Source: Pseudolabrys taiwanensis (GTDB lineage: Bacteria; Pseudomonadota; Alphaproteobacteria; Rhizobiales; Xanthobacteraceae). From it: a stretch of DNA of 64,000 bases. Below the pieces are notes generated by a model. That model did no database searches. It was given only the letters and a program-made list of their open reading frames with translations, and was not told the DNA's origin. A program made the position numbers and the translations under genes. This document shows positions 1-64,000 of this stretch, one piece after another (position 1 is the first letter of the stretch; each line of letters opens with the position of its first letter). The stretch spans positions 2,542,001 through 2,606,000 of the forward strand of contig NZ_CP031417.1 of the NCBI RefSeq assembly GCF_003367395.1, given 5' to 3'.

Positions 1-61
1 AGACCGAGGCAGCAAGCATCGCGGCGCCGGACGCCAAGAACAGCCCTGAACGCTTCCTCAT
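1..61 (-). CDS. N-terminus of a secreted protein, cut by the window edge
   Basis: Reading the minus strand from the ATG at 59-61 gives about 20 residues, MRKRSGLFLASGAAMLAASV, up to the window edge. A basic start followed by a hydrophobic stretch is what a signal peptide looks like. No mature part is visible, so no function can be given. No strong ribosome binding site is seen. The polysaccharide genes downstream suggest an envelope protein, but that is inference. Confidence 0.4.
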   Translation of the reverse strand, partial: MRKRSGLFLASGAAMLAASV

Positions 62-466
62 AATCGCCCGCGCCGACATACGGTCACTTGGTCTTCTCCC
101 GGTCGCGGCCAAGAGTTGGACCTGTCGGCGATTCATCCCAGCGCGTATCGAACCACAGTCTATCCGCATCCAGGCAATACGGAGGCAACAACGTGGAACT
201 CACAGACGCCGTGTTCCGACCTATCTCGCTACAAGCATCATGCGCGCGTGCACTCTTCTCGCGAGCATGTTTCTTGCAAACATCGTTCCACAGCGATCCG
301 AACGAACTGAGGAGCAAAGCGTTTGCCCTCGCGAATGAACACACTGCGCGGCAGGACGTTCCCGCGTCGCACAACGGAACTCTGGGCAACGGCGCCTCCG
401 TTGTTGATCACACTCTGCTAAAACGATGAGCACAATGCGCATTAGCGATGCGCGACGCGATCGTCG
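62..466. other. Intergenic region, no gene seen
   Basis: This 405-base stretch lies between the partial secreted protein and the SLBB lipoprotein. The open frames in it on both strands give arginine- and serine-rich translations without domain features and overlap each other. I see no RNA gene or clear terminator. It probably holds the promoter of the leftmost gene. Confidence 0.4.
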
Positions 467-1066
467 TCAGAAATATCGCTCATCGACGCGGATATTGTCC
501 CCTGGATAGACATGCACCCGCATCTCCAGTGACACGATCTCCTCTGCCGCGGAACCGGCACGCCGCAGATAAACTTTGTTTTCATTCGCACGATAGGTGA
601 GCCCGCCTGCTGTGGCGACGGCGTCGGCGAGTGTCAGACCCGGACGATACGGATATTCGCCGGCCTTCTTGACCTCGCCGAAGATGTAGAACGGCGCATA
701 GGCCGCAATCTCCACATTGACCTTAGGATCCTGCGATATCTGACCTTTCATCTTGCCGACGATGGTGCGCTCGAGCTGACTGGTGGTTGAGCCCGACGCT
801 CTGATCTGGCCGACGAGCGGCAGCGAGATGAAGCCGCTGCTGTTGACCTCGTACTCCCCGGTAAGATCCGGTTCGTTGTAGACCTTGATGCGCAGCCGAT
901 CGCCGGGGCCGAGCGTGTACGCGCCGCCGGCGCCCCGTTGCGGTCCCGGCCCGGCGAAACTGACCGCCGCCGCCCCTTCTCCCGTGTTGCTCACTTGTGC
1001 CGCACTGCTGCATCCCGCGAGGGCAAAGCACGCCAGCAATTGCAGGACGTTACGACGTTGCAGCAT
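467..1066 (-). CDS. Short polysaccharide export lipoprotein (SLBB / Wza-like)
   Basis: Predicted periplasmic or outer-membrane lipoprotein of 199 aa for export of capsular or exopolysaccharide. A lipobox (LAGC, Cys19) follows a short basic, hydrophobic leader. A polysaccharide-export domain (YTLGPGDRLRIKVY, about 50-124) is followed by one SLBB-like domain (about 125-197). It is much shorter than E. coli Wza (about 380 aa) and has no C-terminal transmembrane helix, like the short export proteins of rhizobia. A TTG two codons upstream is possible, but GGGGGGAG sits 7-8 bases before the ATG at 1066. It is divergent from the sugar transferase at 1670, which supports a polysaccharide role. Confidence 0.85.
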   Translation of the reverse strand: MLQRRNVLQLLACFALAGCSSAAQVSNTGEGAAAVSFAGPGPQRGAGGAYTLGPGDRLRIKVYNEPDLTGEYEVNSSGFISLPLVGQIRASGSTTSQLERTIVGKMKGQISQDPKVNVEIAAYAPFYIFGEVKKAGEYPYRPGLTLADAVATAGGLTYRANENKVYLRRAGSAAEEIVSLEMRVHVYPGDNIRVDERYF

Positions 1067-1669
1067 GAACAAGCTCCCCCCGATAACACGCTACGCCAGG
1101 AATCGAACTCAGTGCCGCGCAACAACAAAGCCGACGCGAAAGAACTCTTTCGGGAGCGGTTAGTTCCGAATAGCCGAAAAAATTTCTCGCCCTCAGACGA
1201 GCTTCGACAAGGTCCACACGATCGCGACCCACACCATGAAGTTCCCGAATAGCAAAGCATTGCGCATCTGCCGCGGCGTGCACTGCCGTACCGCATGCAA
1301 AGCGCAGCTCTCGCGTCGAGCCGTGGCAAGCCGACGTGTTACTGCTACGAGTGAGGCGCTTCGATACCAAGCTCTCATTCTTCACGTCGTCCGACGTGTG
1401 CAGAGACTCAACTGCACGACTATTTTTGCGTCATTCGCCGCTTAATTGTTCGTTCCCGCGTCACGGAACCGTCACCTCCGCACTCTGCGCATAAATTTCA
1501 ACGGGTGCGATAGGGCAACGCGCTTATTTGTCGATCAGTGTTCAGTTGTCACAGATCGTGATCGCCGAGCGTCCAAATGTTTTCACATTAGGGAGCGATC
1601 TTGTGTGCGGTGCGGCATCGTCTTTGCAATGATCGTGTCGTGATTCGGGACAGAGTGAAGGAGCGCAAA
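1067..1669. other. Divergent intergenic region of the polysaccharide genes
   Basis: About 600 bases separate the SLBB lipoprotein (minus) from the sugar transferase (plus). The part from about 1380 to 1600 is richer in A and T than its surroundings and probably carries the promoters of both genes. A 24-codon hydrophobic frame on the minus strand (1193-1267) was not accepted because it lacks a ribosome binding site. No palindrome strong enough to report was seen. Confidence 0.4.
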
Positions 1670-2416
1670 GTGAATTTGACTGCTTCAATCCCCTTCGTTC
1701 GCGGGCGAAGCGCAAAGGAAGCGCTGTTCTTACCGGGCCGCGGCTTTCGTCGAACCGCGCGCGCGCAGGAACGACGTCGTTTCGATAACGCCGTTGTTCG
1801 CGAGCCGTCGGCCTCGTTGCAGGTGGCCAAGCGCCTGATCGATATCCTCGGCGCCGGATTCGGACTCCTGGCTCTCGCGCCGCTGCTGATCGGCGTCGCG
1901 GTCGCCATCAAGGTCACGTCGCAGGGGCCCGTCTTCTTCCGCCAGAAGCGCTACGGCTATCACAACCGCCGCTTCTGGATTTTCAAGTTCCGGACGATGT
2001 ACACGCATCTCGAAGACCAGCGCGGCACCAAGCAGACGACGACAAACGATCCGCGAATCACGCCGCTCGGCCGCTTCCTGCGCAAGACCAGCCTCGACGA
2101 ATTGCCGCAGCTCATCAACGTGCTGAAGGGCGACATGTCTCTGGTCGGGCCGCGTCCGCATGTGCCGGGCATGCTCGCCGGCGGCATGTTGTATGAGGAG
2201 TTGGTCCCCTATTACTTCCAGCGGCACAATATGCGCCCCGGCATCACCGGGCTCGCGCAGGTCAGCGGCTGTCGCGGCAGCACCGCCGTGCGACTGCCCG
2301 CGATCGAGCGGCTCGATTACGACCTGCAATACATTCAGCGCTGGTCGCTGTGGCTGGACATCACCATCATCGTCCGCACGGTCGTGCGAGAATTCTTCAA
2401 AGGCTCCGGCGATTAG
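1670..2416 (+). CDS. Undecaprenyl-phosphate sugar transferase (exopolysaccharide initiation)
   Basis: Bacterial sugar transferase family (PF02397) of about 248 aa, which loads the first sugar-1-phosphate onto undecaprenyl phosphate at the inner membrane. A hydrophobic hairpin ([24 protein letters not shown]) is followed by the family block [21 protein letters not shown], then [21 protein letters not shown] and the conserved VGPRP. The start is taken as the GTG at 1670 because AGGAG lies 6 bases before it; a longer frame from 1601 has no such site. The protein is the short form with one membrane hairpin, without the extra N-terminal helices of WbaP/WcaJ. It probably acts with the export lipoprotein upstream and the methyltransferase downstream. 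Confidence 0.88.
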
Positions 2417-2459
2417 GATGACTCGCTTCGAAACCGGTCATTGACCGAAGGGAGGCAGC

Positions 2460-3278
2460 ATGACCTTGCTTCAATCGTTAAGCCAGTTTCCCGGCAGATC
2501 CCAGCTCAAGCAGGCGGTGACAGCCCTTGCGCCGTCGCTTTGGGTGAGTTGGCGTCTGATGAACCGGCCGCGCTCCGCGGAGCGAGAGTTGTCGCGACTG
2601 AAAAACTTAGTCTCGCGAGGAGATACCGCCATCGATGTCGGCGCCAATCTGGGACTGTACACGAGGACGCTGGCCGGCTTGGCCGCACGCGTGCATGCCT
2701 TCGAACCGTCGCCGGATATGGCCACCATGCTACGACGGACCTCGGCGCGAAACGTCACGATCCACGAAGTCGCGCTCTCCGATGGGGAGGGTAACGCCGC
2801 CTTACGCATTCCGCGCGCCGGCGATCATCTTACGCACGGCCTCGCCTCGCTCGAGCCGGGCGCCGTGGGCGGCCAGGACGTCGTCGTGACCGATGTCTCG
2901 CGCAAGCGCCTCGACTCGATGATCGATGAGCCCGTGAACTTCGTCAAAGTCGACGTCGAGGGCCATGAGCTCAATGTCTTGCGCGGCGCAACCGCCTTGA
3001 TCGCTCACCACCGCCCGGTGTTCCTGGTCGAGGCCGAAGATCGCCATCGGCCGGGGGCAACTCACTCCATCTTCTCGTTCTTCCGCGAACGCGCTTACGA
3101 CGGCTTCTATCTGCAAGACCATGACGTCATGGATATCGCGGCGTTCGATCCGGCGATCGACCAGGACGAGAAGGTACTGCTCGCGGATGGCGGCCGCGCC
3201 GATGGCCGGCACTACATCAACAATTTCTTCTTTATCCCTGCTGAGCGACACGGCCGGCAACTTCTCGAAGCCGCGTAG
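2460..3278 (+). CDS. FkbM family methyltransferase
   Basis: SAM-dependent methyltransferase of 272 aa. The SAM-binding motif I is at about residues 57-68 (DTAIDVGANLGLYT), the acidic ribose-binding motif is in VHAFEPSPDM, and the FkbM signature VNFVKVDVEGHELNVLRGA is near 160-178. FkbM-type enzymes near sugar transferases usually methylate sugar hydroxyls of surface polysaccharides; that role here is inferred from context. A good GGGAGG site precedes the ATG. It is 43 bases downstream of the sugar transferase and probably in the same operon. It ends 12 bases from the convergent RidA gene. Confidence 0.82.
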   Translation: MTLLQSLSQFPGRSQLKQAVTALAPSLWVSWRLMNRPRSAERELSRLKNLVSRGDTAIDVGANLGLYTRTLAGLAARVHAFEPSPDMATMLRRTSARNVTIHEVALSDGEGNAALRIPRAGDHLTHGLASLEPGAVGGQDVVVTDVSRKRLDSMIDEPVNFVKVDVEGHELNVLRGATALIAHHRPVFLVEAEDRHRPGATHSIFSFFRERAYDGFYLQDHDVMDIAAFDPAIDQDEKVLLADGGRADGRHYINNFFFIPAERHGRQLLEAA

Positions 3279-3290
3279 GACGCCTGCGGC

Positions 3291-3674
3291 TCAAGCCGCC
3301 GCGACGATCTCGACTTCGACCTTGAATTCCGGCCGGGTGAAGCCGCCGACAATCATCAACGTCGATGCCGGCGCCGGCACGGTCGCGTAACGGTCGCGCA
3401 CGGCCATGTAAGGCGCCATGTGCTCGCGGGCCGTCACATAGGCGTTGATGCGCACGATATTGGCGAAGCCCATGCCGGCTTCGGCAAGGCACCGGCCGAT
3501 CGCCTCAAAGCACATGATAGCCTGCTCCTCCGTCGTCGCGGGGATCGCGTCGTCGAGTCCGATGCCGAGCTGGCCGGAACAGAACAAGAGCCGCGCCCCC
3601 GCCTCGACTTCCACGGCATGGCTGTATTTGGCGAAGGGCGCGCGGATGCCGGCGGGAACTAGGTGACGGAGCAT
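3291..3674 (-). CDS. RidA family protein (YjgF/UK114), imine/enamine deaminase-like
   Basis: 127 aa, the normal size for the RidA family, whose members form trimers that hydrolyse reactive imines or enamines or act on catabolic intermediates. The C-terminal family block is clear (IVRINAYV and ASTLMIVGGFTRPEFKVEVE), and the arginine that binds the carboxylate in RidA corresponds to the R in VRDRYA or FTRPE. The ATG at 3674 lies 2 bases after the ABC ATPase stop, so it is the last gene of the minus-strand operon. Next to a FAD oxidase and a Rieske oxygenase it could clear an imine from amine oxidation; that is inference. A long frame running upstream from this gene is only a shadow of the ATPase. 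Confidence 0.85.
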   Translation of the reverse strand: MLRHLVPAGIRAPFAKYSHAVEVEAGARLLFCSGQLGIGLDDAIPATTEEQAIMCFEAIGRCLAEAGMGFANIVRINAYVTAREHMAPYMAVRDRYATVPAPASTLMIVGGFTRPEFKVEVEIVAAA

Positions 3675-3676
3675 CG

Positions 3677-4522
3677 CTATTCGGGCTCGGCCGGGCTTTC
3701 GGCCATGGCGCGGTGCAGCGCCTCCGAGGCGCGGCGGCAATAATCGTTGTAGACCGTCGACGTGCGGAACTCTTCGTCCCGCGGATACGGCATGTCGATC
3801 GCGATCTCGGAACTCACCCGCCCCGGCCGCGCACTCATTATTACTATGCGCGAGGACAGATAGACCGACTCGTAGACGCTGTGGGTGACGAAGATCACGG
3901 TTAGGTTCTGCTTGGCGAACAGCTTGAGCAGATCGTTGTTGAGCTTGGTGCGAGTGATCTCGTCGAGCGCGGCAAATGGCTCGTCCATCAGCAGAATTTT
4001 CGGATTGGTCACCAAAGCGCGGGCGATCGAGACGCGCATCTTCATGCCGCCCGACAGTTCCCGCGGATAATGCTGCGCAAACCGCGCGAGGCCGACCTGC
4101 GCCAGCACGGCCATGATCCGCTCGCGCACCGCCTCCTTGCGCTGACCGGCGAGCTTGAGCGGCAGATAGACATTGTCGAACACGCTGCACCAGGGCAGCA
4201 ATGTCGGCTCCTGGAACACGTAGCCGAGCAGCCGCTCCGGCTCGCCGAGCGCATCGTAGCTCGACTGCGGCCAGTCGATCATGCCGGTCGACGGCCCGCC
4301 GAGCCCAGCGACCATCTTCAAAAGCGTGGACTTGCCGCAACCCGACGGCCCGAGCAGCGTCAGAAACTCGCCCTGCCGGATAGCGAGATCGACGTTGTCG
4401 AGCGCCACCGTGCCGTTGGCGAAGACCTTCGAAATGCCGGCGAGGCGCAGCAGCGCGCGGGACGGCGCTTCCGCCGCGGCGGGTGGAGGCTCGGGAAATA
4501 TCGGCACCACGTTTGCCTTCAT
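3677..4522 (-). CDS. ABC importer ATP-binding protein (nitrate/sulfonate/taurine type)
   Basis: 281 aa cytoplasmic ATPase that drives import with the permease at 7000-7800 and the binding protein at 7891-8889. Walker A is GPSGCGKST (about 58-66), the signature is LSGGM, and Walker B is ILLMDEPFAALDE, followed by the switch histidine in IFVTHSVYE. The alanine in PFAALDE and the C-terminal part are typical of the SsuB/TauB/NrtD group. Its ATG overlaps the stop of the FAD oxidase by 4 bases (ATGA), so the two are translationally coupled. The transporter is split: its ATPase is separated from its permease by two oxygenase genes, tying transport to catabolism. Confidence 0.88.
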   Translation of the reverse strand: MKANVVPIFPEPPPAAAEAPSRALLRLAGISKVFANGTVALDNVDLAIRQGEFLTLLGPSGCGKSTLLKMVAGLGGPSTGMIDWPQSSYDALGEPERLLGYVFQEPTLLPWCSVFDNVYLPLKLAGQRKEAVRERIMAVLAQVGLARFAQHYPRELSGGMKMRVSIARALVTNPKILLMDEPFAALDEITRTKLNNDLLKLFAKQNLTVIFVTHSVYESVYLSSRIVIMSARPGRVSSEIAIDMPYPRDEEFRTSTVYNDYCRRASEALHRAMAESPAEPE

Positions 4523-5919
4523 CGCAGCACGTCCTCGTGCTTGGGAGTGAAGCTGCGCATTTTGCCGGGATTGAGCAAGCCCAGCGGGTCGACCTCGTGC
4601 TTGAAGCCGAGCTGGTCGGCGTCCACCCGCTTGTAGCGGCTGCCGTCCTCCAGCGTGATGACATGCGGGTTGGCGATCTTGATATCGGCCGCTTCGAACG
4701 CATCCATGATCTCGTAGAGCCGCTCGGGGGTCGAATAGCGGATCACCGGAATGCCGCTCGCGGTCATCAAGCCGTTGATGCGGATGAATTCGAGGTGCTG
4801 CATCACCTCGCCCTTGAACTTGGCGCCGATCTCGGCGACCGACTCGATGATCCGCTCGTGCGGATAAAGCACCTGCAGATAGGTGATGGCCCGGTCGACC
4901 TTGAACATCTGCAAAGTGCAGTGATTCCAGGTGTGCTCGTAGAGCGGCACCTTGTTGAGGACGTCCTCGCTCGGCGTCTTGTAGGTCAGCGTGCCGCCAT
5001 AGCTCTCGAGCAGCGTCTCAAACGTGTCGATCGACATCTCGCCGATCATCGCGAGCAGCACGCTCTTGCCCTCGGGGCAATAGGGCTTGAGCGCGGCGAA
5101 GTTCTCCGGCAACGGCCATTCGATCGGCGCCAGAATCTTCTTGATCACGCCGTCGGCCATGGCGATGGCCTGACCAAAGCGGATAGCCTCATGGAAGTCG
5201 TCGAAGGCGACGACCACATCGATCCAGTCATAGGCCGGCGCCAGCGGCATCTCCAAGGCGGTGATGATGCCGGTCGTGCCGTAGGCGCGGCTGATCTTCT
5301 GCGCCGCGTCGCCACGCAGTTCGTAAACCCGCGGATTCTCCTCCATGGAGACCACGCGCGCCGCCAGGATGTTGCCTGGCTCGCGCATGCCGCCATAGGT
5401 GACGCTGCCGACGCCGCCGGAGCCGCCGGCGACGAAGCCGCCGATCTGCGACATGCGCTTGGTCGAGGGGTGCATGCGCAATTCCCAGCCGTTCGGCCGC
5501 GTCTGCGCATCGATGTCGAACAGCTTGGCGCCAGCCTGCACGCGCACGCGGCCCGGCTTCTGCCATTCGATCTTGTTCATCTCCGCCATATCCAGCACGA
5601 CGCCGCCCTCCATCGGCACGCACTGACCGTAGTTGCCGGTGGCGCCGGCGCGCGGCGTCAGCGGAATGCGGTGACGATAGCAGGCCGCCACGACGCGCAG
5701 CACATCGGCCTCGTCGCGCGGCGTCACGATGACGTCGGCGATCTTGTCCTTGAGTTGCTCGGCCAGGATCGGCGAGTACCAATAGTAGTCGCGCGATTTA
5801 CGCTTGAGATCGGTCGGCTCCCGGCTCCAGGGCACATCGCCGATGTCGGCGAGAAACGCCTCCATCGGATAGCGCGAGGTTTCGGCGACCGGGGTGGCGA
5901 GTGCGACGGCGTTCGACAT
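4519..5919 (-). CDS. FAD-binding oxidase/dehydrogenase (GlcD/vanillyl-oxidase superfamily)
   Basis: 466 aa flavoprotein with an N-terminal PCMH-type FAD domain. PRAGATGNYGQCVPMEGGVV (about 92-111) resembles the FAD pyrophosphate loop of GlcD-like enzymes, and HPSTKRMSQIGGFVAGGSGGVGSVTYG is the second FAD-binding stretch. The C-terminal part resembles FAD-linked oxidases and ends in VDPLGLLNPGKMRSF, a common family ending (DPxxxLNPGK). The substrate is unknown. It lies 23 bases after the Rieske gene and overlaps the ATPase gene by 4 bases. Together with RidA downstream it may oxidise a C-N bond; this is inferred from context only. Confidence 0.8.
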   Translation of the reverse strand: MSNAVALATPVAETSRYPMEAFLADIGDVPWSREPTDLKRKSRDYYWYSPILAEQLKDKIADVIVTPRDEADVLRVVAACYRHRIPLTPRAGATGNYGQCVPMEGGVVLDMAEMNKIEWQKPGRVRVQAGAKLFDIDAQTRPNGWELRMHPSTKRMSQIGGFVAGGSGGVGSVTYGGMREPGNILAARVVSMEENPRVYELRGDAAQKISRAYGTTGIITALEMPLAPAYDWIDVVVAFDDFHEAIRFGQAIAMADGVIKKILAPIEWPLPENFAALKPYCPEGKSVLLAMIGEMSIDTFETLLESYGGTLTYKTPSEDVLNKVPLYEHTWNHCTLQMFKVDRAITYLQVLYPHERIIESVAEIGAKFKGEVMQHLEFIRINGLMTASGIPVIRYSTPERLYEIMDAFEAADIKIANPHVITLEDGSRYKRVDADQLGFKHEVDPLGLLNPGKMRSFTPKHEDVLR

Positions 5920-5942
5920 TCTATGGCCTGCGACTTGGAGTG

Positions 5943-6962
5943 TTAGGCGGCGCGGAACACTTCCGATTCACCGTGCTTCTGCAGCAGGTCCATCAGACGC
6001 TTGCGCATGATCATGCCCGGCTTGTCGGAAACCATGTGCGCCTCGGCCCGGCGGCCCATGTCGATCGGCGTATCGAAGTCGGTCGACTCGATAATGTCCT
6101 TATCCTCGCGCGTGATCTTGAAGTCCCAGTCGATCAGCAGCTGCGCCGGGCAATCCGCCTCGGTGTCGTTGCGGTAGAGCCACTGCACGACCATGATGTG
6201 GCCGTCGTCGATCGGCGTCGCCGAATTGAGAATGATGTGGCGCAGCCCCGACGGATATTCGATATCGAGGCGGCGGCAGAACGGCATGTACCACTTGTTG
6301 CGCATGTGGCGCTTGGTGGTCGGCGCGTCGGTCCCCGAAATCTTGTACTGAATCGGCGGATTGGCGACGGTGATCAACGTCTCCGCCTCGAAGCCGTAAT
6401 CGGTCTCCTTGATCTCGTACTTTTCCGGCAGCGGCTGGTCGAGCTGACCGAACGTGCCCTTGTGCACGAAGGCGAAGTGCGCGTTGTCGAACGAGTTCTC
6501 CATCAGCCGCAGCGCCGATGTGTTCCACACCTCGTAGAACTGCGGGATGCGGCGGAAGCTCGCGTCGGTGTCCTCGGCGACGTCGAAGATCGGCGCCAGA
6601 GGCTCGTCGAGCGCCACCCAGACGTAGCCGTACTTCTCCTGGCAGTGGAAGGCCGGCGTCGACAGGTTCGGCACCTCCTGTTGCACGGGGAATTGCGGCA
6701 CGTGCGCGAGCTTGCCGGTCTGGTCGTATTCCCAGCCGTGATAGCCACAGACGATGTGGCCTTCCTTGCACCAGCCCTTCGACAGCTTCGCGGTGCGGTG
6801 GCAGCAACGATCCTTCAGCGCCGCCGGTTTGCCGTCCGGTCCAAGGAACAGCACGATGTCCTCGCCGAGCAGCGTGAAGGCCTTCGGTCCCTCTTTGAGA
6901 TCCTCGACCGGGATCACCGCGTACCAAAAGCGGCGCAGGACTTTCTGTTGCGTGGTCAGCAT
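5943..6962 (-). CDS. Rieske non-haem iron oxygenase, alpha subunit
   Basis: 339 aa, ring-hydroxylating or N/O-dealkylating oxygenase. The N-terminal Rieske [2Fe-2S] domain has C-x-H (CCH in DRCCHRTA) and C-x2-H (CGYH) about 18 residues apart. The catalytic domain contains ENSFDNAHFAFVHKGTFG, the expected His ligands of the mononuclear iron. The sequence looks like the phthalate-dioxygenase/choline-monooxygenase side of the family. No beta subunit or dedicated reductase is next to it. The start is set at 6962 because GGAGA precedes that ATG by 8-9 bases; a frame reaching 7028 would overlap the permease. Its place inside an importer operon suggests the imported compound is its substrate. Confidence 0.88.
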   Translation of the reverse strand: MLTTQQKVLRRFWYAVIPVEDLKEGPKAFTLLGEDIVLFLGPDGKPAALKDRCCHRTAKLSKGWCKEGHIVCGYHGWEYDQTGKLAHVPQFPVQQEVPNLSTPAFHCQEKYGYVWVALDEPLAPIFDVAEDTDASFRRIPQFYEVWNTSALRLMENSFDNAHFAFVHKGTFGQLDQPLPEKYEIKETDYGFEAETLITVANPPIQYKISGTDAPTTKRHMRNKWYMPFCRRLDIEYPSGLRHIILNSATPIDDGHIMVVQWLYRNDTEADCPAQLLIDWDFKITREDKDIIESTDFDTPIDMGRRAEAHMVSDKPGMIMRKRLMDLLQKHGESEVFRAA

Positions 6963-6999
6963 GGAAACTTCTCCGGCAGATGACGAGAACGGGATGGCA

Positions 7000-7800
7000 T
7001 CAGGCTTCCTGCTCGGTTTCGCTGTCATGCCAGCGCCCGAGCGCGAGCTTCGACAGGCCGGCCATGGCCAGGAACAGGAGGATGCCGGTGACGGTGATCA
7101 GGAACAGCGCGGCGAACATGCGCGGAATGTCGAGCTGGAAGCCCGATTGCAGGATTTCGTAGGCGAGCCCGGCGCTGCGGCCGCCGGTGCCGGCGACGAA
7201 CTCGGCCACCACGGCGCCGATCAGCGCCAGACCCGAGGCAATACGCAGACCGGCGAAGAAGAAGGGCAATGCGCTCGGAATGCGCAGGTAGATCAGGCTC
7301 TGCAAGCGCGTGGCATGGTTGATCGCGAACAGGTTCTGGTGGCCGGCATCGATGCTGCGCAGGCCGATGGTCGTATTGGAGATGATCGGAAACACGGCAA
7401 TGATCGTCGCGCAGATGATGAGCGCGAGCTGCGTGTTCTTGACCAGGATGATGATCAGGGGCGCGATCGCGACGATCGGCGTCACCTGCATGATTACCGC
7501 GTAAGGAAAGAAGCTGCGCTCGATCATCTTGTTCTGCACGAACAGGAAGGCGAGCGTGCAGCCGATTGCGGTGGCGAGGCCGAGCGCAATCAACGCGACC
7601 TTCAATGTGCTCCACAGGGCGCGCATCAGCGTCGGCGTGTCGGAAACGATGGCCTGCGCGATAGCCGATGGTGCCGGCAGGAGATAGGCCGGAACGGCGA
7701 ACAGCCGGCACGCCGCTTCCCAGAACACCAGGACCATCGCGCCGACAACCAGCGGCGGCAGAATATTCGTCAACGCTTGGCTGTGTCGGCTGGGCGGCAT
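7000..7800 (-). CDS. ABC importer permease (SsuC/TauC/NrtB type)
   Basis: 266 aa inner-membrane protein with about six hydrophobic segments. The cytoplasmic coupling (EAA) loop reads INHATRLQSLIYLRIPSALPFFFAGLRIASG, close to the EAA-x3-G pattern of nitrate/sulfonate importers. It lies between the binding protein (upstream, across a strong stem-loop) and the Rieske oxygenase (37 bases downstream). The partner ATPase is at 3677-4522. Confidence 0.88.
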   Translation of the reverse strand: MPPSRHSQALTNILPPLVVGAMVLVFWEAACRLFAVPAYLLPAPSAIAQAIVSDTPTLMRALWSTLKVALIALGLATAIGCTLAFLFVQNKMIERSFFPYAVIMQVTPIVAIAPLIIILVKNTQLALIICATIIAVFPIISNTTIGLRSIDAGHQNLFAINHATRLQSLIYLRIPSALPFFFAGLRIASGLALIGAVVAEFVAGTGGRSAGLAYEILQSGFQLDIPRMFAALFLITVTGILLFLAMAGLSKLALGRWHDSETEQEA

Positions 7801-7856
7801 CGTCTGGGACTTCGCTTGAGATCGGCGTAAGGAAGCAAGGAAACAAGAAAGAATGT

Positions 7857-7882
7857 GCCCGCGCGCCTCAAAGCGCGCGGGC
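7857..7882 (-). terminator. Strong stem-loop between binding protein and permease
   Basis: A perfect 10-bp stem (GCCCGCGCGC with GCGCGCGGGC) closes a 6-base loop, starting 8 bases beyond the stop of the binding-protein gene. No T-run follows, so it is probably not a full terminator. In importer operons such structures often protect the 3' end of the binding-protein message and lower permease expression; that role is inferred. Confidence 0.6.
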
Positions 7883-7890
7883 GATGGCCT

Positions 7891-8889
7891 TTAGTTCATC
7901 GGGATCTTCATGCCGTCGATAAACTTGGTCGTGTAGGCCTTCTTGTAGTCGACGCTCTTGTCGATGAGGCCGCCCGCGACCATGAAGTCGTAGGTCGCCT
8001 TCCAGCGCGCGTCGGTCATCACGCCGATGCCCATGCTCTGCGCATCGCCGCCGTCGACCACCTTGAGCTCCTTCATGCGCTTGATACCGAAAGCGATCTG
8101 CTCGTCGCTCATCTTCGGATTGTCAGCCTTGATCAGCGCATTGGCCGGCGCCGGATCGCCGTTGAGGTAGCTCTTCCAGCCCTCCATAGAGGCCCGCACG
8201 AAGCGCTTGAGCACATCGGGCTTCTCTTCGGTGAGCTTGGTCGTGGTCACCATCGTGGTGCCATAGGGCGGATAGCCATAGTCGGCGAACAGGAAGAAGT
8301 TGGCCGGCACGCCCTTCTGCATCGCCTGGAACGGCTCCGACGAGGGATAGGACTGCTGCGCCACGTTCTTGTCGACGAAGAACGGCTGCAGATTGAATGT
8401 GTAGGGCTGCACCTGCGCGTCGGTGAAACCGAACTTCGCCTTCAGCCACGGCCAATAGGTGGTGCGCGCCGAGGTCGCGATCAGGATGGTCTTGTCCTTG
8501 AGGCCGGCGAGATCCTTGACGTCCTCGTGCGTCATCATTCCCTGCAGGTCTTTCTGGAAAGACGCGCCGATGGTGACGACCGGCAGCCCCTTGGCGATCG
8601 AATTGAGGACCTGAATGTCGTAGCCCATGATCACGTCGGTCTCGCCGGCGAGCAGAAGCTGCATGGCGTTGACCTGCGGGCCACCCATCTTGATGGTGAC
8701 GTCGAGACCGGCCTTCTCGTAGAGACCGGTCGCCTTCGCCTGGTAGAAACCGCCGTGCTCCGCCTGAGCGAACCAGCTCGTCAGAAACACGATCTTGTCG
8801 GCCGCGCTGGCCACGGCCGGCGCGAGTGCCGCGCCGATCAGCGCCGCGCCGGCGATGGTCAGGCGTGAAATCCGTTGCAGGGTGCACAT
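7891..8889 (-). CDS. Periplasmic substrate-binding protein (NMT1/THI5/SsuA-like)
   Basis: 332 aa exported protein. The signal peptide is residues 1-29 (LTIAGAALIGAALAPAVASAAD, cleavage after ASA). The mature part fits the NMT1/THI5-like binding proteins that serve taurine, sulfonate, nitrate, pyrimidine or thiamine precursors: FLTSWFAQAEHGGFYQAKATGLYEKAGLDVTIKMGG is the typical start, near the pyrimidine/aromatic branch. It is the first gene of a minus-strand operon of transport and oxygenase genes and is divergent from a LysR gene. The ligand cannot be read from sequence; a nitrogen-containing ring compound fits the neighbours. Confidence 0.87.
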   Translation of the reverse strand: MCTLQRISRLTIAGAALIGAALAPAVASAADKIVFLTSWFAQAEHGGFYQAKATGLYEKAGLDVTIKMGGPQVNAMQLLLAGETDVIMGYDIQVLNSIAKGLPVVTIGASFQKDLQGMMTHEDVKDLAGLKDKTILIATSARTTYWPWLKAKFGFTDAQVQPYTFNLQPFFVDKNVAQQSYPSSEPFQAMQKGVPANFFLFADYGYPPYGTTMVTTTKLTEEKPDVLKRFVRASMEGWKSYLNGDPAPANALIKADNPKMSDEQIAFGIKRMKELKVVDGGDAQSMGIGVMTDARWKATYDFMVAGGLIDKSVDYKKAYTTKFIDGMKIPMN

Positions 8890-8991
8890 TGTGGGTTGTC
8901 CGCTCTGTTTGATCTGACCCGTCGGCCGGCGGCCTCTCCCCGAAGTCGGCCGGCTTGCATCAATGTGAGCAGACAGGAATAGTTATCAAAA

Positions 8992-9027
8992 GCATCATAT
9001 TTCGTGCATAGTGATGCCTTTGAGGCA
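8992..9027. promoter_or_regulatory. Candidate LysR operator (two inverted repeats)
   Basis: In the 240-base gap between the binding-protein gene and the LysR gene lie GCATCA-N14-TGATGC (8992-9017) and, overlapping it, TGCCT-TTG-AGGCA (9015-9027). LysR-type regulators usually bind dyads in the region shared with their divergent target, so these are the natural candidates. The assignment is by position and symmetry only. Confidence 0.45.
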
Positions 9028-9129
9028 CCATTGGCGCGGTTTTGGGCAATCGCAGTGAAGTTAGCCAAATCGAACCGGGCCGATAGGACAAGCTACTGAC
9101 TTAACATCCGAAATCGAGATCGCGCTGCC

Positions 9130-10050
9130 ATGCTTCATGCCCGCATTTTGGTCTATCTCGACGAGGTCGCCCGGCTCGGCTCGATCCGCCGGGCGGCGAC
9201 GCGCCTGAACGTCGCCTCCTCCGCCATCAACCGGCAGATCCTGGCGCTCGAGACTCAGCTCGGCGCGCCCATCTTCGAGCGGATGCCGCGGCGCTTGCGG
9301 CTCACGGCGACCGGCGAAGTGCTGATCGCGCATGTGCGTGAAACGCTGAAATCGCATCAGCGCGTGACCGCGCAGATCGAAGCGCTGAAGGGCCTCAAGC
9401 GTGGCGAAGTCACCATCGCCACCATGAACGGCATCGCCGCGGGACCACTGCCGAGCTTCATCGACAGCATCATGGCGAGCCATCCGCGCGTGCATATCCG
9501 GGTCAAAGTGGTGCCGCTCGACCTGATTCCAAATGCCGTGCTCACCGGCGACGCCGATATCGCGCTGGGCTACAATTATCCGATCACGCCGGGCCTGCGC
9601 GTGGTCGCGAGCCACGATATCCATCTTGGCGCCGTGGTCGCGCCGAACCATCCGCTCACCCAGCGGCGGCCGGCCTGGCTCGCGGATTGCCTGGAGTATC
9701 CTTTGGTCATCGGCGACCGCAGCATGACCATCCGGCCGATCGTCGACATGGCGTTCACCCGCGCCGGACTACCTTTGCACCCGACGATCGAGACCAATTC
9801 CATCGAATTCATGAGCCGCATCGCGCGCGCCGGCCGCGCCGTCAGCTTTCTCAACCCGGTCGACGTGGACGTCCATACCGCGCGCGGCGAACTGGTTTTC
9901 ATCCCGTTCCACGATCTCAATGTCGAGCCGGTGACCATGAAGCTCGCGGTACGCGCACGTGGCACGCTTGATGCATTTCCCAGCGTTTTGGTCGAAGAAT
10001 TGCGCCAGGCCATGCCGATGCTGCGGCGGGTCCGGCGCGATGACGAATAG
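9130..10050 (+). CDS. LysR family transcriptional regulator
   Basis: 306 aa. The winged helix-turn-helix is at about residues 1-62 (GSIRRAATRLNVASSAINRQILALETQLGAPIFERMPR), followed by a linker helix and a LysR-substrate domain (about 90-295). It is divergent from the importer-oxygenase operon (240 bases between starts) and is followed after 81 bases by the creatininase-like gene. It therefore probably controls both arms in response to the imported compound or a product. Its effector is unknown. Confidence 0.9.
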   Translation: MLHARILVYLDEVARLGSIRRAATRLNVASSAINRQILALETQLGAPIFERMPRRLRLTATGEVLIAHVRETLKSHQRVTAQIEALKGLKRGEVTIATMNGIAAGPLPSFIDSIMASHPRVHIRVKVVPLDLIPNAVLTGDADIALGYNYPITPGLRVVASHDIHLGAVVAPNHPLTQRRPAWLADCLEYPLVIGDRSMTIRPIVDMAFTRAGLPLHPTIETNSIEFMSRIARAGRAVSFLNPVDVDVHTARGELVFIPFHDLNVEPVTMKLAVRARGTLDAFPSVLVEELRQAMPMLRRVRRDDE

Positions 10051-10131
10051 GCATCGCTGCGAACGCAAGACGATGCTTCTCATGGCCGGCGCAGCCGCTA
10101 AGGTCTGCGCCGCCAACGAAAGGAAGAAACT

Positions 10132-10944
10132 TTGAGCGAACGAGCCTTCTTCTGGGGAGATCTCACGAGCGCGGAGTTCCGCACGCTCGATAAAGAGAAA
10201 ACCATCGCCATCCTGCCGGTCGCCGCGGTCGAGCAGCACGGGCCGCATCTGCCGGTGCTCACCGATACCGCTATCGCCGAGGGCATGCTGGGCGTGCTCA
10301 AGCGCATGCTCCCACCCGAATTGTCGGTGCTGGTGCTGCCGACGCAGGCCTACGGCAAGTCCAACGAGCATCTCCTTTCGCCCGGAACCGTGACGCTGAC
10401 GGCGCAGACGCTGATCGAGGTCGTCACCGAGATTGGCGCCAGCGTCGCGCGCGCCGGCTTGCGCAAGCTGGTGCTCATGAATTCGCACGGCGGCAACAGC
10501 GAGGTGCTCGGCATCGTCGCACGCGAACTGCGCGTCAAGCACGGCATGTTGTGCGTGCCGACGCATTGGCGTCGCTTCGGCCTGCCGTCCGGCATGTATA
10601 CGCCGCTCGAAGACAAATACGGCATTCACGCCGGCGACATCGAGACCTCGCTGATGCTCCACTTCCGCGCCGATCTGGTACGGCAGGACAAGGTGAAGAA
10701 CTTCGTCTCCAGCGGCATCGCCATGGAGAACGAGTTCACGCATCTGCGGCCCGGCGGCCAACACCCGTTCGGCTGGATCGCGCAGGACCTCAACCCGGAC
10801 GGCGCCGTTGGCGATGCGACCCTCGCCACCGCCGACAAGGGCCTCAAGACAGCCGAACATCAGGTCGAGGGCTTCATCGCGCTGCTGCGCGACATGACCT
10901 CCTTCTCACTGGATCGATTGCATGGCGCCGACACGATTCGCTGA
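10132..10944 (+). CDS. Creatininase family amidohydrolase
   Basis: 270 aa metal-dependent hydrolase. Family motifs are clear: an EQHGPHLPVLTD block near residues 30-41, NSHGGN near 121-126, and IHAGDIETS with a metal-binding Glu near 165-173. Family members hydrolyse cyclic amides such as creatinine, or act in formamide and mycofactocin-type reactions. The start is a TTG at 10132 with AGGAAG before it. The last 23 bases overlap the amidohydrolase gene. Together they suggest successive ring-opening and deamination steps; the true substrate is not known. Confidence 0.85.
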   Translation: MSERAFFWGDLTSAEFRTLDKEKTIAILPVAAVEQHGPHLPVLTDTAIAEGMLGVLKRMLPPELSVLVLPTQAYGKSNEHLLSPGTVTLTAQTLIEVVTEIGASVARAGLRKLVLMNSHGGNSEVLGIVARELRVKHGMLCVPTHWRRFGLPSGMYTPLEDKYGIHAGDIETSLMLHFRADLVRQDKVKNFVSSGIAMENEFTHLRPGGQHPFGWIAQDLNPDGAVGDATLATADKGLKTAEHQVEGFIALLRDMTSFSLDRLHGADTIR

Positions 10945-12289
10945 CATCGCATGGCCGAGCGCCCGCCGCTATTGGATCGTCAATGCGCGCGTGCCGGCCT
11001 GTCTCCTGAACGACGCGAGCGCGTTCACGGCGCGCGATGTTGAAGACCAAGCGCTGGCCGACATCCTGATCGAGAACGGCGCCTTTGCCCGCATCGAGCC
11101 GTCGTCCGACACGCGTGACGGTCTCGTCATCGACATCGGCGGGCGCCAGCTCTGGCCGACCTTGATCGACATCCACACCCATCTCGACAAGGGGCACACG
11201 GTCGAGCGCGGTCCCAATCCCGACGGCACCTTCCTCAACGCGCGCATCGCGACCGCGAACGACCGTCCGAACTGGACCATGCCGGACTTGCGCCGCCGCA
11301 TGCGTTTCGGCCTGCGTTGCGCCGAGGCGCATGGCGTCTCGGCGATCCGCACGCATATCGACACCTATCCGGAAACGATCGAACGAAGCTGGCCGGTCGT
11401 ACGCGAGCTGCGCGAGGAGTGGGCCGGGCGTATCGCGCTACAGGCCGTCTCGCTCTGCCCGGTCGATCTCTTGACGGGCGACTACGGCGATCGGGTCGCC
11501 CGCACGGTCGCGCAAGCGCAAGGCCTGCTCGGCGGCGTGACGCGTCCGGCGGAGGGCGATCATGCGGCCACGCCCGCCAACATCGCCGAGCAGCTCGACC
11601 GCCTGTTCACGCTCGCCGCGCGCCACGATATCGACGTCGACCTGCACGTCGACGAGACCCACGATCCGCTCGCGGCCAGCTTGCCGCACATTGCGCAAGC
11701 GGCGTTGCGCCATGGCTACAAGGGGCGCGTGACCTGCGGCCATTGCTGCAGCCTCGCGCAGCAGTCGGAATCCGATATCGACCGCACGCTGGACCTTGTC
11801 GCCGAAGCCGAGCTGTCGATCGTCACGCTACCGACCGTCAATCTCTATCTGCAGGACCGCACGCAAGGGCGCACGCCGCGTTGGCGCGGCGTCACCGTCG
11901 TGCACGAAATGCTCAAACGTGGCATCCGCGTCGCCGCGGCGGGCGATAACTGCCGCGACAGCTTCTACGCCTATGGCGACCATGACGTGTTCGACACCTT
12001 CCGGCAGGCCGTGCGCATTCTGCATCTCGATCATCCACTGACCATCGCGCCGGCCCTGGTCGGTGCGAACCCGTCGCGGATCGGCAAACTGGAGGGCCAT
12101 GGGTCTCTCGCGGTCGGCCAGCCCGCGCGCTTCGTCGTGTTCAATGCGCGCTCGCTCAACGAACTCGTCAGCCGTCCCCATGCCGACCGTATCGTGTTTC
12201 GCGACGGCGAGCGCCTGGTGACGCAAGTGCCCGACTATGACGAGTTGATCGAGCAAGACGAGCCGGCCGAAGCGGTCCGCGTCGCCTAG
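10922..12289 (+). CDS. Amidohydrolase, cytosine deaminase-like
   Basis: 455 aa metal-dependent hydrolase of the amidohydrolase superfamily. Metal ligands are visible as HTHLDKGHT (about 80-88), HVDETHD (about 241-247), a His in VTCGHCCS (about 273-280), and the catalytic Asp in AAGDNCRDSFYAYGDHD (about 340-356). This pattern is typical of cytosine deaminase/CodA and related triazine or isocytosine deaminases. It starts inside the end of the creatininase gene, so the two are coupled. Its likely role is deamination or ring hydrolysis of the imported heterocycle. Confidence 0.83.
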   Translation: MAPTRFADIAWPSARRYWIVNARVPACLLNDASAFTARDVEDQALADILIENGAFARIEPSSDTRDGLVIDIGGRQLWPTLIDIHTHLDKGHTVERGPNPDGTFLNARIATANDRPNWTMPDLRRRMRFGLRCAEAHGVSAIRTHIDTYPETIERSWPVVRELREEWAGRIALQAVSLCPVDLLTGDYGDRVARTVAQAQGLLGGVTRPAEGDHAATPANIAEQLDRLFTLAARHDIDVDLHVDETHDPLAASLPHIAQAALRHGYKGRVTCGHCCSLAQQSESDIDRTLDLVAEAELSIVTLPTVNLYLQDRTQGRTPRWRGVTVVHEMLKRGIRVAAAGDNCRDSFYAYGDHDVFDTFRQAVRILHLDHPLTIAPALVGANPSRIGKLEGHGSLAVGQPARFVVFNARSLNELVSRPHADRIVFRDGERLVTQVPDYDELIEQDEPAEAVRVA

Positions 12290-12303
12290 GGACGGGCAGT
12301 GTC

Positions 12304-12891
12304 ATGCGCATCCTCTATCTCTACTGCCATCCGCTGCCCGAGAGCTTCCACGCGGGCATTCGCGCCAAGGCGCTGGCGGCGCTGAAAGAGGCCGGCCACG
12401 AGGTCGACCTGCTCGATCTCTATGCCGAGAAGTTCGATCCGGTTCTCACCGAAGATGGCCGGCGCCATTATCACGACCCGGACCGCAATCAGAACGGCCT
12501 CGAATCTTACGTGGCGCGTCTGACCGCCGCCGACACGCTGGTGGTGCAGTTCCCGACCTGGTGCTTCGGCCCGCCGGCCATGCTCAAAGGTTTCTTCGAC
12601 CGCATGTTCATGCCCGGCGTCGCCTTCGACATCAGCGACCCGGCCGCGGTCAAGCCGATGCTCAAGAACATCAAGCGCATCGTCGGCATCGTCACGTACG
12701 GCCGTCCACGCTATATGGCGTTGTGGATGGGCGATCCGCCGCGCAAGATCGTGCGGCGCTACATCCGCTGGTTCACCGGCGGCAAAGCACGGACCGAGTA
12801 CCACGCGCTCTATCATCTCAACGTGGCGACCGACGGCCAGCGCGCGGCCTTCATGAATAAAGTAACACACGCCCTGCGGACGCTCGCCTAA
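12304..12891 (+). CDS. NAD(P)H:quinone oxidoreductase of the flavodoxin fold (MdaB/KefF-like)
   Basis: 195 aa. The N-terminal CHPLPESFHAGI is the FMN/FAD phosphate loop of the NQO1-like family, and VVQFPTWCFGPPAMLKGFFDRMF is the central family block. Such proteins reduce quinones by two electrons. It follows the amidohydrolase after 14 bases and ends the plus-strand catabolic operon. Because no Rieske reductase is nearby it might serve redox balance in the pathway, though transfer to the Rieske oxygenase would be atypical. Confidence 0.8.
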   Translation: MRILYLYCHPLPESFHAGIRAKALAALKEAGHEVDLLDLYAEKFDPVLTEDGRRHYHDPDRNQNGLESYVARLTAADTLVVQFPTWCFGPPAMLKGFFDRMFMPGVAFDISDPAAVKPMLKNIKRIVGIVTYGRPRYMALWMGDPPRKIVRRYIRWFTGGKARTEYHALYHLNVATDGQRAAFMNKVTHALRTLA

Positions 12892-12993
12892 CCTCACGGC
12901 TTGTTCATCCTGCCGCCACAAAGAGGCGGGAAGAACGCCCGGCATCACTTCGACGCACTCGACGCGCGTCGGCGGGAATGCTACGGGATTTTT

Positions 12994-13359
12994 ATGCGCG
13001 GCGTTTCGGTCATGGCATTCAGCTGGCTCTCGGTGGCGGACTTCCGCCGCTGGGTCGCCGTGCTTTGCGTGACAGTCTTCGTGTTCTCCCTCGTCACGCA
13101 TAAGGCGCACGACGACAACACGGTGTTCAACGCCTCGCCGTCGCATATCGCCAATGTCCTGAACAGCCACGCGCCCGACGCGCCGACCGGCGACATCAAG
13201 GCCGATGCGACACACTGCCATGCCTGCGTCAGCGCTTATCTGCCGATCGGTCATGACGTCGGCCGGACCGTGGCGCCCGTGGCGGAACTCGTGACATTCT
13301 TCCCCAATCCGCTGTTCGCCAGCGGCGCCAGACCCGACTTCCCTCCTCCCAAAGCCTGA
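12994..13359 (+). CDS. Small membrane-anchored protein with a CHAC motif, in the CzcI position
   Basis: 121 aa from the ATG at 12994 (a frame from 12901 is longer but has no support). One hydrophobic segment at about 16-33 (WVAVLCVTVFVFSLVTHK) is followed by a periplasmic part with HCHAC near residue 70 and a proline-rich end. A short Cys/His-bearing protein just before czcC occupies the place of CzcI or DUF2946-type proteins in metal efflux operons. I infer a role in metal sensing or delivery; I do not recognise the family firmly. Confidence 0.6.
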   Translation: MRGVSVMAFSWLSVADFRRWVAVLCVTVFVFSLVTHKAHDDNTVFNASPSHIANVLNSHAPDAPTGDIKADATHCHACVSAYLPIGHDVGRTVAPVAELVTFFPNPLFASGARPDFPPPKA

Positions 13360-13463
13360 CCTGAACGCTCGACACGCCACCGCGTGATCGCGCGGCTACC
13401 GACGCGCGGGGATTGCCCCGCCGCAAGCACATTCGTGCGTTTCGGAAAACAAGGTCAGGCTGA

Positions 13464-14740
13464 ATGTCTTCGTCAATGAGGCTGTGGCGAGCCGCGCTCG
13501 TCGCGTGCATGGTCGCCTGCGTTGCGACGCCGTCATGGGCGCAGCAAGGCGCTCATGCGCTCACGTTGCAGCAGGCGCTCAAGCGCGCGCTCGCGGCCAA
13601 TCCCCGGCTCACCGCGGCTGAACGCGATCTCGGCATCGCCGAGGGCCGCAGCCTGCAGGCCCGCGCCATCCCCAATCCGGAACTGTCGGCCGAGGGTGAG
13701 AACGCCTTCGGCTCCGGTCCCTATCGCGGCACACAGTCGCTCGAAACGACCTTGCAGTTGAGCCAGCTTGTCGAACTCGGCGGCAAACGCGACGCCCGCA
13801 TCGCGGCAGGGCTCGCCGGGGTCGATGCCGTGGCCTGGCAACGTCGCGCAACGCGCCTCGAAATTATGTCGGAGACGGCCGTCGGCTTCATCCAGGTTTT
13901 GTCCGAGCAACGGCGCATCCAGATTCTCGGCGACCACGTCACGGCGCTCGACCGGCTGCAACCGTTGTTGCAGCGGCGCGTGGAAGCCGGCGCCTCGTCG
14001 CGGCCGGAAGTGCTTCGCGCTCAGGTCGCCGCCGATCTGGTGCGTGTCGAGCGCGAGAAGGCGAAAGCCTTGCTGTCGACGGCGCGGCGTGAGCTCGCGA
14101 TGCTCATGGGCGACAACGCGCCCCGCTTCTCGTCGGTATCCGGCAATCTCGGCGTCATCCGGCGGCCGCCGCCGTTCCGTACGATCGTCGATGCCATCGA
14201 GAACAATCCGCAGCTCGTGCGTTGGACGGCCGTATGGGCTCAGCGCAATGCCGAGCTGCTGTCGGCACGGCTCAAGGTCGTGCCGGACGTGCGTGCCTCC
14301 GTCGGCTGGCGGCGCTTCCGTGAAAGCAGCGACAACGCGATGGTCTTCGGCCTGTCGATGACGCTGCCGCTCTGGGATCAGAACCAGGGCGACATCCTCG
14401 CCGCCCATGAATCGCGCGACAAGGTTCAGGCCGAGCGCGCGATCAACAAACTCGCGCTGCTGTCCATCGCCGGCCGCGCCTATGACACTGCCACCAGTGC
14501 CGTCCAGGAAATCGAACTGCTGCGCAACACCGTGCTGCCCAACGCACGCGACGCGGCGCGGGGCCTCGAGGAAGGCTACGGCCAAGGCCGCTACACCTTG
14601 CTCGAGCTGCTCGACGTTCAGGCCGCGCTGACCGAAGCCGCCCTACGCGAGCAGGATGCCCTGCGCAGTTTCCATATCGCTGTTGCCACCATCGAGGGCC
14701 TGGTTGGCCGGCCCTTCGCGATGGCACAAGGAGGAAGACG

Positions 14741-14744
<4 letters not shown>
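13464..14744 (+). CDS. czcC: Outer-membrane factor of metal efflux pump (CzcC, TolC family)
   Basis: 426 aa. The signal peptide is about 1-26 (ending PSWA-QQ). Two OEP/TolC repeats follow, each with long helical stretches (ALKRALAANPRLTAAERDLGIAEGRSLQARA near the start and NAMVFGLSMTLPLWDQNQGDILAA in the second half). It forms the outer-membrane channel of the tripartite pump with the two genes downstream. Its stop overlaps the czcB start by 4 bases. Confidence 0.88.
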
Positions 14745-19411
<4,667 letters not shown>

Positions 19412-19469
19412 TCACAACCAACCTGCCGACCAGATCGACCGTTTCACGTCTCACAGGAGGATGTTCTAG

Positions 19470-19850
19470 ATGACCAAGATCGGATGCGCGCTTGCCCTCG
19501 TCGCCGCTCTTTCGACCGCGGCGTTGGCGCAGCATAAGCACGGCGCCACCGGCCCTCATGGCGGGCCGATGGAGGACGTCGCCGGCGTTCACGCCGAGCT
19601 CGTCGCCTCCGGCACGGCCCTCGCCATCAATATCGTCGATGAGGACGGCAAGCCGGTCAAATCCGCCGGCTATTCCGCCTCGGCGCTGATCGTCACCGGC
19701 AATCAGCGCGAGACGGTCAAGCTGGAGCCTGCCGGCGAGTCCGCGCTGAAGGCGACGCTGAAGACCCCCGTTGCCGCCGACACGCAGGTGACGCTGATGC
19801 TGAAGACGGCGGACGGCAAGTCCGGCCAGGCCCGATTCAAGGTGAAGTAG
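19470..19850 (+). CDS. Small periplasmic protein with a His-rich N-terminus
   Basis: 126 aa. The signal peptide ends at about residue 20 (AALAQ). The mature protein begins HKHGATGPHGG, a likely divalent-metal binding stretch. The rest is a beta-rich domain with GKPVKSAGYSASALIV and ending ADGKSGQARFKVK. A perfect AGGAGG ribosome site lies before the ATG. It closes the czc operon and probably binds or buffers exported metal in the periplasm; the family is not named with confidence. Confidence 0.75.
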   Translation: MTKIGCALALVAALSTAALAQHKHGATGPHGGPMEDVAGVHAELVASGTALAINIVDEDGKPVKSAGYSASALIVTGNQRETVKLEPAGESALKATLKTPVAADTQVTLMLKTADGKSGQARFKVK

Positions 19851-19870
19851 TCCCTCGTTCGCAACTCAGG

Positions 19871-19894
19871 GCGCTGCGCTCACTTGCGCAGCGC
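19871..19894. terminator. Convergent stem-loop at the end of the czc operon and the fusion gene
   Basis: GCGCTGCGC and GCGCAGCGC form a perfect 9-bp stem around a 6-base loop. It starts 20 bases after the last czc-operon stop and contains the stop codon of the opposite gene in its loop. It could terminate the czc transcript and, read the other way, sits inside the end of the fusion gene. No T-run is seen on either side. Confidence 0.5.
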
Positions 19895-22606
19895 CTGCCG
19901 GTCGATCTTGCCCGTGCCCGTCTTGGGCAGTTCCGCCACATATTCGATGATGCGCGGGTATTTGAACGGCGTCAGCATCGACCGCACATGTGCGCGCAAT
20001 ATCTCGCTTTGCGCCTCGTCGCCGGTGCGGCCTTCCCTCAAATGCACCACCGCACGCAAGGTCATGCGGCGATCGGGCAACTCGTGCGCCAGGACCGCGC
20101 ATTCGTGCACGTCCGCGTGCTCGTTAAGGCATCGCTCCACTTCGAGCGGCCACACCCATTGGCCCGACACCTTGATCAGATCGTCGGCACGGCCCTGGAA
20201 GTAGTAGTAGCCGTCTTTCTCGACGAAGCGGTCGCCGGTGTACAGCCAATCGCCGCGCATCGTCTCGCGCGTCTTGTCGGGACGATTCCAGTAACGCGGC
20301 GCCGAGGAATGACCGCGCACGAGCATCACCCCCTCCTCGCCGGGCGCCGCGGGCTTGCCGTCGGGCGTCTCGAGCCGGATCTCATAGCCCGGCACCCACG
20401 CCCCGGCCGCGCCGATGCGATGGTCGTCATGCGTGTTGGACACATAGACGTGCAGCATCTCCGTCGAGCCGAGCCCTTCCGTCGGACCGTGCCCGGCCAG
20501 GCTCTTCCAGGCGTTGTAGACATCTTCCGACAGAACTTCGGCGGCGGACATCGATTGCCGCAACGACGACAGATCGCGGCGTTTGACGCCGTCGACCCGC
20601 GTGAGCGCCGTATAGAGCGTCGGCAGCCCGAACAGAACGGTGGGCTTGTATCGTTCGATCGTGTCGAGCACCGCTTCGGGCCGCGGCTGCCCCGGCATGA
20701 GCACGGTCGTCGCGCCGACGGAGAACGGAAACGTGAACGCATTGCCGAATCCGTACGCGAAGTAAATCTTCGGCACCGAGAAGCAGATGTCGTCTGGCCT
20801 GAGCTTGAGCGTGTGGTGGCCGAACGAAGCCTGCGTATAGGCCATGTCGTGATGAAGATGGACGATGCCCTTCGGCCGCCCGGTCGAACCGGACGAGTAC
20901 ATCCAGAACGCCATGTCGTTCGGACCGGTGTCGGCGCAAGCAAGCTGCCGTGACCGGCCGGACAGGAAGTCGCTCGCCGCGACGCATTTGGCGCCCGTGG
21001 CCGCGCCGTTGACGATGACGATCTTTTCCAGCGCCGTACCCTTGAGTGTCTCCGCCCCGAAGCTGTCGGCAAGCGACGCTTCGCACAATGCGATGCGCGC
21101 CTCGGTATCGTTCAAGAAGAAGTTGAGAACATCCGGCTTGGTTTGGATGTTCAACAGCACCGGCACGAAGCCGGCCCGCACCGCGCCGAAAAAGGCCGCG
21201 GGATAAACCGGCGTATCGTCGAGGAAGAAGGGAATGCGGTCGCCGCGCTTGAGACCCGCGGCAATGAAGGCATTGCCCCACCGCGCCGCCTCGGCGGCAA
21301 GCTCGGCATAGGTCAGGCTGCCGACCGGACCGATCACGGCAAGCTTGTCCGGGTTACGCTCGATGTTGTCCCACAGGATGGCCGAGCAGTTGGCGTGCGC
21401 CGTCCTGTCGAAACCGATCTCCACAGCACCCGGACTGTCGTCGGCAACCGGATCGCTCAGCGCCGCGCCACCCGCCGCGCGCTCGGCCTCGTAGCGCGCC
21501 ATGAAACCGGGAGCGATCTCGCGCAACCGCGCGACGTCCATGCGGCCCGATCGCGTGAGATAGTCGAACGCGAAGTCGAGCGGCGCGAGGTCCATCTTCT
21601 TGGCAAAGGTCTCGTACCAGGTCGCCGACGAATTCGCCGCGTCGACGATCCGCTTGGCGATCGGCGCGCGCTGCGCCTGATAGGCCGCCAAGGCTTCATC
21701 GCGATCCTTGTGCGAGGCCAAAGCGCGCACCAGCGCGATCGCGTCTTCCATGGCGAGACGCGTGCCGGAGCCGATGGAGAAGTGCGCGGTGTGCACGGCG
21801 TCTCCGAGCAGCGCGTATTTGCCGGCGACCCACTTCTTGCACCAGAGCCGCGGAAACTGCCGCCAGTGCGACTTGTTGGTGATCAGCCGCGCGCCTTCCA
21901 GCACATTGGCAAAAATCTCCTGACAGGCCGCCGCGCTTTCCTGCTCGTTGAGTTTGTCGAAGCCGTACCGCTGGAATGTCGGATCGTCGCACTCGACGAT
22001 GAAGGTGCTGCGGTTCGGCTCGAACCGATAATGATGCGCGTTGAACGCGCCCTTCTCGGTCCGCACGAAGGTTTGCGTCAGCGTATCGAACGGTCGCTCG
22101 GTGCCGAACCAGGCGAAATGGTTGTCGAAATACTCCATGGTCGGCTCGAACTGCGCCTCCATCGAACGGCGCACCAGCGAGTTCAAACCGTCGGCGCCGA
22201 CGATGAGATTGGCGTCCAATTCATCGAGCGAGGCGATCGCATGATTGAAACGAATCTCGACGCCGAGCGCTTGTGCGCGCTTGCGCAGGATCTCGATCAG
22301 CTCGAGCCGGCCGATGGCGGTGAAGCCGATGCCGTCCAGCGTCACCTGCCCTTGCGGCAGGTTGAGCGTCATGTTGCGCCACCGCTCCATGTGCGGCGTG
22401 ACGAGATCGTGCGTCTCTGGATCGTCGGCCTTGAGGAATTCGAGCGCCTGATCGGAGAAGACCACGCCGAAGCCGAACGTCGCGCCTTGCGGATTCTGTT
22501 CGGTCACGCGCAGCCGCACCTGCGGCATCAGGCGGCGCAAAAGGATCGCAGTGTAGAGCCCCGCCGGCCCGCCACCCAAGATCTCGACGCTGGAGACGCT
22601 TGCCAT
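19880..22606 (-). CDS. Fusion of aryl-CoA-type FAD monooxygenase and aryl-CoA ligase
   Basis: 908 aa in one uninterrupted frame. Residues 1 to about 385 form a class A flavin monooxygenase: FAD loop GGGPAG (11-16), the DG motif in VGADGLNS (about 137-144) and the GD motif in LGDAVHTAHFSIGSG (about 266-280). The last block is characteristic of salicylyl-CoA 5-hydroxylase and anthraniloyl-CoA monooxygenase. Residues from about 396 are an adenylate-forming ligase of the benzoate-CoA ligase type: P-loop YSSGSTGRPKG (about 570-580), ICFSVPKIYFAYGFGN, YTGDRF and the C-terminal catalytic Lys in PKTGTGKIDR. It probably makes an aryl-CoA and hydroxylates it. In known aryl-CoA monooxygenases the partner domain is an OYE-like reductase instead. 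Start at 22606 is set by GGGAGG 4 bases upstream. Confidence 0.85.
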   Translation of the reverse strand: MASVSSVEILGGGPAGLYTAILLRRLMPQVRLRVTEQNPQGATFGFGVVFSDQALEFLKADDPETHDLVTPHMERWRNMTLNLPQGQVTLDGIGFTAIGRLELIEILRKRAQALGVEIRFNHAIASLDELDANLIVGADGLNSLVRRSMEAQFEPTMEYFDNHFAWFGTERPFDTLTQTFVRTEKGAFNAHHYRFEPNRSTFIVECDDPTFQRYGFDKLNEQESAAACQEIFANVLEGARLITNKSHWRQFPRLWCKKWVAGKYALLGDAVHTAHFSIGSGTRLAMEDAIALVRALASHKDRDEALAAYQAQRAPIAKRIVDAANSSATWYETFAKKMDLAPLDFAFDYLTRSGRMDVARLREIAPGFMARYEAERAAGGAALSDPVADDSPGAVEIGFDRTAHANCSAILWDNIERNPDKLAVIGPVGSLTYAELAAEAARWGNAFIAAGLKRGDRIPFFLDDTPVYPAAFFGAVRAGFVPVLLNIQTKPDVLNFFLNDTEARIALCEASLADSFGAETLKGTALEKIVIVNGAATGAKCVAASDFLSGRSRQLACADTGPNDMAFWMYSSGSTGRPKGIVHLHHDMAYTQASFGHHTLKLRPDDICFSVPKIYFAYGFGNAFTFPFSVGATTVLMPGQPRPEAVLDTIERYKPTVLFGLPTLYTALTRVDGVKRRDLSSLRQSMSAAEVLSEDVYNAWKSLAGHGPTEGLGSTEMLHVYVSNTHDDHRIGAAGAWVPGYEIRLETPDGKPAAPGEEGVMLVRGHSSAPRYWNRPDKTRETMRGDWLYTGDRFVEKDGYYYFQGRADDLIKVSGQWVWPLEVERCLNEHADVHECAVLAHELPDRRMTLRAVVHLREGRTGDEAQSEILRAHVRSMLTPFKYPRIIEYVAELPKTGTGKIDRQALRK

Positions 22607-22653
22607 ATGTTCCTCCCAAGACGCTCGACGGCGCTTGCGACGGACGATAATAA

Positions 22654-22693
22654 GTTTTCCATTATACGCAATGCATTTCATATATTGGAAAAC
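22654..22693. promoter_or_regulatory. Candidate IclR operator upstream of the fusion gene
   Basis: GTTTTCCA (22654-22661) and TGGAAAAC (22686-22693) are perfect inverted arms with centres 32 bp apart, i.e. on one face of the helix. They flank an AT-rich stretch that probably holds the promoter of the fusion gene. The half-site TGGAAA is the same as in the E. coli IclR operator consensus, which fits the divergent IclR gene at 22838, though arm orientation differs. Assigned by symmetry and position only. Confidence 0.5.
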
Positions 22694-22837
22694 AAGATCC
22701 CCTAGGCTATTGATATCCTGTCTGTTTTACTGAGCCCGGCGGGCCTTCGACGAGCGGCGCTGGTCCCGGCGGCGCCGAGTTCCGCCGGCGGGCTGCGCGG
22801 CAGCATTGTTGTCGCCTGCAAAGTGGAAGCTTGAGCG

Positions 22838-23644
22838 ATGTCGAAGGCTGAAAAGAAAGCGGGCGCGTCGGGCGGCATTCAATCTCTCGAAGCCGCTTTG
22901 CAGATGCTCCAAGCCATGGCCAACCGCCGCGGCCCGGTCTCCCTCTCCGAGTTGGCGCGCGATTGCCGCATGCCGCCCAGCAAAGTGCATCGTTACCTGA
23001 CGTCGTTCCAACACTACGGCCTGGTCGCGCAGGCGGGACGCTCTGGCAAATACGATCTCGGACCCGGCGCGGTGACGCTCGGCCTGTCGGCGCTGGCGCG
23101 ATACGACTTCGTCAACCGCGCGTCCGAAGCGCTGCCCGATCTCGCGGCCGAGTCCGGCCTCACCGCTTTGCTTTCGGTGTGGGGCGACCAGGGCCCGACG
23201 GTGATCCGCTGGCAACGCGCTGCGTCGCCGACCATCACCTCGATGGGCCTCGGCACGACGTTTCCGCTGCTCAACTCGGCGACGGGGCGCGCGTTTCTCG
23301 CTTGGGCGCCGCCGGCGCCATTGAAAGCCATGCGCGACAATGAATTGCGCCGCGCGCGTCAGAAGCCGGCCATCAGTCCCGACCTCATGCCGACGAGCGA
23401 AGGGCTGGACAAGCTCATCGGCGATATCCGCACCCGCGGCTTCGCCTCGGTCGATGGCAAATTTATTCCCGGCCTGGAAGCGATCGCCGCACCCATCCTC
23501 GACTGGCAGGGCGAAGCGCAAGCGGTCGTCACGCTTATCGGCACCGATCCCGCCATCATCGAACCTGGATCGGATGCGGTGAAGCAGCTCGTCACCTTCT
23601 GCCAGGAACAATCCCTGGCCGCGATCAAGCCGGACACGGCGTAG
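22838..23644 (+). CDS. IclR family transcriptional regulator
   Basis: 268 aa. The N-terminal winged helix-turn-helix (SLEAALQMLQAMANRRGPVSLSELARDCRMPPSKVHRYL, about 15-52) is followed by an IclR ligand domain (about 85-258). A GGAAG site lies before the ATG. It is divergent from the monooxygenase-ligase gene with 230 bases between starts, so it most likely controls that gene, as IclR proteins (PobR, PcaR and others) often do for aromatic pathways. The effector is probably an aromatic acid or its CoA ester; this is inference. Confidence 0.9.
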   Translation: MSKAEKKAGASGGIQSLEAALQMLQAMANRRGPVSLSELARDCRMPPSKVHRYLTSFQHYGLVAQAGRSGKYDLGPGAVTLGLSALARYDFVNRASEALPDLAAESGLTALLSVWGDQGPTVIRWQRAASPTITSMGLGTTFPLLNSATGRAFLAWAPPAPLKAMRDNELRRARQKPAISPDLMPTSEGLDKLIGDIRTRGFASVDGKFIPGLEAIAAPILDWQGEAQAVVTLIGTDPAIIEPGSDAVKQLVTFCQEQSLAAIKPDTA

Positions 23645-23858
23645 CCGTCGGCGTGCACCTCAACGCCATGATGCGGATGCCAGTGCGGCCGCGCACACCA
23701 AGCCGTTGACGTAAGTCAATGTCGACCGGAAGGGGTTCTGGTCACGCTAGCGACAATTCACAGGCAGCAGATGCCGTTTTAGCTCGGGAGGGATGACTCA
23801 GCGGCCTCCTCCTCCGCCCGCACTTGTCGCCTTCAACACGGCTCTGGAGTGGACGGCC

Positions 23859-25568
23859 ATGAGCGACCCGGACGAAACCGCACGCGGCGGTTTGCTGGCC
23901 AAGCAACTGATCGACGCCATACCGAGCCCCATTGCCTACAAGGACATCCAGGGGCGCTATCTCGGCGTCAATAAAGCGTTCGAAGCCTATTGCGGCGTCA
24001 GCCGCGACGCCCTGCTCGGCAAGACCGTCTATGACATCTGGCCCAAGGATCTCGCCGACGGCTACCGGGCGGCCGATCTCGAAGCACTGCAACATCCTGG
24101 CGCGCATATCCATCCGGGCGAGCTGGTCTATGGTGACGGAAGCCGCCGCCAAGTCATGTTTCATCGCACGGCGTTTTCGCGCGATGATGGCAGGATCGCC
24201 GGTGTCATCGCCATTGCCTGGGACGTCACCGATCGTCTCCGCGCCGAGCGCGACTTGCAGGACGAGTTGCGCTTTGCCGAGCAAATGCTCGACACCATTC
24301 CGAGCCCGATCTTCTTCAAGGACAAGAATGGCGAATACCGAGGATGCAATCGCGCGTTCGAGGAATTCTGCGGCCTGAAACGCGGCGATATCATCGGCAA
24401 GACGGCATTCGACATTTTCCCTCGCGCGCTGGCCGAGACTTACCAAGTGGCGGATAAAGCACTGCTGGAAAAAGGCGGCGTCCAGGTGCACGACGCCGTC
24501 ATCCCTGCGGCCGACGGCACGAACCACGATGTGATCTTCCATCGCGCCGTCTTCAGGAAGGAAGACGGCGGCATCAACGGCATCATCGGCGTGTTCTGGG
24601 ACGTGACCGAACCGAAACGCGCGGAGCAGGCGCTGCGCCGCAGCGAGGAGCGCTTCCGGCGTATCGTCGAAAACGCGCCGTTCGGCGTGCGTCTGACCGA
24701 TCAGAAAGGAACGATCTATTTCACCAACCGCCGGTTCGCGGAGATGGTCCACTATCCTCTGGATCAGATCGCGACCCTGCAGCAGTGGCGCCTGCTGGCA
24801 TATCCCGACCCGGCCTATCGCGCGGAGATTAAAGCGGTGGAGGAGAAGGAACTCGAGCACATGCTGGCCACCGGGCAGACATCGTCGCCGGTTCGCGAGG
24901 TCCGCGTCACCTGCGGCGACGGCTTGGTGCGCGATATGGAGGTCGTCGCGACGCTCGACGACAACCTCGTGTATTGGGTGTTCAACGACGTCACGGCACG
25001 CAACCGGGCCGAACAGGCGCTGCGCGAGGTGCTGCAGGCCGAGGCGTTGCACGACCCGCTGACCGCATTGTTCAACCGCCGCTATCTCGACCAGGAAATC
25101 GAGCGCGATTTCGCGCGCGCCGCGCGCGCGCACAAGCCGGTGGCCGTGGTGATGGCCGACATCGACCGCTTCAAGTCCGTCAACGATGCCTATGGGCACG
25201 ATTGCGGCGACCGGCTGTTGCAAACCATCGCACGCGTCTTGAGTTCACACATCCGCCAGGGCGACACAGCCTCCCGCTACGGCGGCGACGAATTCACCCT
25301 GGTGCTGCCGGAGACGACTATCGACGTTGCGCGCCAACGGATCCAGCACATGTGCGACATGATTCGCGACCTGTCGTTGTCCTGCGATGGCAAACCGGTC
25401 GGCGCGGTCACCATGTCGTTCGGTATTGCGGCTTATCCGCGGCACGGCGACACGCCGGAAGCGGTCATCAAGGCCGCCGACGCCGCCTTGCAAGACGCCA
25501 AGAGAGCAGGCCGGGGCCGTGTGGCGCTGGCGCGCACGCCCACCCCCGACTCAGGCGAGAAAACCTGA
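23859..25568 (+). CDS. Diguanylate cyclase with three PAS domains
   Basis: 569 aa cytoplasmic signalling protein making cyclic di-GMP. Three PAS domains are seen at about 17-133, 143-268 and 273-383; the first two are similar to each other (IPSPIAYKD and IPSPIFFKD), suggesting duplication. The GGDEF domain (about 393-558) has an intact GGDEF at 475-479 and an inhibitory RxxD site (RQGD, 466-469) at the right distance, so it should be active and product-inhibited. No membrane segment is seen. ATG 23859 is chosen because GGAG lies 9 bases before it; the ATG at 23793 has its purine run too close. Confidence 0.88.
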   Translation: MSDPDETARGGLLAKQLIDAIPSPIAYKDIQGRYLGVNKAFEAYCGVSRDALLGKTVYDIWPKDLADGYRAADLEALQHPGAHIHPGELVYGDGSRRQVMFHRTAFSRDDGRIAGVIAIAWDVTDRLRAERDLQDELRFAEQMLDTIPSPIFFKDKNGEYRGCNRAFEEFCGLKRGDIIGKTAFDIFPRALAETYQVADKALLEKGGVQVHDAVIPAADGTNHDVIFHRAVFRKEDGGINGIIGVFWDVTEPKRAEQALRRSEERFRRIVENAPFGVRLTDQKGTIYFTNRRFAEMVHYPLDQIATLQQWRLLAYPDPAYRAEIKAVEEKELEHMLATGQTSSPVREVRVTCGDGLVRDMEVVATLDDNLVYWVFNDVTARNRAEQALREVLQAEALHDPLTALFNRRYLDQEIERDFARAARAHKPVAVVMADIDRFKSVNDAYGHDCGDRLLQTIARVLSSHIRQGDTASRYGGDEFTLVLPETTIDVARQRIQHMCDMIRDLSLSCDGKPVGAVTMSFGIAAYPRHGDTPEAVIKAADAALQDAKRAGRGRVALARTPTPDSGEKT

Positions 25569-26189
25569 ACGGCGGCCTCCAAATGAATCCCTTGCTGCCG
25601 TGCTCGACGCTACCGACCGCGCCGGGTATCGTGCTCACGCGAGGTCATTCGTGATCGGAACTCTGTCTTCGCCGCCCGCATAGAAGTCGCGGTTCAACCT
25701 CGGCGGGGTGACGGGCAATATCCGAGGCACAACATAGTTGCCCCCTCGCACCGCTTGTCTTTTTGGGGCGCGATGCGCGGCGCACGGCGGCGTTGCATCG
25801 ATCGCCATGGTTGTGACTGGCGTCTCGCGCCTCGGCCGCTCCGCCGGCTGGCAAACAACGGCGCAGCGGCCGCCGGCACGATGGCCGTTGGTCGATAGGG
25901 GAACGGCATGGTTCGGCGACGCCGCACGCGGGCATATAGACCGACGCAAAGGCCGTGCTTTCGCCGGTGACGTGCAGAACCGCGATGGGCCGGCGCATCT
26001 ACGAAACGTCGGCGCAACGAGCGCCGGGCGTCATCTCACGGGCCGCGCTCCTCATCCTGCGCCGCGACCCAACGCGGACGACGCGAATGCCGCCCTGGCA
26101 AGCGCTCCTGGCCCGGTTTGCAAATAGTGGTGGGCTGCGCAATAACGGCAACAGGCTGATCGTTCATCACCCGCCTATCGCCCCCTCGC
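25569..26189. other. Intergenic region, no convincing gene
   Basis: About 620 bases between the diguanylate cyclase and the GntR regulator. Overlapping frames exist on both strands (for example 25645-25998 minus and 25738-26127 plus), but their translations are rich in Arg, Pro and Ala without domains, and none has a good start. It may hold a decayed gene and the GntR promoter; nothing specific is seen. Confidence 0.4.
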
Positions 26190-26978
26190 ATGCGCAATAA
26201 GCAAACCTTCAACTACGATCGCAGCAGAATCCCTCTCTACCTTCAAGTTGCTTCGGTCATGCGCCAGCGCATCGAATCCGAACGCTGGAAGCAGGGAGAG
26301 AAGATTTCGACGATCGAAGAGCTTGAGACCGAATTCGGCGTCGCGCGCGTCACCATCCGGCAGGCCATAGAGATCCTGCGTGAGGAGGGCTTGCTGGACG
26401 CGCGTCAAGGCCGAGGCACTTTCGTTTCAGGCCGACCGAAGGACAAGCACTGGTTCAATCTCGCCAACGATTTGGAATCCGTCGTCAGTTCCATCAAGAA
26501 CAACGTCATCCGCATCGTTCATATCGAAGAGAATGCGGAGGCGCCTTCCCTGGAAGAGAACGAAGGCCGGCCGGCGAGCGGATACATATTGCTGCGGAGC
26601 GTGCAGTTCAGCGATGGCGAACCTTTCGTCGTCGTCAATCTGCATTTGGCGCGCGACATCTTCGTGCGGGACCGAAAGCGCTTCACCCGGCAGCCCGCTC
26701 TACCGCGCATCTTGGAAATGCGGGACATCGCGCTCGCGCACGCTTTCCAGACGGTGACGATCGGTGTCGCCGACCCCGAGACGTCCGAACTTCTCGAGAT
26801 TGGGCTTGGTGAGCCGACCGCCGACTGCCGGCTGGTCCTGGTCGACGATGCCGGCGTCGCGCTCTATGTCGCCAAGTACAATTACCACCGGAACAGCTTC
26901 GCCCTGCGCCGTGATCTGTTGCCGCGCCCGAAGGCCGCAAAGGCCGCACGCGCGCGCAAGAAATCGAAGTCCCGCTGA
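26190..26978 (+). CDS. GntR family regulator with UTRA domain (HutC type)
   Basis: 262 aa. A GntR winged helix (IPLYLQVASVMRQRIESERWKQGEKISTIEELETEFGVARVTIRQAIEILREEGLLDARQGRGTF, split here only for reading) spans about 13-77, and a UTRA ligand domain spans about 95-240. The C-terminus is Lys/Arg-rich. It precedes the importer genes and probably binds the motif found at 27092-27109 and again at 32820-32840. By family it is likely a repressor released by a pathway compound. Confidence 0.88.
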   Translation: MRNKQTFNYDRSRIPLYLQVASVMRQRIESERWKQGEKISTIEELETEFGVARVTIRQAIEILREEGLLDARQGRGTFVSGRPKDKHWFNLANDLESVVSSIKNNVIRIVHIEENAEAPSLEENEGRPASGYILLRSVQFSDGEPFVVVNLHLARDIFVRDRKRFTRQPALPRILEMRDIALAHAFQTVTIGVADPETSELLEIGLGEPTADCRLVLVDDAGVALYVAKYNYHRNSFALRRDLLPRPKAAKAARARKKSKSR

Positions 26979-27414
26979 GGCGGACTTAAAGCGCGGCCGA
27001 CGCTGCCTGTTTTGGCGTCAACCGCCACGATCGCCTGCCGCACATTGCGCCAAGCGCGAACCTTGACGGTCCAAGACCGTATCATTTTAATGTCCTATAA
27101 ATAGGATGACTGATCGGTCCGTCGGACAGGTCGCATCCTGCCGAGTGCCAAGCGCCTCTGGCCGCGGCGGAGGACGATCGAATGCGTGTCGATCACGTTT
27201 CGCAACGCCTTTTCACCTCTCTTCTCGACGCGGTTTCGAGGCACGACGAGGCACGTCTTGCTGCCACTCGCCGCCTGCGCGACGGCACAGTCGTTGCATG
27301 AGCGGCTGAGGTGTTGCCTGGCGAGACCGCGTTGGCCCGCCATCGCAACGCACGGGTCGGAGATGGAGGCTTCGTCTCCGGCCAGGACATTCAATCAGGA
27401 TTGAGTGAGCGCGC
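26979..27414. other. Leader region of the importer operon
   Basis: This 436-base gap between the GntR gene and the LivH-type permease contains the GntR-type palindrome near 27093. Downstream of the palindrome about 305 bases remain before the permease start, so the transcript probably has a long leader. Short frames on both strands lack domain features. No clear riboswitch fold was recognised by eye. Confidence 0.4.
27092..27109. promoter_or_regulatory. Palindrome shared with 32820-32840 (candidate GntR operator, copy 1)
   Basis: TCCTAT-AA-ATAGGA is a perfect 6-bp dyad at 27093-27106. Read on the minus strand it extends to TCATCCTATTTATAG, which is repeated exactly at 32820-32834. Two exact 15-mers near genes that seem to belong to one pathway support a common operator; the neighbouring GntR protein is the obvious binder. 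Confidence 0.6.
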
Positions 27415-28287
27415 ATGGCCGAGTTTCTTCAGCACGCCGTCAACATGCTCATCCTCGGCAGTACGTATGCGCTGCTGGGCATCGGCTTGACACTCATCTT
27501 CGGCATCATGCGCATCGTGAATTTCGCGCACGGCGAACTTTACGCCTTCGGCGCCTATTTCGTTTATCTCGTCGCGGCGGTGTGCGGCCTCAACTTCTTC
27601 CTGGCGATCCTGGTGGCGATCGCCGCCGGCTGCCTGCTCGGCGCCTTACTCGAAGTCGTCCTGCTGCGCCCGATGCGCGGCGCCGACATCGACACCACGA
27701 TGCTGATCACCATCGGCGCGATGATCGTCATGCAGAACGGCGAGCAATACATATGGGGCGGCGTCGCCAAGTCGGTAACGACGCCTTTTCCGGCAACGCC
27801 TCTGGTCGTCGGGCCGGTCGCCATTTCATGGCTCAATGTCTTCGCCTTTGTGGCATCGCTGACGCTGATCGGCGCCTCCTATGTGCTGATCAACCGTACA
27901 AAGCTCGGCAAAGCGATGCGCGCCACATTCCAGGACCGCGACACCGCCTCGCTGATGGGCGTCAATGTCCAGATGATCTACATGGCGACCTTCGCCATCG
28001 GCTCGGCGCTGGCCGCGGCGGCCGGCGCATTGCTTGGGCCGATCTACGTGATCACGCCGCAGATGGGCAATATCGCCTCGCTGAAGGCCTTCGCCATCGT
28101 CATCCTCGGCGGCCTCGGCAGCATTCCCGGCGCGACAATCGGCGGCTTCATCCTCGCCGGTGCGGAGGAGATCGGCGCCGGCTACATCTCATCCGGCTAC
28201 CGCGACGCGATGGGCTTCCTAATCATCATCGCTGTTCTGCTGTTCAAGCCGACCGGTTTGTCCGCTCGCGTGGAGCGCATCGGATGA
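27415..28287 (+). CDS. livH: Branched-chain amino acid-type ABC permease (LivH)
   Basis: 290 aa inner-membrane protein with about eight hydrophobic segments. Typical LivH blocks are LGIGLTLIFGIMRIVNFAHGELYAFGAYF near the start and the coupling region MRATFQDRDTASLMGVNVQMIYMATFAIGSALAAAAG, with AIVILGGLGSIPGATIGGF near the end. It forms the permease pair with LivM, which overlaps it by 4 bases. Liv-type systems in soil alphaproteobacteria often import aromatic acids, ureides or amides, which fits the oxygenase genes around it better than leucine. Confidence 0.9.
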   Translation: MAEFLQHAVNMLILGSTYALLGIGLTLIFGIMRIVNFAHGELYAFGAYFVYLVAAVCGLNFFLAILVAIAAGCLLGALLEVVLLRPMRGADIDTTMLITIGAMIVMQNGEQYIWGGVAKSVTTPFPATPLVVGPVAISWLNVFAFVASLTLIGASYVLINRTKLGKAMRATFQDRDTASLMGVNVQMIYMATFAIGSALAAAAGALLGPIYVITPQMGNIASLKAFAIVILGGLGSIPGATIGGFILAGAEEIGAGYISSGYRDAMGFLIIIAVLLFKPTGLSARVERIG

Positions 28288-29318
28288 GGCGTTATCTTCC
28301 CTTCCTCAGCCTCCTCGCCGCCGCGACAGTGCCGCTGTGGATACAGGATCCCTATTTCCTGAATGCCTTCATCACGACTGGAATCTTCATTATCGCGGCG
28401 ATGAGCCTCAACCTTTTGCTCGGCTACACCGGGCAACTGAGCCTAGGTCATGTCGCCTTCTTCGGCATCGGCGCCTATACGAGCGCGCTGGTGTCGCTCG
28501 GCTTCAACGTCGAACTTTTAGGCGGCATCCGTGTCGTGCACGAGCCGTGGCCGGTCTGGACCGGGATCGTCATCGGTATCCTCGTCGCCGGCTTTTTTGG
28601 CTACGTCGTCGGCAAGCTGTCCTTCCGCGTGCGCGGGGCTTACTTTGTGATCGTGACGATCAGCTTCGCCGAGGTCGCGCGCCTCATCGCGCTGAACTGG
28701 GTCGAACTCACGCAGGGGCCGCTCGCTCTCAACTCGATCCCGCCGGTGACGCTCGGCCTGCCGGGCCTCGGCTATTACGACCTCTACAGCAAGCAATCCT
28801 ATTTCTATCTTGTCCTGGCGGTGCTCGCGGTTTCGTATGTGGTCATCAGCCGCCTGGTGAACTCGCGCGTCGGAAGAGCCATGGTCGCGCTCAAGGAGAA
28901 TGAATCGCTCGCGGTGTCGGTCGGCATCGACGTCACGCGCTATCTGGTGCTGGCGGCCGTCGTCTCCGCCGGCATCGCCGGCGCCGCCGGCGGGCTCTAT
29001 GCCCACTACCTCAAGATCATCGATCCGGACGTCTTCCTGTTCGTCTACACGGTCACCATGGTCATCATGGTCATTACCGGCGGCAAGGGTACCCTCGCCG
29101 GCCCGGTCGTCGGCGGGCTGATCTTCGGCTTCATCCCGGTGTTCAGCCGCTCGTTTCTCGGTCCCGAGCTGCAGTGGATCATCTACGGCATCTTCATGAT
29201 CCTGATCGTGTTCGTCCTGCCGCAAGGCATCGTCCCGGCCATCGAGAAGTGGTTCGTCTCGCCCAGCCCCAAGCCGGCGGCGCTGCCAGCGCAGGCCCAT
29301 GTCGTGGAGACACCGTGA
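28284..29318 (+). CDS. livM: Branched-chain amino acid-type ABC permease (LivM)
   Basis: 344 aa. ATG at 28284 overlaps the livH stop (ATGA). LivM signatures include AAMSLNLLLGYTGQLSLGHVAFFGIGAY near residues 38-65 and MVITGGKGTLAGPVVGGLIFGFIP near 255-280. A long in-frame extension upstream (from 27405) runs through livH in another frame and is not real. Confidence 0.9.
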   Translation: MRRYLPFLSLLAAATVPLWIQDPYFLNAFITTGIFIIAAMSLNLLLGYTGQLSLGHVAFFGIGAYTSALVSLGFNVELLGGIRVVHEPWPVWTGIVIGILVAGFFGYVVGKLSFRVRGAYFVIVTISFAEVARLIALNWVELTQGPLALNSIPPVTLGLPGLGYYDLYSKQSYFYLVLAVLAVSYVVISRLVNSRVGRAMVALKENESLAVSVGIDVTRYLVLAAVVSAGIAGAAGGLYAHYLKIIDPDVFLFVYTVTMVIMVITGGKGTLAGPVVGGLIFGFIPVFSRSFLGPELQWIIYGIFMILIVFVLPQGIVPAIEKWFVSPSPKPAALPAQAHVVETP

Positions 29319-30127
29319 GCGCGGTTCACGCCATAGACACCGCGCAGCCGGCGCTGGTCCTCGAACACGTCGCCGTGCATTTCGGCGGTCTGATCGCGAT
29401 CGCCGACATGTCCTTCACCGTCTATGAAGGCGAGGTGGTGAGCCTCATCGGCCCGAACGGGGCCGGCAAGACCACCGCGTTCAATGTCGTCACCGGCTTC
29501 ATGCGCCCGACGCAAGGCACGGTGAAGTATCGCGGCACCGCCCTGACGACGTTGAAGCCGCATCAGGTGGCCGAGCTGGGCCTCGTACGCACCTTCCAGC
29601 GTAGCAGCGTGTTCCAGACCGTCACCGTGTTCGAGAACGTGATGATCGGCCTCCACCGCCGCGGAGAGTCGCGCCTGTGGGACACTCTGTTGGCGCTGCC
29701 GAACGAGCGGCGATCGGAACGCAAGTTGCGCGAGCGCGCCGCGGAGATATTGGCGAGCGTCGGCATCGAGCACCGCGCCCACGACCTCGCCGGCTCGCTG
29801 GCCTACGGCGATCAGCGCCTGCTTGGCGTCGCGATGGCGCTCGCCGCCGATCCCTCGATGCTGCTGCTGGACGAACCGGTGTCAGGCATGAACGCGACCG
29901 AGACCGGCCGCTTCATGGAACTGCTCGCGCGGCTCCGTCGTGGCGGCATGACGATCCTCCTGGTCGAGCACGACATGCCGATGGTCATGGGCGTCTCCGA
30001 CCGCATCGTCGTCCTCAACTACGGCCGGATCATCGCCGAAGGGCCGCCGGACGACATCCAGGGCAACCCGGAAGTCATCCGCGCCTATCTCGGCGAAGGA
30101 GTGAAGAAACGTGCTCGAGGTTCATAA
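29315..30127 (+). CDS. livG: ABC importer ATPase (LivG)
   Basis: 270 aa from the GTG at 29315, which overlaps the livM stop by 4 bases. Walker A is GPNGAGKTT (about 46-54), the LivG-specific block LGLVRTFQRSSVFQTVTVFENV is near 84-105, and Walker B is MLLLDEPVSGMN. The signature motif reads LAYGDQRLLGVAMAL instead of the usual LSYGxQR, a mild change seen in this family. Longer frames upstream overlap livM and are rejected. Confidence 0.9.
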   Translation: MSAVHAIDTAQPALVLEHVAVHFGGLIAIADMSFTVYEGEVVSLIGPNGAGKTTAFNVVTGFMRPTQGTVKYRGTALTTLKPHQVAELGLVRTFQRSSVFQTVTVFENVMIGLHRRGESRLWDTLLALPNERRSERKLRERAAEILASVGIEHRAHDLAGSLAYGDQRLLGVAMALAADPSMLLLDEPVSGMNATETGRFMELLARLRRGGMTILLVEHDMPMVMGVSDRIVVLNYGRIIAEGPPDDIQGNPEVIRAYLGEGVKKRARGS

Positions 30128-30824
30128 TCTCGTCTGCCGCTACGGCAAGGTCGAGGCGCTGAAGCGCATCTCGCTCTCCGTCAAGCAGGGCCAGTTCGTC
30201 GCCCTGATCGGCGCCAACGGCGCCGGCAAGAGCACGACTTTGCGCGCGATCTCCGGCGTCCTGCCATCGGTCTCCGGCCAGTTGCTGTTCGAAGGCAAGG
30301 ACATCACGCGCTGCTCCGCGCAGCAGATCCTGGCGGAGGGCATCTCGCATTGTCCCGAGGGCCGGCGGGTATTCCCGGAGATGACCGTCGACGAGAATCT
30401 CGACATGGGCGCCTACCTGCGCAAGGACAGCGCCGGGGTAGCCGCCGACCGCGAGCGAATCTTTGGCATGTTCCCGCGGCTCGCCGAGCGGCGGCGTCAG
30501 GTCGCCGGAACCCTGTCGGGCGGCGAACAGCAAATGCTGGCCATCAGCCGCGCCATCATGTCGAAGCCAAAGCTGATGATGTTCGATGAGCCCTCCCTCG
30601 GACTCGCTCCAAATATCGTCGAGCAGGTTTTCGACATCATCGACAATATCCGCAAGGCCGGCACGACCGTGCTGATGGTCGAGCAGAACGCCTATTCGGC
30701 GCTGGAGATGTGCGACTACGCCTATCTGATCGAGGCCGGCACCATCGTTCTGTCCGGCACCGGCGAAGAGTTGATCGACAACAAGCACATCCGCGCCGCT
30801 TATCTCGGCGGCTCGACGCACTAA
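30111..30824 (+). CDS. livF: ABC importer ATPase (LivF)
   Basis: 237 aa from a GTG at 30111 inside the end of livG. Walker A GANGAGKST (about 37-45), the LivF block SHCPEGRRVFPEMTVDENLDMGAY, signature LSGGEQQMLAI, and Walker B LMMFDEPSLGLAP are all present. It completes the second importer, except that its binding protein lies apart at 33026-34180. Confidence 0.9.
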   Translation: MLEVHNLVCRYGKVEALKRISLSVKQGQFVALIGANGAGKSTTLRAISGVLPSVSGQLLFEGKDITRCSAQQILAEGISHCPEGRRVFPEMTVDENLDMGAYLRKDSAGVAADRERIFGMFPRLAERRRQVAGTLSGGEQQMLAISRAIMSKPKLMMFDEPSLGLAPNIVEQVFDIIDNIRKAGTTVLMVEQNAYSALEMCDYAYLIEAGTIVLSGTGEELIDNKHIRAAYLGGSTH

Positions 30825-30857
30825 AGCCGGTGCCGCCGCTGCGCCGTCACCGGGCTT
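30824..30857. terminator. Possible convergent stem-loop between livF and the Rieske gene
   Basis: AAGCCGGTG at 30824 pairs with CACCGGGCTT ending at 30857, with one bulged base, around a 15-base loop. The gap between the convergent genes is only 97 bases, where a terminator is expected. There is no T-run, so this is tentative. Confidence 0.3.
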
Positions 30858-30921
30858 CGGTCTCGCTCATGACCCGGTGGCGCCGCGGGCGCTCAGCTCT
30901 TGCTCAGCGCCACGCCGCTTT

Positions 30922-31953
30922 TCACGGGCGCCCCGCCGCCTCGGACTCGATCGTCGCGGCAACCATGCGGCGCATTTTCATCGGCGCGGCGTCGATGCCG
31001 AGCGTGATGTTCTTGAAGTGCGGGTCGCGCTCCTCCTCGATCTGGATACGCTCCAGCACCACCTTGTCTTCCCGGTAGGCCATGTCGAGGCCGGCGGAAA
31101 GAGCCGCATCGATGTCGTGCTCGTCGGTGCGGAAGTTGCGCACGTGGAACCAGTGCTGCAGCACCGTGCGCTCGTCCACCGGCGTCAGCATGTGGCAGGT
31201 GAACATCTGAACGCCTTCTGAACGCTTCTCCATGTCGGGAATGGCACCGGCCACGCACGAGCCCATGTCGATCGAGAAGTTACATGGCATCGAATAGGTG
31301 TAGTAGTGCCAGCGGTCGACGAGACCCTGTAGCTTGCCGAACTTCTCGAACAGCGGAATGACAGGCCCATTGCGGATCCAGCGCCAGACGGTGATCGTGC
31401 TTTCGCCGTAGTCGTTGTTGACCGGCACCGCCGCACCGGCCGGCGTGCCGAGCGTGCTCGCGTGCACGAACGTGACGTGCGCCGGATCGAGCAGGTTGTC
31501 ACACAGCGACAGGTAATTGCACTCGATGCGCAAGGTGTCGCCCTGCACCGCGTGCCAGCCCTCCTTCCCGTATTGCTCGATGTGGAAGATCTTGGCCGGA
31601 TCGGCGTTCTTCGGCTCGCCCATATAGAGCCAGACCATGCCGTACTTCACCTGCAGCGGAAAGGCACGGACCATCGCCGTTCGCGGGATGATCTCCTGGC
31701 CCGGAATCAAGACGCATTTGCCGGAACAGTCGAAAGTCATGCCGTGATAGCCGCATTCGATGGTGTCGCCCTTGAGCTTGCCGAGCGACAGCGGCGCTCG
31801 CCGGTGCGGACAGACGTCGCGCAGCGCGGCGATGTCGCCGTTCTCGAGCCGATAGATGACGATCGGCTCATCGAGCACAGTATGGCGCGTGAGTTCGCGG
31901 CCGACACGATCGGCCCAGACGACGGGATACCAGGCCTCGGTGATGTAGGTCAT
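30922..31953 (-). CDS. Rieske oxygenase, vanillate demethylase (VanA)-like
   Basis: 343 aa. The Rieske domain has C-x-H (CPH, about 45-47) and C-x2-H (CGYH, about 64-67). The catalytic part has NLLDPAHVTFVHAST with expected iron-binding His residues. The general look is of VanA or related O/N-demethylases, but the substrate cannot be told, and no VanB-type reductase is next to it; the Rieske ferredoxin at 36852 could serve. The start at 31953 follows GGAG by 8 bases; a longer frame to 32175 overlaps the SDR gene. It is 46 bases downstream of the SDR and co-transcribed with it. Confidence 0.86.
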   Translation of the reverse strand: MTYITEAWYPVVWADRVGRELTRHTVLDEPIVIYRLENGDIAALRDVCPHRRAPLSLGKLKGDTIECGYHGMTFDCSGKCVLIPGQEIIPRTAMVRAFPLQVKYGMVWLYMGEPKNADPAKIFHIEQYGKEGWHAVQGDTLRIECNYLSLCDNLLDPAHVTFVHASTLGTPAGAAVPVNNDYGESTITVWRWIRNGPVIPLFEKFGKLQGLVDRWHYYTYSMPCNFSIDMGSCVAGAIPDMEKRSEGVQMFTCHMLTPVDERTVLQHWFHVRNFRTDEHDIDAALSAGLDMAYREDKVVLERIQIEEERDPHFKNITLGIDAAPMKMRRMVAATIESEAAGRP

Positions 31954-31999
31954 AGGGGTCTCCGTGATCGCGCGTATGGCCCGCCCGGCGGAAGGCCGA

Positions 32000-32755
32000 T
32001 CAATGGTAGTAGGCACCGCCATCAACGACGAGCGTCTGGCCGGTGATGAAAGCGGCCTGCGGACCGGCAAAGAAGCTGACCGCGCCGACGACGTCCGCCG
32101 GCACCATGTCGCGCTTAAGAGCGCGGCCGCGGACCGAGAACGGCGAGACCGCCGCGGCCAGCGTGGCATTGGCATGGACGCCGTCGCTCAAGGTGAAGCC
32201 CGGCGCGACGCTGTTGACGAGAATGCCGTAATCGCCGAGCTCGGTCGCAAGCGTGCGCGTCATCGATACGATGGCGCCCTTAGAGGCGACGTAATGCAGC
32301 ATGCCGGGATTGCCCTTGAAGGCGACGCCCGAGGAAATGTTGATGATCCGGCCGGCCTGACGCTCCTTGAAAGCCGGCAACACCGCCTTGCAGCACAGGA
32401 ACTGCCCGATCACGTTGACATCGAGGATTTGGCGCCAATCCGCGACGGTCAGCTCTTCGAACGGCTTGAGCGTCAACGTCGAGTAGATCGCAGCGTTGTT
32501 CACCAGGATGTCGATGCCGCCGAAGGTCGCGAGCGCAGCCTCGGCCATGCGCGCGGCGTCCCCCTCGCGCGACACATCGACCGTGACATCCGTGGCTTTG
32601 CAACCTTTGGCGTTCAACCTGGCCGCCGCCTCGACGGCACCTTTAAGGTCGGCGACGACGATCGAAGCGCCTTGCGCGGCCAGCGTCTCGGCTATCGCAT
32701 AACCGATGCCCATCGCCCCGCCCGTGACGATCGCCACCTTGCCCGCAAGGGTCAT
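32000..32755 (-). CDS. SDR family oxidoreductase
   Basis: 251 aa classical short-chain dehydrogenase. The cofactor loop is TGGAMGIG (about 11-18), NNAA (about 89-92) is the structural motif, and the catalytic triad is Ser in INISSG, Tyr and Lys in YVASK. A C-terminal GQTLVVDGGAYYH ends it as usual. VADLKG after strand 2 suggests NAD(H) preference. Start ATG 32755 has GGAGAG upstream. It begins the SDR-Rieske operon, whose promoter region holds the shared palindrome near 32830. Confidence 0.88.
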   Translation of the reverse strand: MTLAGKVAIVTGGAMGIGYAIAETLAAQGASIVVADLKGAVEAAARLNAKGCKATDVTVDVSREGDAARMAEAALATFGGIDILVNNAAIYSTLTLKPFEELTVADWRQILDVNVIGQFLCCKAVLPAFKERQAGRIINISSGVAFKGNPGMLHYVASKGAIVSMTRTLATELGDYGILVNSVAPGFTLSDGVHANATLAAAVSPFSVRGRALKRDMVPADVVGAVSFFAGPQAAFITGQTLVVDGGAYYH

Positions 32756-32819
32756 GCCTTCTCTCCGATTGAATGCCCTACCGACGCTGCAATTTGAGTG
32801 CCAGCACGCCGCGTCGTAT

Positions 32820-32840
32820 TCATCCTATTTATAGTATGAT
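32820..32840. promoter_or_regulatory. Palindrome shared with 27092-27109 (candidate GntR operator, copy 2)
   Basis: TCATCCTATTTATAG at 32820-32834 repeats exactly the minus-strand sequence near 27100, and the dyad continues to ATAGTATGA. It lies 65 bases upstream of the SDR start and in the region shared with the binding-protein gene at 33026, so it could control both directions. Confidence 0.6.
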
Positions 32841-32943
32841 GGTCCTTTTGTTCAAGGTACCGCCTTGGCCGCCGCTGCCCAAGATTCGCGCTTACGAGGC
32901 AATCGAATGATCATAATTCGCGCTTGCGGCGGAACCCGATCAT

Positions 32944-32955
32944 TCTAACGTTAGA
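32944..32955. promoter_or_regulatory. Perfect 12-bp palindrome before the binding-protein gene
   Basis: TCTAACGTTAGA is its own reverse complement and lies 71 bases upstream of the binding-protein ATG at 33026. It could be a regulator site separate from the GntR-type motif. Short palindromes occur by chance, so confidence is low. Confidence 0.35.
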
Positions 32956-33025
32956 CAGATAGGTACATTGCAACGCGCAGAGAACGCATGTGCATGCGTC
33001 GCGCCTCGACAAGCGGGAGATCGGA

Positions 33026-34180
33026 ATGAGACGGCGTGTGTCATCGGTTGCGGCCGCAATCGTGTTTGCCAGCATCGGAACGGGCGCGCTGGCGCAAGAA
33101 GACGTCATCAAGATCGGTGTCAACGAGCCGCTGACGGGCGTCGTCGCCGCGTCTGGTACGATGGTCACCGCCGGGACGAAGCTTGCCGCCGAGGAGATCA
33201 ACGCCAAGGGCGGCATCAACGGCAAGAAGCTCCTGCTCGTCATCGAGGACAACAAGAGCAACCCGACCGAAGCCGCCAGCGTCGCCGAGAAGCTCATCAC
33301 GCGTGACAAGGTGCCCGCGATGATCGGCGCCTGGAGCTCGACCTACACGCTCGCCGTGATGCCCAAGCTGATGGAATACAAGGTGCCGATGGTCGTCGAG
33401 ACCTCGAGCGCCGACAAGATCACCACCTCGGGTAATCCCTACATCTTCCGCATCAGCCCGACCAACGGCACCGAGGCCAAGAGCTTCGCGCGTTTCGTCA
33501 AGCAGATCGGCATCAAGAAGGCCGACTTTCTGGTCGTGAACAACGACTGGGGTCTCGGCGCCGCCTCCGAATTCGGCAAGGTTCTCAAGGAAAACGGCGC
33601 CGAAGTCGGCCGCACGCTCAACATGGATGCGGCCGCGCAAGACCTCTCCGCCCAGCTCTCCTCGCTCAAGGGCTCCGACAGCGACACACTGTTCATGACC
33701 ACAGGCGTCGAACAAATGACGTTGGTGATGAAGCAGGCGCAGGCGCTCGGCATCAAGCGCCGGATCGTCACCACCGGCGGCACATTGCCGGACCAGCTCA
33801 TCGCGCAAGCCGGCTCCGCGGCCGAAGGCTCCTATCACGACGCCATGTTCGCGCCCTGGTTCCCCGACACGGCCGTCGATCCGGCGGCGGCGAAAACCTT
33901 TATCGCCGCCTGGACGAAGGCCGGCCTGCCGCCGGGCGGCATGCCGGAAGGCGCCCGCGGCTACGATGCCGTCTACGTTCTCGCCAAGGCCATCGAGAAA
34001 GCCGGCGCAGCAGATTCTGACAAGATCCGCGCGGCGCTGTGGGAAATCACCTATCCGGGCCTGACCGGCAACATCAAGTTCGAGAAGGTCGGCCCGGCCG
34101 GCAAGGAAAGCGGCCAGAGCCCGGCCGTCACTCATCTGGTCAAGATCGAGGGCGGCAAGGTCGAGCTCGTCAGCAAATAG
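33026..34180 (+). CDS. Liv-type substrate-binding protein
   Basis: 384 aa periplasmic binding protein. The signal peptide is about 1-23 (SSVAAAIVFASIGTGALAQ). The mature part has the type 1 fold of LivK/amide-binding proteins (VIKIGVNEPLTGVVAASGTMV at the start and ARGYDAVYVLAKAIEKAGA near the end). ATG 33026 is chosen because GGGAGA lies 6 bases before it. It is separated from its permease and ATPase genes by the minus-strand SDR-Rieske pair but shares a regulatory motif with them. A good terminator follows. Confidence 0.9.
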   Translation: MRRRVSSVAAAIVFASIGTGALAQEDVIKIGVNEPLTGVVAASGTMVTAGTKLAAEEINAKGGINGKKLLLVIEDNKSNPTEAASVAEKLITRDKVPAMIGAWSSTYTLAVMPKLMEYKVPMVVETSSADKITTSGNPYIFRISPTNGTEAKSFARFVKQIGIKKADFLVVNNDWGLGAASEFGKVLKENGAEVGRTLNMDAAAQDLSAQLSSLKGSDSDTLFMTTGVEQMTLVMKQAQALGIKRRIVTTGGTLPDQLIAQAGSAAEGSYHDAMFAPWFPDTAVDPAAAKTFIAAWTKAGLPPGGMPEGARGYDAVYVLAKAIEKAGAADSDKIRAALWEITYPGLTGNIKFEKVGPAGKESGQSPAVTHLVKIEGGKVELVSK

Positions 34181-34226
34181 CGCGGAAGCCGCGTCGTCAG
34201 CCTCACGACAGCAGCACTTGAACAAC

Positions 34227-34255
34227 GAAACGGCGGCCTCGCGTGCCGCCGTTTC
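34227..34255 (+). terminator. Terminator after the binding-protein gene
   Basis: GAAACGGCGGC and GCCGCCGTTTC form a perfect 11-bp stem with a 7-base loop, 47 bases after the stop. TCTCATTTC follows, a weak T-rich tract. It separates the binding protein from the amidohydrolase gene. Confidence 0.7.
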
Positions 34256-34416
34256 TCATTTCAGCCCCCGGCTTCGCCGAATCTTTGTGCGCGAAATCCA
34301 CTATTTCGGCAGCGCGCGGGTCGCTTTCGTTGGTATACTGACGAATAATTGAGCTGACTAGCCGCGCTTTTTTTGTCGCGGCCGGCGTCAAACTCCCAGA
34401 TGACGAGGACACAGCC

Positions 34417-35682
34417 GTGACGACGCTTGCAACCCCTTACGACCTCGTGCTGTCGGGCGGCACGGTGATCGATCCCGCGACCGACCGGAACGGGCGCTTC
34501 GACGTGGCGATCGCCGGCGGCAGGATCGCTGCGATCGAGCCCGATCTGTCACAGGCGCCGGCACGCGAAAGGATCGACGTCTCCGGCAAGATCGTAACCG
34601 CCGGCATGATCGACACGCACGCCCATGTCTACGAGCACGTGACCGGCCGCTTCGGCCTTAACCCCGATATGGTCGGCGTGCGCTCCGGCGTCACCACCCT
34701 CGTCGATCAGGGCGGCCCAAGCTGCATGACCATTGGCGGCTTCCGCAACTATCTCGCCAACACGTCGCAGTCTCGGCTGCTGTGCTTCATCTCCTGCTAT
34801 CTGGTCGGCGGCCTCGAGGGGCACCTCTATCCCGACCTCTATGGTCCGAAATGCGTCAACGTGGAGCACACGGTGCGTGTCGCCAAGGAGAACCTCGACA
34901 TCGTCAAGGGCATCAAGGCGCACGCCGAGATCGGCGGGCAGTCGCGCTGGGGCCTCGACGTCATCAAGATCGGCCGCGAGATCGCAAACCAGACCGGCCT
35001 CCCGCTCTACATCCATCTCGGCCAGCTCTGGCCGAGCCTCGAAGAAGGTCCGGTGCCGGACGCGGATGAGCTGATCCGCGAACTGGTGCCGATCATGGAG
35101 CCGGGCGACATTCTTGCTCATCCTTTCACGCGCCATCCCGGGGGCTTCGTCTCCAAGGAAGGCGAAGTCCATCCGATCGTGTTCGAGGCGATCGCCCGCG
35201 GCGTGCGTGTCGATGTCGGCCACGGCTCGCACTTCAGCTTCGAGGTGGCCAAGCGCGTGCTCGATGCCGGCGTGCGGCCGTTCACGCTCGGCGCCGACCT
35301 GCACGGCTACAATGTCAGCGCGCCGACGGACATGAACGCGGATGTGCGCGAGGCCAACCCCTTCTTCGGCGTCGCGCCGTTCAGCTTGACCGTTGCGATG
35401 ACGGAGCTGCTCACGCTCGGCCTGCCGCTCAAGGACATCATCGCCACCGTCACCAATAACCCGGCGACGATGGTCGGCCTGTCCGACGAAATCGGCTCGC
35501 TGCAGGTTGGCCGCTCGGCGGACGTGAGCGTGCTGGAGATGTTGAACGGGCGCTTCAAGCTGTTCGATAACAGCGGTGTCGAGGTCATCACCGACAAGCT
35601 GATCCGGCCGGCATTCTGCCTGCGCGACGGCATGCGCTTCGACAGCGACTCGCCACTGATCCCGCCGGCGATGGCAGCGTAA
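34417..35682 (+). CDS. Amidohydrolase (dihydroorotase / D-aminoacylase-like)
   Basis: 421 aa metal-dependent hydrolase from a GTG at 34417 with GAGGA upstream. Metal and catalytic residues are visible: DTHAHV (HxH, about 63-68), a Lys in DIVKGIKAHAE (likely carbamylated, about 163-173), His in LYIHLGQLW and DILAHPFTRHPG, and Asp in TLGADLHGYN (about 290-299). This fits the subtype I cyclic amidase/deacetylase group. In this context it may open a ring amide made by the oxygenases. It ends 3 bases from the convergent DUF1116 gene. Confidence 0.83.
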   Translation: MTTLATPYDLVLSGGTVIDPATDRNGRFDVAIAGGRIAAIEPDLSQAPARERIDVSGKIVTAGMIDTHAHVYEHVTGRFGLNPDMVGVRSGVTTLVDQGGPSCMTIGGFRNYLANTSQSRLLCFISCYLVGGLEGHLYPDLYGPKCVNVEHTVRVAKENLDIVKGIKAHAEIGGQSRWGLDVIKIGREIANQTGLPLYIHLGQLWPSLEEGPVPDADELIRELVPIMEPGDILAHPFTRHPGGFVSKEGEVHPIVFEAIARGVRVDVGHGSHFSFEVAKRVLDAGVRPFTLGADLHGYNVSAPTDMNADVREANPFFGVAPFSLTVAMTELLTLGLPLKDIIATVTNNPATMVGLSDEIGSLQVGRSADVSVLEMLNGRFKLFDNSGVEVITDKLIRPAFCLRDGMRFDSDSPLIPPAMAA

Positions 35683-35685
35683 GGC

Positions 35686-36831
35686 CTATGCCACGGTCGG
35701 CCACGGCGACACGCCGCGGCCGATCAGACCTTTTTCGCCCGCGGCATCGAGCGCCGCCAGCATGACGCCGCGCGCAGGCGAGGCGCGGTCGATGCCGAGA
35801 CCGACATGCAGGTCCACCGGAAAGGCCGGATGCGCGCCGAGGAACGGTGCGCTGGCCGCCGCCGTGAAATAGACGTCGGCGCCATGGCCGCGCAGCGCCT
35901 CCATCATTTCCGGCGCGTAGCGCAGCGCCGCCGCGCCGAAGCCGCAGGCATCGATCACCGCGCTGTCGCCGATCGCCGGCAGGAAAACGCTGTCGCCGGC
36001 GGCGGGGAAGCGCGGACCGACCGGCGCTGCCGCGGGCATCGTGTGCCAGGCTTCGGGGTCGCCAGCCAGTTTCCAGCCGAAGTCGACGCCGTTGCCGCCG
36101 GCCGCGACCACCATGTTGCTGCCGCCGACGCCGCCGCCGCCACCGATCATCACCGCGCAGGCGGCCATGATGACGTTGAGCACGAACTGGTTGGCAAGAT
36201 CGAGATAAGCACGTCCTTCGCCTGTCAGACGCGGCGTGAGCACGTCGTAAAAAGCCTGGTTGGCCGCGCTGACGCGGCCGTGCAGATCGTCGCCGCCCTC
36301 GAGGCCGGCGCGCAGCACCGCCAGCAGCGCGACCGGCGCCCCCAGGTCCCGTGCCAATGCCGGGCCGACCTTCGACAGCAGCGCCAGACGCGCGCCCTGC
36401 TCGGGATGCTTGGCGCCGAAGCGCAGAGCGCCGGGCGGCGGGCCATCATTGATCGGCGTATAGCGCGCGGCCGCCGCGCCGCGGGCATCGCCGACACGCA
36501 GCAGCCACATCGACGGCGAGACGACGAATGCGAGCGGCGTCACCACGCCATAGTCCTGCGCAGGCTCGAGCGCCATATCGCCCGCCACAATGGCGGCAAG
36601 CGCCTCCTCGCGTGTGTCGGCCCAGCCCTCGAAGACCGCCGCAGCCGCCGCAGTGTTGAGGATGGGCGCCGGCACTTCGCCGCGCCGCAAGCGCGGCCCC
36701 GCATGCAGCAGCGTCCTGGCCGGCAGCGCGGCTATCGATGCCAGTTGAACGCAGCCTTCGAGTTGCGGCTCGACGGCAATGAGCCGCTCGAACGACTGGC
36801 GCGTCGCCTGCTCCTGCTTTATCGAATCCAT
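35686..36831 (-). CDS. DUF1116 family protein (AllG/YlbE-like)
   Basis: 381 aa. The block LEGGDDLHGRVSAANQAFYDVLTPRL (shortened reading: GDDLHGR near 178-184) and LNVIMAACAVMIGGGGGVGG are what I recall for DUF1116. In E. coli the family member AllG (YlbE) is one of three proteins (AllF/FdrA, AllG, AllH) said to make up the oxamic transcarbamylase of allantoin breakdown. No AllF- or AllH-like gene is seen in this window, so a carbamoyl-transfer role here is uncertain. ATG 36831 is chosen (a frame to 36882 overlaps the next gene). Its start lies only 20 bases from the divergent ferredoxin start. Confidence 0.65.
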   Translation of the reverse strand: MDSIKQEQATRQSFERLIAVEPQLEGCVQLASIAALPARTLLHAGPRLRRGEVPAPILNTAAAAAVFEGWADTREEALAAIVAGDMALEPAQDYGVVTPLAFVVSPSMWLLRVGDARGAAAARYTPINDGPPPGALRFGAKHPEQGARLALLSKVGPALARDLGAPVALLAVLRAGLEGGDDLHGRVSAANQAFYDVLTPRLTGEGRAYLDLANQFVLNVIMAACAVMIGGGGGVGGSNMVVAAGGNGVDFGWKLAGDPEAWHTMPAAAPVGPRFPAAGDSVFLPAIGDSAVIDACGFGAAALRYAPEMMEALRGHGADVYFTAAASAPFLGAHPAFPVDLHVGLGIDRASPARGVMLAALDAAGEKGLIGRGVSPWPTVA

Positions 36832-36851
36832 GATCGCCCCGGGCCTTCCAT

Positions 36852-37244
36852 ATGAACGAAAACACCGCGCCGACCGATGCACGCTTCGTGCTCGTGACCA
36901 CGCTGGACGCGCTGCGGCCCGGCGCGCCTGTGCGCGTCATTGTCGAGGGTCACACGCTGGTCCTGGCGCGCCACGGCGACGCCGTCTACGCCTTCCAGGC
37001 GACCTGCCCGCATGAGAAAGCCGACCTGTCGCAAGCGCGCATCGAGCGCGGCTGCGTTGTCTGTCCCCGTCATCTCGCCGCCTTTGCCTTGATCGATGGC
37101 AAGGCCTCGGCCGGCTGGGACAATGTCGAACCGCTCAAGCTCTATCCGGTGCGGATCGTGAACGGCGACGTCACCGTCGATGCCGCCGCGGTGTCGCGCC
37201 AGCCTCCGGGCGGCAGGCGCCAAGTTTGGGATTTCAGCTCCTGA
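36852..37244 (+). CDS. Rieske-type [2Fe-2S] ferredoxin
   Basis: 130 aa small cytoplasmic electron carrier. The Rieske ligands are C-x-H in CPHEKADLS (about 49-57) and C-x2-H in VVCPRHLAAF (about 70-76), with about 17 residues between pairs, as in ring-hydroxylating dioxygenase ferredoxins or NirD-like proteins. It could supply electrons to the VanA-like oxygenase at 30922. It is divergent from DUF1116 with 20 bases between starts, so its promoter must lie within that gene. A ribosome site is not obvious. Confidence 0.8.
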   Translation: MNENTAPTDARFVLVTTLDALRPGAPVRVIVEGHTLVLARHGDAVYAFQATCPHEKADLSQARIERGCVVCPRHLAAFALIDGKASAGWDNVEPLKLYPVRIVNGDVTVDAAAVSRQPPGGRRQVWDFSS

Positions 37245-37269
37245 CAGCAGCGGGCCGTTGCTAGTCACC

Positions 37270-37788
37270 TCAACGCACCCCAACCGGGGTGCGGCTGATC
37301 TCGTTGTTGCTCGCGACGAGCTTTGCCAGATCGCGCATGAAGCGGGCGCGATCCTTCTGTGGCAGCGCCGCCAGCGTGCGCTCATGGGCGCGCGCCGCGC
37401 CAGCATCGATACGGCGCAGCAGCACCCGGCCGTCTTCCGTCAGCGTCACCGATTTCATGCGCCGGTCTTGCGCGGACACACGGCGCCGTACCAGCTTCTG
37501 ACGTTCCAGGCGCGCCAACACATCCGCGACGTTCGTCGTATCGAGGCCGACGGCGCGCGAGAGAACGATCTGCTCGGCAACGTTCATCTGATCGAGCGCC
37601 GCCAGGATACTGTACTGCACCGGCGTGATGTTCTCGGCGCCGCACTCTTCCGCGAACAAGGCGCTGTGAATTTGATGCAGGCGGCGGATCAGAAAGCCCG
37701 GCCGCTCCTGCAACGGCTTCGCATGCCAGTTGTTCGGCGTGCTCCGCCGCACGGCCTTGGACTTACGCGACGTGGTTTTTTGCAGCAT
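37270..37788 (-). CDS. MarR family transcriptional regulator
   Basis: 172 aa. The winged helix-turn-helix reads ITPVQYSILAALDQMNVAEQIVLSRAVGLDTTNVADVLARLERQKLVRRRVSAQDRRMKSVTLTEDG in pieces at about 54-120, with the DxR wing (SAQDRR). It has a basic N-terminal extension of about 20 residues. It lies 36 bases downstream of the molybdenum hydroxylase genes on the same strand and ends convergent to the ferredoxin gene. It probably senses an aromatic substrate and controls the hydroxylase operon. Confidence 0.86.
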   Translation of the reverse strand: MLQKTTSRKSKAVRRSTPNNWHAKPLQERPGFLIRRLHQIHSALFAEECGAENITPVQYSILAALDQMNVAEQIVLSRAVGLDTTNVADVLARLERQKLVRRRVSAQDRRMKSVTLTEDGRVLLRRIDAGAARAHERTLAALPQKDRARFMRDLAKLVASNNEISRTPVGVR

Positions 37789-37824
37789 GCGTCCTGTCGA
37801 TCTGTGGGCCGCGACCTGAAGGCC

Positions 37825-38970
37825 TCACCGGGCTTTACGCGTGAACAGGCGCCGTACAATGCCGAACAGCATGGCGAAAAGCAGACCGCCACCGATCGGT
37901 CGAGCCGCCACGACCTGCTCGCCCTGGCTGGCGCGTGCGAGGTTGTGAGCGAACTGCACCAGCAAGGCGTCGACCACGCCGGCAACGACAGCCGGACGCC
38001 CGAATTGCACAAGCGGACCACCCAGCCGGTAAGTCAAGTCGAGGGAGAGCTGCGAGGCGTCGTCACCGGCGGCAAGCGCGGCAAAGCGGATGGTGCCGTC
38101 GGCGCGCGAGCGACTGGTGGGATCAGCGCCCTGGCCCGACACCTCGCCGCGATGCGTTTGCTGATCGAAGGCGACACGCGCGGCTCCGCCGAAGCGCGCA
38201 TTGATTGGCCCGATGGCGACCTGAAATGCGCCGGTGACCGTCCCGTCCGGCGACACCTTGTCCAGCGATGCCCCGGGCAGGCAACGCGCGATCGTCGCGA
38301 TGTCCTGCAGGGTCCGCCACAGCGCGGCAGCCGGCACGGGCACGTCGATATGGCGGCTCAGCGTCACGCCATCCGTGACTGGGGCAAACGAGACCGCGCT
38401 CGCCGGTGATGAAGACGGCGCAGGCGACGCAGCCGGCGCAAGGGCGGAAGGCCTCGACTGCTCCAGGACCGGTGCGGCGGGGCGCGCTTTCAACAGGGTG
38501 TTCCGGTGCGTGCCGGCGGCGAGCACGTCGCGGATCGCACCGACGATGCCAACATAGCCGGTGCAGCGGCACAGATTGCCGGCCAGTTCCTCGCGCACGC
38601 GCGCCTCGTCGGCATCGGGCAGCCGCGTCACGATATCGTAGGCCGTCGCCAGCATGCCGGGCGTGCAATAGCCGCATTGCAAAGCGTGATGGCGGGTGAA
38701 GGCGTCGCGCAACTGGCTCATGACCGGATCGTCGTCGAACGACTCGACCGTGCGCACGTCGCTGCCGGCGCAAGCGACCGCGTAATTGATGCAGGAGCGC
38801 ATCGGCCGCCCGTCGACGATCATGGTGCAGGCACCGCAGACGCCGTGCTCGCAGCCGATATGCGTGCCGGTGAGATTGAGCTCCTCGCGCACGAAGTCGG
38901 CGAGATGGGTGCGTGGCGCCACGGCCTTGGTGACGGACGCGCCATTGACGGTGAGATTGACCGAAATCAT
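37825..38970 (-). CDS. Fused [2Fe-2S] subunit and CoxG (SRPBCC) protein of a molybdenum hydroxylase
   Basis: 381 aa. Residues 1 to about 155 are the small subunit of xanthine dehydrogenase-family enzymes with all eight Cys for two [2Fe-2S] clusters (40, 45, 48, 60 and 99, 102, 134, 136). An Ala/Pro/Ser-rich linker (about 165-198) leads to a CoxG/SRPBCC domain (about 201-345: SRHIDVPVPAAALWRTLQDI, then RCLPGASL). The C-terminus (about 355-381) is hydrophobic then basic and could anchor it to the membrane, as for CoxG of Oligotropha. CoxG is normally a separate protein. The ATG overlaps the stop of the upstream FAD subunit by 4 bases. Confidence 0.86.
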   Translation of the reverse strand: MISVNLTVNGASVTKAVAPRTHLADFVREELNLTGTHIGCEHGVCGACTMIVDGRPMRSCINYAVACAGSDVRTVESFDDDPVMSQLRDAFTRHHALQCGYCTPGMLATAYDIVTRLPDADEARVREELAGNLCRCTGYVGIVGAIRDVLAAGTHRNTLLKARPAAPVLEQSRPSALAPAASPAPSSSPASAVSFAPVTDGVTLSRHIDVPVPAAALWRTLQDIATIARCLPGASLDKVSPDGTVTGAFQVAIGPINARFGGAARVAFDQQTHRGEVSGQGADPTSRSRADGTIRFAALAAGDDASQLSLDLTYRLGGPLVQFGRPAVVAGVVDALLVQFAHNLARASQGEQVVAARPIGGGLLFAMLFGIVRRLFTRKAR

Positions 38971-39779
38971 CGCCCGCCCTCCATGGCGATCGCAAACGCG
39001 CGGCGAAGTGCGGTGACGTGCAGCGTGTGAGCCGGCCCGTCGAGTTGCGGCGCGGCCTGCCGAACCGCCTCGGCGGCGGACAAGCGCCCTTCGACAAAGG
39101 CGGCGGGATCGGCGAGCAGCGCCGGCGGCCGTTCGATGGCGCCGATCAGCACGCGCGTCTCGCCGCGGTCCGGATCGATGAGCACCGCAGCGCTCGCTTT
39201 GGCGAAGTCGCCGGCCTTGATGCAGAACTTCCAATAACCCCAGCGCGCCGTGGCGGTGCGCTTGCGTACGCGCACGCCGGCAATAACTTCGCCGACAGCC
39301 AGCACCGTCGCGAGCGGCCCGATGAAGAACGTCTCCAACGGAACGATCCGCTTCGCCCCGTTCGCGACCAGAATGACATCGGCGCCGAGCGCGGTCAGCA
39401 CGTTCACCCAATCGGCCGCCGGATCGGCATGCGCGAGACTGCCGCCGAGCGTGCCGCGATTGCGCACGGCGCGGTAGGCGATGTGCCGCGCCACCGCCGA
39501 CAGCCATCCGGGCGTCGCATCGGGCACGGCGCCGTCTTCGATCTCGGCATGCGTGACGGCGCCGCCGTAGACGATCGCCTCGCCCTCATCGCTGGCGCCG
39601 CGCATGTCCACCGCGCGCGACAGATCGATCAGCATTTGCGGCCGCGCGAGCCGCAGATTGAGCATCGGCCCCAGCGACTGGCCGCCGGCGATGGGCTTGG
39701 TCGCCGCGCCGGAAGTCAGCATGGCGGCCGCGGCGGATGCATCGGCGGCAAAGGAGAAGTCGAACGCGACCGGCTTCAC
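38967..39779 (-). CDS. FAD-binding medium subunit of a molybdenum hydroxylase (CoxM-like)
   Basis: 270 aa. FAD-binding motifs of the family are seen as KPIAGGQSLGPMLNLRLARP (about 28-47) and the second block AYRAVRNRGTLGGSLAHADPAADW (about 96-119). It passes electrons from the FeS subunit to an acceptor. It starts with a GTG that overlaps the large-subunit stop (GTGA) and overlaps the FeS subunit by 4 bases, so all three are coupled. Confidence 0.88.
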   Translation of the reverse strand: MKPVAFDFSFAADASAAAAMLTSGAATKPIAGGQSLGPMLNLRLARPQMLIDLSRAVDMRGASDEGEAIVYGGAVTHAEIEDGAVPDATPGWLSAVARHIAYRAVRNRGTLGGSLAHADPAADWVNVLTALGADVILVANGAKRIVPLETFFIGPLATVLAVGEVIAGVRVRKRTATARWGYWKFCIKAGDFAKASAAVLIDPDRGETRVLIGAIERPPALLADPAAFVEGRLSAAEAVRQAAPQLDGPAHTLHVTALRRAFAIAMEGGR

Positions 39780-42142
39780 GCGAAAGACTCCAGCTTAGCG
39801 GTGCGCGCTTGCGCCAACTTCTCCAGCACGCGTGTCGGCGTCATCGGCAACACATCGAGTTCGGCGCCGAGCCCGGCCAGGGCATCGTTGATGGCATTGG
39901 CAATCGCGGCCGGCGGACCGATGGCGCCACCTTCGCCGATGCCCTTCTGACCGAAGCGGGTGATGGGTGACGGCGTCTCCATATGGTCGATCGCGGCCGC
40001 CGGCACTTCAGGCGCGCCGGGCAGATAGTAGTCGGCGAATGTCGCAGCCAACGGCTGCCCGCGTTCGTCAAAGGGCATTTCCTCGAACAGCGCGGTGCCG
40101 ATGCCCTGCGCCGTACCGCCATAGACCTGGCCTTCGACCACCATTGGATTGATGAGCACACCGCCGTCCTCGACGATCTTGTAATCGAGGATCTCGACCC
40201 CGCCCGTCTCCGTATCGACGGCAACCGTCACCGCATGGCAGGCATAAGAGAACGTGCCGCTGTCGCGCTGCGGCTTGTAGCCCTGCGTGACTTCGAGCCC
40301 GGCCGGATCGACGTCGGCCGGCAGGTCCTGCGGCCGCAGATACCAGACCTTGCCGATATCGGCGATGGCGACTTCGCCGCCGGACGAGCGCGCCATGCCG
40401 CCGCTCAGTTGAATGGTCTGCGGATCCGCCTGAAGCAAATGACCGGCGATCTTGCGCAGCCGCCCGGCCAGCGTTTCGCAGGCTGCGGCCACAGCGCCGC
40501 CCGCCATGACGATGCAACGCGAGCCCCAGGTGCCCGTCGAGTACGGCGTCAGCGCCGTGTCGCCATGCACCACCTTCACACGATGCGGGGCAATGCCGAG
40601 CATCTCGTTAGCGATCTGCGCCAGGGTCGTTTCCAGACCCTGCCCGTGGCTCTGCACGCCGACACGCAATTCGAGACCGCCATCCGGCGTCAGCCGCGCG
40701 GTCGCCTGCTCGAAGCCCGGCACCATGGGAATGCCCCAGCCGGCGTAGACCGACGTGCCGTGCGCGCCCTGCTCGCAATAGATGGACAGGCCCACGCCGA
40801 TGCGGCGGCCGTCCGGCTCGCCCGCGGCCTGCCGCCGCCGCACCGCCGGCAGATCGATCGCCGCCACCGCGCGGTCCAGGCATTCGATGTAGTCGCCGCT
40901 GTCGAAGATCTTGTTGGTGATGTTGACGAACGGCATCTGCTCCGGCCGCACCAGATTTTTGCGGCGGATCTCGTCGGGCGGCAGCTTCAGTTCGCGCGCG
41001 ACGGCATCGAGCAGCACTTCCATCGCATAACAGACGCCGCTGCGCGCCACGCCGCGGAACGGCAGGATCGGCGGCTTGTTGGAGGCAACCGACCAGGTGC
41101 GACAGCGATAGCCGGCGAACTGATAGGGCCCCGGCAGGATGCTGGCGACCTGCGCGGCTTCGAGACAGGCCGAGAAGGGATAGAGAGAGTAAGCGCCGGA
41201 ATCGACGATGGCATCGCAATCGACCGCCAACAGCGTTCCATCGGCGGCGGCATAGCCGGCGATCTCGTAATGATGCTCACGGCAATTGGCATTGCCGGTG
41301 AGATGCTCGTAGCGATCCTCGATCCAGCGTAACGGCCGCTTCAGCTTCATCGCGAGATAAGCAAGGACGACCTCCTCGCACAGCAGCAGGCCCTTGTAGC
41401 CGAAGCCGCCGCCGACATCCGGCGCGACGATGCGCACCATGCCCTGCTCGAGCCCGAGGCACTCGGCCAATCCCGTGCGCACGATGTGCGGCACTTGCGT
41501 CGCCGTGTAGAGAACAACTTGCTGCGCCTGGTTGTCCCAATAGGCGACGACGCCGCGCCCCTCCATCGGCGCCATGCTCTGGCGCGCGGTGCGGAAGGTG
41601 CGCTTCACGCACACCGCGGCATCCTTGATCGCCGCTTCGAAGCCGATATCGACCGCGGTTTCGAGAAACACGTTCTCGGGCCAGTGATCGTGGACGAGCG
41701 GCGCATCCGGCGACCGGGCGCGCGTCATCTCGACCACCGCCGGCAGCTCGTCGAGATCGAGAGTCACGGCTTCGGCGATATCCTCGGCTTCGGCGCGGGT
41801 ATTCGCGACGCAGGCCGCGAGCGGCTCACCAACATGCCGCACCTTCTCGTAAGCGAGCACCGGCTGTATGGACGAACGAAAGCCGGGCAGACCGGAATCG
41901 GCACGAATGCCTTTGACGCCGACGAGATCGGACATCACGAACACGGCGTCTTCCTGACCCGGCGGCTTGGCAACGCCGCGGATGCGCGCATGCGCGAGCG
42001 GACTACGCACGAAAGCCACATCCAGCATGCCGGGCATACGGATATCGGCGACGAAGCGGCCGCGGCCGCGCAGATAGCGATCGTCCTCCAGCCGCGGATG
42101 CGACGATCCAATGCCCTCAGCTTGCGCGACGTTCCGATCCAT
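39776..42142 (-). CDS. Molybdopterin large subunit of a xanthine dehydrogenase/CO-dehydrogenase-type hydroxylase
   Basis: 788 aa catalytic subunit. The Mo-cofactor loop GGGFGYKG is at about 244-251 and the catalytic Glu is E737 in GIGEGGAIG. The active-site loop reads PFRGVARSGVC (about 361-371). It lacks the AYRCSFR loop of true form I CO dehydrogenase, so it is more likely a hydroxylase of an N-heterocycle or aldehyde. Start at 42142 has GGGAAG upstream; a frame to 42199 has no support. It is the first gene of the three-subunit operon, and a 41-bp inverted repeat lies 155 bases upstream. Confidence 0.88.
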   Translation of the reverse strand: MDRNVAQAEGIGSSHPRLEDDRYLRGRGRFVADIRMPGMLDVAFVRSPLAHARIRGVAKPPGQEDAVFVMSDLVGVKGIRADSGLPGFRSSIQPVLAYEKVRHVGEPLAACVANTRAEAEDIAEAVTLDLDELPAVVEMTRARSPDAPLVHDHWPENVFLETAVDIGFEAAIKDAAVCVKRTFRTARQSMAPMEGRGVVAYWDNQAQQVVLYTATQVPHIVRTGLAECLGLEQGMVRIVAPDVGGGFGYKGLLLCEEVVLAYLAMKLKRPLRWIEDRYEHLTGNANCREHHYEIAGYAAADGTLLAVDCDAIVDSGAYSLYPFSACLEAAQVASILPGPYQFAGYRCRTWSVASNKPPILPFRGVARSGVCYAMEVLLDAVARELKLPPDEIRRKNLVRPEQMPFVNITNKIFDSGDYIECLDRAVAAIDLPAVRRRQAAGEPDGRRIGVGLSIYCEQGAHGTSVYAGWGIPMVPGFEQATARLTPDGGLELRVGVQSHGQGLETTLAQIANEMLGIAPHRVKVVHGDTALTPYSTGTWGSRCIVMAGGAVAAACETLAGRLRKIAGHLLQADPQTIQLSGGMARSSGGEVAIADIGKVWYLRPQDLPADVDPAGLEVTQGYKPQRDSGTFSYACHAVTVAVDTETGGVEILDYKIVEDGGVLINPMVVEGQVYGGTAQGIGTALFEEMPFDERGQPLAATFADYYLPGAPEVPAAAIDHMETPSPITRFGQKGIGEGGAIGPPAAIANAINDALAGLGAELDVLPMTPTRVLEKLAQARTAKLESFA

Positions 42143-42296
42143 CTCGCGTGTTCTTCCCGACGTCGTTACCGAGATTCGAAGCTGCGAAGAGGTTCGCAAG
42201 GGTTATGCCAACCGGCGCATTTCCCGATCCGCCCAAATCCGCCAGGACGGCGCCGGCGCATGTCTACAATCCGGGCAGACAGCGACGTCCGTTTGG

Positions 42297-42337
42297 GCAT
42301 TCGTCCTTGTACTGATGATTGCTGTACGGACGAATGC
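42297..42337. promoter_or_regulatory. Inverted repeat upstream of the molybdenum hydroxylase operon
   Basis: GCATTCGTCC (42297-42306) and GGACGAATGC (42328-42337) are perfect 10-bp arms; an inner GTAC pair adds symmetry. It may be a regulator site, possibly for the MarR protein at 37270, or a leader hairpin. The remaining gap from 42143 to 42448 shows no gene. Confidence 0.45.
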
Positions 42338-42448
42338 GGCGCGGCGATCGGGTATCGATGTGAGTGGCGGCGGGCGAGCCCCCGATAACGGTCGCCCCCT
42401 GGCGCGCACGGCGGCGGCGGGTGGACGGCATCGGACTAAGGGATAGCC

Positions 42449-42464
42449 TGGCGCTCCCTAGGGG
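42449..42464. repeat. attL-like core: displaced 3' end of tRNA-Glu
   Basis: Sixteen bases identical to the CCA, discriminator, acceptor 3' side and start of the T-arm of tRNA-Glu(CUC), in the same orientation as at 53568-53583. Beyond them the sequence diverges (TCCCGG instead of ACTCGA), so this is a fragment and not a second tRNA. Confidence 0.75.
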
Positions 42465-42571
42465 TCCCGGAAGCCTGGTTTAGAAGGCAGAATGTTATCG
42501 GTTTTCCCGAGACAACTCAAACATTTGCTGCACTAAGAAACTTTGGCGGCTTTGGAAAAAAAACTACAAGT

Positions 42572-42598
42572 GTTGTACGCTGTGTTGGACGTCTCAAA
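42572..42598 (+). repeat. Left arm-type repeat of the island
   Basis: Matches 53471-53497 in 22 of 27 aligned positions, same direction, with the exact shared piece TGTTGGACGT. Each copy is preceded by TTGGCGG (42543-42549 here, 53456-53462 there), and the surrounding 42480-42600 is AT-rich. A role as integrase arm site is inferred from position and pairing. Confidence 0.55.
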
Positions 42599-42692
42599 CC
42601 GTTTTGGCGGCCTCTCCCTGGGCGGAAGCAGTCAATTGATAGGTCAGCGTCCGGCGGCGCGCGCGGCTACTACGCCGGGCTCGACCAAGCCT

Positions 42693-42893
42693 TTAAGGCG
42701 TGTGGACAACCATCGGATCGGCGACGCCGACCGTTTCTCTATCCGAACTTGCCTCGAGCGCCTGCACTTTACGCTCGAGTTCGTCGATCCGCCCAGCCAA
42801 AGAGCGGGCGTAGCTGTAGACTAGGTCGTCTTCGCTCTCCATGACGGCCGCAAATTCCAACATCTTATTCCAGGCTCTCTTGATCATGTTCAT
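42693..42893 (-). CDS. Small coiled-coil protein downstream of the RND pump
   Basis: 66 aa, acidic, with a heptad-like stretch (LAGRIDELERKVQALEASSD). It begins 10 bases after the pump stop with AAGGA 7 bases before the ATG, which supports a real gene co-transcribed with the pump. There is no membrane segment or known domain. It is the outermost gene at the left end of the island. The function is unknown. Confidence 0.6.
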   Translation of the reverse strand: MNMIKRAWNKMLEFAAVMESEDDLVYSYARSLAGRIDELERKVQALEASSDRETVGVADPMVVHTP

Positions 42894-42903
42894 GATGAGT
42901 TCC

Positions 42904-45900
42904 TTAACGAACCATTGAATGACCGGGGATATGTGCGACTGCGCTGCTCAGGCCGGCACTCTCGGCGTCGTTCGCCTTCTTTGACGATTGCTCCGGCGTC
43001 TTGATCCGGAACCAGACGGCATAGAGTGCCGGCAGGAACAACAGGATCAGCGCTGTACCCGCAGCGGTGCCGCCGATCAGCGTGTAAGCCATCGATCCCC
43101 AGAAAACGGAGTGCGTGAGCGGGATGAAGGCTAGTACGGCCGCCAGCGCCGTCAGGATAACGGGACGGGTTCGTTGCACCGTCGCTTCTATGACCGCGTG
43201 ATAATCATCGAGGCCGGCCCGCCGGTTCTCCTTGATCTGTTCGGTGAGGATCAGCGTGTTGCGTATCAGGATGCCAGCGAGGCCGATCAAACCAAGGATC
43301 GCGTTAAAGCCGAACGGCTGATGGAACAGCAGCAAGACGGGCACGGCGCCGACGAGGCCCAGGGGCGCGGTCAGCATGACCATCGCCATGGTCGAGAACG
43401 ATCGCACCTGTAGCATCACGATGATCAGCATGGCGGCAATCATCGTCGGGAAGACCACGGCGAGTGCATCGTTGGCCTTCTTTGCTTCCTCGATCGAACC
43501 GCCCATCTCGACGCGATAGCCTTGAGGCAGTTTGGCGATGAGGGGTTGGAGTGCCGCCATCACCTGCATGGAGACTTCCGGTGGCTGCGTCGCCTCGTCG
43601 ATATCCGAACGGATCGTGATCACGGGCGTGCGGTCCCGCCGCTTCATGATCGGCTCCTCGAAGCGAACTTCAGAATGACCGATCTGATCGAGGGGAATGC
43701 GCCGCCCGTCGCGGCTGATCAGCGAGAAATCCTTCAACCGCGCAGGGTCGAGACGCTCCGCCCCGGCGCTACGCGCCACGACCGCGACATTGCGGATATC
43801 CTCCCGCACCTCGGTAACGTTGAAGCCCGTCAGGAGGAACTGCAACTGCTGCGCAACTTCCGACGAGGACAAGCCGATCAGGTTGAGGCGATCCTGGTCG
43901 GGGACGAAGCGAAGTGTCGGGACAAGGTTGCCCCAATCGCGGTTGGCCTGGCGTACATCCGGAACACCTCGCATGATCTCCAGCGCTTCATGCGACAAAG
44001 CATAGAGCTTGTCGGCGTCCGGACCCATCAGACGAAATTCGACCGGGAATGGGGTGTAGGGACCGAACACAAGCTGGGTCACGCGCACGGAGGCTTCAGG
44101 AGCGAGCCCATGCGCGACCGCCTGCCGCATCCGGAGCTTGAGCGCTTCGCGCGCCTCGGCATCCGGCGTCAGGACCACGATTTTGGCAAAGGCCGGATCG
44201 GGAAGTTCAGGCGCCATCGCGAGGAAGAAGCGCGGCGCACCTTGACCGATATAGCTCGTGACAATACTGGCCTCGGGCTGGTTGTGGAGCCAGGTCTCAA
44301 GCTTGGCGACGGCCGCGGTCGTCGCTTCGATGCTCGAACCCTCCGGCATGCGAACTTCGACCAGCACTTCCGGGCGATCCGACGTGGGGAAGAACTGCTG
44401 CTTCACAGCTCCCATCCCGACGCCAGCGAGCAGAAAGAGACCCACCACTATAGAGACGGTTGCAAACTTCCGGCGAACGGCGAATTTGATCACATCACGA
44501 AGCCGCCGGTAGTTCGGCGTGTCATAGATCGCGTGATGTCCTCCACTCACCGGCTTGATGTTCGGCAGCATGGTCACGCCAAGATAGGGTGTGAAGAACA
44601 CCGCAACGAACCAGGAGACGATCAGCGCAAAGCCTACGACCCAGAAGATGTTGCCGGCGTACTCGCCTGCCGTTGAACGTGCAAAGCCCACCGGCAAGAA
44701 GCCAGCAATCGTGACCAGCGTGCCGGACAACATCGGCGCAGCAGTGTGGCTCCAGGCGTAGGCAGCGGCACGAACGCGATCCATGCCCTCTTCCATTTTT
44801 ACGACCATGACCTCGATTGCGATGATGGCGTCGTCCACTAAGAGGCCGAGCGCGAGGATAAGCGCGCCGAGAGTGATGCGGTCGAAGAAGCGGCCGGTGA
44901 CTGCCATGATGACGAAGACTACCGCGAGGGTGAGCGGCACGGCCGCGGCCACAACAAGGCCTTCACGCCAGCCGAGGCTAAGAAGGCTGACCAGCAGCAC
45001 GACGCCGAGCGCCATCGCGAATTTCAGCATGAATTCGCCGACGGCAGAGGAGATATTGACCGCTTGGTCCGTTACCTTGGTCAGGGAAATGCCCAGCGGC
45101 AGCGTTGCTGCGATGGCGGTTGTCCGTGCTTCCAGAGCTTTGCCCAGCTCAAGCCCGTTCCATCCCGTTTGCATCACGGCGGCGAGGACGATGGCTTGCT
45201 CGCCTTCGTGACGGATCAGGAATGTGGCCGGGTCTTCGTAGCCGCGGCGCACCGACGCGATATCCGAAAGCTTGAGCGTACGCCCGTTGGCGACAATCGG
45301 TGTGTCGGCGATCGCCTGTATCCCATTAAAGGCGCCGTCGAGACGAATGAAGACCTGCGGCCCCTTAGTATCGACAGACCCGGCCGGCATCACGGCATTC
45401 TGGCGTTGTAGGGCGGAAAAAATATCTTGTGGCGAGACACCGAGGGTCGCAAGGCGCGCGTAAGACAGCTCGATGAAGATGCGCTCGGGACGCTCACCGA
45501 GAATGTTGACTTTCTTGACGCCCGGGACGTGCAGCAACTCCTGGCGAATACTTTCCGCTTGCCGAGTGAGGTCGCGCATCGGCATGCCTTTTGCCTTCAA
45601 GGCGTAGAGCGCAAAGCTGACATCGGAATATTCGTCGTTGACGAAGGGGCCCAGGACACCCGGCGGCAAGTTTCGCGCTTCGTCGCCGACTTTCTTGCGC
45701 GCCTGATAAAACTCTTCCTCCACCGCTGACGGCGGTGTGCTGTCTTTCAGCGTTACAGTGGTCAGCACCAGACCCGGCCGCGTCATCGTCTCGACGCGGT
45801 CGTAATAGGTCAGCTCCTGCATGCGCTTTTCAAGCGGCTCTGCAACGAGGTCCTGCATTTCCTTCGCTGTCGCGCCCGGCCATGCAGCCGATATGGTCAA

Positions 45901-46038
45901 AACCTTGATCGAAAAGGACGGATCTTCGGCGCGGCCGAGATTGAGGAAAGCGATCGCGCCGCCGATCGAGAATAAAATAATGAAGAAAAGCGTGACCGAC
46001 CGCTCGCGAACTGCCAAGGCCGAAAGATTAAAATTCAT
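42904..46038 (-). CDS. RND efflux transporter (AcrB-like, HAE/MexK type)
   Basis: 1044 aa, full length with 12 membrane segments and two periplasmic loops. The proton-relay aspartates are in segment 4 (LALGLLVDDAIIAIE, about 395-409). The N-terminus (NFNLSALAVRERSVTLFFIILFSIGG) and FLNLGRAEDPSFSIK are typical of the VexK/MexK-like branch of exporters for organic compounds. It is 4 bases overlapped with the adaptor gene. No outer-membrane factor is in the island, so it must borrow a TolC-like channel. Confidence 0.9.
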   Translation of the reverse strand: MNFNLSALAVRERSVTLFFIILFSIGGAIAFLNLGRAEDPSFSIKVLTISAAWPGATAKEMQDLVAEPLEKRMQELTYYDRVETMTRPGLVLTTVTLKDSTPPSAVEEEFYQARKKVGDEARNLPPGVLGPFVNDEYSDVSFALYALKAKGMPMRDLTRQAESIRQELLHVPGVKKVNILGERPERIFIELSYARLATLGVSPQDIFSALQRQNAVMPAGSVDTKGPQVFIRLDGAFNGIQAIADTPIVANGRTLKLSDIASVRRGYEDPATFLIRHEGEQAIVLAAVMQTGWNGLELGKALEARTTAIAATLPLGISLTKVTDQAVNISSAVGEFMLKFAMALGVVLLVSLLSLGWREGLVVAAAVPLTLAVVFVIMAVTGRFFDRITLGALILALGLLVDDAIIAIEVMVVKMEEGMDRVRAAAYAWSHTAAPMLSGTLVTIAGFLPVGFARSTAGEYAGNIFWVVGFALIVSWFVAVFFTPYLGVTMLPNIKPVSGGHHAIYDTPNYRRLRDVIKFAVRRKFATVSIVVGLFLLAGVGMGAVKQQFFPTSDRPEVLVEVRMPEGSSIEATTAAVAKLETWLHNQPEASIVTSYIGQGAPRFFLAMAPELPDPAFAKIVVLTPDAEAREALKLRMRQAVAHGLAPEASVRVTQLVFGPYTPFPVEFRLMGPDADKLYALSHEALEIMRGVPDVRQANRDWGNLVPTLRFVPDQDRLNLIGLSSSEVAQQLQFLLTGFNVTEVREDIRNVAVVARSAGAERLDPARLKDFSLISRDGRRIPLDQIGHSEVRFEEPIMKRRDRTPVITIRSDIDEATQPPEVSMQVMAALQPLIAKLPQGYRVEMGGSIEEAKKANDALAVVFPTMIAAMLIIVMLQVRSFSTMAMVMLTAPLGLVGAVPVLLLFHQPFGFNAILGLIGLAGILIRNTLILTEQIKENRRAGLDDYHAVIEATVQRTRPVILTALAAVLAFIPLTHSVFWGSMAYTLIGGTAAGTALILLFLPALYAVWFRIKTPEQSSKKANDAESAGLSSAVAHIPGHSMVR

Positions 46039-47159
46039 TTGCGCACCTGATTTTGCTGGCCGGCGACGGACGAGACCTTGGTGCCTTCCTTAAGCAGATG
46101 CGCCCCAAGCGCGACGATCGGTTCGCCGGGGGTTAAGCCCTGGACTACAGCCGTTTCTTCGCCGAGTTCTTTGAGGACGACGTTCTTGAAGTGAACCGTC
46201 GAGCTTGAGCGATCGAACGCCCAAACGCCGGTTCGCTGGCCGTCATTCAAGATGGCGCCCATAGGGATTGCGATATCCGTGTCGGCTTGTGTGTTCGCAA
46301 TTCGGATGGTTACGGTCGCGCCGAGCGGCGCCGCGGCAGCGGCGCCTTCGAGAACGTAACGCGCTTCGTACGTGCGGGTTTGCGGGTCGGCGGCATTCGA
46401 TATCTGACGGAGACGCGCGGGCCAGCGGCGAGCGCCATCACCATATACCGTGGCTTCCGCACTGGACCCGATGGCGGGCCGAACAGTTTCTGGCAACGCC
46501 AGTAGAGCTTCACGCGGGCCCGCTTGGGCGAGTTGAACGACGGTTTGGCCAGCAACGACGACTTGGCCGGGCTCGCCCGAAGTCGCGACCACGATGCCGT
46601 CGGCATCGGCGACCAAAGTGGAATAGCCCGCTTCATTACCAGCGACGCGTGCGTCGGCTTCCGCCGCGGCCAATTGCGCTTCGGCGGTATCGAGCGCTGC
46701 CTTGGCCTGTTCGTAACGCTGCGTGGAGGCGCCAAGGCCATCCTTCGAGAGAATGGCGTAGCGCTTTTCATCGTTCCGCGCCTGAACGGCGACCGCAGTT
46801 GCCGCCATTACAGCGTTCCGCTTCGCGGTCAAGACGAGGCGTAAATCCGTATCGTCGATCCGCATCAACGGCTGACCGACGGTCACCTCTTGGCCGACAT
46901 CGACGAGGCGTTGGACAATCTTGCCGGCGACGCGAAAGCCAAGATTGCTCTGGACCCGCGCCGCAATACTTCCTGTGAAGGCCCGCTCGGCTCCGACGCT
47001 CCGACCGGCCGATGCCAGTCGAACGACTGGGACATCGTTTCTGGGGTCATTTTGGGCAGCCGCTTTTTCACCCGAAGCCGATCCAATCAGCAGGATGGCG
47101 ACGCCGCCTGCGAACAAAACCGCCGCTCCACCAAGCACATAGCGCCATTTCCGATTCAT
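46035..47159 (-). CDS. RND efflux periplasmic adaptor (HlyD/AcrA family)
   Basis: 374 aa. A membrane anchor lies at about 7-28. A lipoyl-like hairpin begins at ARVQSNLGFRVAGKIVQRLVDVGQEVTVGQPLMRID (about 66-102), a helical hairpin follows, and the second half-lipoyl reads ADADGIVVATSGEPGQVV. AGGAGACGG lies before the ATG. Its promoter is shared with the divergent TetR gene and contains inverted repeats likely bound by that TetR. Confidence 0.88.
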   Translation of the reverse strand: MNRKWRYVLGGAAVLFAGGVAILLIGSASGEKAAAQNDPRNDVPVVRLASAGRSVGAERAFTGSIAARVQSNLGFRVAGKIVQRLVDVGQEVTVGQPLMRIDDTDLRLVLTAKRNAVMAATAVAVQARNDEKRYAILSKDGLGASTQRYEQAKAALDTAEAQLAAAEADARVAGNEAGYSTLVADADGIVVATSGEPGQVVVAGQTVVQLAQAGPREALLALPETVRPAIGSSAEATVYGDGARRWPARLRQISNAADPQTRTYEARYVLEGAAAAAPLGATVTIRIANTQADTDIAIPMGAILNDGQRTGVWAFDRSSSTVHFKNVVLKELGEETAVVQGLTPGEPIVALGAHLLKEGTKVSSVAGQQNQVRK

Positions 47160-47195
47160 TTTCCGTCTCCTGGACAGGCTGGGGAGGCAGCCTTA

Positions 47196-47249
47196 TTTAG
47201 ATTGCATTCGGCATCTAATATCGGATATAGATTACGAACGCAATCTAAA
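47196..47249. promoter_or_regulatory. TetR operator region for the efflux pump
   Basis: TTTAGATTGC (47196-47205) and GCAATCTAAA (47240-47249) are perfect 10-bp inverted arms, and GCATCTAATA (47211-47220) is a weaker third copy. They fill the 102-base gap between the pump adaptor and the TetR gene. The right arm touches the ribosome site of tetR, which suits autorepression. Confidence 0.65.
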
Positions 47250-47261
47250 AGGAGGTCCGTC

Positions 47262-47840
47262 ATGCGCGTTAGTCGGGAGCAAGCAGAGAAAAATCGCCAA
47301 GGCGTCATCGACACCGCGAGCCATCTGTTTCGCGAAAAAGGCTTCGACGGGGTGGGCCTCGTGGAGCTCATGGAGAGCGCGGGGCTGACGAAGGGCGGCT
47401 TCTACAAACAGTTCGAGTCCAAGGAAGATCTCGCCGCGCTCGCCTCGCGCCGGTCCATGGAAATGGCGATGGAGCGATGGATCCGTGTCATTGCCAGGCG
47501 GCCCGATGCGCCGCTCGACGCGATGATCGATCTGTATCTTTCGCCGGGGCATCGCGCTGACAAAGGCGATGGTTGCCCGCTGGTTGCTCTCGGCTCCGAT
47601 GCGGCCCGTCAAGGCGCGGACGTCAAAGAGTCATTCGAGTTCGGCGTGAAGAAGCACCTTGAACTGTTGGGCGACGTCATTCTCGGCGGCTCCGCGGAGG
47701 TTCGCGCAGAGCTTGCCCCTGCGGTGCTCTCGCTTCTCGTCGGTGCGCTTACCTTGTCGCGCATGGTCAATGACGATCGCCTCGCCTTGACCTTTCTCAG
47801 CGCTGCGGCCGCGCAAGTCCGCAGCATCACCAAGGCTTGA
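47262..47840 (+). CDS. TetR/AcrR family regulator of the island pump
   Basis: 192 aa. The helix-turn-helix reads DTASHLFREKGFDGVGLVELMESAGLTKGGFYKQFESKEDL in pieces at about 16-58 (GGFYKQFESK typical). The ATG at 47262 has AAAAGGAGG upstream; longer frames are not real. It is divergent from the pump and lies 11 bases before the thiolase gene, so it is the first gene of the plus-strand enzyme operon and probably represses both directions. Confidence 0.9.
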   Translation: MRVSREQAEKNRQGVIDTASHLFREKGFDGVGLVELMESAGLTKGGFYKQFESKEDLAALASRRSMEMAMERWIRVIARRPDAPLDAMIDLYLSPGHRADKGDGCPLVALGSDAARQGADVKESFEFGVKKHLELLGDVILGGSAEVRAELAPAVLSLLVGALTLSRMVNDDRLALTFLSAAAAQVRSITKA

Positions 47841-47851
47841 GGAGACACTCC

Positions 47852-49045
47852 ATGTCGACGCTGCACGATCCGATCGTCATTGTTTCCGCCGTACGCACGC
47901 CGCTGGGCCGCTTCCTCGGCGACCTCTCGCCGCTCGCCGCGCATGAGCTGGGCGCGCATGTCATCCGCTCGGCGGTCGACCGCGCTAAGCTCGCGCCCGA
48001 CCGCATCGACGAAGTGCTGATGGGTTGCGTCCTGCCCGCAGGCCAAGGACAGGCGCCTGCGCGTCAGGCGGCTCGCGGCGCGGGGCTACTTGATGCAACC
48101 GGCGCAACGACGGTCAATAAAGTCTGCGGCTCGGGCATGAAAGCGACGACGCTCGCCCACGATCTATTGCTCGCGGGATCGGTCGATGTCGCGGTATCGG
48201 GCGGCATGGAATCGATGTCGAATGCGCCCTACTTGCTTGCGAAAGCCCGCAGCGGCTACCGTGTTGGTCATGACCGCGTCCTTGACCATATGATGATGGA
48301 TGGCCTTGAGGATGCCTACGAGCCCGGTCGCGCGATGGGGGACTTCGGCGAAGCGGCAGCTGAGGCCTATCAGTTCACGCGCGCCGATCAGGACGCTTAT
48401 GCGGTCGAAACACTGACGCGCGCGCGCCATGCCATCGAAAGTGGCGCCTTCAAGGATGAGATCGTACCGGTCTCGATCGGCATAAAAGGCGGCCAGAAGC
48501 TCGTCGACACCGATGAGCATCCGTTGAAAGTGTCGCCTGAAAAAATCCCGACATTGAAGCCGGCCTTCCGTGCCAACGGCACGATCACGGCTGCGAGTGC
48601 CTCGGCCAATGCCGATGGCGCCGCCGCCTTGGTGTTGACGCGCCGGTCCATCGCCGAGCGGGATGGCTTGCCTATCCTCGCAGAGATCAAGGCGCACGCT
48701 ACCCATAGTCAGGCGCCGGCCTGGTACACGACCGCGCCGATCCCCGCGATCCGCAAAGTGCTGGCGAAGGCCAACTGGCGTGTGCCCGATGTCGACCTAT
48801 TCGAAATCAACGAGGCCTTCGCCGTGGTGCCGATGGCGGCTGCGAAAGATCTCGGCATCGCGCGCGACAAACTAAACGTCAATGGCGGCGCCTGCGCGGT
48901 CGGTCATCCGATCGGCGCGACCGGCGCGCGCCTGATCGTCACCTTGCTACATGCCATGCAGCATCGAAACCTCACGAAAGGCGTTGCCGCTCTTTGCATC
49001 GGCGGTGGAGAAGCGACCGCGGTCGCCATCGAGCGGACCCATTAA
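47852..49045 (+). CDS. Thiolase (acetyl-CoA C-acetyltransferase family)
   Basis: 397 aa. All catalytic residues are visible: Cys92 in NKVCGSGM, His352 in GHPIGATG and Cys382 in LCIGGGEA, in the order and spacing of thiolases. It could condense two acetyl-CoA or cleave a beta-ketoacyl-CoA. ATG 47852 follows AGGAGA. It starts 11 bases after tetR and 25 bases before the ketosynthase gene, so it belongs to a regulated operon, not a housekeeping PHB locus (no phaB next to it). Confidence 0.88.
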   Translation: MSTLHDPIVIVSAVRTPLGRFLGDLSPLAAHELGAHVIRSAVDRAKLAPDRIDEVLMGCVLPAGQGQAPARQAARGAGLLDATGATTVNKVCGSGMKATTLAHDLLLAGSVDVAVSGGMESMSNAPYLLAKARSGYRVGHDRVLDHMMMDGLEDAYEPGRAMGDFGEAAAEAYQFTRADQDAYAVETLTRARHAIESGAFKDEIVPVSIGIKGGQKLVDTDEHPLKVSPEKIPTLKPAFRANGTITAASASANADGAAALVLTRRSIAERDGLPILAEIKAHATHSQAPAWYTTAPIPAIRKVLAKANWRVPDVDLFEINEAFAVVPMAAAKDLGIARDKLNVNGGACAVGHPIGATGARLIVTLLHAMQHRNLTKGVAALCIGGGEATAVAIERTH

Positions 49046-49070
49046 ACCGGCTCAACAGGAAGAAACGTAC

Positions 49071-50342
49071 ATGCGGCGCGTGGTTGTGACTGGCATGGGG
49101 GCCGTCAGCCCCCTTGCCGCAGACGTCGAAACGTCCTGGCAGAGGCTTCTCGAAGGTCGCTCGGGCATCCGCGCCCTGCCGGACGACATGGTGCGCGACC
49201 TTCCGGTCAAGATCGGCGGTACCGTCCCTGATCTCATCGACGACCCAGTCCACGGCTTCAATCCTGACGTCGTATTATCCGTCAAGGAGCAGCGGAAAGT
49301 CGACCGCTTCATCCTGTTCGCCCTGGCCGCTGCCGACGAAGCGCTGAAACAATCTGGATGGACGCCGTCGTCGGAGATCGAGCGTGAGCGCGCCGCAACC
49401 ATTATTGCTTCCGGAATCGGCGGCTTCCCGGCCATTACCGAGGCGGTTCGCACCGTAGATGGACGCGGACCACGGCGGCTATCGCCCTTCACGGTGCCCT
49501 CGTTCCTCGTCAATCTGGCTGCCGGTCACGTATCGATACGGCACGGATTGAAAGGCCCCCTCGGCGCGCCAGTCACCGCATGTGCCGCAGGCGTGCAGGC
49601 CATCGGCGACGCGGCGCGGCTCATCCGAACCGGCGAAATCGATTTGGCCGTGTGCGGCGGTACGGAAGCCTGCATAAACTCCGTATCGCTGGGCGGTTTT
49701 GCGGCGGCTCGCGCCTTATCGACCGGTTACAACGACAATCCCACGGCAGCGTCTCGGCCCTTCGATCTGGGACGTGATGGCTTCGTGATGGGCGAAGGCG
49801 CTGGCCTGCTGGTCATCGAAGCGCTCGACCACGCCGTGGAGCGCGGGGTTGTTCCCATCGCCGAAATCGTCGGCTACGGCACGACGGCAGATGCCTACCA
49901 CATCACATCCGGCCCCGAAGACGGCTCGGGCGCGCGGCGTGCCATGCAGATCGCGATCGCTCAAGCTGGGATCGAGCCGGCTGAAATCGGTCACCTCAAT
50001 GCCCACGCCACATCGACCCCCGTGGGTGACCGTGGCGAACTGGCCGCGATCAAATCGGTGTTTGACGCGTCCACTGTCGCAGTCAGCGCCACAAAATCTG
50101 CGACCGGCCACCTTTTGGGTGCGGCCGGCGGACTTGAAGCCATCTTCACGATCCTCGCACTACGCGATCAAATCGCACCACCGACGCTCAACTTAAGCAG
50201 ACCGGATGCGGCCGGAGCCGGAATCGATTTCGTCGCCAACACCGCCCGGTCGATTGAAACAGACTACGCAATCTCCAACGGCTTCGGCTTTGGCGGCGTC
50301 AATGCCAGCGTGATCTTTCGCCGCTGGCAGGAGGCCGCCTGA
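49071..50342 (+). CDS. Beta-ketoacyl synthase, FabF-like (KAS II)
   Basis: 423 aa. The active site Cys171 (TACAAGVQA), His312 (NAHATSTP) and His347 (SATGHLLG), with the Lys in SATKSATG, are intact, so it should be active. The N-terminal VVVTGMGAVSPLA is typical of FabF. It sits without an acyl carrier protein or other FAS genes, between a thiolase and a ProA-like enzyme in a TetR-controlled operon. It might be a special condensing enzyme or a spare copy that tolerates an inhibitor of the main FabF; both are inference. ATG 49071 follows AGGAAG. Confidence 0.88.
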   Translation: MRRVVVTGMGAVSPLAADVETSWQRLLEGRSGIRALPDDMVRDLPVKIGGTVPDLIDDPVHGFNPDVVLSVKEQRKVDRFILFALAAADEALKQSGWTPSSEIERERAATIIASGIGGFPAITEAVRTVDGRGPRRLSPFTVPSFLVNLAAGHVSIRHGLKGPLGAPVTACAAGVQAIGDAARLIRTGEIDLAVCGGTEACINSVSLGGFAAARALSTGYNDNPTAASRPFDLGRDGFVMGEGAGLLVIEALDHAVERGVVPIAEIVGYGTTADAYHITSGPEDGSGARRAMQIAIAQAGIEPAEIGHLNAHATSTPVGDRGELAAIKSVFDASTVAVSATKSATGHLLGAAGGLEAIFTILALRDQIAPPTLNLSRPDAAGAGIDFVANTARSIETDYAISNGFGFGGVNASVIFRRWQEAA

Positions 50343-50345
50343 GCC

Positions 50346-51620
50346 ATGGAAGCGATTTACGACCTCGACGCGGAAAATCCGGCGACAGCCTGGCTGACCG
50401 AGGCGGCCGATCATGCCCGCGCAGCCGTGCGGCGGCTCGCGCGCACGACGCTCGCTGCAAGAAATGACGCGCTCTTGGCAATGGCTCGAGCGGTCTTCGA
50501 CAAACGCACGGACATCCTTGAGGCCAATGCGCGCGACCTCGCAGCCTTTTCGGGCGCCGCGCCTTTTCGTGACCGCCTCACGCTCACGCGGCAACATATC
50601 GATACGATGGTATCCAGTCTTCACGCGGTGGCCGCGCTACCCGATCCACTTCGAGTGCTTGACAGCTGGACACGGCCCAACGGCCTGCGCATCGAACGCA
50701 TTGCATCGCCCATCGGCGTACTCGGAATCATTTTTGAGAGCAGGCCAAATGTCGGCCTCGATGCCGCGGCTCTCGCCGTCAAGTCCGGCAATGCCGTCAT
50801 ATTGCGCGGCGGTCGCGAGGCCCGCGCAACATCGGCCGCGCTCCACCGCGCCATCGCGGCAGGGCTTGCCGAAGCCGGGTTGCCGCCAGCAGCCGTTCAA
50901 ATGGCCCCGACCCCGGATCGCACCTTTGTCGCCGCCATGCTGGCTGCCGAAGGGCAGATCGACCTTCTCATACCGCGCGGCGGGCGCTCCCTCGTGGAAC
51001 GAGTCCGGCGCGAGGCGCGTGTCCCGGTGCTGTCCCACGCCGACGGGCTTTGCCACACCTACATCCATCGCGCCGCTGATATCGCGATGGCAACGGAGGT
51101 CCTTGTCAATGCGAAGCTTCGGCGCACCAGCGTCTGCGGCGCGACCGAGACATTGCTCATCGATTCCGAGATCGCAAACGCTAGCTTACCCGGCATTTTG
51201 CGCGATCTGGCGGACCGGGGGTGCGTATTTCGTGGCGACGTCCGCGCCCGCGCGTTGTTTCCGGAGATGGTTCCGGCCACAGAGATGGATTTCTGGACCG
51301 AGTGGCAGGATGCGATCCTCTCCGTGGCCGTCGTCGACGGCCTTGAAGCCGCCGTGAGCCACATCAACCGCTATGGCAGCGGTCATACCGATGCGATCCT
51401 TACAGAGGATGAAACCGCGGAGCGGCACTTCATGGCGGAGGTCGACAGCGCGGTGACGATCTGGAACGCCTCAACGCAGTTTTCAGATGGAGGTGAGTTC
51501 GGTTTTGGCGCGGAGATCGGGATCGCAACCGGTCGCGTCCACGCGCGAGGTCCGATCGGAGCGGAACAGCTGACTACCCCGCGCTACAACGTCATTGGAA
51601 GCGGCCAGGTGCGTCCGTAG
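50346..51620 (+). CDS. proA: Glutamate-5-semialdehyde dehydrogenase (ProA)-like
   Basis: 424 aa, normal ProA length. The catalytic Cys264 is in RRTSVCGATETLL, close to the ProA consensus, and AVILRGGREARATSAAL and STQFSDGGEFGFGAEIGIATGRVHARGP are strong family blocks. ProA reduces gamma-glutamyl phosphate to the semialdehyde in proline synthesis. Here it lies without proB, 3 bases after a ketosynthase gene, with AGGAGG inside that gene's end. It may be a second copy recruited to reduce another acyl substrate, or a stress (proline) function. Its real substrate is not certain. Confidence 0.85.
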   Translation: MEAIYDLDAENPATAWLTEAADHARAAVRRLARTTLAARNDALLAMARAVFDKRTDILEANARDLAAFSGAAPFRDRLTLTRQHIDTMVSSLHAVAALPDPLRVLDSWTRPNGLRIERIASPIGVLGIIFESRPNVGLDAAALAVKSGNAVILRGGREARATSAALHRAIAAGLAEAGLPPAAVQMAPTPDRTFVAAMLAAEGQIDLLIPRGGRSLVERVRREARVPVLSHADGLCHTYIHRAADIAMATEVLVNAKLRRTSVCGATETLLIDSEIANASLPGILRDLADRGCVFRGDVRARALFPEMVPATEMDFWTEWQDAILSVAVVDGLEAAVSHINRYGSGHTDAILTEDETAERHFMAEVDSAVTIWNASTQFSDGGEFGFGAEIGIATGRVHARGPIGAEQLTTPRYNVIGSGQVRP

Positions 51621-51666
51621 TGCGCGTCATCGTCCGTAGCCAATGAGCAAAGCGGGCTTTTCGGCG

Positions 51667-52251
51667 TCAAGGCGCGTCGGCGGATGCGAACAGGGTGCGG
51701 ACGGCGGATTTAGCCGCCGCGAATGCTTTGGTGTCGCCTCTTATCTGCGACAGAAGCACCGCACCCTGGAAGATGATGTTGATCTGGCGGCCCAAGGCTT
51801 CGGCTCGCGCAAAGCCGGATTTGACGCAGAGGCTGATAAACGCTTGCTCGACGTAATTCGCCGCTGCCTTACCCTTCGCGGCAATGCCAGCGTGTTTACC
51901 GATGTATTCCTGTGCCGCTTTTAGTCCAAGACAGCCACGCGCAGGGTACTCTTCCAACATTTCCTTACGCGCATCGAACAGCCCAATGATCTGCTCGCGC
52001 GGGTCTCTACCCGATGCGGCAACACGATCAAAAAGCCGTTCGCTCATCCATACCGCATAATGCGCGAGCACCGCTTCGATCAGTTCCTCTTTTGACGCAA
52101 AATACTTATAGAGCGTCCGCTTCGAAATGCCTGTTTCGGCGAGAATTTTGTCGACACCGGTTGCATGAAACCCGCCGTCGTAAAAGTGATCGAAGGCCCA
52201 CCCGACGATCTCCTGCCGCTTCGCCTCGCCGCGATTTGCCTGCTCCATCAT
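51667..52251 (-). CDS. TetR family regulator of the SDR gene
   Basis: 194 aa. HTH is seen as ATGVDKILAETGISKRTLYKYFASKEELIEAVLAHY (about 31-66, in pieces). The C-terminal domain is of the AcrR/TetR_C type with CLGLKAAQEYIGKHA. It is divergent from the SDR at 52395; the 143-base gap between them carries two identical-architecture palindromes. It most likely represses itself and the SDR and responds to an electrophile or drug, as in YxaF/SDR pairs; that is inference. Confidence 0.9.
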   Translation of the reverse strand: MMEQANRGEAKRQEIVGWAFDHFYDGGFHATGVDKILAETGISKRTLYKYFASKEELIEAVLAHYAVWMSERLFDRVAASGRDPREQIIGLFDARKEMLEEYPARGCLGLKAAQEYIGKHAGIAAKGKAAANYVEQAFISLCVKSGFARAEALGRQINIIFQGAVLLSQIRGDTKAFAAAKSAVRTLFASADAP

Positions 52252-52304
52252 CCCTGAACCGCTTTGCTGCCTTCAGTAACAATGTACCCGATCCCATTGA
52301 CAAT

Positions 52305-52353
52305 GTAAACCGTTCTGTTTACTCCTATGCCGTAGGTAAACTAGACAGTTTAC
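52305..52353. promoter_or_regulatory. Double TetR operator GTAAAC-N6-GTTTAC
   Basis: Two copies of GTAAAC-N6-GTTTAC, at 52305-52322 and 52336-52353, have centres 31 bp apart (three helical turns) between the TetR and SDR starts. The arms are perfect in both while the spacers differ, as expected of true operators. Confidence 0.75.
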
Positions 52354-52394
52354 ATGCTGAAAATCGGTTCAGCTGGTTTCGATGGAGATTGAAA

Positions 52395-53114
52395 ATGTCC
52401 CTTACTGGAAAAACTGTCCTCGTGTCGGGTGCGACCCGGGGTTTGGGTGCGGCCACCGTCCGTGCTCTGCTCAAAGCCGGTGTCAAAAAAATCTATGCCG
52501 GCGCACGGCGAGTCGATGCACTGCCCGACTTCAAGGATGCGCGAGTCGTCCCGCTTCAACTCGATGTGACGAGCGAGGCTTCGGTCAGCGCAGCGGCGCT
52601 TGCGGCATCCGACGTCGAGGTGCTGCTGAACAACGCAGGCACCATGCAGTTTGGCGATGTGCTTTCGAGTGCACGAGCCACCATCGACACCGACTTCGAC
52701 ACGAACTTCTTCGGCACGCTCCGTGTCGTGCGCGCTTTTGCGCCGACTTTGGTCAAGCGGGGATCCGGCATCATCGCAAATGTCGTCAGCGTCGTCGGCC
52801 TCGCGCCTGTTCCTGTCCTCGGCGGCTATTCGGCCTCGAAGGCCGCGCTGCATTCGCTGACACTTGCTCTGCGCGGCACGCTCGCAAAATCGGGCATTAC
52901 GGTCATCGGCATCTATCCCGGACCGCTCGACACAGAACTCGCAAAGAACCTTCCACTCGCCAAGGCCAGCCCGGATGACGCGGCGCAAAAGGTGATTGAA
53001 GGCCTTGAAGCAGCCACGCCTTACATCTTTCCCGATCCGACCGCTCAGCAAATCGAATATCTCTGGGCTCACGACGGCAGCAAGCTCGAAGCCGCCATGC
53101 AGGCTGGGGGCTGA
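52395..53114 (+). CDS. SDR family oxidoreductase
   Basis: 239 aa short-chain dehydrogenase. The cofactor loop SGATRGLG (about 11-18), LLNNAGT (about 78-84) and the Ser, Tyr, Lys active site (VVSVVG, YSASK) are present. The start at 52395 has GGAG 8 bases upstream. It is the last gene of the island on the right, with a 12-bp stem-loop after it. TetR-SDR pairs of this type are common in proteobacteria; the substrate is unknown. It could act as the ketoreductase for the thiolase/ketosynthase pair, but no sequence evidence ties them. Confidence 0.88.
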   Translation: MSLTGKTVLVSGATRGLGAATVRALLKAGVKKIYAGARRVDALPDFKDARVVPLQLDVTSEASVSAAALAASDVEVLLNNAGTMQFGDVLSSARATIDTDFDTNFFGTLRVVRAFAPTLVKRGSGIIANVVSVVGLAPVPVLGGYSASKAALHSLTLALRGTLAKSGITVIGIYPGPLDTELAKNLPLAKASPDDAAQKVIEGLEAATPYIFPDPTAQQIEYLWAHDGSKLEAAMQAGG

Positions 53115-53202
53115 CTCAAAACGCCGATGCATGTAGCGGGCCTAGAAAAAATGTAAGATTTCTTCCTGGACGCCTAATTCAACGACACTTGAAAGCGCAG
53201 TT

Positions 53203-53232
53203 GATACGGTGAGCACTCCGGCTCACCGTATC
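53203..53232 (+). terminator. 12-bp stem-loop after the SDR gene
   Basis: GATACGGTGAGC and GCTCACCGTATC form a perfect 12-bp stem with a 6-base loop, 88 bases after the SDR stop. No T-run follows. The rest of the region from 53115 to 53567 has no gene; the arm repeat and the tRNA are annotated separately. Confidence 0.5.
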
Positions 53233-53470
53233 GCTTACGTTCATCGCTTACCTGCGTAGGGTCAGAGCCGAGGCGTAACGCACTCGTAGCCGCGAAGGAG
53301 CCTTACCAAAGCGCGCCATCATCCACGATGGGTGCTGTGCTGCCTGGAATAACTATTTTCCAGCCCGCAGCAATCGCCGAAACATCGCAAGGTCTTTTCT
53401 GCCCCTAACGCTTCAAGCTTGCAGCAACCGGTATTGGCGAAACGAGCCCTCAAAATTGGCGGACTTTTAG

Positions 53471-53497
53471 GTTGGATGCTTTGTTGGACGTTTTAAA
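53471..53497 (+). repeat. Right arm-type repeat of the island
   Basis: Second copy of the 27-bp repeat at 42572-42598 (22 of 27 positions equal, same direction), with GTTGGA twice 12 bases apart. It lies 71 bases inside the right core repeat. In an integrase-borne island the integrase gene would usually lie here, next to the tRNA; it is absent. Confidence 0.55.
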
Positions 53498-53567
53498 AGC
53501 GCAAAGAGAAATTCTATTTTAGAAACAGCGACTTAGAAAAACGTGGCGGGGGGGCATGAGCGCAGGG

Positions 53568-53643
53568 TGGCGCTCCCTAGGGGACTCGAACCCCTGTTTT
53601 CGCCGTGAGAGGGCGACGTCCTGGGCCGCTAGACGAAGGGAGC
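53568..53643 (-). tRNA. tRNA-Glu (CUC anticodon)
   Basis: On the minus strand a full cloverleaf can be folded: acceptor GCTCCCT with AGGGAGC, discriminator G and encoded CCA, D-arm TCTAGCGGCCCAGGA, anticodon loop CTCTCAC with anticodon CTC, and T-arm CAGGGGTTCGAGTCCCCT. 76 nt. Its 3' end is the island insertion site and is repeated at 42449-42464. Confidence 0.95.
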
Positions 53644-53852
53644 ATTGGCCAGAGGCAGACGAGATAGCCTTGATCCCCCGCCCATGCAAGCGCGGGGTGC
53701 CTAATTGGCGGAAATTGGAGCCGGCTGCTCATCCGGCCGCCCATATATATAGAGAGTGACCGCGGCTTGCGGCGCCATTGTCCCTCAGCGTGGCGTCGGC
53801 GGGTCGGGTCGACGGCGCCCGGGCCTTCCGTCTGATGAAGGCGCCCTCGTCC

Positions 53853-54197
53853 TCAGGGCTGCGGCGTCAGGCGCTGGCGGGCCAGCGGCTTGAGCGTGGC
53901 AAGGTCGAAGCTCATGAGTTCCAGGGCGCCGCCGGCCTCGATGGTCAGCACCAGCCGCCCCTCGCCGATGGCGGTCGAGACCACCTTGGCGCCGGCCGGC
54001 AGCGTCGGCTGCGTCGGCATTCCCGGGACCGCCGGCGGCGCGCTTCCCTGCAGCGTGAAAAGGCGATAGCCGATGACCGCCAGCACGACGCCCACCGCCA
54101 CGAAGGTGGTGATGCTGGCGATCGCCATCATCCGGCGCACGCGGGCAATGAAGCGCTCCTGCTCCGGATTGAGGGGTCTTTCGTCGCCTTGAGACAT
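53853..54197 (-). CDS. Small single-span membrane protein of unknown function
   Basis: 114 aa. A charged N-terminus (NPEQERFIARVRRMM) precedes one membrane helix (about 23-43, IASITTFVAVGVVLAVIGYRLF), then a periplasmic domain with VVSTAIGEGRLVLTIEAGGALELMSFDLATLKP. No known domain is recognised. It is divergent from rluD with 29 bases between starts, and similar small proteins are often seen at this place in rhizobial genomes. A GTG start at 54212 is possible. Confidence 0.65.
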   Translation of the reverse strand: MSQGDERPLNPEQERFIARVRRMMAIASITTFVAVGVVLAVIGYRLFTLQGSAPPAVPGMPTQPTLPAGAKVVSTAIGEGRLVLTIEAGGALELMSFDLATLKPLARQRLTPQP

Positions 54198-54226
54198 TCT
54201 GAAGCCAACCACGTGATGCGGGAATA

Positions 54227-55231
54227 ATGACGGACAGCGCCATCGAAACAGTGACGATCGCCGACGGCGAACCGGGCGGGCGGCTCGACCGCGTCTTGGC
54301 CGCGCGCATCCCGGCGCTATCGCGTTCGCGGCTGAAGGCGTTGATTTTGGCCGGCCAGGTCGCGATCGCGGCGCGCACAGTCCGCGATCCGGCCGCCCAG
54401 GTCAATTCCGGCGACACTGTCACGGTGACGCTGCCGGAAGCCGAGCCCGCCAAGCCGGCCGCCGAGGAAATCCCGCTCGACATCGTCTACGAGGACGACG
54501 CGCTCATCGTCATCGACAAGCCGAAGGGTCTCGTCGTGCATCCCGCCGCCGGCCATGCCACCGGCACCTTGGTCAATGCCTTGATCGCGCATTGCGGCGA
54601 CAGCCTCTCCGGCATCGGCGGCGTCAAGCGCCCCGGCATCGTGCACCGCCTCGACAAGGACACCACCGGGCTCATGGTGGTGGCCAAGACCGACAAGGCG
54701 CACCGCGCTCTGAGCAAGCAGTTCGAGAAAAAGCTCGAGGGCCCGCTCGAACGCGGCTACCTCGCTTTCGTCTGGGGCGCGCCGGACCGGCCGCGCGGCA
54801 CCGTCGACGCCCCGCTCGACCGCCACCCGCACGCCCGCGAAAAGCGCGCCGTGCGCGCGGGCGGCCGCGACGCGGTGACGCATTGGGAGCTGGTCGAGCG
54901 CTTCAGCGGCGAGGATTCCTCGAAGGATGGCGGCAAGCCGGTCGCCGCCCTGCTCGCCTGCACGCTCGAGACCGGCCGCACGCACCAGATTCGCGTCCAC
55001 CTCGCCCATATCGGCCATCCGATCTTGGGCGACGAGACCTACGCGACCGGCTTCAAGACCCGGGCAAATCGCCTCACCCCCGCGGCCCGGGAGGCTTTGG
55101 CCTCGCTCGGCCGCCAGGCCCTCCATGCTTACCGCCTTGCTTTCGAGCACCCGGTGACCGGCGAATTCCTTGAATTTGAAAGCGAATTGCCGGCCGACCT
55201 GGCGGCGCTCGAGGCCGCGCTGAAGGCCTGA
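54227..55231 (+). CDS. rluD: 23S rRNA pseudouridine synthase (RluD, RluA family)
   Basis: 334 aa. An N-terminal S4 RNA-binding domain (about 17-75, GGRLDRVLAARIPALSRSRLK) is followed by the synthase domain with the catalytic D143 in HRLDKDTTGLMVV and LLACTLETGRTHQIRVHLAHIGHPILGDETY. It modifies U1911, U1915 and U1917 in helix 69 of 23S rRNA in E. coli, in the cytoplasm. An insertion with a Lys/Asp run (EDSSKDGGK) lies before the last block. It precedes rpoH, as in many alphaproteobacteria. Confidence 0.9.
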   Translation: MTDSAIETVTIADGEPGGRLDRVLAARIPALSRSRLKALILAGQVAIAARTVRDPAAQVNSGDTVTVTLPEAEPAKPAAEEIPLDIVYEDDALIVIDKPKGLVVHPAAGHATGTLVNALIAHCGDSLSGIGGVKRPGIVHRLDKDTTGLMVVAKTDKAHRALSKQFEKKLEGPLERGYLAFVWGAPDRPRGTVDAPLDRHPHAREKRAVRAGGRDAVTHWELVERFSGEDSSKDGGKPVAALLACTLETGRTHQIRVHLAHIGHPILGDETYATGFKTRANRLTPAAREALASLGRQALHAYRLAFEHPVTGEFLEFESELPADLAALEAALKA

Positions 55232-55249
55232 CGCCGCGCGTCGGTACCC

Positions 55250-55278
55250 CTTGAAAGCCCAGGGGGTGGCACCCATTT
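55250..55278 (+). promoter_or_regulatory. Sigma-32 type promoter between rluD and rpoH
   Basis: CTTGAAA (55250-55256), 15 bases, then CCCATTT (55272-55278) match the heat-shock promoter consensus CTTGAAA-N11-16-CCCATnT fully. It begins 19 bases after rluD and would give rpoH a leader of about 340 bases. Self-activation of rpoH is known in Caulobacter. The leader (55279-55626) also has a GTCACGGTGAC dyad at 55458 and shows no other gene. Confidence 0.6.
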
Positions 55279-55626
55279 AGGTGTCATCGGCATATACCCA
55301 AATATGACCACCACCTCGGCTTCCGCCCGGAACGCCGGGCGTCTTGCGTCGTTGAACCCTTGTCTGGCGCGACCGAACCCCTCGTGCCAGACGCGAGCGA
55401 TCCGAATAACTGAGCATACACAAGGCTCTAGCAAGAACCTTCACGGGTTTGCGCTAGGTCACGGTGACGTGACGGCCGGTCCCCTATCTTTGAGCCGGTC
55501 GCCTCAGTATGCTGCACCTGCGATTGTAAATTCGCAGTCGCAAACGGATGCGTCATCGGCTCGGGGAGCGATGGCGTCAACCGCCTGCCGATCCACGGGG
55601 GCAAATTGTTTAAGGAGGGCGCTATC

Positions 55627-56544
55627 ATGGCCCGTACAGCCGTAATGCCGGCACTCAAGGCCGAGTCCGGTCTTTCTCACTATCTTGAAGAAATCCGCCG
55701 GTTCCCGATGCTGGAACCGCAGCAGGAATACATGCTGGCCAAGAGCTGGCGCGAGCACGGCGACACCGACGCCGCGCATAAGCTCGTCACCAGCCATCTC
55801 CGGCTGGTCGCCAAGATCGCCATGGGTTATCGCGGCTACGGCCTGCCGATCTCCGAGGTCATCTCGGAAGGCAATGTCGGCCTGATGCAGGCGGTGAAGC
55901 GCTTCGAGCCGGAAAAGGGTTTCCGGCTGGCGACCTATGCCATGTGGTGGATCAAGGCCGCGATCCAGGAATACATCCTGCGCTCGTGGTCGCTGGTGAA
56001 GATGGGCACCACCGCCAACCAGAAGAAGCTGTTCTTCAACCTGCGCAAGGCCAAGAGCAAGATCTCCGCCCTCGAGGAAGGCGATCTGCGGCCCGATCAG
56101 GTGCAGATCATCGCCAAGCGTCTCGGCGTGACCGAGCAGGACGTCATCGACATGAACCGCCGTCTCGGCGGCGATGCGTCGCTCAATGCGCCGATCCGTG
56201 ACGACGGTGAGTCCGGCGAATGGCAGGACTGGCTGGTCGACGATGCACCGACCCAGGAGCGCATCCTCGCCGACAGCGAGGAAAGCGAGAACCGCCACAA
56301 GGCGTTGCTCGGCGCGCTCGACGTGCTCAACGATCGCGAACGCCGCATCTTCGAGGCGCGGCGTCTGGCGGACGATCCGATCACGTTGGAAGACCTGGCC
56401 GCCGAGTTCGGCGTCTCGCGCGAACGCGTGCGCCAGATCGAGGTGCGGGCCTTCGAGAAGGTGCAGAAGGCGGTGAAGAACCGCATGGCATCGCTGGAGC
56501 AGCCGCCGCAGCAGGCCCCGCAGCCTGCGCTCGCCGCGCACTAA
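55627..56544 (+). CDS. rpoH: RNA polymerase sigma-32 factor (heat shock)
   Basis: 305 aa. Regions 2 (LVTSHLRLVAKIAMGYRGYGLPISEVISEGNVGLMQAVKRFEP, read in pieces, then YAMWWIKAAIQEYIL) and 4 (LEDLAAEFGVSRERVRQIEVRAFEKVQ) are clear, and the RpoH box QKKLFFNLRKAK, unique to this sigma group, is near 128-139. It directs chaperone and protease genes on heat stress. ATG 55627 follows AAGGAGG by 7 bases; a frame from 55606 is longer but has no site. A strong terminator follows. Confidence 0.97.
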   Translation: MARTAVMPALKAESGLSHYLEEIRRFPMLEPQQEYMLAKSWREHGDTDAAHKLVTSHLRLVAKIAMGYRGYGLPISEVISEGNVGLMQAVKRFEPEKGFRLATYAMWWIKAAIQEYILRSWSLVKMGTTANQKKLFFNLRKAKSKISALEEGDLRPDQVQIIAKRLGVTEQDVIDMNRRLGGDASLNAPIRDDGESGEWQDWLVDDAPTQERILADSEESENRHKALLGALDVLNDRERRIFEARRLADDPITLEDLAAEFGVSRERVRQIEVRAFEKVQKAVKNRMASLEQPPQQAPQPALAAH

Positions 56545-56569
56545 GCGCGTCGCACATCGCACGATACGA

Positions 56570-56597
56570 AAGGCCGGGCCGCAAGCCCGGCCTTTTT
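56570..56597 (+). terminator. Rho-independent terminator of rpoH
   Basis: AAGGCCGGGC and GCCCGGCCTT pair fully around CGCAA and are followed by TTT, a classic intrinsic terminator 25 bases after the rpoH stop. Confidence 0.9.
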
Positions 56598-56695
56598 GTT
56601 ATGCGTCGCTTTGTTATGTGCAACTGCGTATGTGCTAGCGCGCCGCTTTGTTGTGTGCCGCGCCGATCAAGCGAGTTGCAAAAACTTCTCCCCTC

Positions 56696-56844
56696 CGTCA
56701 TTGCCGGGCATAGCCCGTCGAAGACGGGCGTGAACGCCCTCATGACCCGGCAATCCATGAGGCCGTGCCACACGCACAACCGAACGTACGGCGCACATGC
56801 GTTGAGAGTCATCATGGATGCCCGGGTCAAGCCCGGGCATGACG
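56696..56844. repeat. REP-like palindromic intergenic element
   Basis: A block with CGTCATTGCCGGGC near its left end and CCCGGGCATGACG at its right end. Near the right end ATGCCCGGG-TCAAG-CCCGGGCAT (56818-56840) is a perfect 9-bp hairpin. Such blocks (mentioning 'GCAATCCATGA' and 'CATCATGGATGCCCGGGTCAAG') are widespread between genes in Bradyrhizobium and relatives. The rest of 56598-56877 has no gene. Confidence 0.65.
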
Positions 56845-56877
56845 CCGCCCGGGTAGCGACGACCTTGTGCTGATCTA

Positions 56878-57576
56878 CTACACCGCCGGCGACTGCCGCC
56901 GGATCTCGTCGGTCCGCATCAATTCCTGCGCATCGGCGTAGATGCGCTCCACCGCGCGCATGACGGTGCCTTCGACATCGCGCGGCGTCGCGACGCGATA
57001 CACCCATTTGCGGATGCCGATGTAGAAGATGCCGCCGTGCAGCGCCCACATCAGCTCGGCCTCCGGCTCCGTCATCGGCTGCACGTCCAATCCCGGCAAA
57101 CCGAATTCGTGCCGCAGCTCGCCGACGATCGGCTTGTAGATGCGCTCGGTCACGAGCTTGGCGAAGCGCTGCGCGATCGTCGCGCCGTCGAGGCCCGAAT
57201 AGAGATAGATGCGCACCCATTCGTAGTCGTGCAGCATCTTGGAATAATCGACATAGAAGCGCTTGAGGCGCGCGAGCAGCGGTTGCGAGCGATCGACCAG
57301 CATCGCGTCCCATTCGGGATTCCACCGCCGGACGAACATCTCGTCGTAGATGCGGTCGATCAGGTCGTCCTTGCTCGGGAAGTAGCGATAGAGCAGCCCC
57401 TTGGAAATGCCGAGTTCGGCCGCGAGTTCGCGCGTCTGGCCGGAGAAGCCGTGCTTGGCGAAGAAGCCGATCGCGCCTTTGAGGATGCGATCGCTGCGAT
57501 CGGTCGGCGCGAGCCGCTCGCGCTTGCGCGCCACCACCTTTCCCCGCGCGGAACCGGATTTCTTCCTGCTCGCCAA
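56878..57576 (-). CDS. TetR family regulator of the cupin-Liv operon
   Basis: 232 aa, with a basic N-terminal tail (MASRKKSGSARGKVVARKRE) before the HTH (ILKGAIGFFAKHGFSGQTRELAAELGISKGLLYRYFPSKDDLIDRIY in pieces, about 30-77). The first codon is a TTG at 57576. It is divergent from the cupin gene, and a 35-bp palindrome lies in the gap. It probably represses the cupin-hydrolase-importer operon until substrate appears. Confidence 0.88.
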   Translation of the reverse strand: MASRKKSGSARGKVVARKRERLAPTDRSDRILKGAIGFFAKHGFSGQTRELAAELGISKGLLYRYFPSKDDLIDRIYDEMFVRRWNPEWDAMLVDRSQPLLARLKRFYVDYSKMLHDYEWVRIYLYSGLDGATIAQRFAKLVTERIYKPIVGELRHEFGLPGLDVQPMTEPEAELMWALHGGIFYIGIRKWVYRVATPRDVEGTVMRAVERIYADAQELMRTDEIRRQSPAV

Positions 57577-57695
57577 AGTGCTTGCCCCGCTACGGTCCCA
57601 GCCGCAACCAACGCCCCGCTACAACCGATAGCAGACAGGCCGGGAACGGCAAGCGTATCGGCATGTCTTGACCCCGATCCGGGCAACGACAATAA

Positions 57696-57730
57696 TGAGC
57701 AACTGCCCAATATGATTGGGCAGTTGCTCA
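57696..57730. promoter_or_regulatory. 35-bp TetR operator
   Basis: TGAGCAACTGCCCAAT and ATTGGGCAGTTGCTCA are perfect 16-bp inverted arms with a 3-base centre. The centre lies 62 bases from the cupin ATG and about 137 from the TetR start. This is far beyond chance and typical of a TetR operator. Confidence 0.8.
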
Positions 57731-57774
57731 ATAACGTCAATAGCGTCGAGAACGCAAAAGCTAGGGAGAGCGCC

Positions 57775-58341
57775 ATGGAGACTTTGCCGCGCAAGGGCGT
57801 CAGCCGCGCCGAGATGATGAAGCGCGTCGCCTTTTTCAAGGATCTGGTCGGCTTCGACGGCGGTCTGCCCGACAGCAACATGCCGAGCGCGGTGCGCAAG
57901 CTCTTCAACGTCATCGGCTTCCAGCCGCCGCAAGGCGCCGGCGGCGCGGTGACCTCGCCGGTTGGTGACGACGCCGCGCGTCTCGCCGCCATCAAGATCT
58001 CCGAAGGCTTCAACCTCGGCTACTGCAAGGCCAAGCCCGGCCACGGGCCGATGATGCACAACCACGATACCAACGAGACCTTCATCCCGATGACCGGGAC
58101 CTGGCGCTGCAGCTGGGAAAACGAGAAGGGCGAAGTCGAGTATGTCGACGTCGGCCCGCTCGACGTCTGCTCGTTCCCGCCGGGCGCCATCCGCCGCTTC
58201 GAGAACGTCACCAAAGGCGGCGATCCGAACGAGGAGTCGATCCTGATGTTCGTGATCGGCGGCGACGGTCCGCGCGCGGAGTTCACCGACAAGGCGATGG
58301 CCGAGTTGGAAGCCGCCGGCGTGTGGCCGCCGAAGAAGTAA
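57775..58341 (+). CDS. Cupin domain protein
   Basis: 188 aa. A single cupin is seen, with GHGPMMHNHDTNETF (about 84-98) as motif 1 carrying two His and a Glu for metal, and DVCSFPPGAIRRFENV (about 122-137) as motif 2. GGGAG lies 7 bases before the ATG. It is first in the operon cupin, alpha/beta hydrolase, binding protein, importer, so it may be a small dioxygenase or isomerase working on the imported compound. No further class could be told. Confidence 0.8.
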   Translation: METLPRKGVSRAEMMKRVAFFKDLVGFDGGLPDSNMPSAVRKLFNVIGFQPPQGAGGAVTSPVGDDAARLAAIKISEGFNLGYCKAKPGHGPMMHNHDTNETFIPMTGTWRCSWENEKGEVEYVDVGPLDVCSFPPGAIRRFENVTKGGDPNEESILMFVIGGDGPRAEFTDKAMAELEAAGVWPPKK

Positions 58342-58366
58342 CGTTTCTCCCATCGCGAGCGACATC

Positions 58367-59170
58367 ATGAGTACCGCGGCTTCGGCCGACGCGCCCGCGC
58401 GCGCGTGGCATCTGCAATCGTCCATCCGCACGGCCGACGTCGCGGGTCATGCGTGGCCCTATATCGATACGCAAGGCGACGGCCCGGCGCTGGTGCTGCT
58501 GCCCGGCTCGGTCGGCACCTGCGAGATGTTCTTCAAGCAGATCGCGGCACTCGGCCGCGCGCTGCGCCTCATCGCCGTCAGCTATCCCACCCTCTCCGAT
58601 CCCGAACGCTTGGCCGACGGCCTCGCCGGCCTGCTCGACCATCTGCGCCTGAAGCGGGCGAGCATCCTCGGCTCGTCTTTCGGCGGCTACTGGGCGCAGT
58701 ATTTCGGCCTGCGCCATGCCGGCCGCGTCGAGACTTTGTTTCTCGGCAACACCTTCATCACCGCCGACGAGCTGTTCTCCAATCCGCTGTTCAACCCGGA
58801 TTGGATCCGCGGCACCGCCGCCGTCGACATGCAGACGTTCTGGCGCGACCGCGTCACGCAGGCGCCCGACACCGAACTCAAGGCCATTCAGCTCGACATG
58901 CTGTCGGGCCGGCAGGACGCCGACAATCTCAAGTCGCGCTTCGTCGGCGTGATCGAGGCGCGCGCGTGCCCGCCGCTCGCCGTGCCGGCCGACGACATCG
59001 TCGTCATCGACTGCTCCGACGATCCGATCATCCCGCCGGCCTCGCGCCAGGCGGTGGCCGATCATTACAAAAATGCCGAACGCGTCACGCTGCCGTTCGG
59101 CGGTCACTATCCGCACATCCTGAATGCGGACGCCTACAACGCCGCGATCACGCGCCGGCTGCCGCGCTGA
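58367..59170 (+). CDS. Alpha/beta hydrolase
   Basis: 267 aa. The nucleophile elbow is GSSFGG (about 103-108), the acid is Asp in VIDCSDDPIIPP and the base is His in FGGHYPHIL, all in the usual order. LLPGSVGTCEMFFKQIAAL is the oxyanion part. It may cleave a C-C bond (meta-cleavage type) or an ester in the pathway of the imported compound. It is 25 bases after the cupin and 39 before the binding protein. Confidence 0.85.
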   Translation: MSTAASADAPARAWHLQSSIRTADVAGHAWPYIDTQGDGPALVLLPGSVGTCEMFFKQIAALGRALRLIAVSYPTLSDPERLADGLAGLLDHLRLKRASILGSSFGGYWAQYFGLRHAGRVETLFLGNTFITADELFSNPLFNPDWIRGTAAVDMQTFWRDRVTQAPDTELKAIQLDMLSGRQDADNLKSRFVGVIEARACPPLAVPADDIVVIDCSDDPIIPPASRQAVADHYKNAERVTLPFGGHYPHILNADAYNAAITRRLPR

Positions 59171-59209
59171 TCGTACACAACGACAAAAGCACGCCAAAGG
59201 GAGAACACA

Positions 59210-60460
59210 GTGTCACGCCTTCTACAATTGCTCCGCCGTGCGGCGGCGGGCCTCGCCACGCTCGGTCTGCTCGCCGGCGCGGCGCACGCCGCGGATCCGA
59301 TCAAGATCGGCTTCAGCATGGCGCTCAGCGGCGGCCTCGCCGCCAACGGCAAGGCCGCGCTGCTCGCGATCCAGATGTGGGCGGATGACGTCAACGCCAA
59401 AGGCGGCCTGCTCGGCCGCAAGGTGCAGCTCGTCAACTACGACGACCAGAGCAATCCGGCCAACGTTCCGGGGCTCTATACGAAGCTGATCGACGTCGAC
59501 AAAGTCGACCTCATCGTCTCGCCTTACGGCACCAATCTGATCGCGCCGGCGATGCCGGTCGCGATGCAGAAGGGCCGCACCATGATGAGCCTGTTCGGCG
59601 TCGGCGTGAACGAGCAGTTCAACTACGACCGCTACTTCCAGATCATGCCGGTCGGCGTGCACTCGGGCGAGGCGATCCCCGAAGGCTTCTTCGCCGCCGC
59701 CAAGGCGCTCAATCCGAAGCCGCAGAGCGTCGCGCTCGTCGGCGCCGATGCCGAGTTCGGCAAGATCACCGTCGACGCCGCGCGCAAGATGGCGAAGGCG
59801 ATGGGCCTCAAGATCGTCTACGACCGCGCCTATCCGCCGAGCACGGTGGATTTCACGCCCGTGGCGCGGGCAATCCAGGCGACCAAGCCCGACCTGATCT
59901 TCATCGCCGCCTATCCGCCGGACTCGGTCGGCATCATCCGCAGCCTCAACGAGATTGGCGCCAACGCCATGCTGATCGGCGGCGGCTCCGCCGGTCCGCA
60001 GTTCGCATCGATCAAGACGCAGCTCGGCCCACTGCTCAACAATCTGCTTGGCTACGAGCTCTATGTGCCGTCGCCCAAGCTGAAGTTTCCAGGCGTCGAA
60101 GACTTCTTGAAGCGCTATCAGGCGAAGGCCGTGGGTCAGGGCATCGACCCGCTCGGCTTCTACGTGCCGCCCTTCATCTATGCCGCCATGGATATCCTCG
60201 GTCAGGCGGTCGAGAAGACCGGCTCGCTGGACCAGGCGGCGCTCGCCAAGACGCTGCATGCCGAAACATTCAGCAGCGTGGTGGGCAACGTCCGCTTCGC
60301 CAAGAACGGCGAGTGGGAAAAACCGCGCGTGCTGATGGTGCAATACCGCAACGTCGACGGTTCGGGCGTCGACCAGTTCCGCGACCCGGGACGCTACACC
60401 ATTCTCTTCCCGCCGGAGTTCAAGTCCGGCGAGGCCGTGGTGCCCTACCGCAAAGAGTGA
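59210..60460 (+). CDS. Liv-type substrate-binding protein
   Basis: 416 aa from a GTG at 59210 with AAAGGGAGA upstream. The signal peptide ends near residue 27 (AGAAHAAD). The type 1 binding fold starts PIKIGFSMALSGGLAANGKAAL and has PIKNG-like repeats later. The likely ligand is a carboxylate or aromatic acid, not a branched amino acid, judged from its cupin and hydrolase neighbours. A stem-loop separates it from the permease genes. Confidence 0.9.
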   Translation: MSRLLQLLRRAAAGLATLGLLAGAAHAADPIKIGFSMALSGGLAANGKAALLAIQMWADDVNAKGGLLGRKVQLVNYDDQSNPANVPGLYTKLIDVDKVDLIVSPYGTNLIAPAMPVAMQKGRTMMSLFGVGVNEQFNYDRYFQIMPVGVHSGEAIPEGFFAAAKALNPKPQSVALVGADAEFGKITVDAARKMAKAMGLKIVYDRAYPPSTVDFTPVARAIQATKPDLIFIAAYPPDSVGIIRSLNEIGANAMLIGGGSAGPQFASIKTQLGPLLNNLLGYELYVPSPKLKFPGVEDFLKRYQAKAVGQGIDPLGFYVPPFIYAAMDILGQAVEKTGSLDQAALAKTLHAETFSSVVGNVRFAKNGEWEKPRVLMVQYRNVDGSGVDQFRDPGRYTILFPPEFKSGEAVVPYRKE

Positions 60461-60543
60461 CCTGCATAAGTTGCGGGCATTCGGTCGCAGCGGCGAAATG
60501 GACTAGCCAAGCCGCCGCCCTTCCTGCAAACTGCGGCAAAATC

Positions 60544-60573
60544 GGGGGCCGGGATTTCAAAACCTCGGCCCCC
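60544..60573 (+). terminator. Stem-loop between the binding protein and LivH
   Basis: GGGGGCCG (60544-60551) pairs with CGGCCCCC (60566-60573) around a 14-base loop in the 308-base gap before livH. No T-run is present, so partial termination or message protection is more likely than full stop. The rest of the gap (60461-60768) shows no gene. Confidence 0.5.
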
Positions 60574-60768
60574 GCTGCTGCCGGGCGGCTACCGCACGGC
60601 GGCAAACAAGAAGAATAGTCTGAGGGGAAACGATGCCGGCTTTTGGCACGATACGGCAAAACTGCAGCCCGAGCTCACGTTGCCGCGCCACGCGCGCGCT
60701 CGGCGCCGTGCCAGATTGACGTTTCCCCGCATGCAAACTTCAAGCGAGTGTGCCGGCTGAGGGCCTGT

Positions 60769-61644
60769 ATGGATATTTCTTTCGACCTTCTCATCAATGC
60801 GATTGTTGCCGGGCTCCTGCTCGGCGGCTTCTACGCCGCGGTGACCGCGGGTATCTCGATCTCGTTCGGCATGCTCGATATCGTCAATATCGCGCATCCG
60901 GGCTTCGTGATCCTCGGCTCCTACCTCGCTTATTACATCAACATCAATCTCGGGATCGATCCGATCCTCGTCAGCATCCTGATGCTGCCGGTGTTCTACG
61001 CGCTCGGCTGTCTCATCTATCAGGTGTATCACCTGTCGTTCGAGAAACGCGGACAGGACGCGCTGCGCGGCCTCGCCTTCTTCTTCGGCCTGCTGTTCGT
61101 CACCGAGGTGTCGCTGATCCTCGTCTTCGGCGTCGACTATCGCTATGTCGAGGCGTCCTATATCGGGCCGAGCCTGCATATCGGCTTCGTCGATCTGCCG
61201 CTGCGCATGCTGGTGCCATGCATCGCCGCGCTGGTCCTGTTCGGCGCGATCGAATTGTTCATCACCCGCACCTTCATCGGCCGCGCCATCATGGCGGTGT
61301 CGCAGGATCAGTTGGCGCTGCAGCTCCAGGCCGCCGACCCGGTCAAGATCAAACGCATCGCCTTCGGCCTTTCCATCGCCGTCGCGGCGGTGGCCGGCGC
61401 GCTGCTGATTGTAATCCAGCCCGTCGAGCCGTCCGTCGGACGCGAATATATCGGCCGCGTCTTCGCCATCTGCGTGCTCGGCGGTCTCGGCAGCATGCCC
61501 GGCACGCTGATCGCGGCCATCCTGCTCGGCATCGTCGAGAGCTTGACCGCGACCTTCTACGGGCCGTCCTGGGCGCCCGCGGTCGCCTTCGGCTTCCTCC
61601 TGTTGACCCTCGCCTTCCGCCCGGCGGGCCTACTCGGACGGTGA
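60769..61644 (+). CDS. livH: Liv-type ABC permease (LivH)
   Basis: 291 aa with about eight hydrophobic segments. LGGFYAAVTAGISISFGMLDIVNIAHPGFVILGSY (about 18-52) and AIMAVSQDQLALQLQAADPVKIKRIAFGLSIAVAAVAG are the family blocks. ATG 60769 was chosen; a frame from 60643 is longer but has no hydrophobic start. It overlaps LivM by 4 bases. Confidence 0.88.
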   Translation: MDISFDLLINAIVAGLLLGGFYAAVTAGISISFGMLDIVNIAHPGFVILGSYLAYYININLGIDPILVSILMLPVFYALGCLIYQVYHLSFEKRGQDALRGLAFFFGLLFVTEVSLILVFGVDYRYVEASYIGPSLHIGFVDLPLRMLVPCIAALVLFGAIELFITRTFIGRAIMAVSQDQLALQLQAADPVKIKRIAFGLSIAVAAVAGALLIVIQPVEPSVGREYIGRVFAICVLGGLGSMPGTLIAAILLGIVESLTATFYGPSWAPAVAFGFLLLTLAFRPAGLLGR

Positions 61645-62603
61645 CACGCGTGAACACGGCGAATTTCTCTCTCATCATGGTGGCGGTCGGCGTGGTGATC
61701 ACGCTGATCGCGCATGCGATCGGCGTCGATTATCTGTACTTCGCCAGCTACACGATCCTGCAGTTCATCGTGCTCGCGACGGCGTGGAACATCCTCGGCG
61801 GCTATTGCGGCTACGTGAACTTCGGCTCCGCCGCGTTCTTCGCGCTGGGGGCCTACTCGTCGGTGTTCGTGCACAAGGTGTTTCCGCTGCCGGTGCCGCT
61901 GCTGATCGTCATCGGCGCGCTCGTGTCCGGCATTGTCGGGCTCGGCATGGGCTACCTGACGCTGCGCTTGCGCGGCTCGTTCTTCGCCATCGCCACGCTC
62001 GCGCTGGCGGTGGTGTTGCAGACGCTGGTGGTGAATTGGGACTTCGTCGGCGGCTCGCGCGGCGCCTACATCATCCGGCCGGAATATCTCGAGATCGGCA
62101 GCTTCAAGATCCCGTACATTGAATATCTCTTCATCCTGATGCTGGCCCTCGCCATCATCGCGCTGATCGCCGCGCGCACCATCGAGCGCTCGCAGCTCGG
62201 CTTCGGCTTCGCCACCATCCGCGACGACGAACTCGCGGCGGAAGCCTGCGGCGTGCCGACGCTGCGATTGAAGCTGATCGCCACGGCGCTGTCCGGCGCC
62301 TTCATGGGCATGGCCGGCGCGCCGTTCCCGTACTACATCGGCTACCTGCAGCCGCAGTCGGCCTTCGGCCTCGAATACGCGGTGAACTCCATCGCCATGC
62401 CGATGATCGGCGGCACCACGACCTGGGTCGGTCCGCTGGTCGGCGCCATCCTGCTCGGCACCGCGCAGCAATACGCGACCGTGACCATCTCCTCGGCGGT
62501 CAACCTCCTGATCGTCGGCCTGATGCTGGTCGCCTTCGTCATCATCGCGCCGAACGGCCTCGTCGGCCTGGTGCAGGACCGGCTGCGGAGGAAGCGCTCG
62601 TGA
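61641..62603 (+). CDS. livM: Liv-type ABC permease (LivM)
   Basis: 320 aa from the GTG at 61641 that overlaps the livH stop; a GTG at 61650 is an alternative. LATAWNILGGYCGYVNFGSAAFFALGAYSS (about 40-69) and SIAMPMIGGTTTWVGPLVGAILL are LivM marks. It overlaps livG by 4 bases. Confidence 0.88.
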   Translation: MTRVNTANFSLIMVAVGVVITLIAHAIGVDYLYFASYTILQFIVLATAWNILGGYCGYVNFGSAAFFALGAYSSVFVHKVFPLPVPLLIVIGALVSGIVGLGMGYLTLRLRGSFFAIATLALAVVLQTLVVNWDFVGGSRGAYIIRPEYLEIGSFKIPYIEYLFILMLALAIIALIAARTIERSQLGFGFATIRDDELAAEACGVPTLRLKLIATALSGAFMGMAGAPFPYYIGYLQPQSAFGLEYAVNSIAMPMIGGTTTWVGPLVGAILLGTAQQYATVTISSAVNLLIVGLMLVAFVIIAPNGLVGLVQDRLRRKRS

Positions 62604-63334
62604 GCCCTCTTCTCCACGTCGACAACATCAGCAAGCGCTTCGGCGGCTTCACCGCGCTCGACGGCGTCACGCTCGAAGTGGCGCCGGGCGAACGGCTCGG
62701 CCTGATCGGGCCGAACGGCTCGGGCAAGAGCACCTTCGTCAACTGCATCTCCGGCACGCTGCAGAACGAAGTCGGCAGCGTCCGCTTCGACAATCAGGTG
62801 CTGGACGGCCTCGCCGCCCACCAGCGCACGCATCGCGGCCTCGCGCGCAGCTTCCAGCTGCCGCGGCCGTTCCACAGCATGACGCTGGCCGACAACCTGC
62901 GCATTCCCCTGCTCTACACGGTGCATGCGCGGCCGGGCCAATTGCGCACGACGGCCGAACTCGAGACGCGCTGCCACGAACTGCTCGACATGGTCGGCCT
63001 GCTCGCCAAGGCGCGGCAGATGCCGCGCGACCTGACGCAGGTCGAGATGCGCAAGCTGGAGCTCGCCCGCGCCATGGCGGCGGAGCCGAAGCTGCTGATC
63101 GCCGACGAAGCGATGGCCGGGCTGTCGAATTCGGAGGTCGAGGACATCCTCACGCTGCTGTTCCAGCTCAACGAGCGCGGCATCAGCATCATTCTGATCG
63201 AGCACATCATGAGCGCCGTGATGAAGTTCTCGCAGCGGCTCGCCGTTCTGGTCTCCGGCAAGAAGATCGCCGACGGCAAGCCGGACGAGGTCGTGCGCAA
63301 TCCGGAAGTGGTGAGGGCATACATTGGCGAGTAG
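62600..63334 (+). CDS. livG: ABC importer ATPase (LivG)
   Basis: 244 aa from a GTG at 62600. Walker A is GPNGSGKST (about 36-44), then the LivG block RGLARSFQLPRPFHSMTLADNLRIPL; Walker B is LLIADEAMAGLSN, with Ala in place of the usual Pro after the Glu, and the signature is LTQVEMRKLELARAMA. That signature (LTQVE in place of LSYG) is unusual but the frame is intact. Confidence 0.88.
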   Translation: MSPLLHVDNISKRFGGFTALDGVTLEVAPGERLGLIGPNGSGKSTFVNCISGTLQNEVGSVRFDNQVLDGLAAHQRTHRGLARSFQLPRPFHSMTLADNLRIPLLYTVHARPGQLRTTAELETRCHELLDMVGLLAKARQMPRDLTQVEMRKLELARAMAAEPKLLIADEAMAGLSNSEVEDILTLLFQLNERGISIILIEHIMSAVMKFSQRLAVLVSGKKIADGKPDEVVRNPEVVRAYIGE

Positions 63335-64000
63335 CATCACCATCGAGAACATCGACGCCGCCTACGGCTCGGTGCGCGTGCTGGAAGACGTGTCGCTGAA
63401 CGCGCGCGCGGGCGAGACCGTCGCGCTGCTCGGCACCAACGGCAACGGCAAATCGACGCTCATCAAATGCATCATGGGCATCGTGCGCCCCTCGGCCGGC
63501 CGCATCGTCGCCGAGATCGACGGGGTCAAGCACAACCTCGTCGGCCGCTCGACGCAGGAGATCGTCGATCTCGGCATCGCGCTGGTGCCGGAAGGCCGCC
63601 GCCTCTTCCCCAAGCTGACGGTGGAGGAGAACCTGCTGCTCGGCGCGTTCCGGCCGACGGCGCGCGCGCAGATCAAGCCGAACATGGAGTTCTGCTTCAC
63701 CGCGTTCCCGCGACTTGCCGAACGCCGCACGCAGCTTGCCGGCTCGATGTCGGGCGGCGAGCAGCAGATGCTGGCGCTCGCCCGCGCACTGATGTCGGCG
63801 CCGAAGATCCTGCTGGTGGACGAGCCCTCGGTCGGCCTCGCGCCGCTCTTGGTCGCGCGCACCATCGACGCGATCAAGGAGCTGAAGGACCACTATCAGC
63901 TCACGGTGTTGATGGCCGAGCAGAACTTCACCCAGGCCATCCGTATCGCCGACCGCGGCTACGTGATCGTGCACGGCAAGATCGCCTTCGAAGGCGGCTC
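63324..64000 (+). CDS. livF: ABC importer ATPase (LivF), cut by the window edge
   Basis: About 225 residues are visible from a TTG at 63324 that overlaps the end of livG by 11 bases. Walker A is GTNGNGKST, the LivF block is VPEGRRLFPKLTVEENLLLG, signature MSGGEQQMLAL and Walker B ILLVDEPSVGLAP; the His switch position reads AEQNF as usual. The last residues lie beyond the window. It completes the third importer. Confidence 0.88.
   Translation, partial: MASSITIENIDAAYGSVRVLEDVSLNARAGETVALLGTNGNGKSTLIKCIMGIVRPSAGRIVAEIDGVKHNLVGRSTQEIVDLGIALVPEGRRLFPKLTVEENLLLGAFRPTARAQIKPNMEFCFTAFPRLAERRTQLAGSMSGGEQQMLALARALMSAPKILLVDEPSVGLAPLLVARTIDAIKELKDHYQLTVLMAEQNFTQAIRIADRGYVIVHGKIAFEGG

Follow-up and report, generated by a model that had tools for sequence, protein, structure and literature searches.

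An 11.1-kb island in the genome of Pseudolabrys taiwanensis lies between two copies of the 3′ end of a tRNA-Glu(CTC) gene, within a window of 64,000 nucleotides, the whole stretch of DNA that was analysed. Judged from its sequence, the island is a genuine att-bounded insertion, and the order of its ends is that predicted by a joined attP on a viral contig. It probably represents a decayed, CIME-like remnant that lost its integrase. Mobilization of the island in trans is possible but unproven.

Core and arm-type sites at the island ends

Comparison of the two ends reveals the same 16-bp core, TGGCGCTCCCTAGGGG, the right copy of which forms the 3′ end of the tRNA-Glu gene (Table 1). On both strands of the 5.59-Mb genome, exact copies of the core are found only at the two island ends. 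Just inside each core, a 27-bp arm is observed in the same direction, and the two arms agree at 22 of 27 positions. Both the direct repeat of the tRNA-Glu(CUC) 3′ end and the imperfect 27-bp repeat described in an earlier note are therefore confirmed.

Each arm is a tandem of the 10-bp unit GTTGKAYGYY with a 12-bp period; the units read GTTGTACGCT and GTTGGACGTC in one arm copy and GTTGGATGCT and GTTGGACGTT in the other. The left arm has three mismatches to the stricter family form GTTGGAYGYTTTGTTGGAYGYT. The distance between core and arm at this end is 107 bp, compared with 61–63 bp at four comparable ends (G131, G190, L228 and L229). A 14-bp sequence next to the arm is common to viral contig L228, which may be due to chance.

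A degenerate pattern of both arm copies, with up to three mismatches allowed, matches the genome at these two places alone, so the repeat is not common elsewhere, a point that the earlier note had left to be checked. Among 298 pairs of 236-bp stretches from the window, none had a best ungapped 27-bp match of at least 22, and one pair reached 21. In 300 rounds of mononucleotide shuffling of both end stretches, the top 27-bp match was 19.

Table 1. Features of the island and its attachment sites (positions in the window)
Feature	Position	Strand	Basis
Distal core, repeat of tRNA-Glu 3′ end	42449..42464	+	16/16 identical to 53568-53583
Left arm-type site, 10-bp units 42572-42581 and 42584-42593	42572..42598	+	22/27 vs right arm; fits GTTGKAYGYYNNGTTGKAYGYY
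RND efflux permease	42904..46038	-	NCBIfam RND permease matches, all below cut-off; 81% identical protein in G058
RND periplasmic adaptor	46035..47159	-	TIGR01730 above cut-off
TetR-type regulator	47256..47840	+	NCBIfam TetR matches below cut-off; 56% in G058
Acetyl-CoA C-acyltransferase (thiolase)	47837..49045	+	TIGR01930 above cut-off
Beta-ketoacyl-ACP synthase II (FabF)	49071..50342	+	TIGR03150 above cut-off; 76% in G058
Glutamate-5-semialdehyde dehydrogenase (ProA)	50346..51620	+	NF001221 above cut-off
TetR-type regulator	51667..52251	-	NCBIfam TetR matches below cut-off; adjoins SDR gene in L044-L048
Short-chain dehydrogenase (SDR)	52377..53114	+	NF006118 above cut-off
Gap without gene, 356 bp; integrase gene sits here in relatives	53115..53470	.	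tblastn best E 0.41
Right arm-type site, 10-bp units 53471-53480 and 53483-53492	53471..53497	+	Zero mismatches to GTTGGAYGYTTTGTTGGAYGYT
tRNA-side core	53568..53583	+	16/16 vs distal core
tRNA-Glu(CTC), integration target	53568..53643	-	ARAGORN

Cognate integrases in relatives

Since the arm is a tandem of 10-bp units, cognate integrases could be found. The pattern GTTGKAYGYYNNGTTGKAYGYY, searched in 396 genomes with the reversed pattern as a control, is present in seven of them (P. taiwanensis included), and the control in two. A search of 391 genomes of the bacterial family with the stricter GTTGGAYGYTTTGTTGGAYGYT, one mismatch allowed, identifies 17, again including our own, and its control none. 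In G361, which belongs to another bacterial family, GTTGKAYGYYNNGTTGKAYGYY is matched with neither an integrase nor a core seen, which may be a chance occurrence.

In seven full-length integrases (G131, G190, G008, G094, G075 contig C82, G206 and viral contig L229) the tandem arm lies 11–14 bp upstream of the start, and in an eighth (G075 contig C2) a diverged arm with 3–4 mismatches is located 13 bp upstream. In G008, from the same genus, the integrase and its arm lie at the corresponding tRNA-Glu(CTC), with identical orientation. Viral contig L229 contains a joined attP, with the order arm, 63 bp, core, 78 bp, arm and integrase. Two relatives with paired arms, G131 (57 kb) and G190 (44 kb), are prophages, as seen from nine proteins scanned in each. 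These observations support the view that the two repeats are the core and arm sites used by a tyrosine integrase, as proposed in the earlier note, and provide integrase-bearing elements with the same arms, for which it had suggested a search.

The exact tandem-arm pattern occurs at four of 22 integrase places, which are the four best-scoring, and the fifth-ranked place (L205) has a diverged arm copy. No arm motif is detected within five mismatches at L191–L194, L199 and L200; the integrases of L194, L199 and L200 are weaker relatives located at tRNA-Glu. At five other sites (L247, L250, L251, L252 and L256) the arm is present without a tRNA-Glu core.

Decayed sites are also observed. Arms accompanied by integrase N-termini of 26 to ~70 residues occur twice in G488 and once in G454, and G015 has a shorter N-terminus, read by eye. 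Two sites on one contig occur in three other genomes: those of G131 and G190 enclose an integrase, and those of G488 are two broken-integrase ends. No partner is seen for the sites in G500, G548, G423 and G454 (contig C135) in the stretch read, which spans 86 kb in G500 and only 6–9 kb beyond the site in G423 and G548. With the GTTGGAYGYTTTGTTGGAYGYT pattern at one mismatch, no further island was seen that combines paired ends with the lack of an integrase, but this search is blind to drifted arms: it misses the left arm of the island itself, so that a similar pair would look solitary.

Missing integrase and cargo genes

The genome has 11 places with a Phage_integrase domain (PF00589), none of them in the island, and no member of the cognate subfamily is found genome-wide at E 1e-20, in agreement with the earlier observation that the island has no integrase. 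The closest PF00589 protein of the genome to this subfamily is L011, with 29% over ~130 residues (E 2e-5). From the relatives, the gene is expected on the minus strand, with its start 11–14 bp to the left of the right arm. A tblastn search with three integrases revealed no remnant in the gap at this place, not even of the N-terminus. The rest of the island yielded nothing convincing either; the best match in its left end, which covers 34 residues at E 0.036, does not lie where expected.

Eight bacterial cargo genes and one 66-aa ORF, which has no family match in NCBIfam, make up the island. The cargo genes code for a pump, regulators and enzymes, with no conjugation or mobilization genes among the eight. 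In PHROGs, six of the nine island proteins match families of unknown-function or auxiliary-metabolic type and three match none, so that no family for phage structure or replication is represented. If the ancestor was a prophage, loss must thus have removed everything except the cargo.

The tRNA locus and the larger insertion

The earlier note predicted an empty site in relatives, with the sequence to the left of 42449 joined directly to the tRNA, but in none of the relatives read was that sequence found next to the tRNA. Of the 20 tRNA loci fetched, three (L116, L123 and L128) hold less than 400 bp beyond the tRNA 3′ end and the other 17 hold 2.4–15.7 kb. Neither the island gene set nor the xanthine-dehydrogenase-like gene (39776-42199) follows the tRNA in any of these 17. 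Weak matches at tRNA loci are limited to two: L120 contains a thiolase at 22%, and L131 matches 37825-39507 at 33%.

A single conserved gene comes next after the tRNA 3′ end in G030, G012 and G013, at a distance of 50 bp in G030. Its copy in P. taiwanensis (G000:C1:2510870-2511218) is located 84 kb to the left of the tRNA, outside the window. The island thus makes up just the tRNA-proximal portion of a larger insertion, and more than one insertion event is likely. The 84-kb insertion shows no third core at its left end (plus strand, up to three mismatches); besides the two known cores, the sole plus-strand match is a three-mismatch one inside the ProA gene. The 84-kb array contains no PF00589 integrase.

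Discussion

In the mechanism that we propose from the sequence, a tyrosine integrase of the Int-G008/Int-G131/Int-G190 subfamily would have placed the 11.1 kb in the 3′ end of tRNA-Glu(CUC). By analogy with known enzymes, this integrase may bind tandem 10-bp units in the arms that flank a core, the tRNA 3′ end, on either side. Integration would leave host, core and arm on the left, and arm, core and tRNA on the right, matching the island ends. The integrase gene, expected on the minus strand directly to the left of the right arm, would then have been lost, leaving behind the efflux and metabolic cargo between intact cores and recognizable arms.

This reading is suggested by the occurrence of arms plus core only at the two ends, by the specificity of the arm motif, by the arm-bearing integrases of relatives (at the same tRNA in G008) and the joined attP of L229, by the absence of the gene and by the losses seen in relatives. 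Against it stand the lack of any remnant at the expected place, unlike at the decayed sites of relatives, the left core–arm spacing, the absence of phage structural and replication families, and the weaker relatives L194, L199 and L200, which are devoid of the motif within five mismatches. The island could instead be a true non-autonomous element, a cargo island that never had an integrase, or needs none, and is integrated and excised in trans by integrases of temperate phages with the same attP, possibly travelling with these phages. Paired cores and arms with no integrase trace where one is expected are compatible with this alternative, as is the presence of cognate integrases at this tRNA in the congener G008 and in prophages (G131 and G190). 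The paired sites of G131 and G190, however, enclose an integrase, those of G488 are the ends of broken ones, four further sites stand alone in the stretch read, the left arm has diverged at three positions from the family form, and no second such island was found in a search blind to pairs like this one. Of the non-autonomous element considered in the earlier note, the paired ends without an integrase stand, but integrase loss fits the same facts and broken integrases occur in other genomes; we regard such an element as rather unlikely. Somewhat more doubtful is that the island is a cargo-only unit for efflux and metabolism, devoid of integrase, phage and satellite genes, that relies on its complete pair of temperate-phage attachment sites and can be integrated, excised and perhaps carried by any entering phage with an integrase of the Int-G008/G131/G190 subfamily.

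The two ends might also be att remnants of different insertions framing other DNA, for example the end of an older 84-kb array and a younger end. The 84 kb held at this tRNA site, compared with 50 bp in G030, the solitary ends in relatives and the unusual left spacing point in this direction, but the ends agree in core, in arm direction and in the order predicted by a single attP, and the exact core occurs only twice in the genome. This explanation appears improbable. Chance repeats in ordinary chromosomal DNA are hardly credible: a 22/27 match alone is within reach of rare chance, but no pair of real-sequence stretches attains it, and the specificity of the motif and its place beside integrases make this view untenable. 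The integrase-adjacent arm copies in relatives refute it.

In a published description of cis-mobilizable elements (CIMEs; PMC7563491), these elements are by definition derived from ICEs or IMEs, those found lie in tandem with them, and cargo-bearing examples span 1.2–13 kb. By its sequence, the island would resemble them in keeping att sites on both sides without integrase or transfer genes, and in its metabolic cargo and its size, which falls within that range. Unlike those CIMEs, it has prophages as the two att relatives that were read through, and no PF00589 integrase is present in the 84-kb array. Mobilization of a CIME in cis would require accretion with an element of the same att specificity, and no cognate integrase is found in this genome. 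In Dehalococcoides, 15 ssrA islands without an integration module are described (PMC3146451), which the authors suggest may be cis-mobilizable elements. Those islands likewise have one RNA-gene site in common with integrase-bearing relatives, but involve a serine recombinase and ssrA instead of a tyrosine integrase, arm sites and tRNA-Glu. The G131 and G190 prophages and viral contig L229 have the same arm motif, tRNA-Glu core and att order; all three carry an integrase, and G131 and G190 also phage structural genes, whereas the island has neither.

Phage satellites are defined by their own integrase together with helper-exploiting genes, and to our knowledge the described satellite families normally carry that integrase. 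In contrast to PICIs and similar satellites, the island has neither satellite genes nor an integrase, and it also lacks the integrase and relaxase by which IMEs are recognized. As with phage satellites and hitchers, the island would depend on the machinery of another element; for hitchers that have no integrase or transposase, a review (PMC11389934) gives CALINs and MITEs as examples. Literature searches aimed at integrase-less islands or satellites yielded no paper, which does not prove that there is none.

With no cognate integrase found in its genome, the decayed remnant that we favor is at present stuck and most likely stranded, and most likely only an incoming cognate integrase could move it. 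Excision, or a role as a target for a neighbor, would be expected only if a phage or island with such an integrase enters the cell. An island that has no integrase is easily overlooked, or its bounds are guessed. Here, the arm-type sites point to the integrase subfamily behind the insertion, and the 17 of 391 family genomes noted above carry this arm. If the ends of the island still react, metabolic genes would ride phage attachment sites without a mobility gene of their own.

Organization of the island ends

The island between the two cores is bounded by the 3' end of tRNA-Glu(CTC), a minus-strand gene. The core copies are identical in 16 of 16 positions, and exact matches in the 5.59-Mb genome occur at these two places only. 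The two 27-bp arms just inside the cores are identical in 22 of 27 positions, a value equalled by none of 298 pairs of real window stretches. The positions reported for both repeat pairs in the earlier note are confirmed, and its refuting case of a 27-bp repeat common elsewhere in the genome is answered by a pattern search with up to three mismatches, which found no match beyond the two island ends. Each 27-mer consists of tandem copies of the 10-bp unit GTTGKAYGYY, repeated every 12 bp. In the left-to-right direction, host DNA is followed by core, 107 bp, arm (plus strand), eight cargo genes, arm (plus strand), 75 bp, core, and tRNA (minus strand). A 14-bp sequence located a few bases inside the arm is identical in the window and in viral contig L228; it is possibly a binding site or a chance match.

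Integrases associated with the arms

When 396 genomes were scanned for the tandem unit, with the reversed pattern as control, 7 had matches (control, 2), and the match in G361 may be due to chance. Three of the seven have two copies on one contig: the own genome, G131 (at a distance of 57 kb), and G190 (44 kb). In G131, the left copy is preceded by tRNA-Glu(TTC) with a core of 14 bp, and a tyrosine integrase of 443 aa starts 11 bp downstream of the right copy. The G190 integrase, 49% identical to that of G131, starts 12 bp from the arm; a core at this end was not clearly identified. Both proteins score just below the Pfam Phage_integrase cut-off of 27.1 bits (G131, 24.3; G190, 20.8), and their alignment keeps conserved segments along the whole length, which we take to include the catalytic motifs. 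Nine proteins were scanned in each element; the set from G190 includes several phage proteins (terminase, portal, head, tape-measure, primase), and that from G131 a portal of lambda type as well as tail or baseplate proteins, so both elements are prophages.

The congener G008 carries an integrase 46% identical to that of G131 at the same tRNA-Glu(CTC), preceded by an arm with one mismatch to a stricter pattern. Elements with the same arms that do carry an integrase, as sought by the earlier note, are thus found, for example in G131, G190, G008, and viral contig L229. The G131 element has the opposite orientation to its tRNA from that in G008 and the window. A palindrome in the core (CCCTAGGG in its window form) may allow both orientations.

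Searching 199 genomes with the three integrases revealed a relative at E 1e-20 in 18, and no integrase of this subfamily in the own genome at that threshold. Among the 22 integrase places, the four with the highest scores carry the tandem arm directly upstream, and the fifth has a diverged copy. Weaker relatives lack the tandem arm; their sites include tRNA-Ser, -Arg, and -Gly and, for three of them (L194, L199, L200), tRNA-Glu. Seven full-length integrases, counting those of G190, G206, and a viral contig, have an arm 11–14 bp upstream of the start. One relative, in G098, lies near tRNA-Ser and contains one in-frame stop; no arm is found nearby within 5 mismatches, and its contig has an arm at a distance of 43 kb. 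In viral contig L230 and in L254 (from G423), an arm of the same family sits directly behind tRNA-Ser(GCT), and this tRNA is a second target for the group.

Scanning viral contigs for the arm pattern yielded three stretches. The 24-kb contig L229 has the order arm, 63 bp, core GCTAGGGAGCGCCA, 78 bp, arm, and integrase, the latter 88% identical to that of G190. An attP of this type, opened at the core and inserted at the tRNA 3' end, would yield the window order and would place the integrase gene on the minus strand, adjoining the right arm on its left side. At this place the window has 356 bp with no gene and no recognisable remnant. The right core–arm distance of the island (75 bp) is near those of L229 (78 bp) and G131 (85 bp) but not that of G008 (178 bp); the left one (107 bp) departs from the 61–63 bp seen in G131, G190, L228, and L229.

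The insertion site

The empty site predicted by the earlier note, with the left flank joined to the tRNA, was not seen in the relatives read: in G030, G012, and G013, the tRNA 3' end precedes one conserved gene, presumably DUF971, at 50 bp, about 1 kb, and about 3 kb, respectively. G005 and G029 share this gene by similarity. The own-genome copy has the same orientation, and tRNA-Val(CAC) lies about 5 kb further left of it, on that side in G029 as well. Because the conserved gene is located 84 kb left of tRNA-Glu here, the tRNA site contains 84 kb of additional or rearranged DNA, and the island makes up the 11.1 kb nearest the tRNA. No PF00589 integrase is present inside this stretch, and no convincing third core was found. 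The xanthine-dehydrogenase-like operon left of 42449 has relatives 82–83% identical in G008 and G026, away from the tRNA; similarity of the DNA upstream of the operon is detectable until near 42335.

Coordinates of the island, its surroundings, and related features
Feature	Location	Description
Island	window 42449-53583	core to core
Left arm	window 42572-42598	27 bp
Right arm	window 53471-53497	27 bp
84-kb stretch	G000:C1:2511219-2595567 (window 1-53567 + 31 kb further left)	tRNA-Glu to conserved gene
Conserved gene	2510870-2511218	own-genome copy
14-bp sequence	window 53451-53464; L228 6858-6871	identical
G058 cargo-like cluster	L213 9912-16148	permease, adaptor, TetR, FabF in island order, without thiolase
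G098 integrase relative	G098:C3:243522-244820	one in-frame stop
G098 arm	G098:C3:287693-287714	
G454 tRNA-Glu(CTC)	L249 5604-5678	
G454 arm	L249 10545	4.9 kb from tRNA

Cargo

The cargo comprises an RND permease and adaptor, a TetR regulator, a thiolase, a FabF-type synthase, ProA, a second TetR, and an SDR. Six of nine island proteins have PHROGs matches, either to families with no assigned function or to an auxiliary-metabolic family; three have no match. The GC content in 2-kb windows (0.594–0.644) is slightly below that of the left (0.622–0.692) and right (0.629–0.667) flanks, with overlapping ranges. G058, from another bacterial family of the same order, has proteins 81% (permease), 62% (adaptor), 56% (TetR), and 76% (FabF) identical to those of the island, and the 18.5 kb read there lacks arm motif, core, and tRNA. 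The TetR–SDR pair is also present in five other genomes (L044–L048). By both comparisons, the cargo resembles clusters existing apart from the island.

Spread of the arms and fate of the integrase

With one mismatch, the stricter arm pattern matches 17 of 391 genomes of the bacterial family, own included (control, 0), and only the own genome in an order-wide sample of 397. Integrase N-termini stand alone beside arms at two places in G488 (48 and 26 residues) and in G454 (about 70 residues); a short one was seen by eye in G015. The two G488 arm sites (L245–L246), each adjoining its truncated N-terminus, are 18 kb apart on the same strand, and one is near tRNA-His. G500 has a solitary tRNA–core–arm end: the 86 kb read beyond it contain neither another arm (up to 5 mismatches) nor another core, and no integrase. 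These isolated N-termini and the solitary end therefore indicate that integrase loss recurs in the group. The search revealed no further island that has both ends and lacks an integrase, but its pattern would miss the window's own left arm.

In L249, from G454, tRNA-Glu(CTC) and an arm occur with no integrase found, and the near-arm sequence resembles, by eye, that beside the G190 integrase end. Near the arms of L247, L250, L251, L252, and L256, a GGAGCGGGTGAAG-like sequence or its complement recurs by eye, and is perhaps the core of another tRNA.

Taken on its sequence features, an att-bounded insertion by an integrase of the G008/G131/G190 type is close to certain. The island looks CIME-like; descent from an ICE or IME, a defining CIME feature, is no more than a possibility here, and the island is kept out of this class for that reason. 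PMC12595487 provides background on tmRNA islands carrying their own integrase. The empty integrase place agrees with movement of the island in trans, for which no subfamily integrase was found in the own genome; we consider this possible but less likely. That the ends are two separate remnants, each comparable to the solitary G500 end, appears distinctly improbable for cores and arms ordered as in an opened attP. The island is probably a remnant that became stuck after its integrase was lost.
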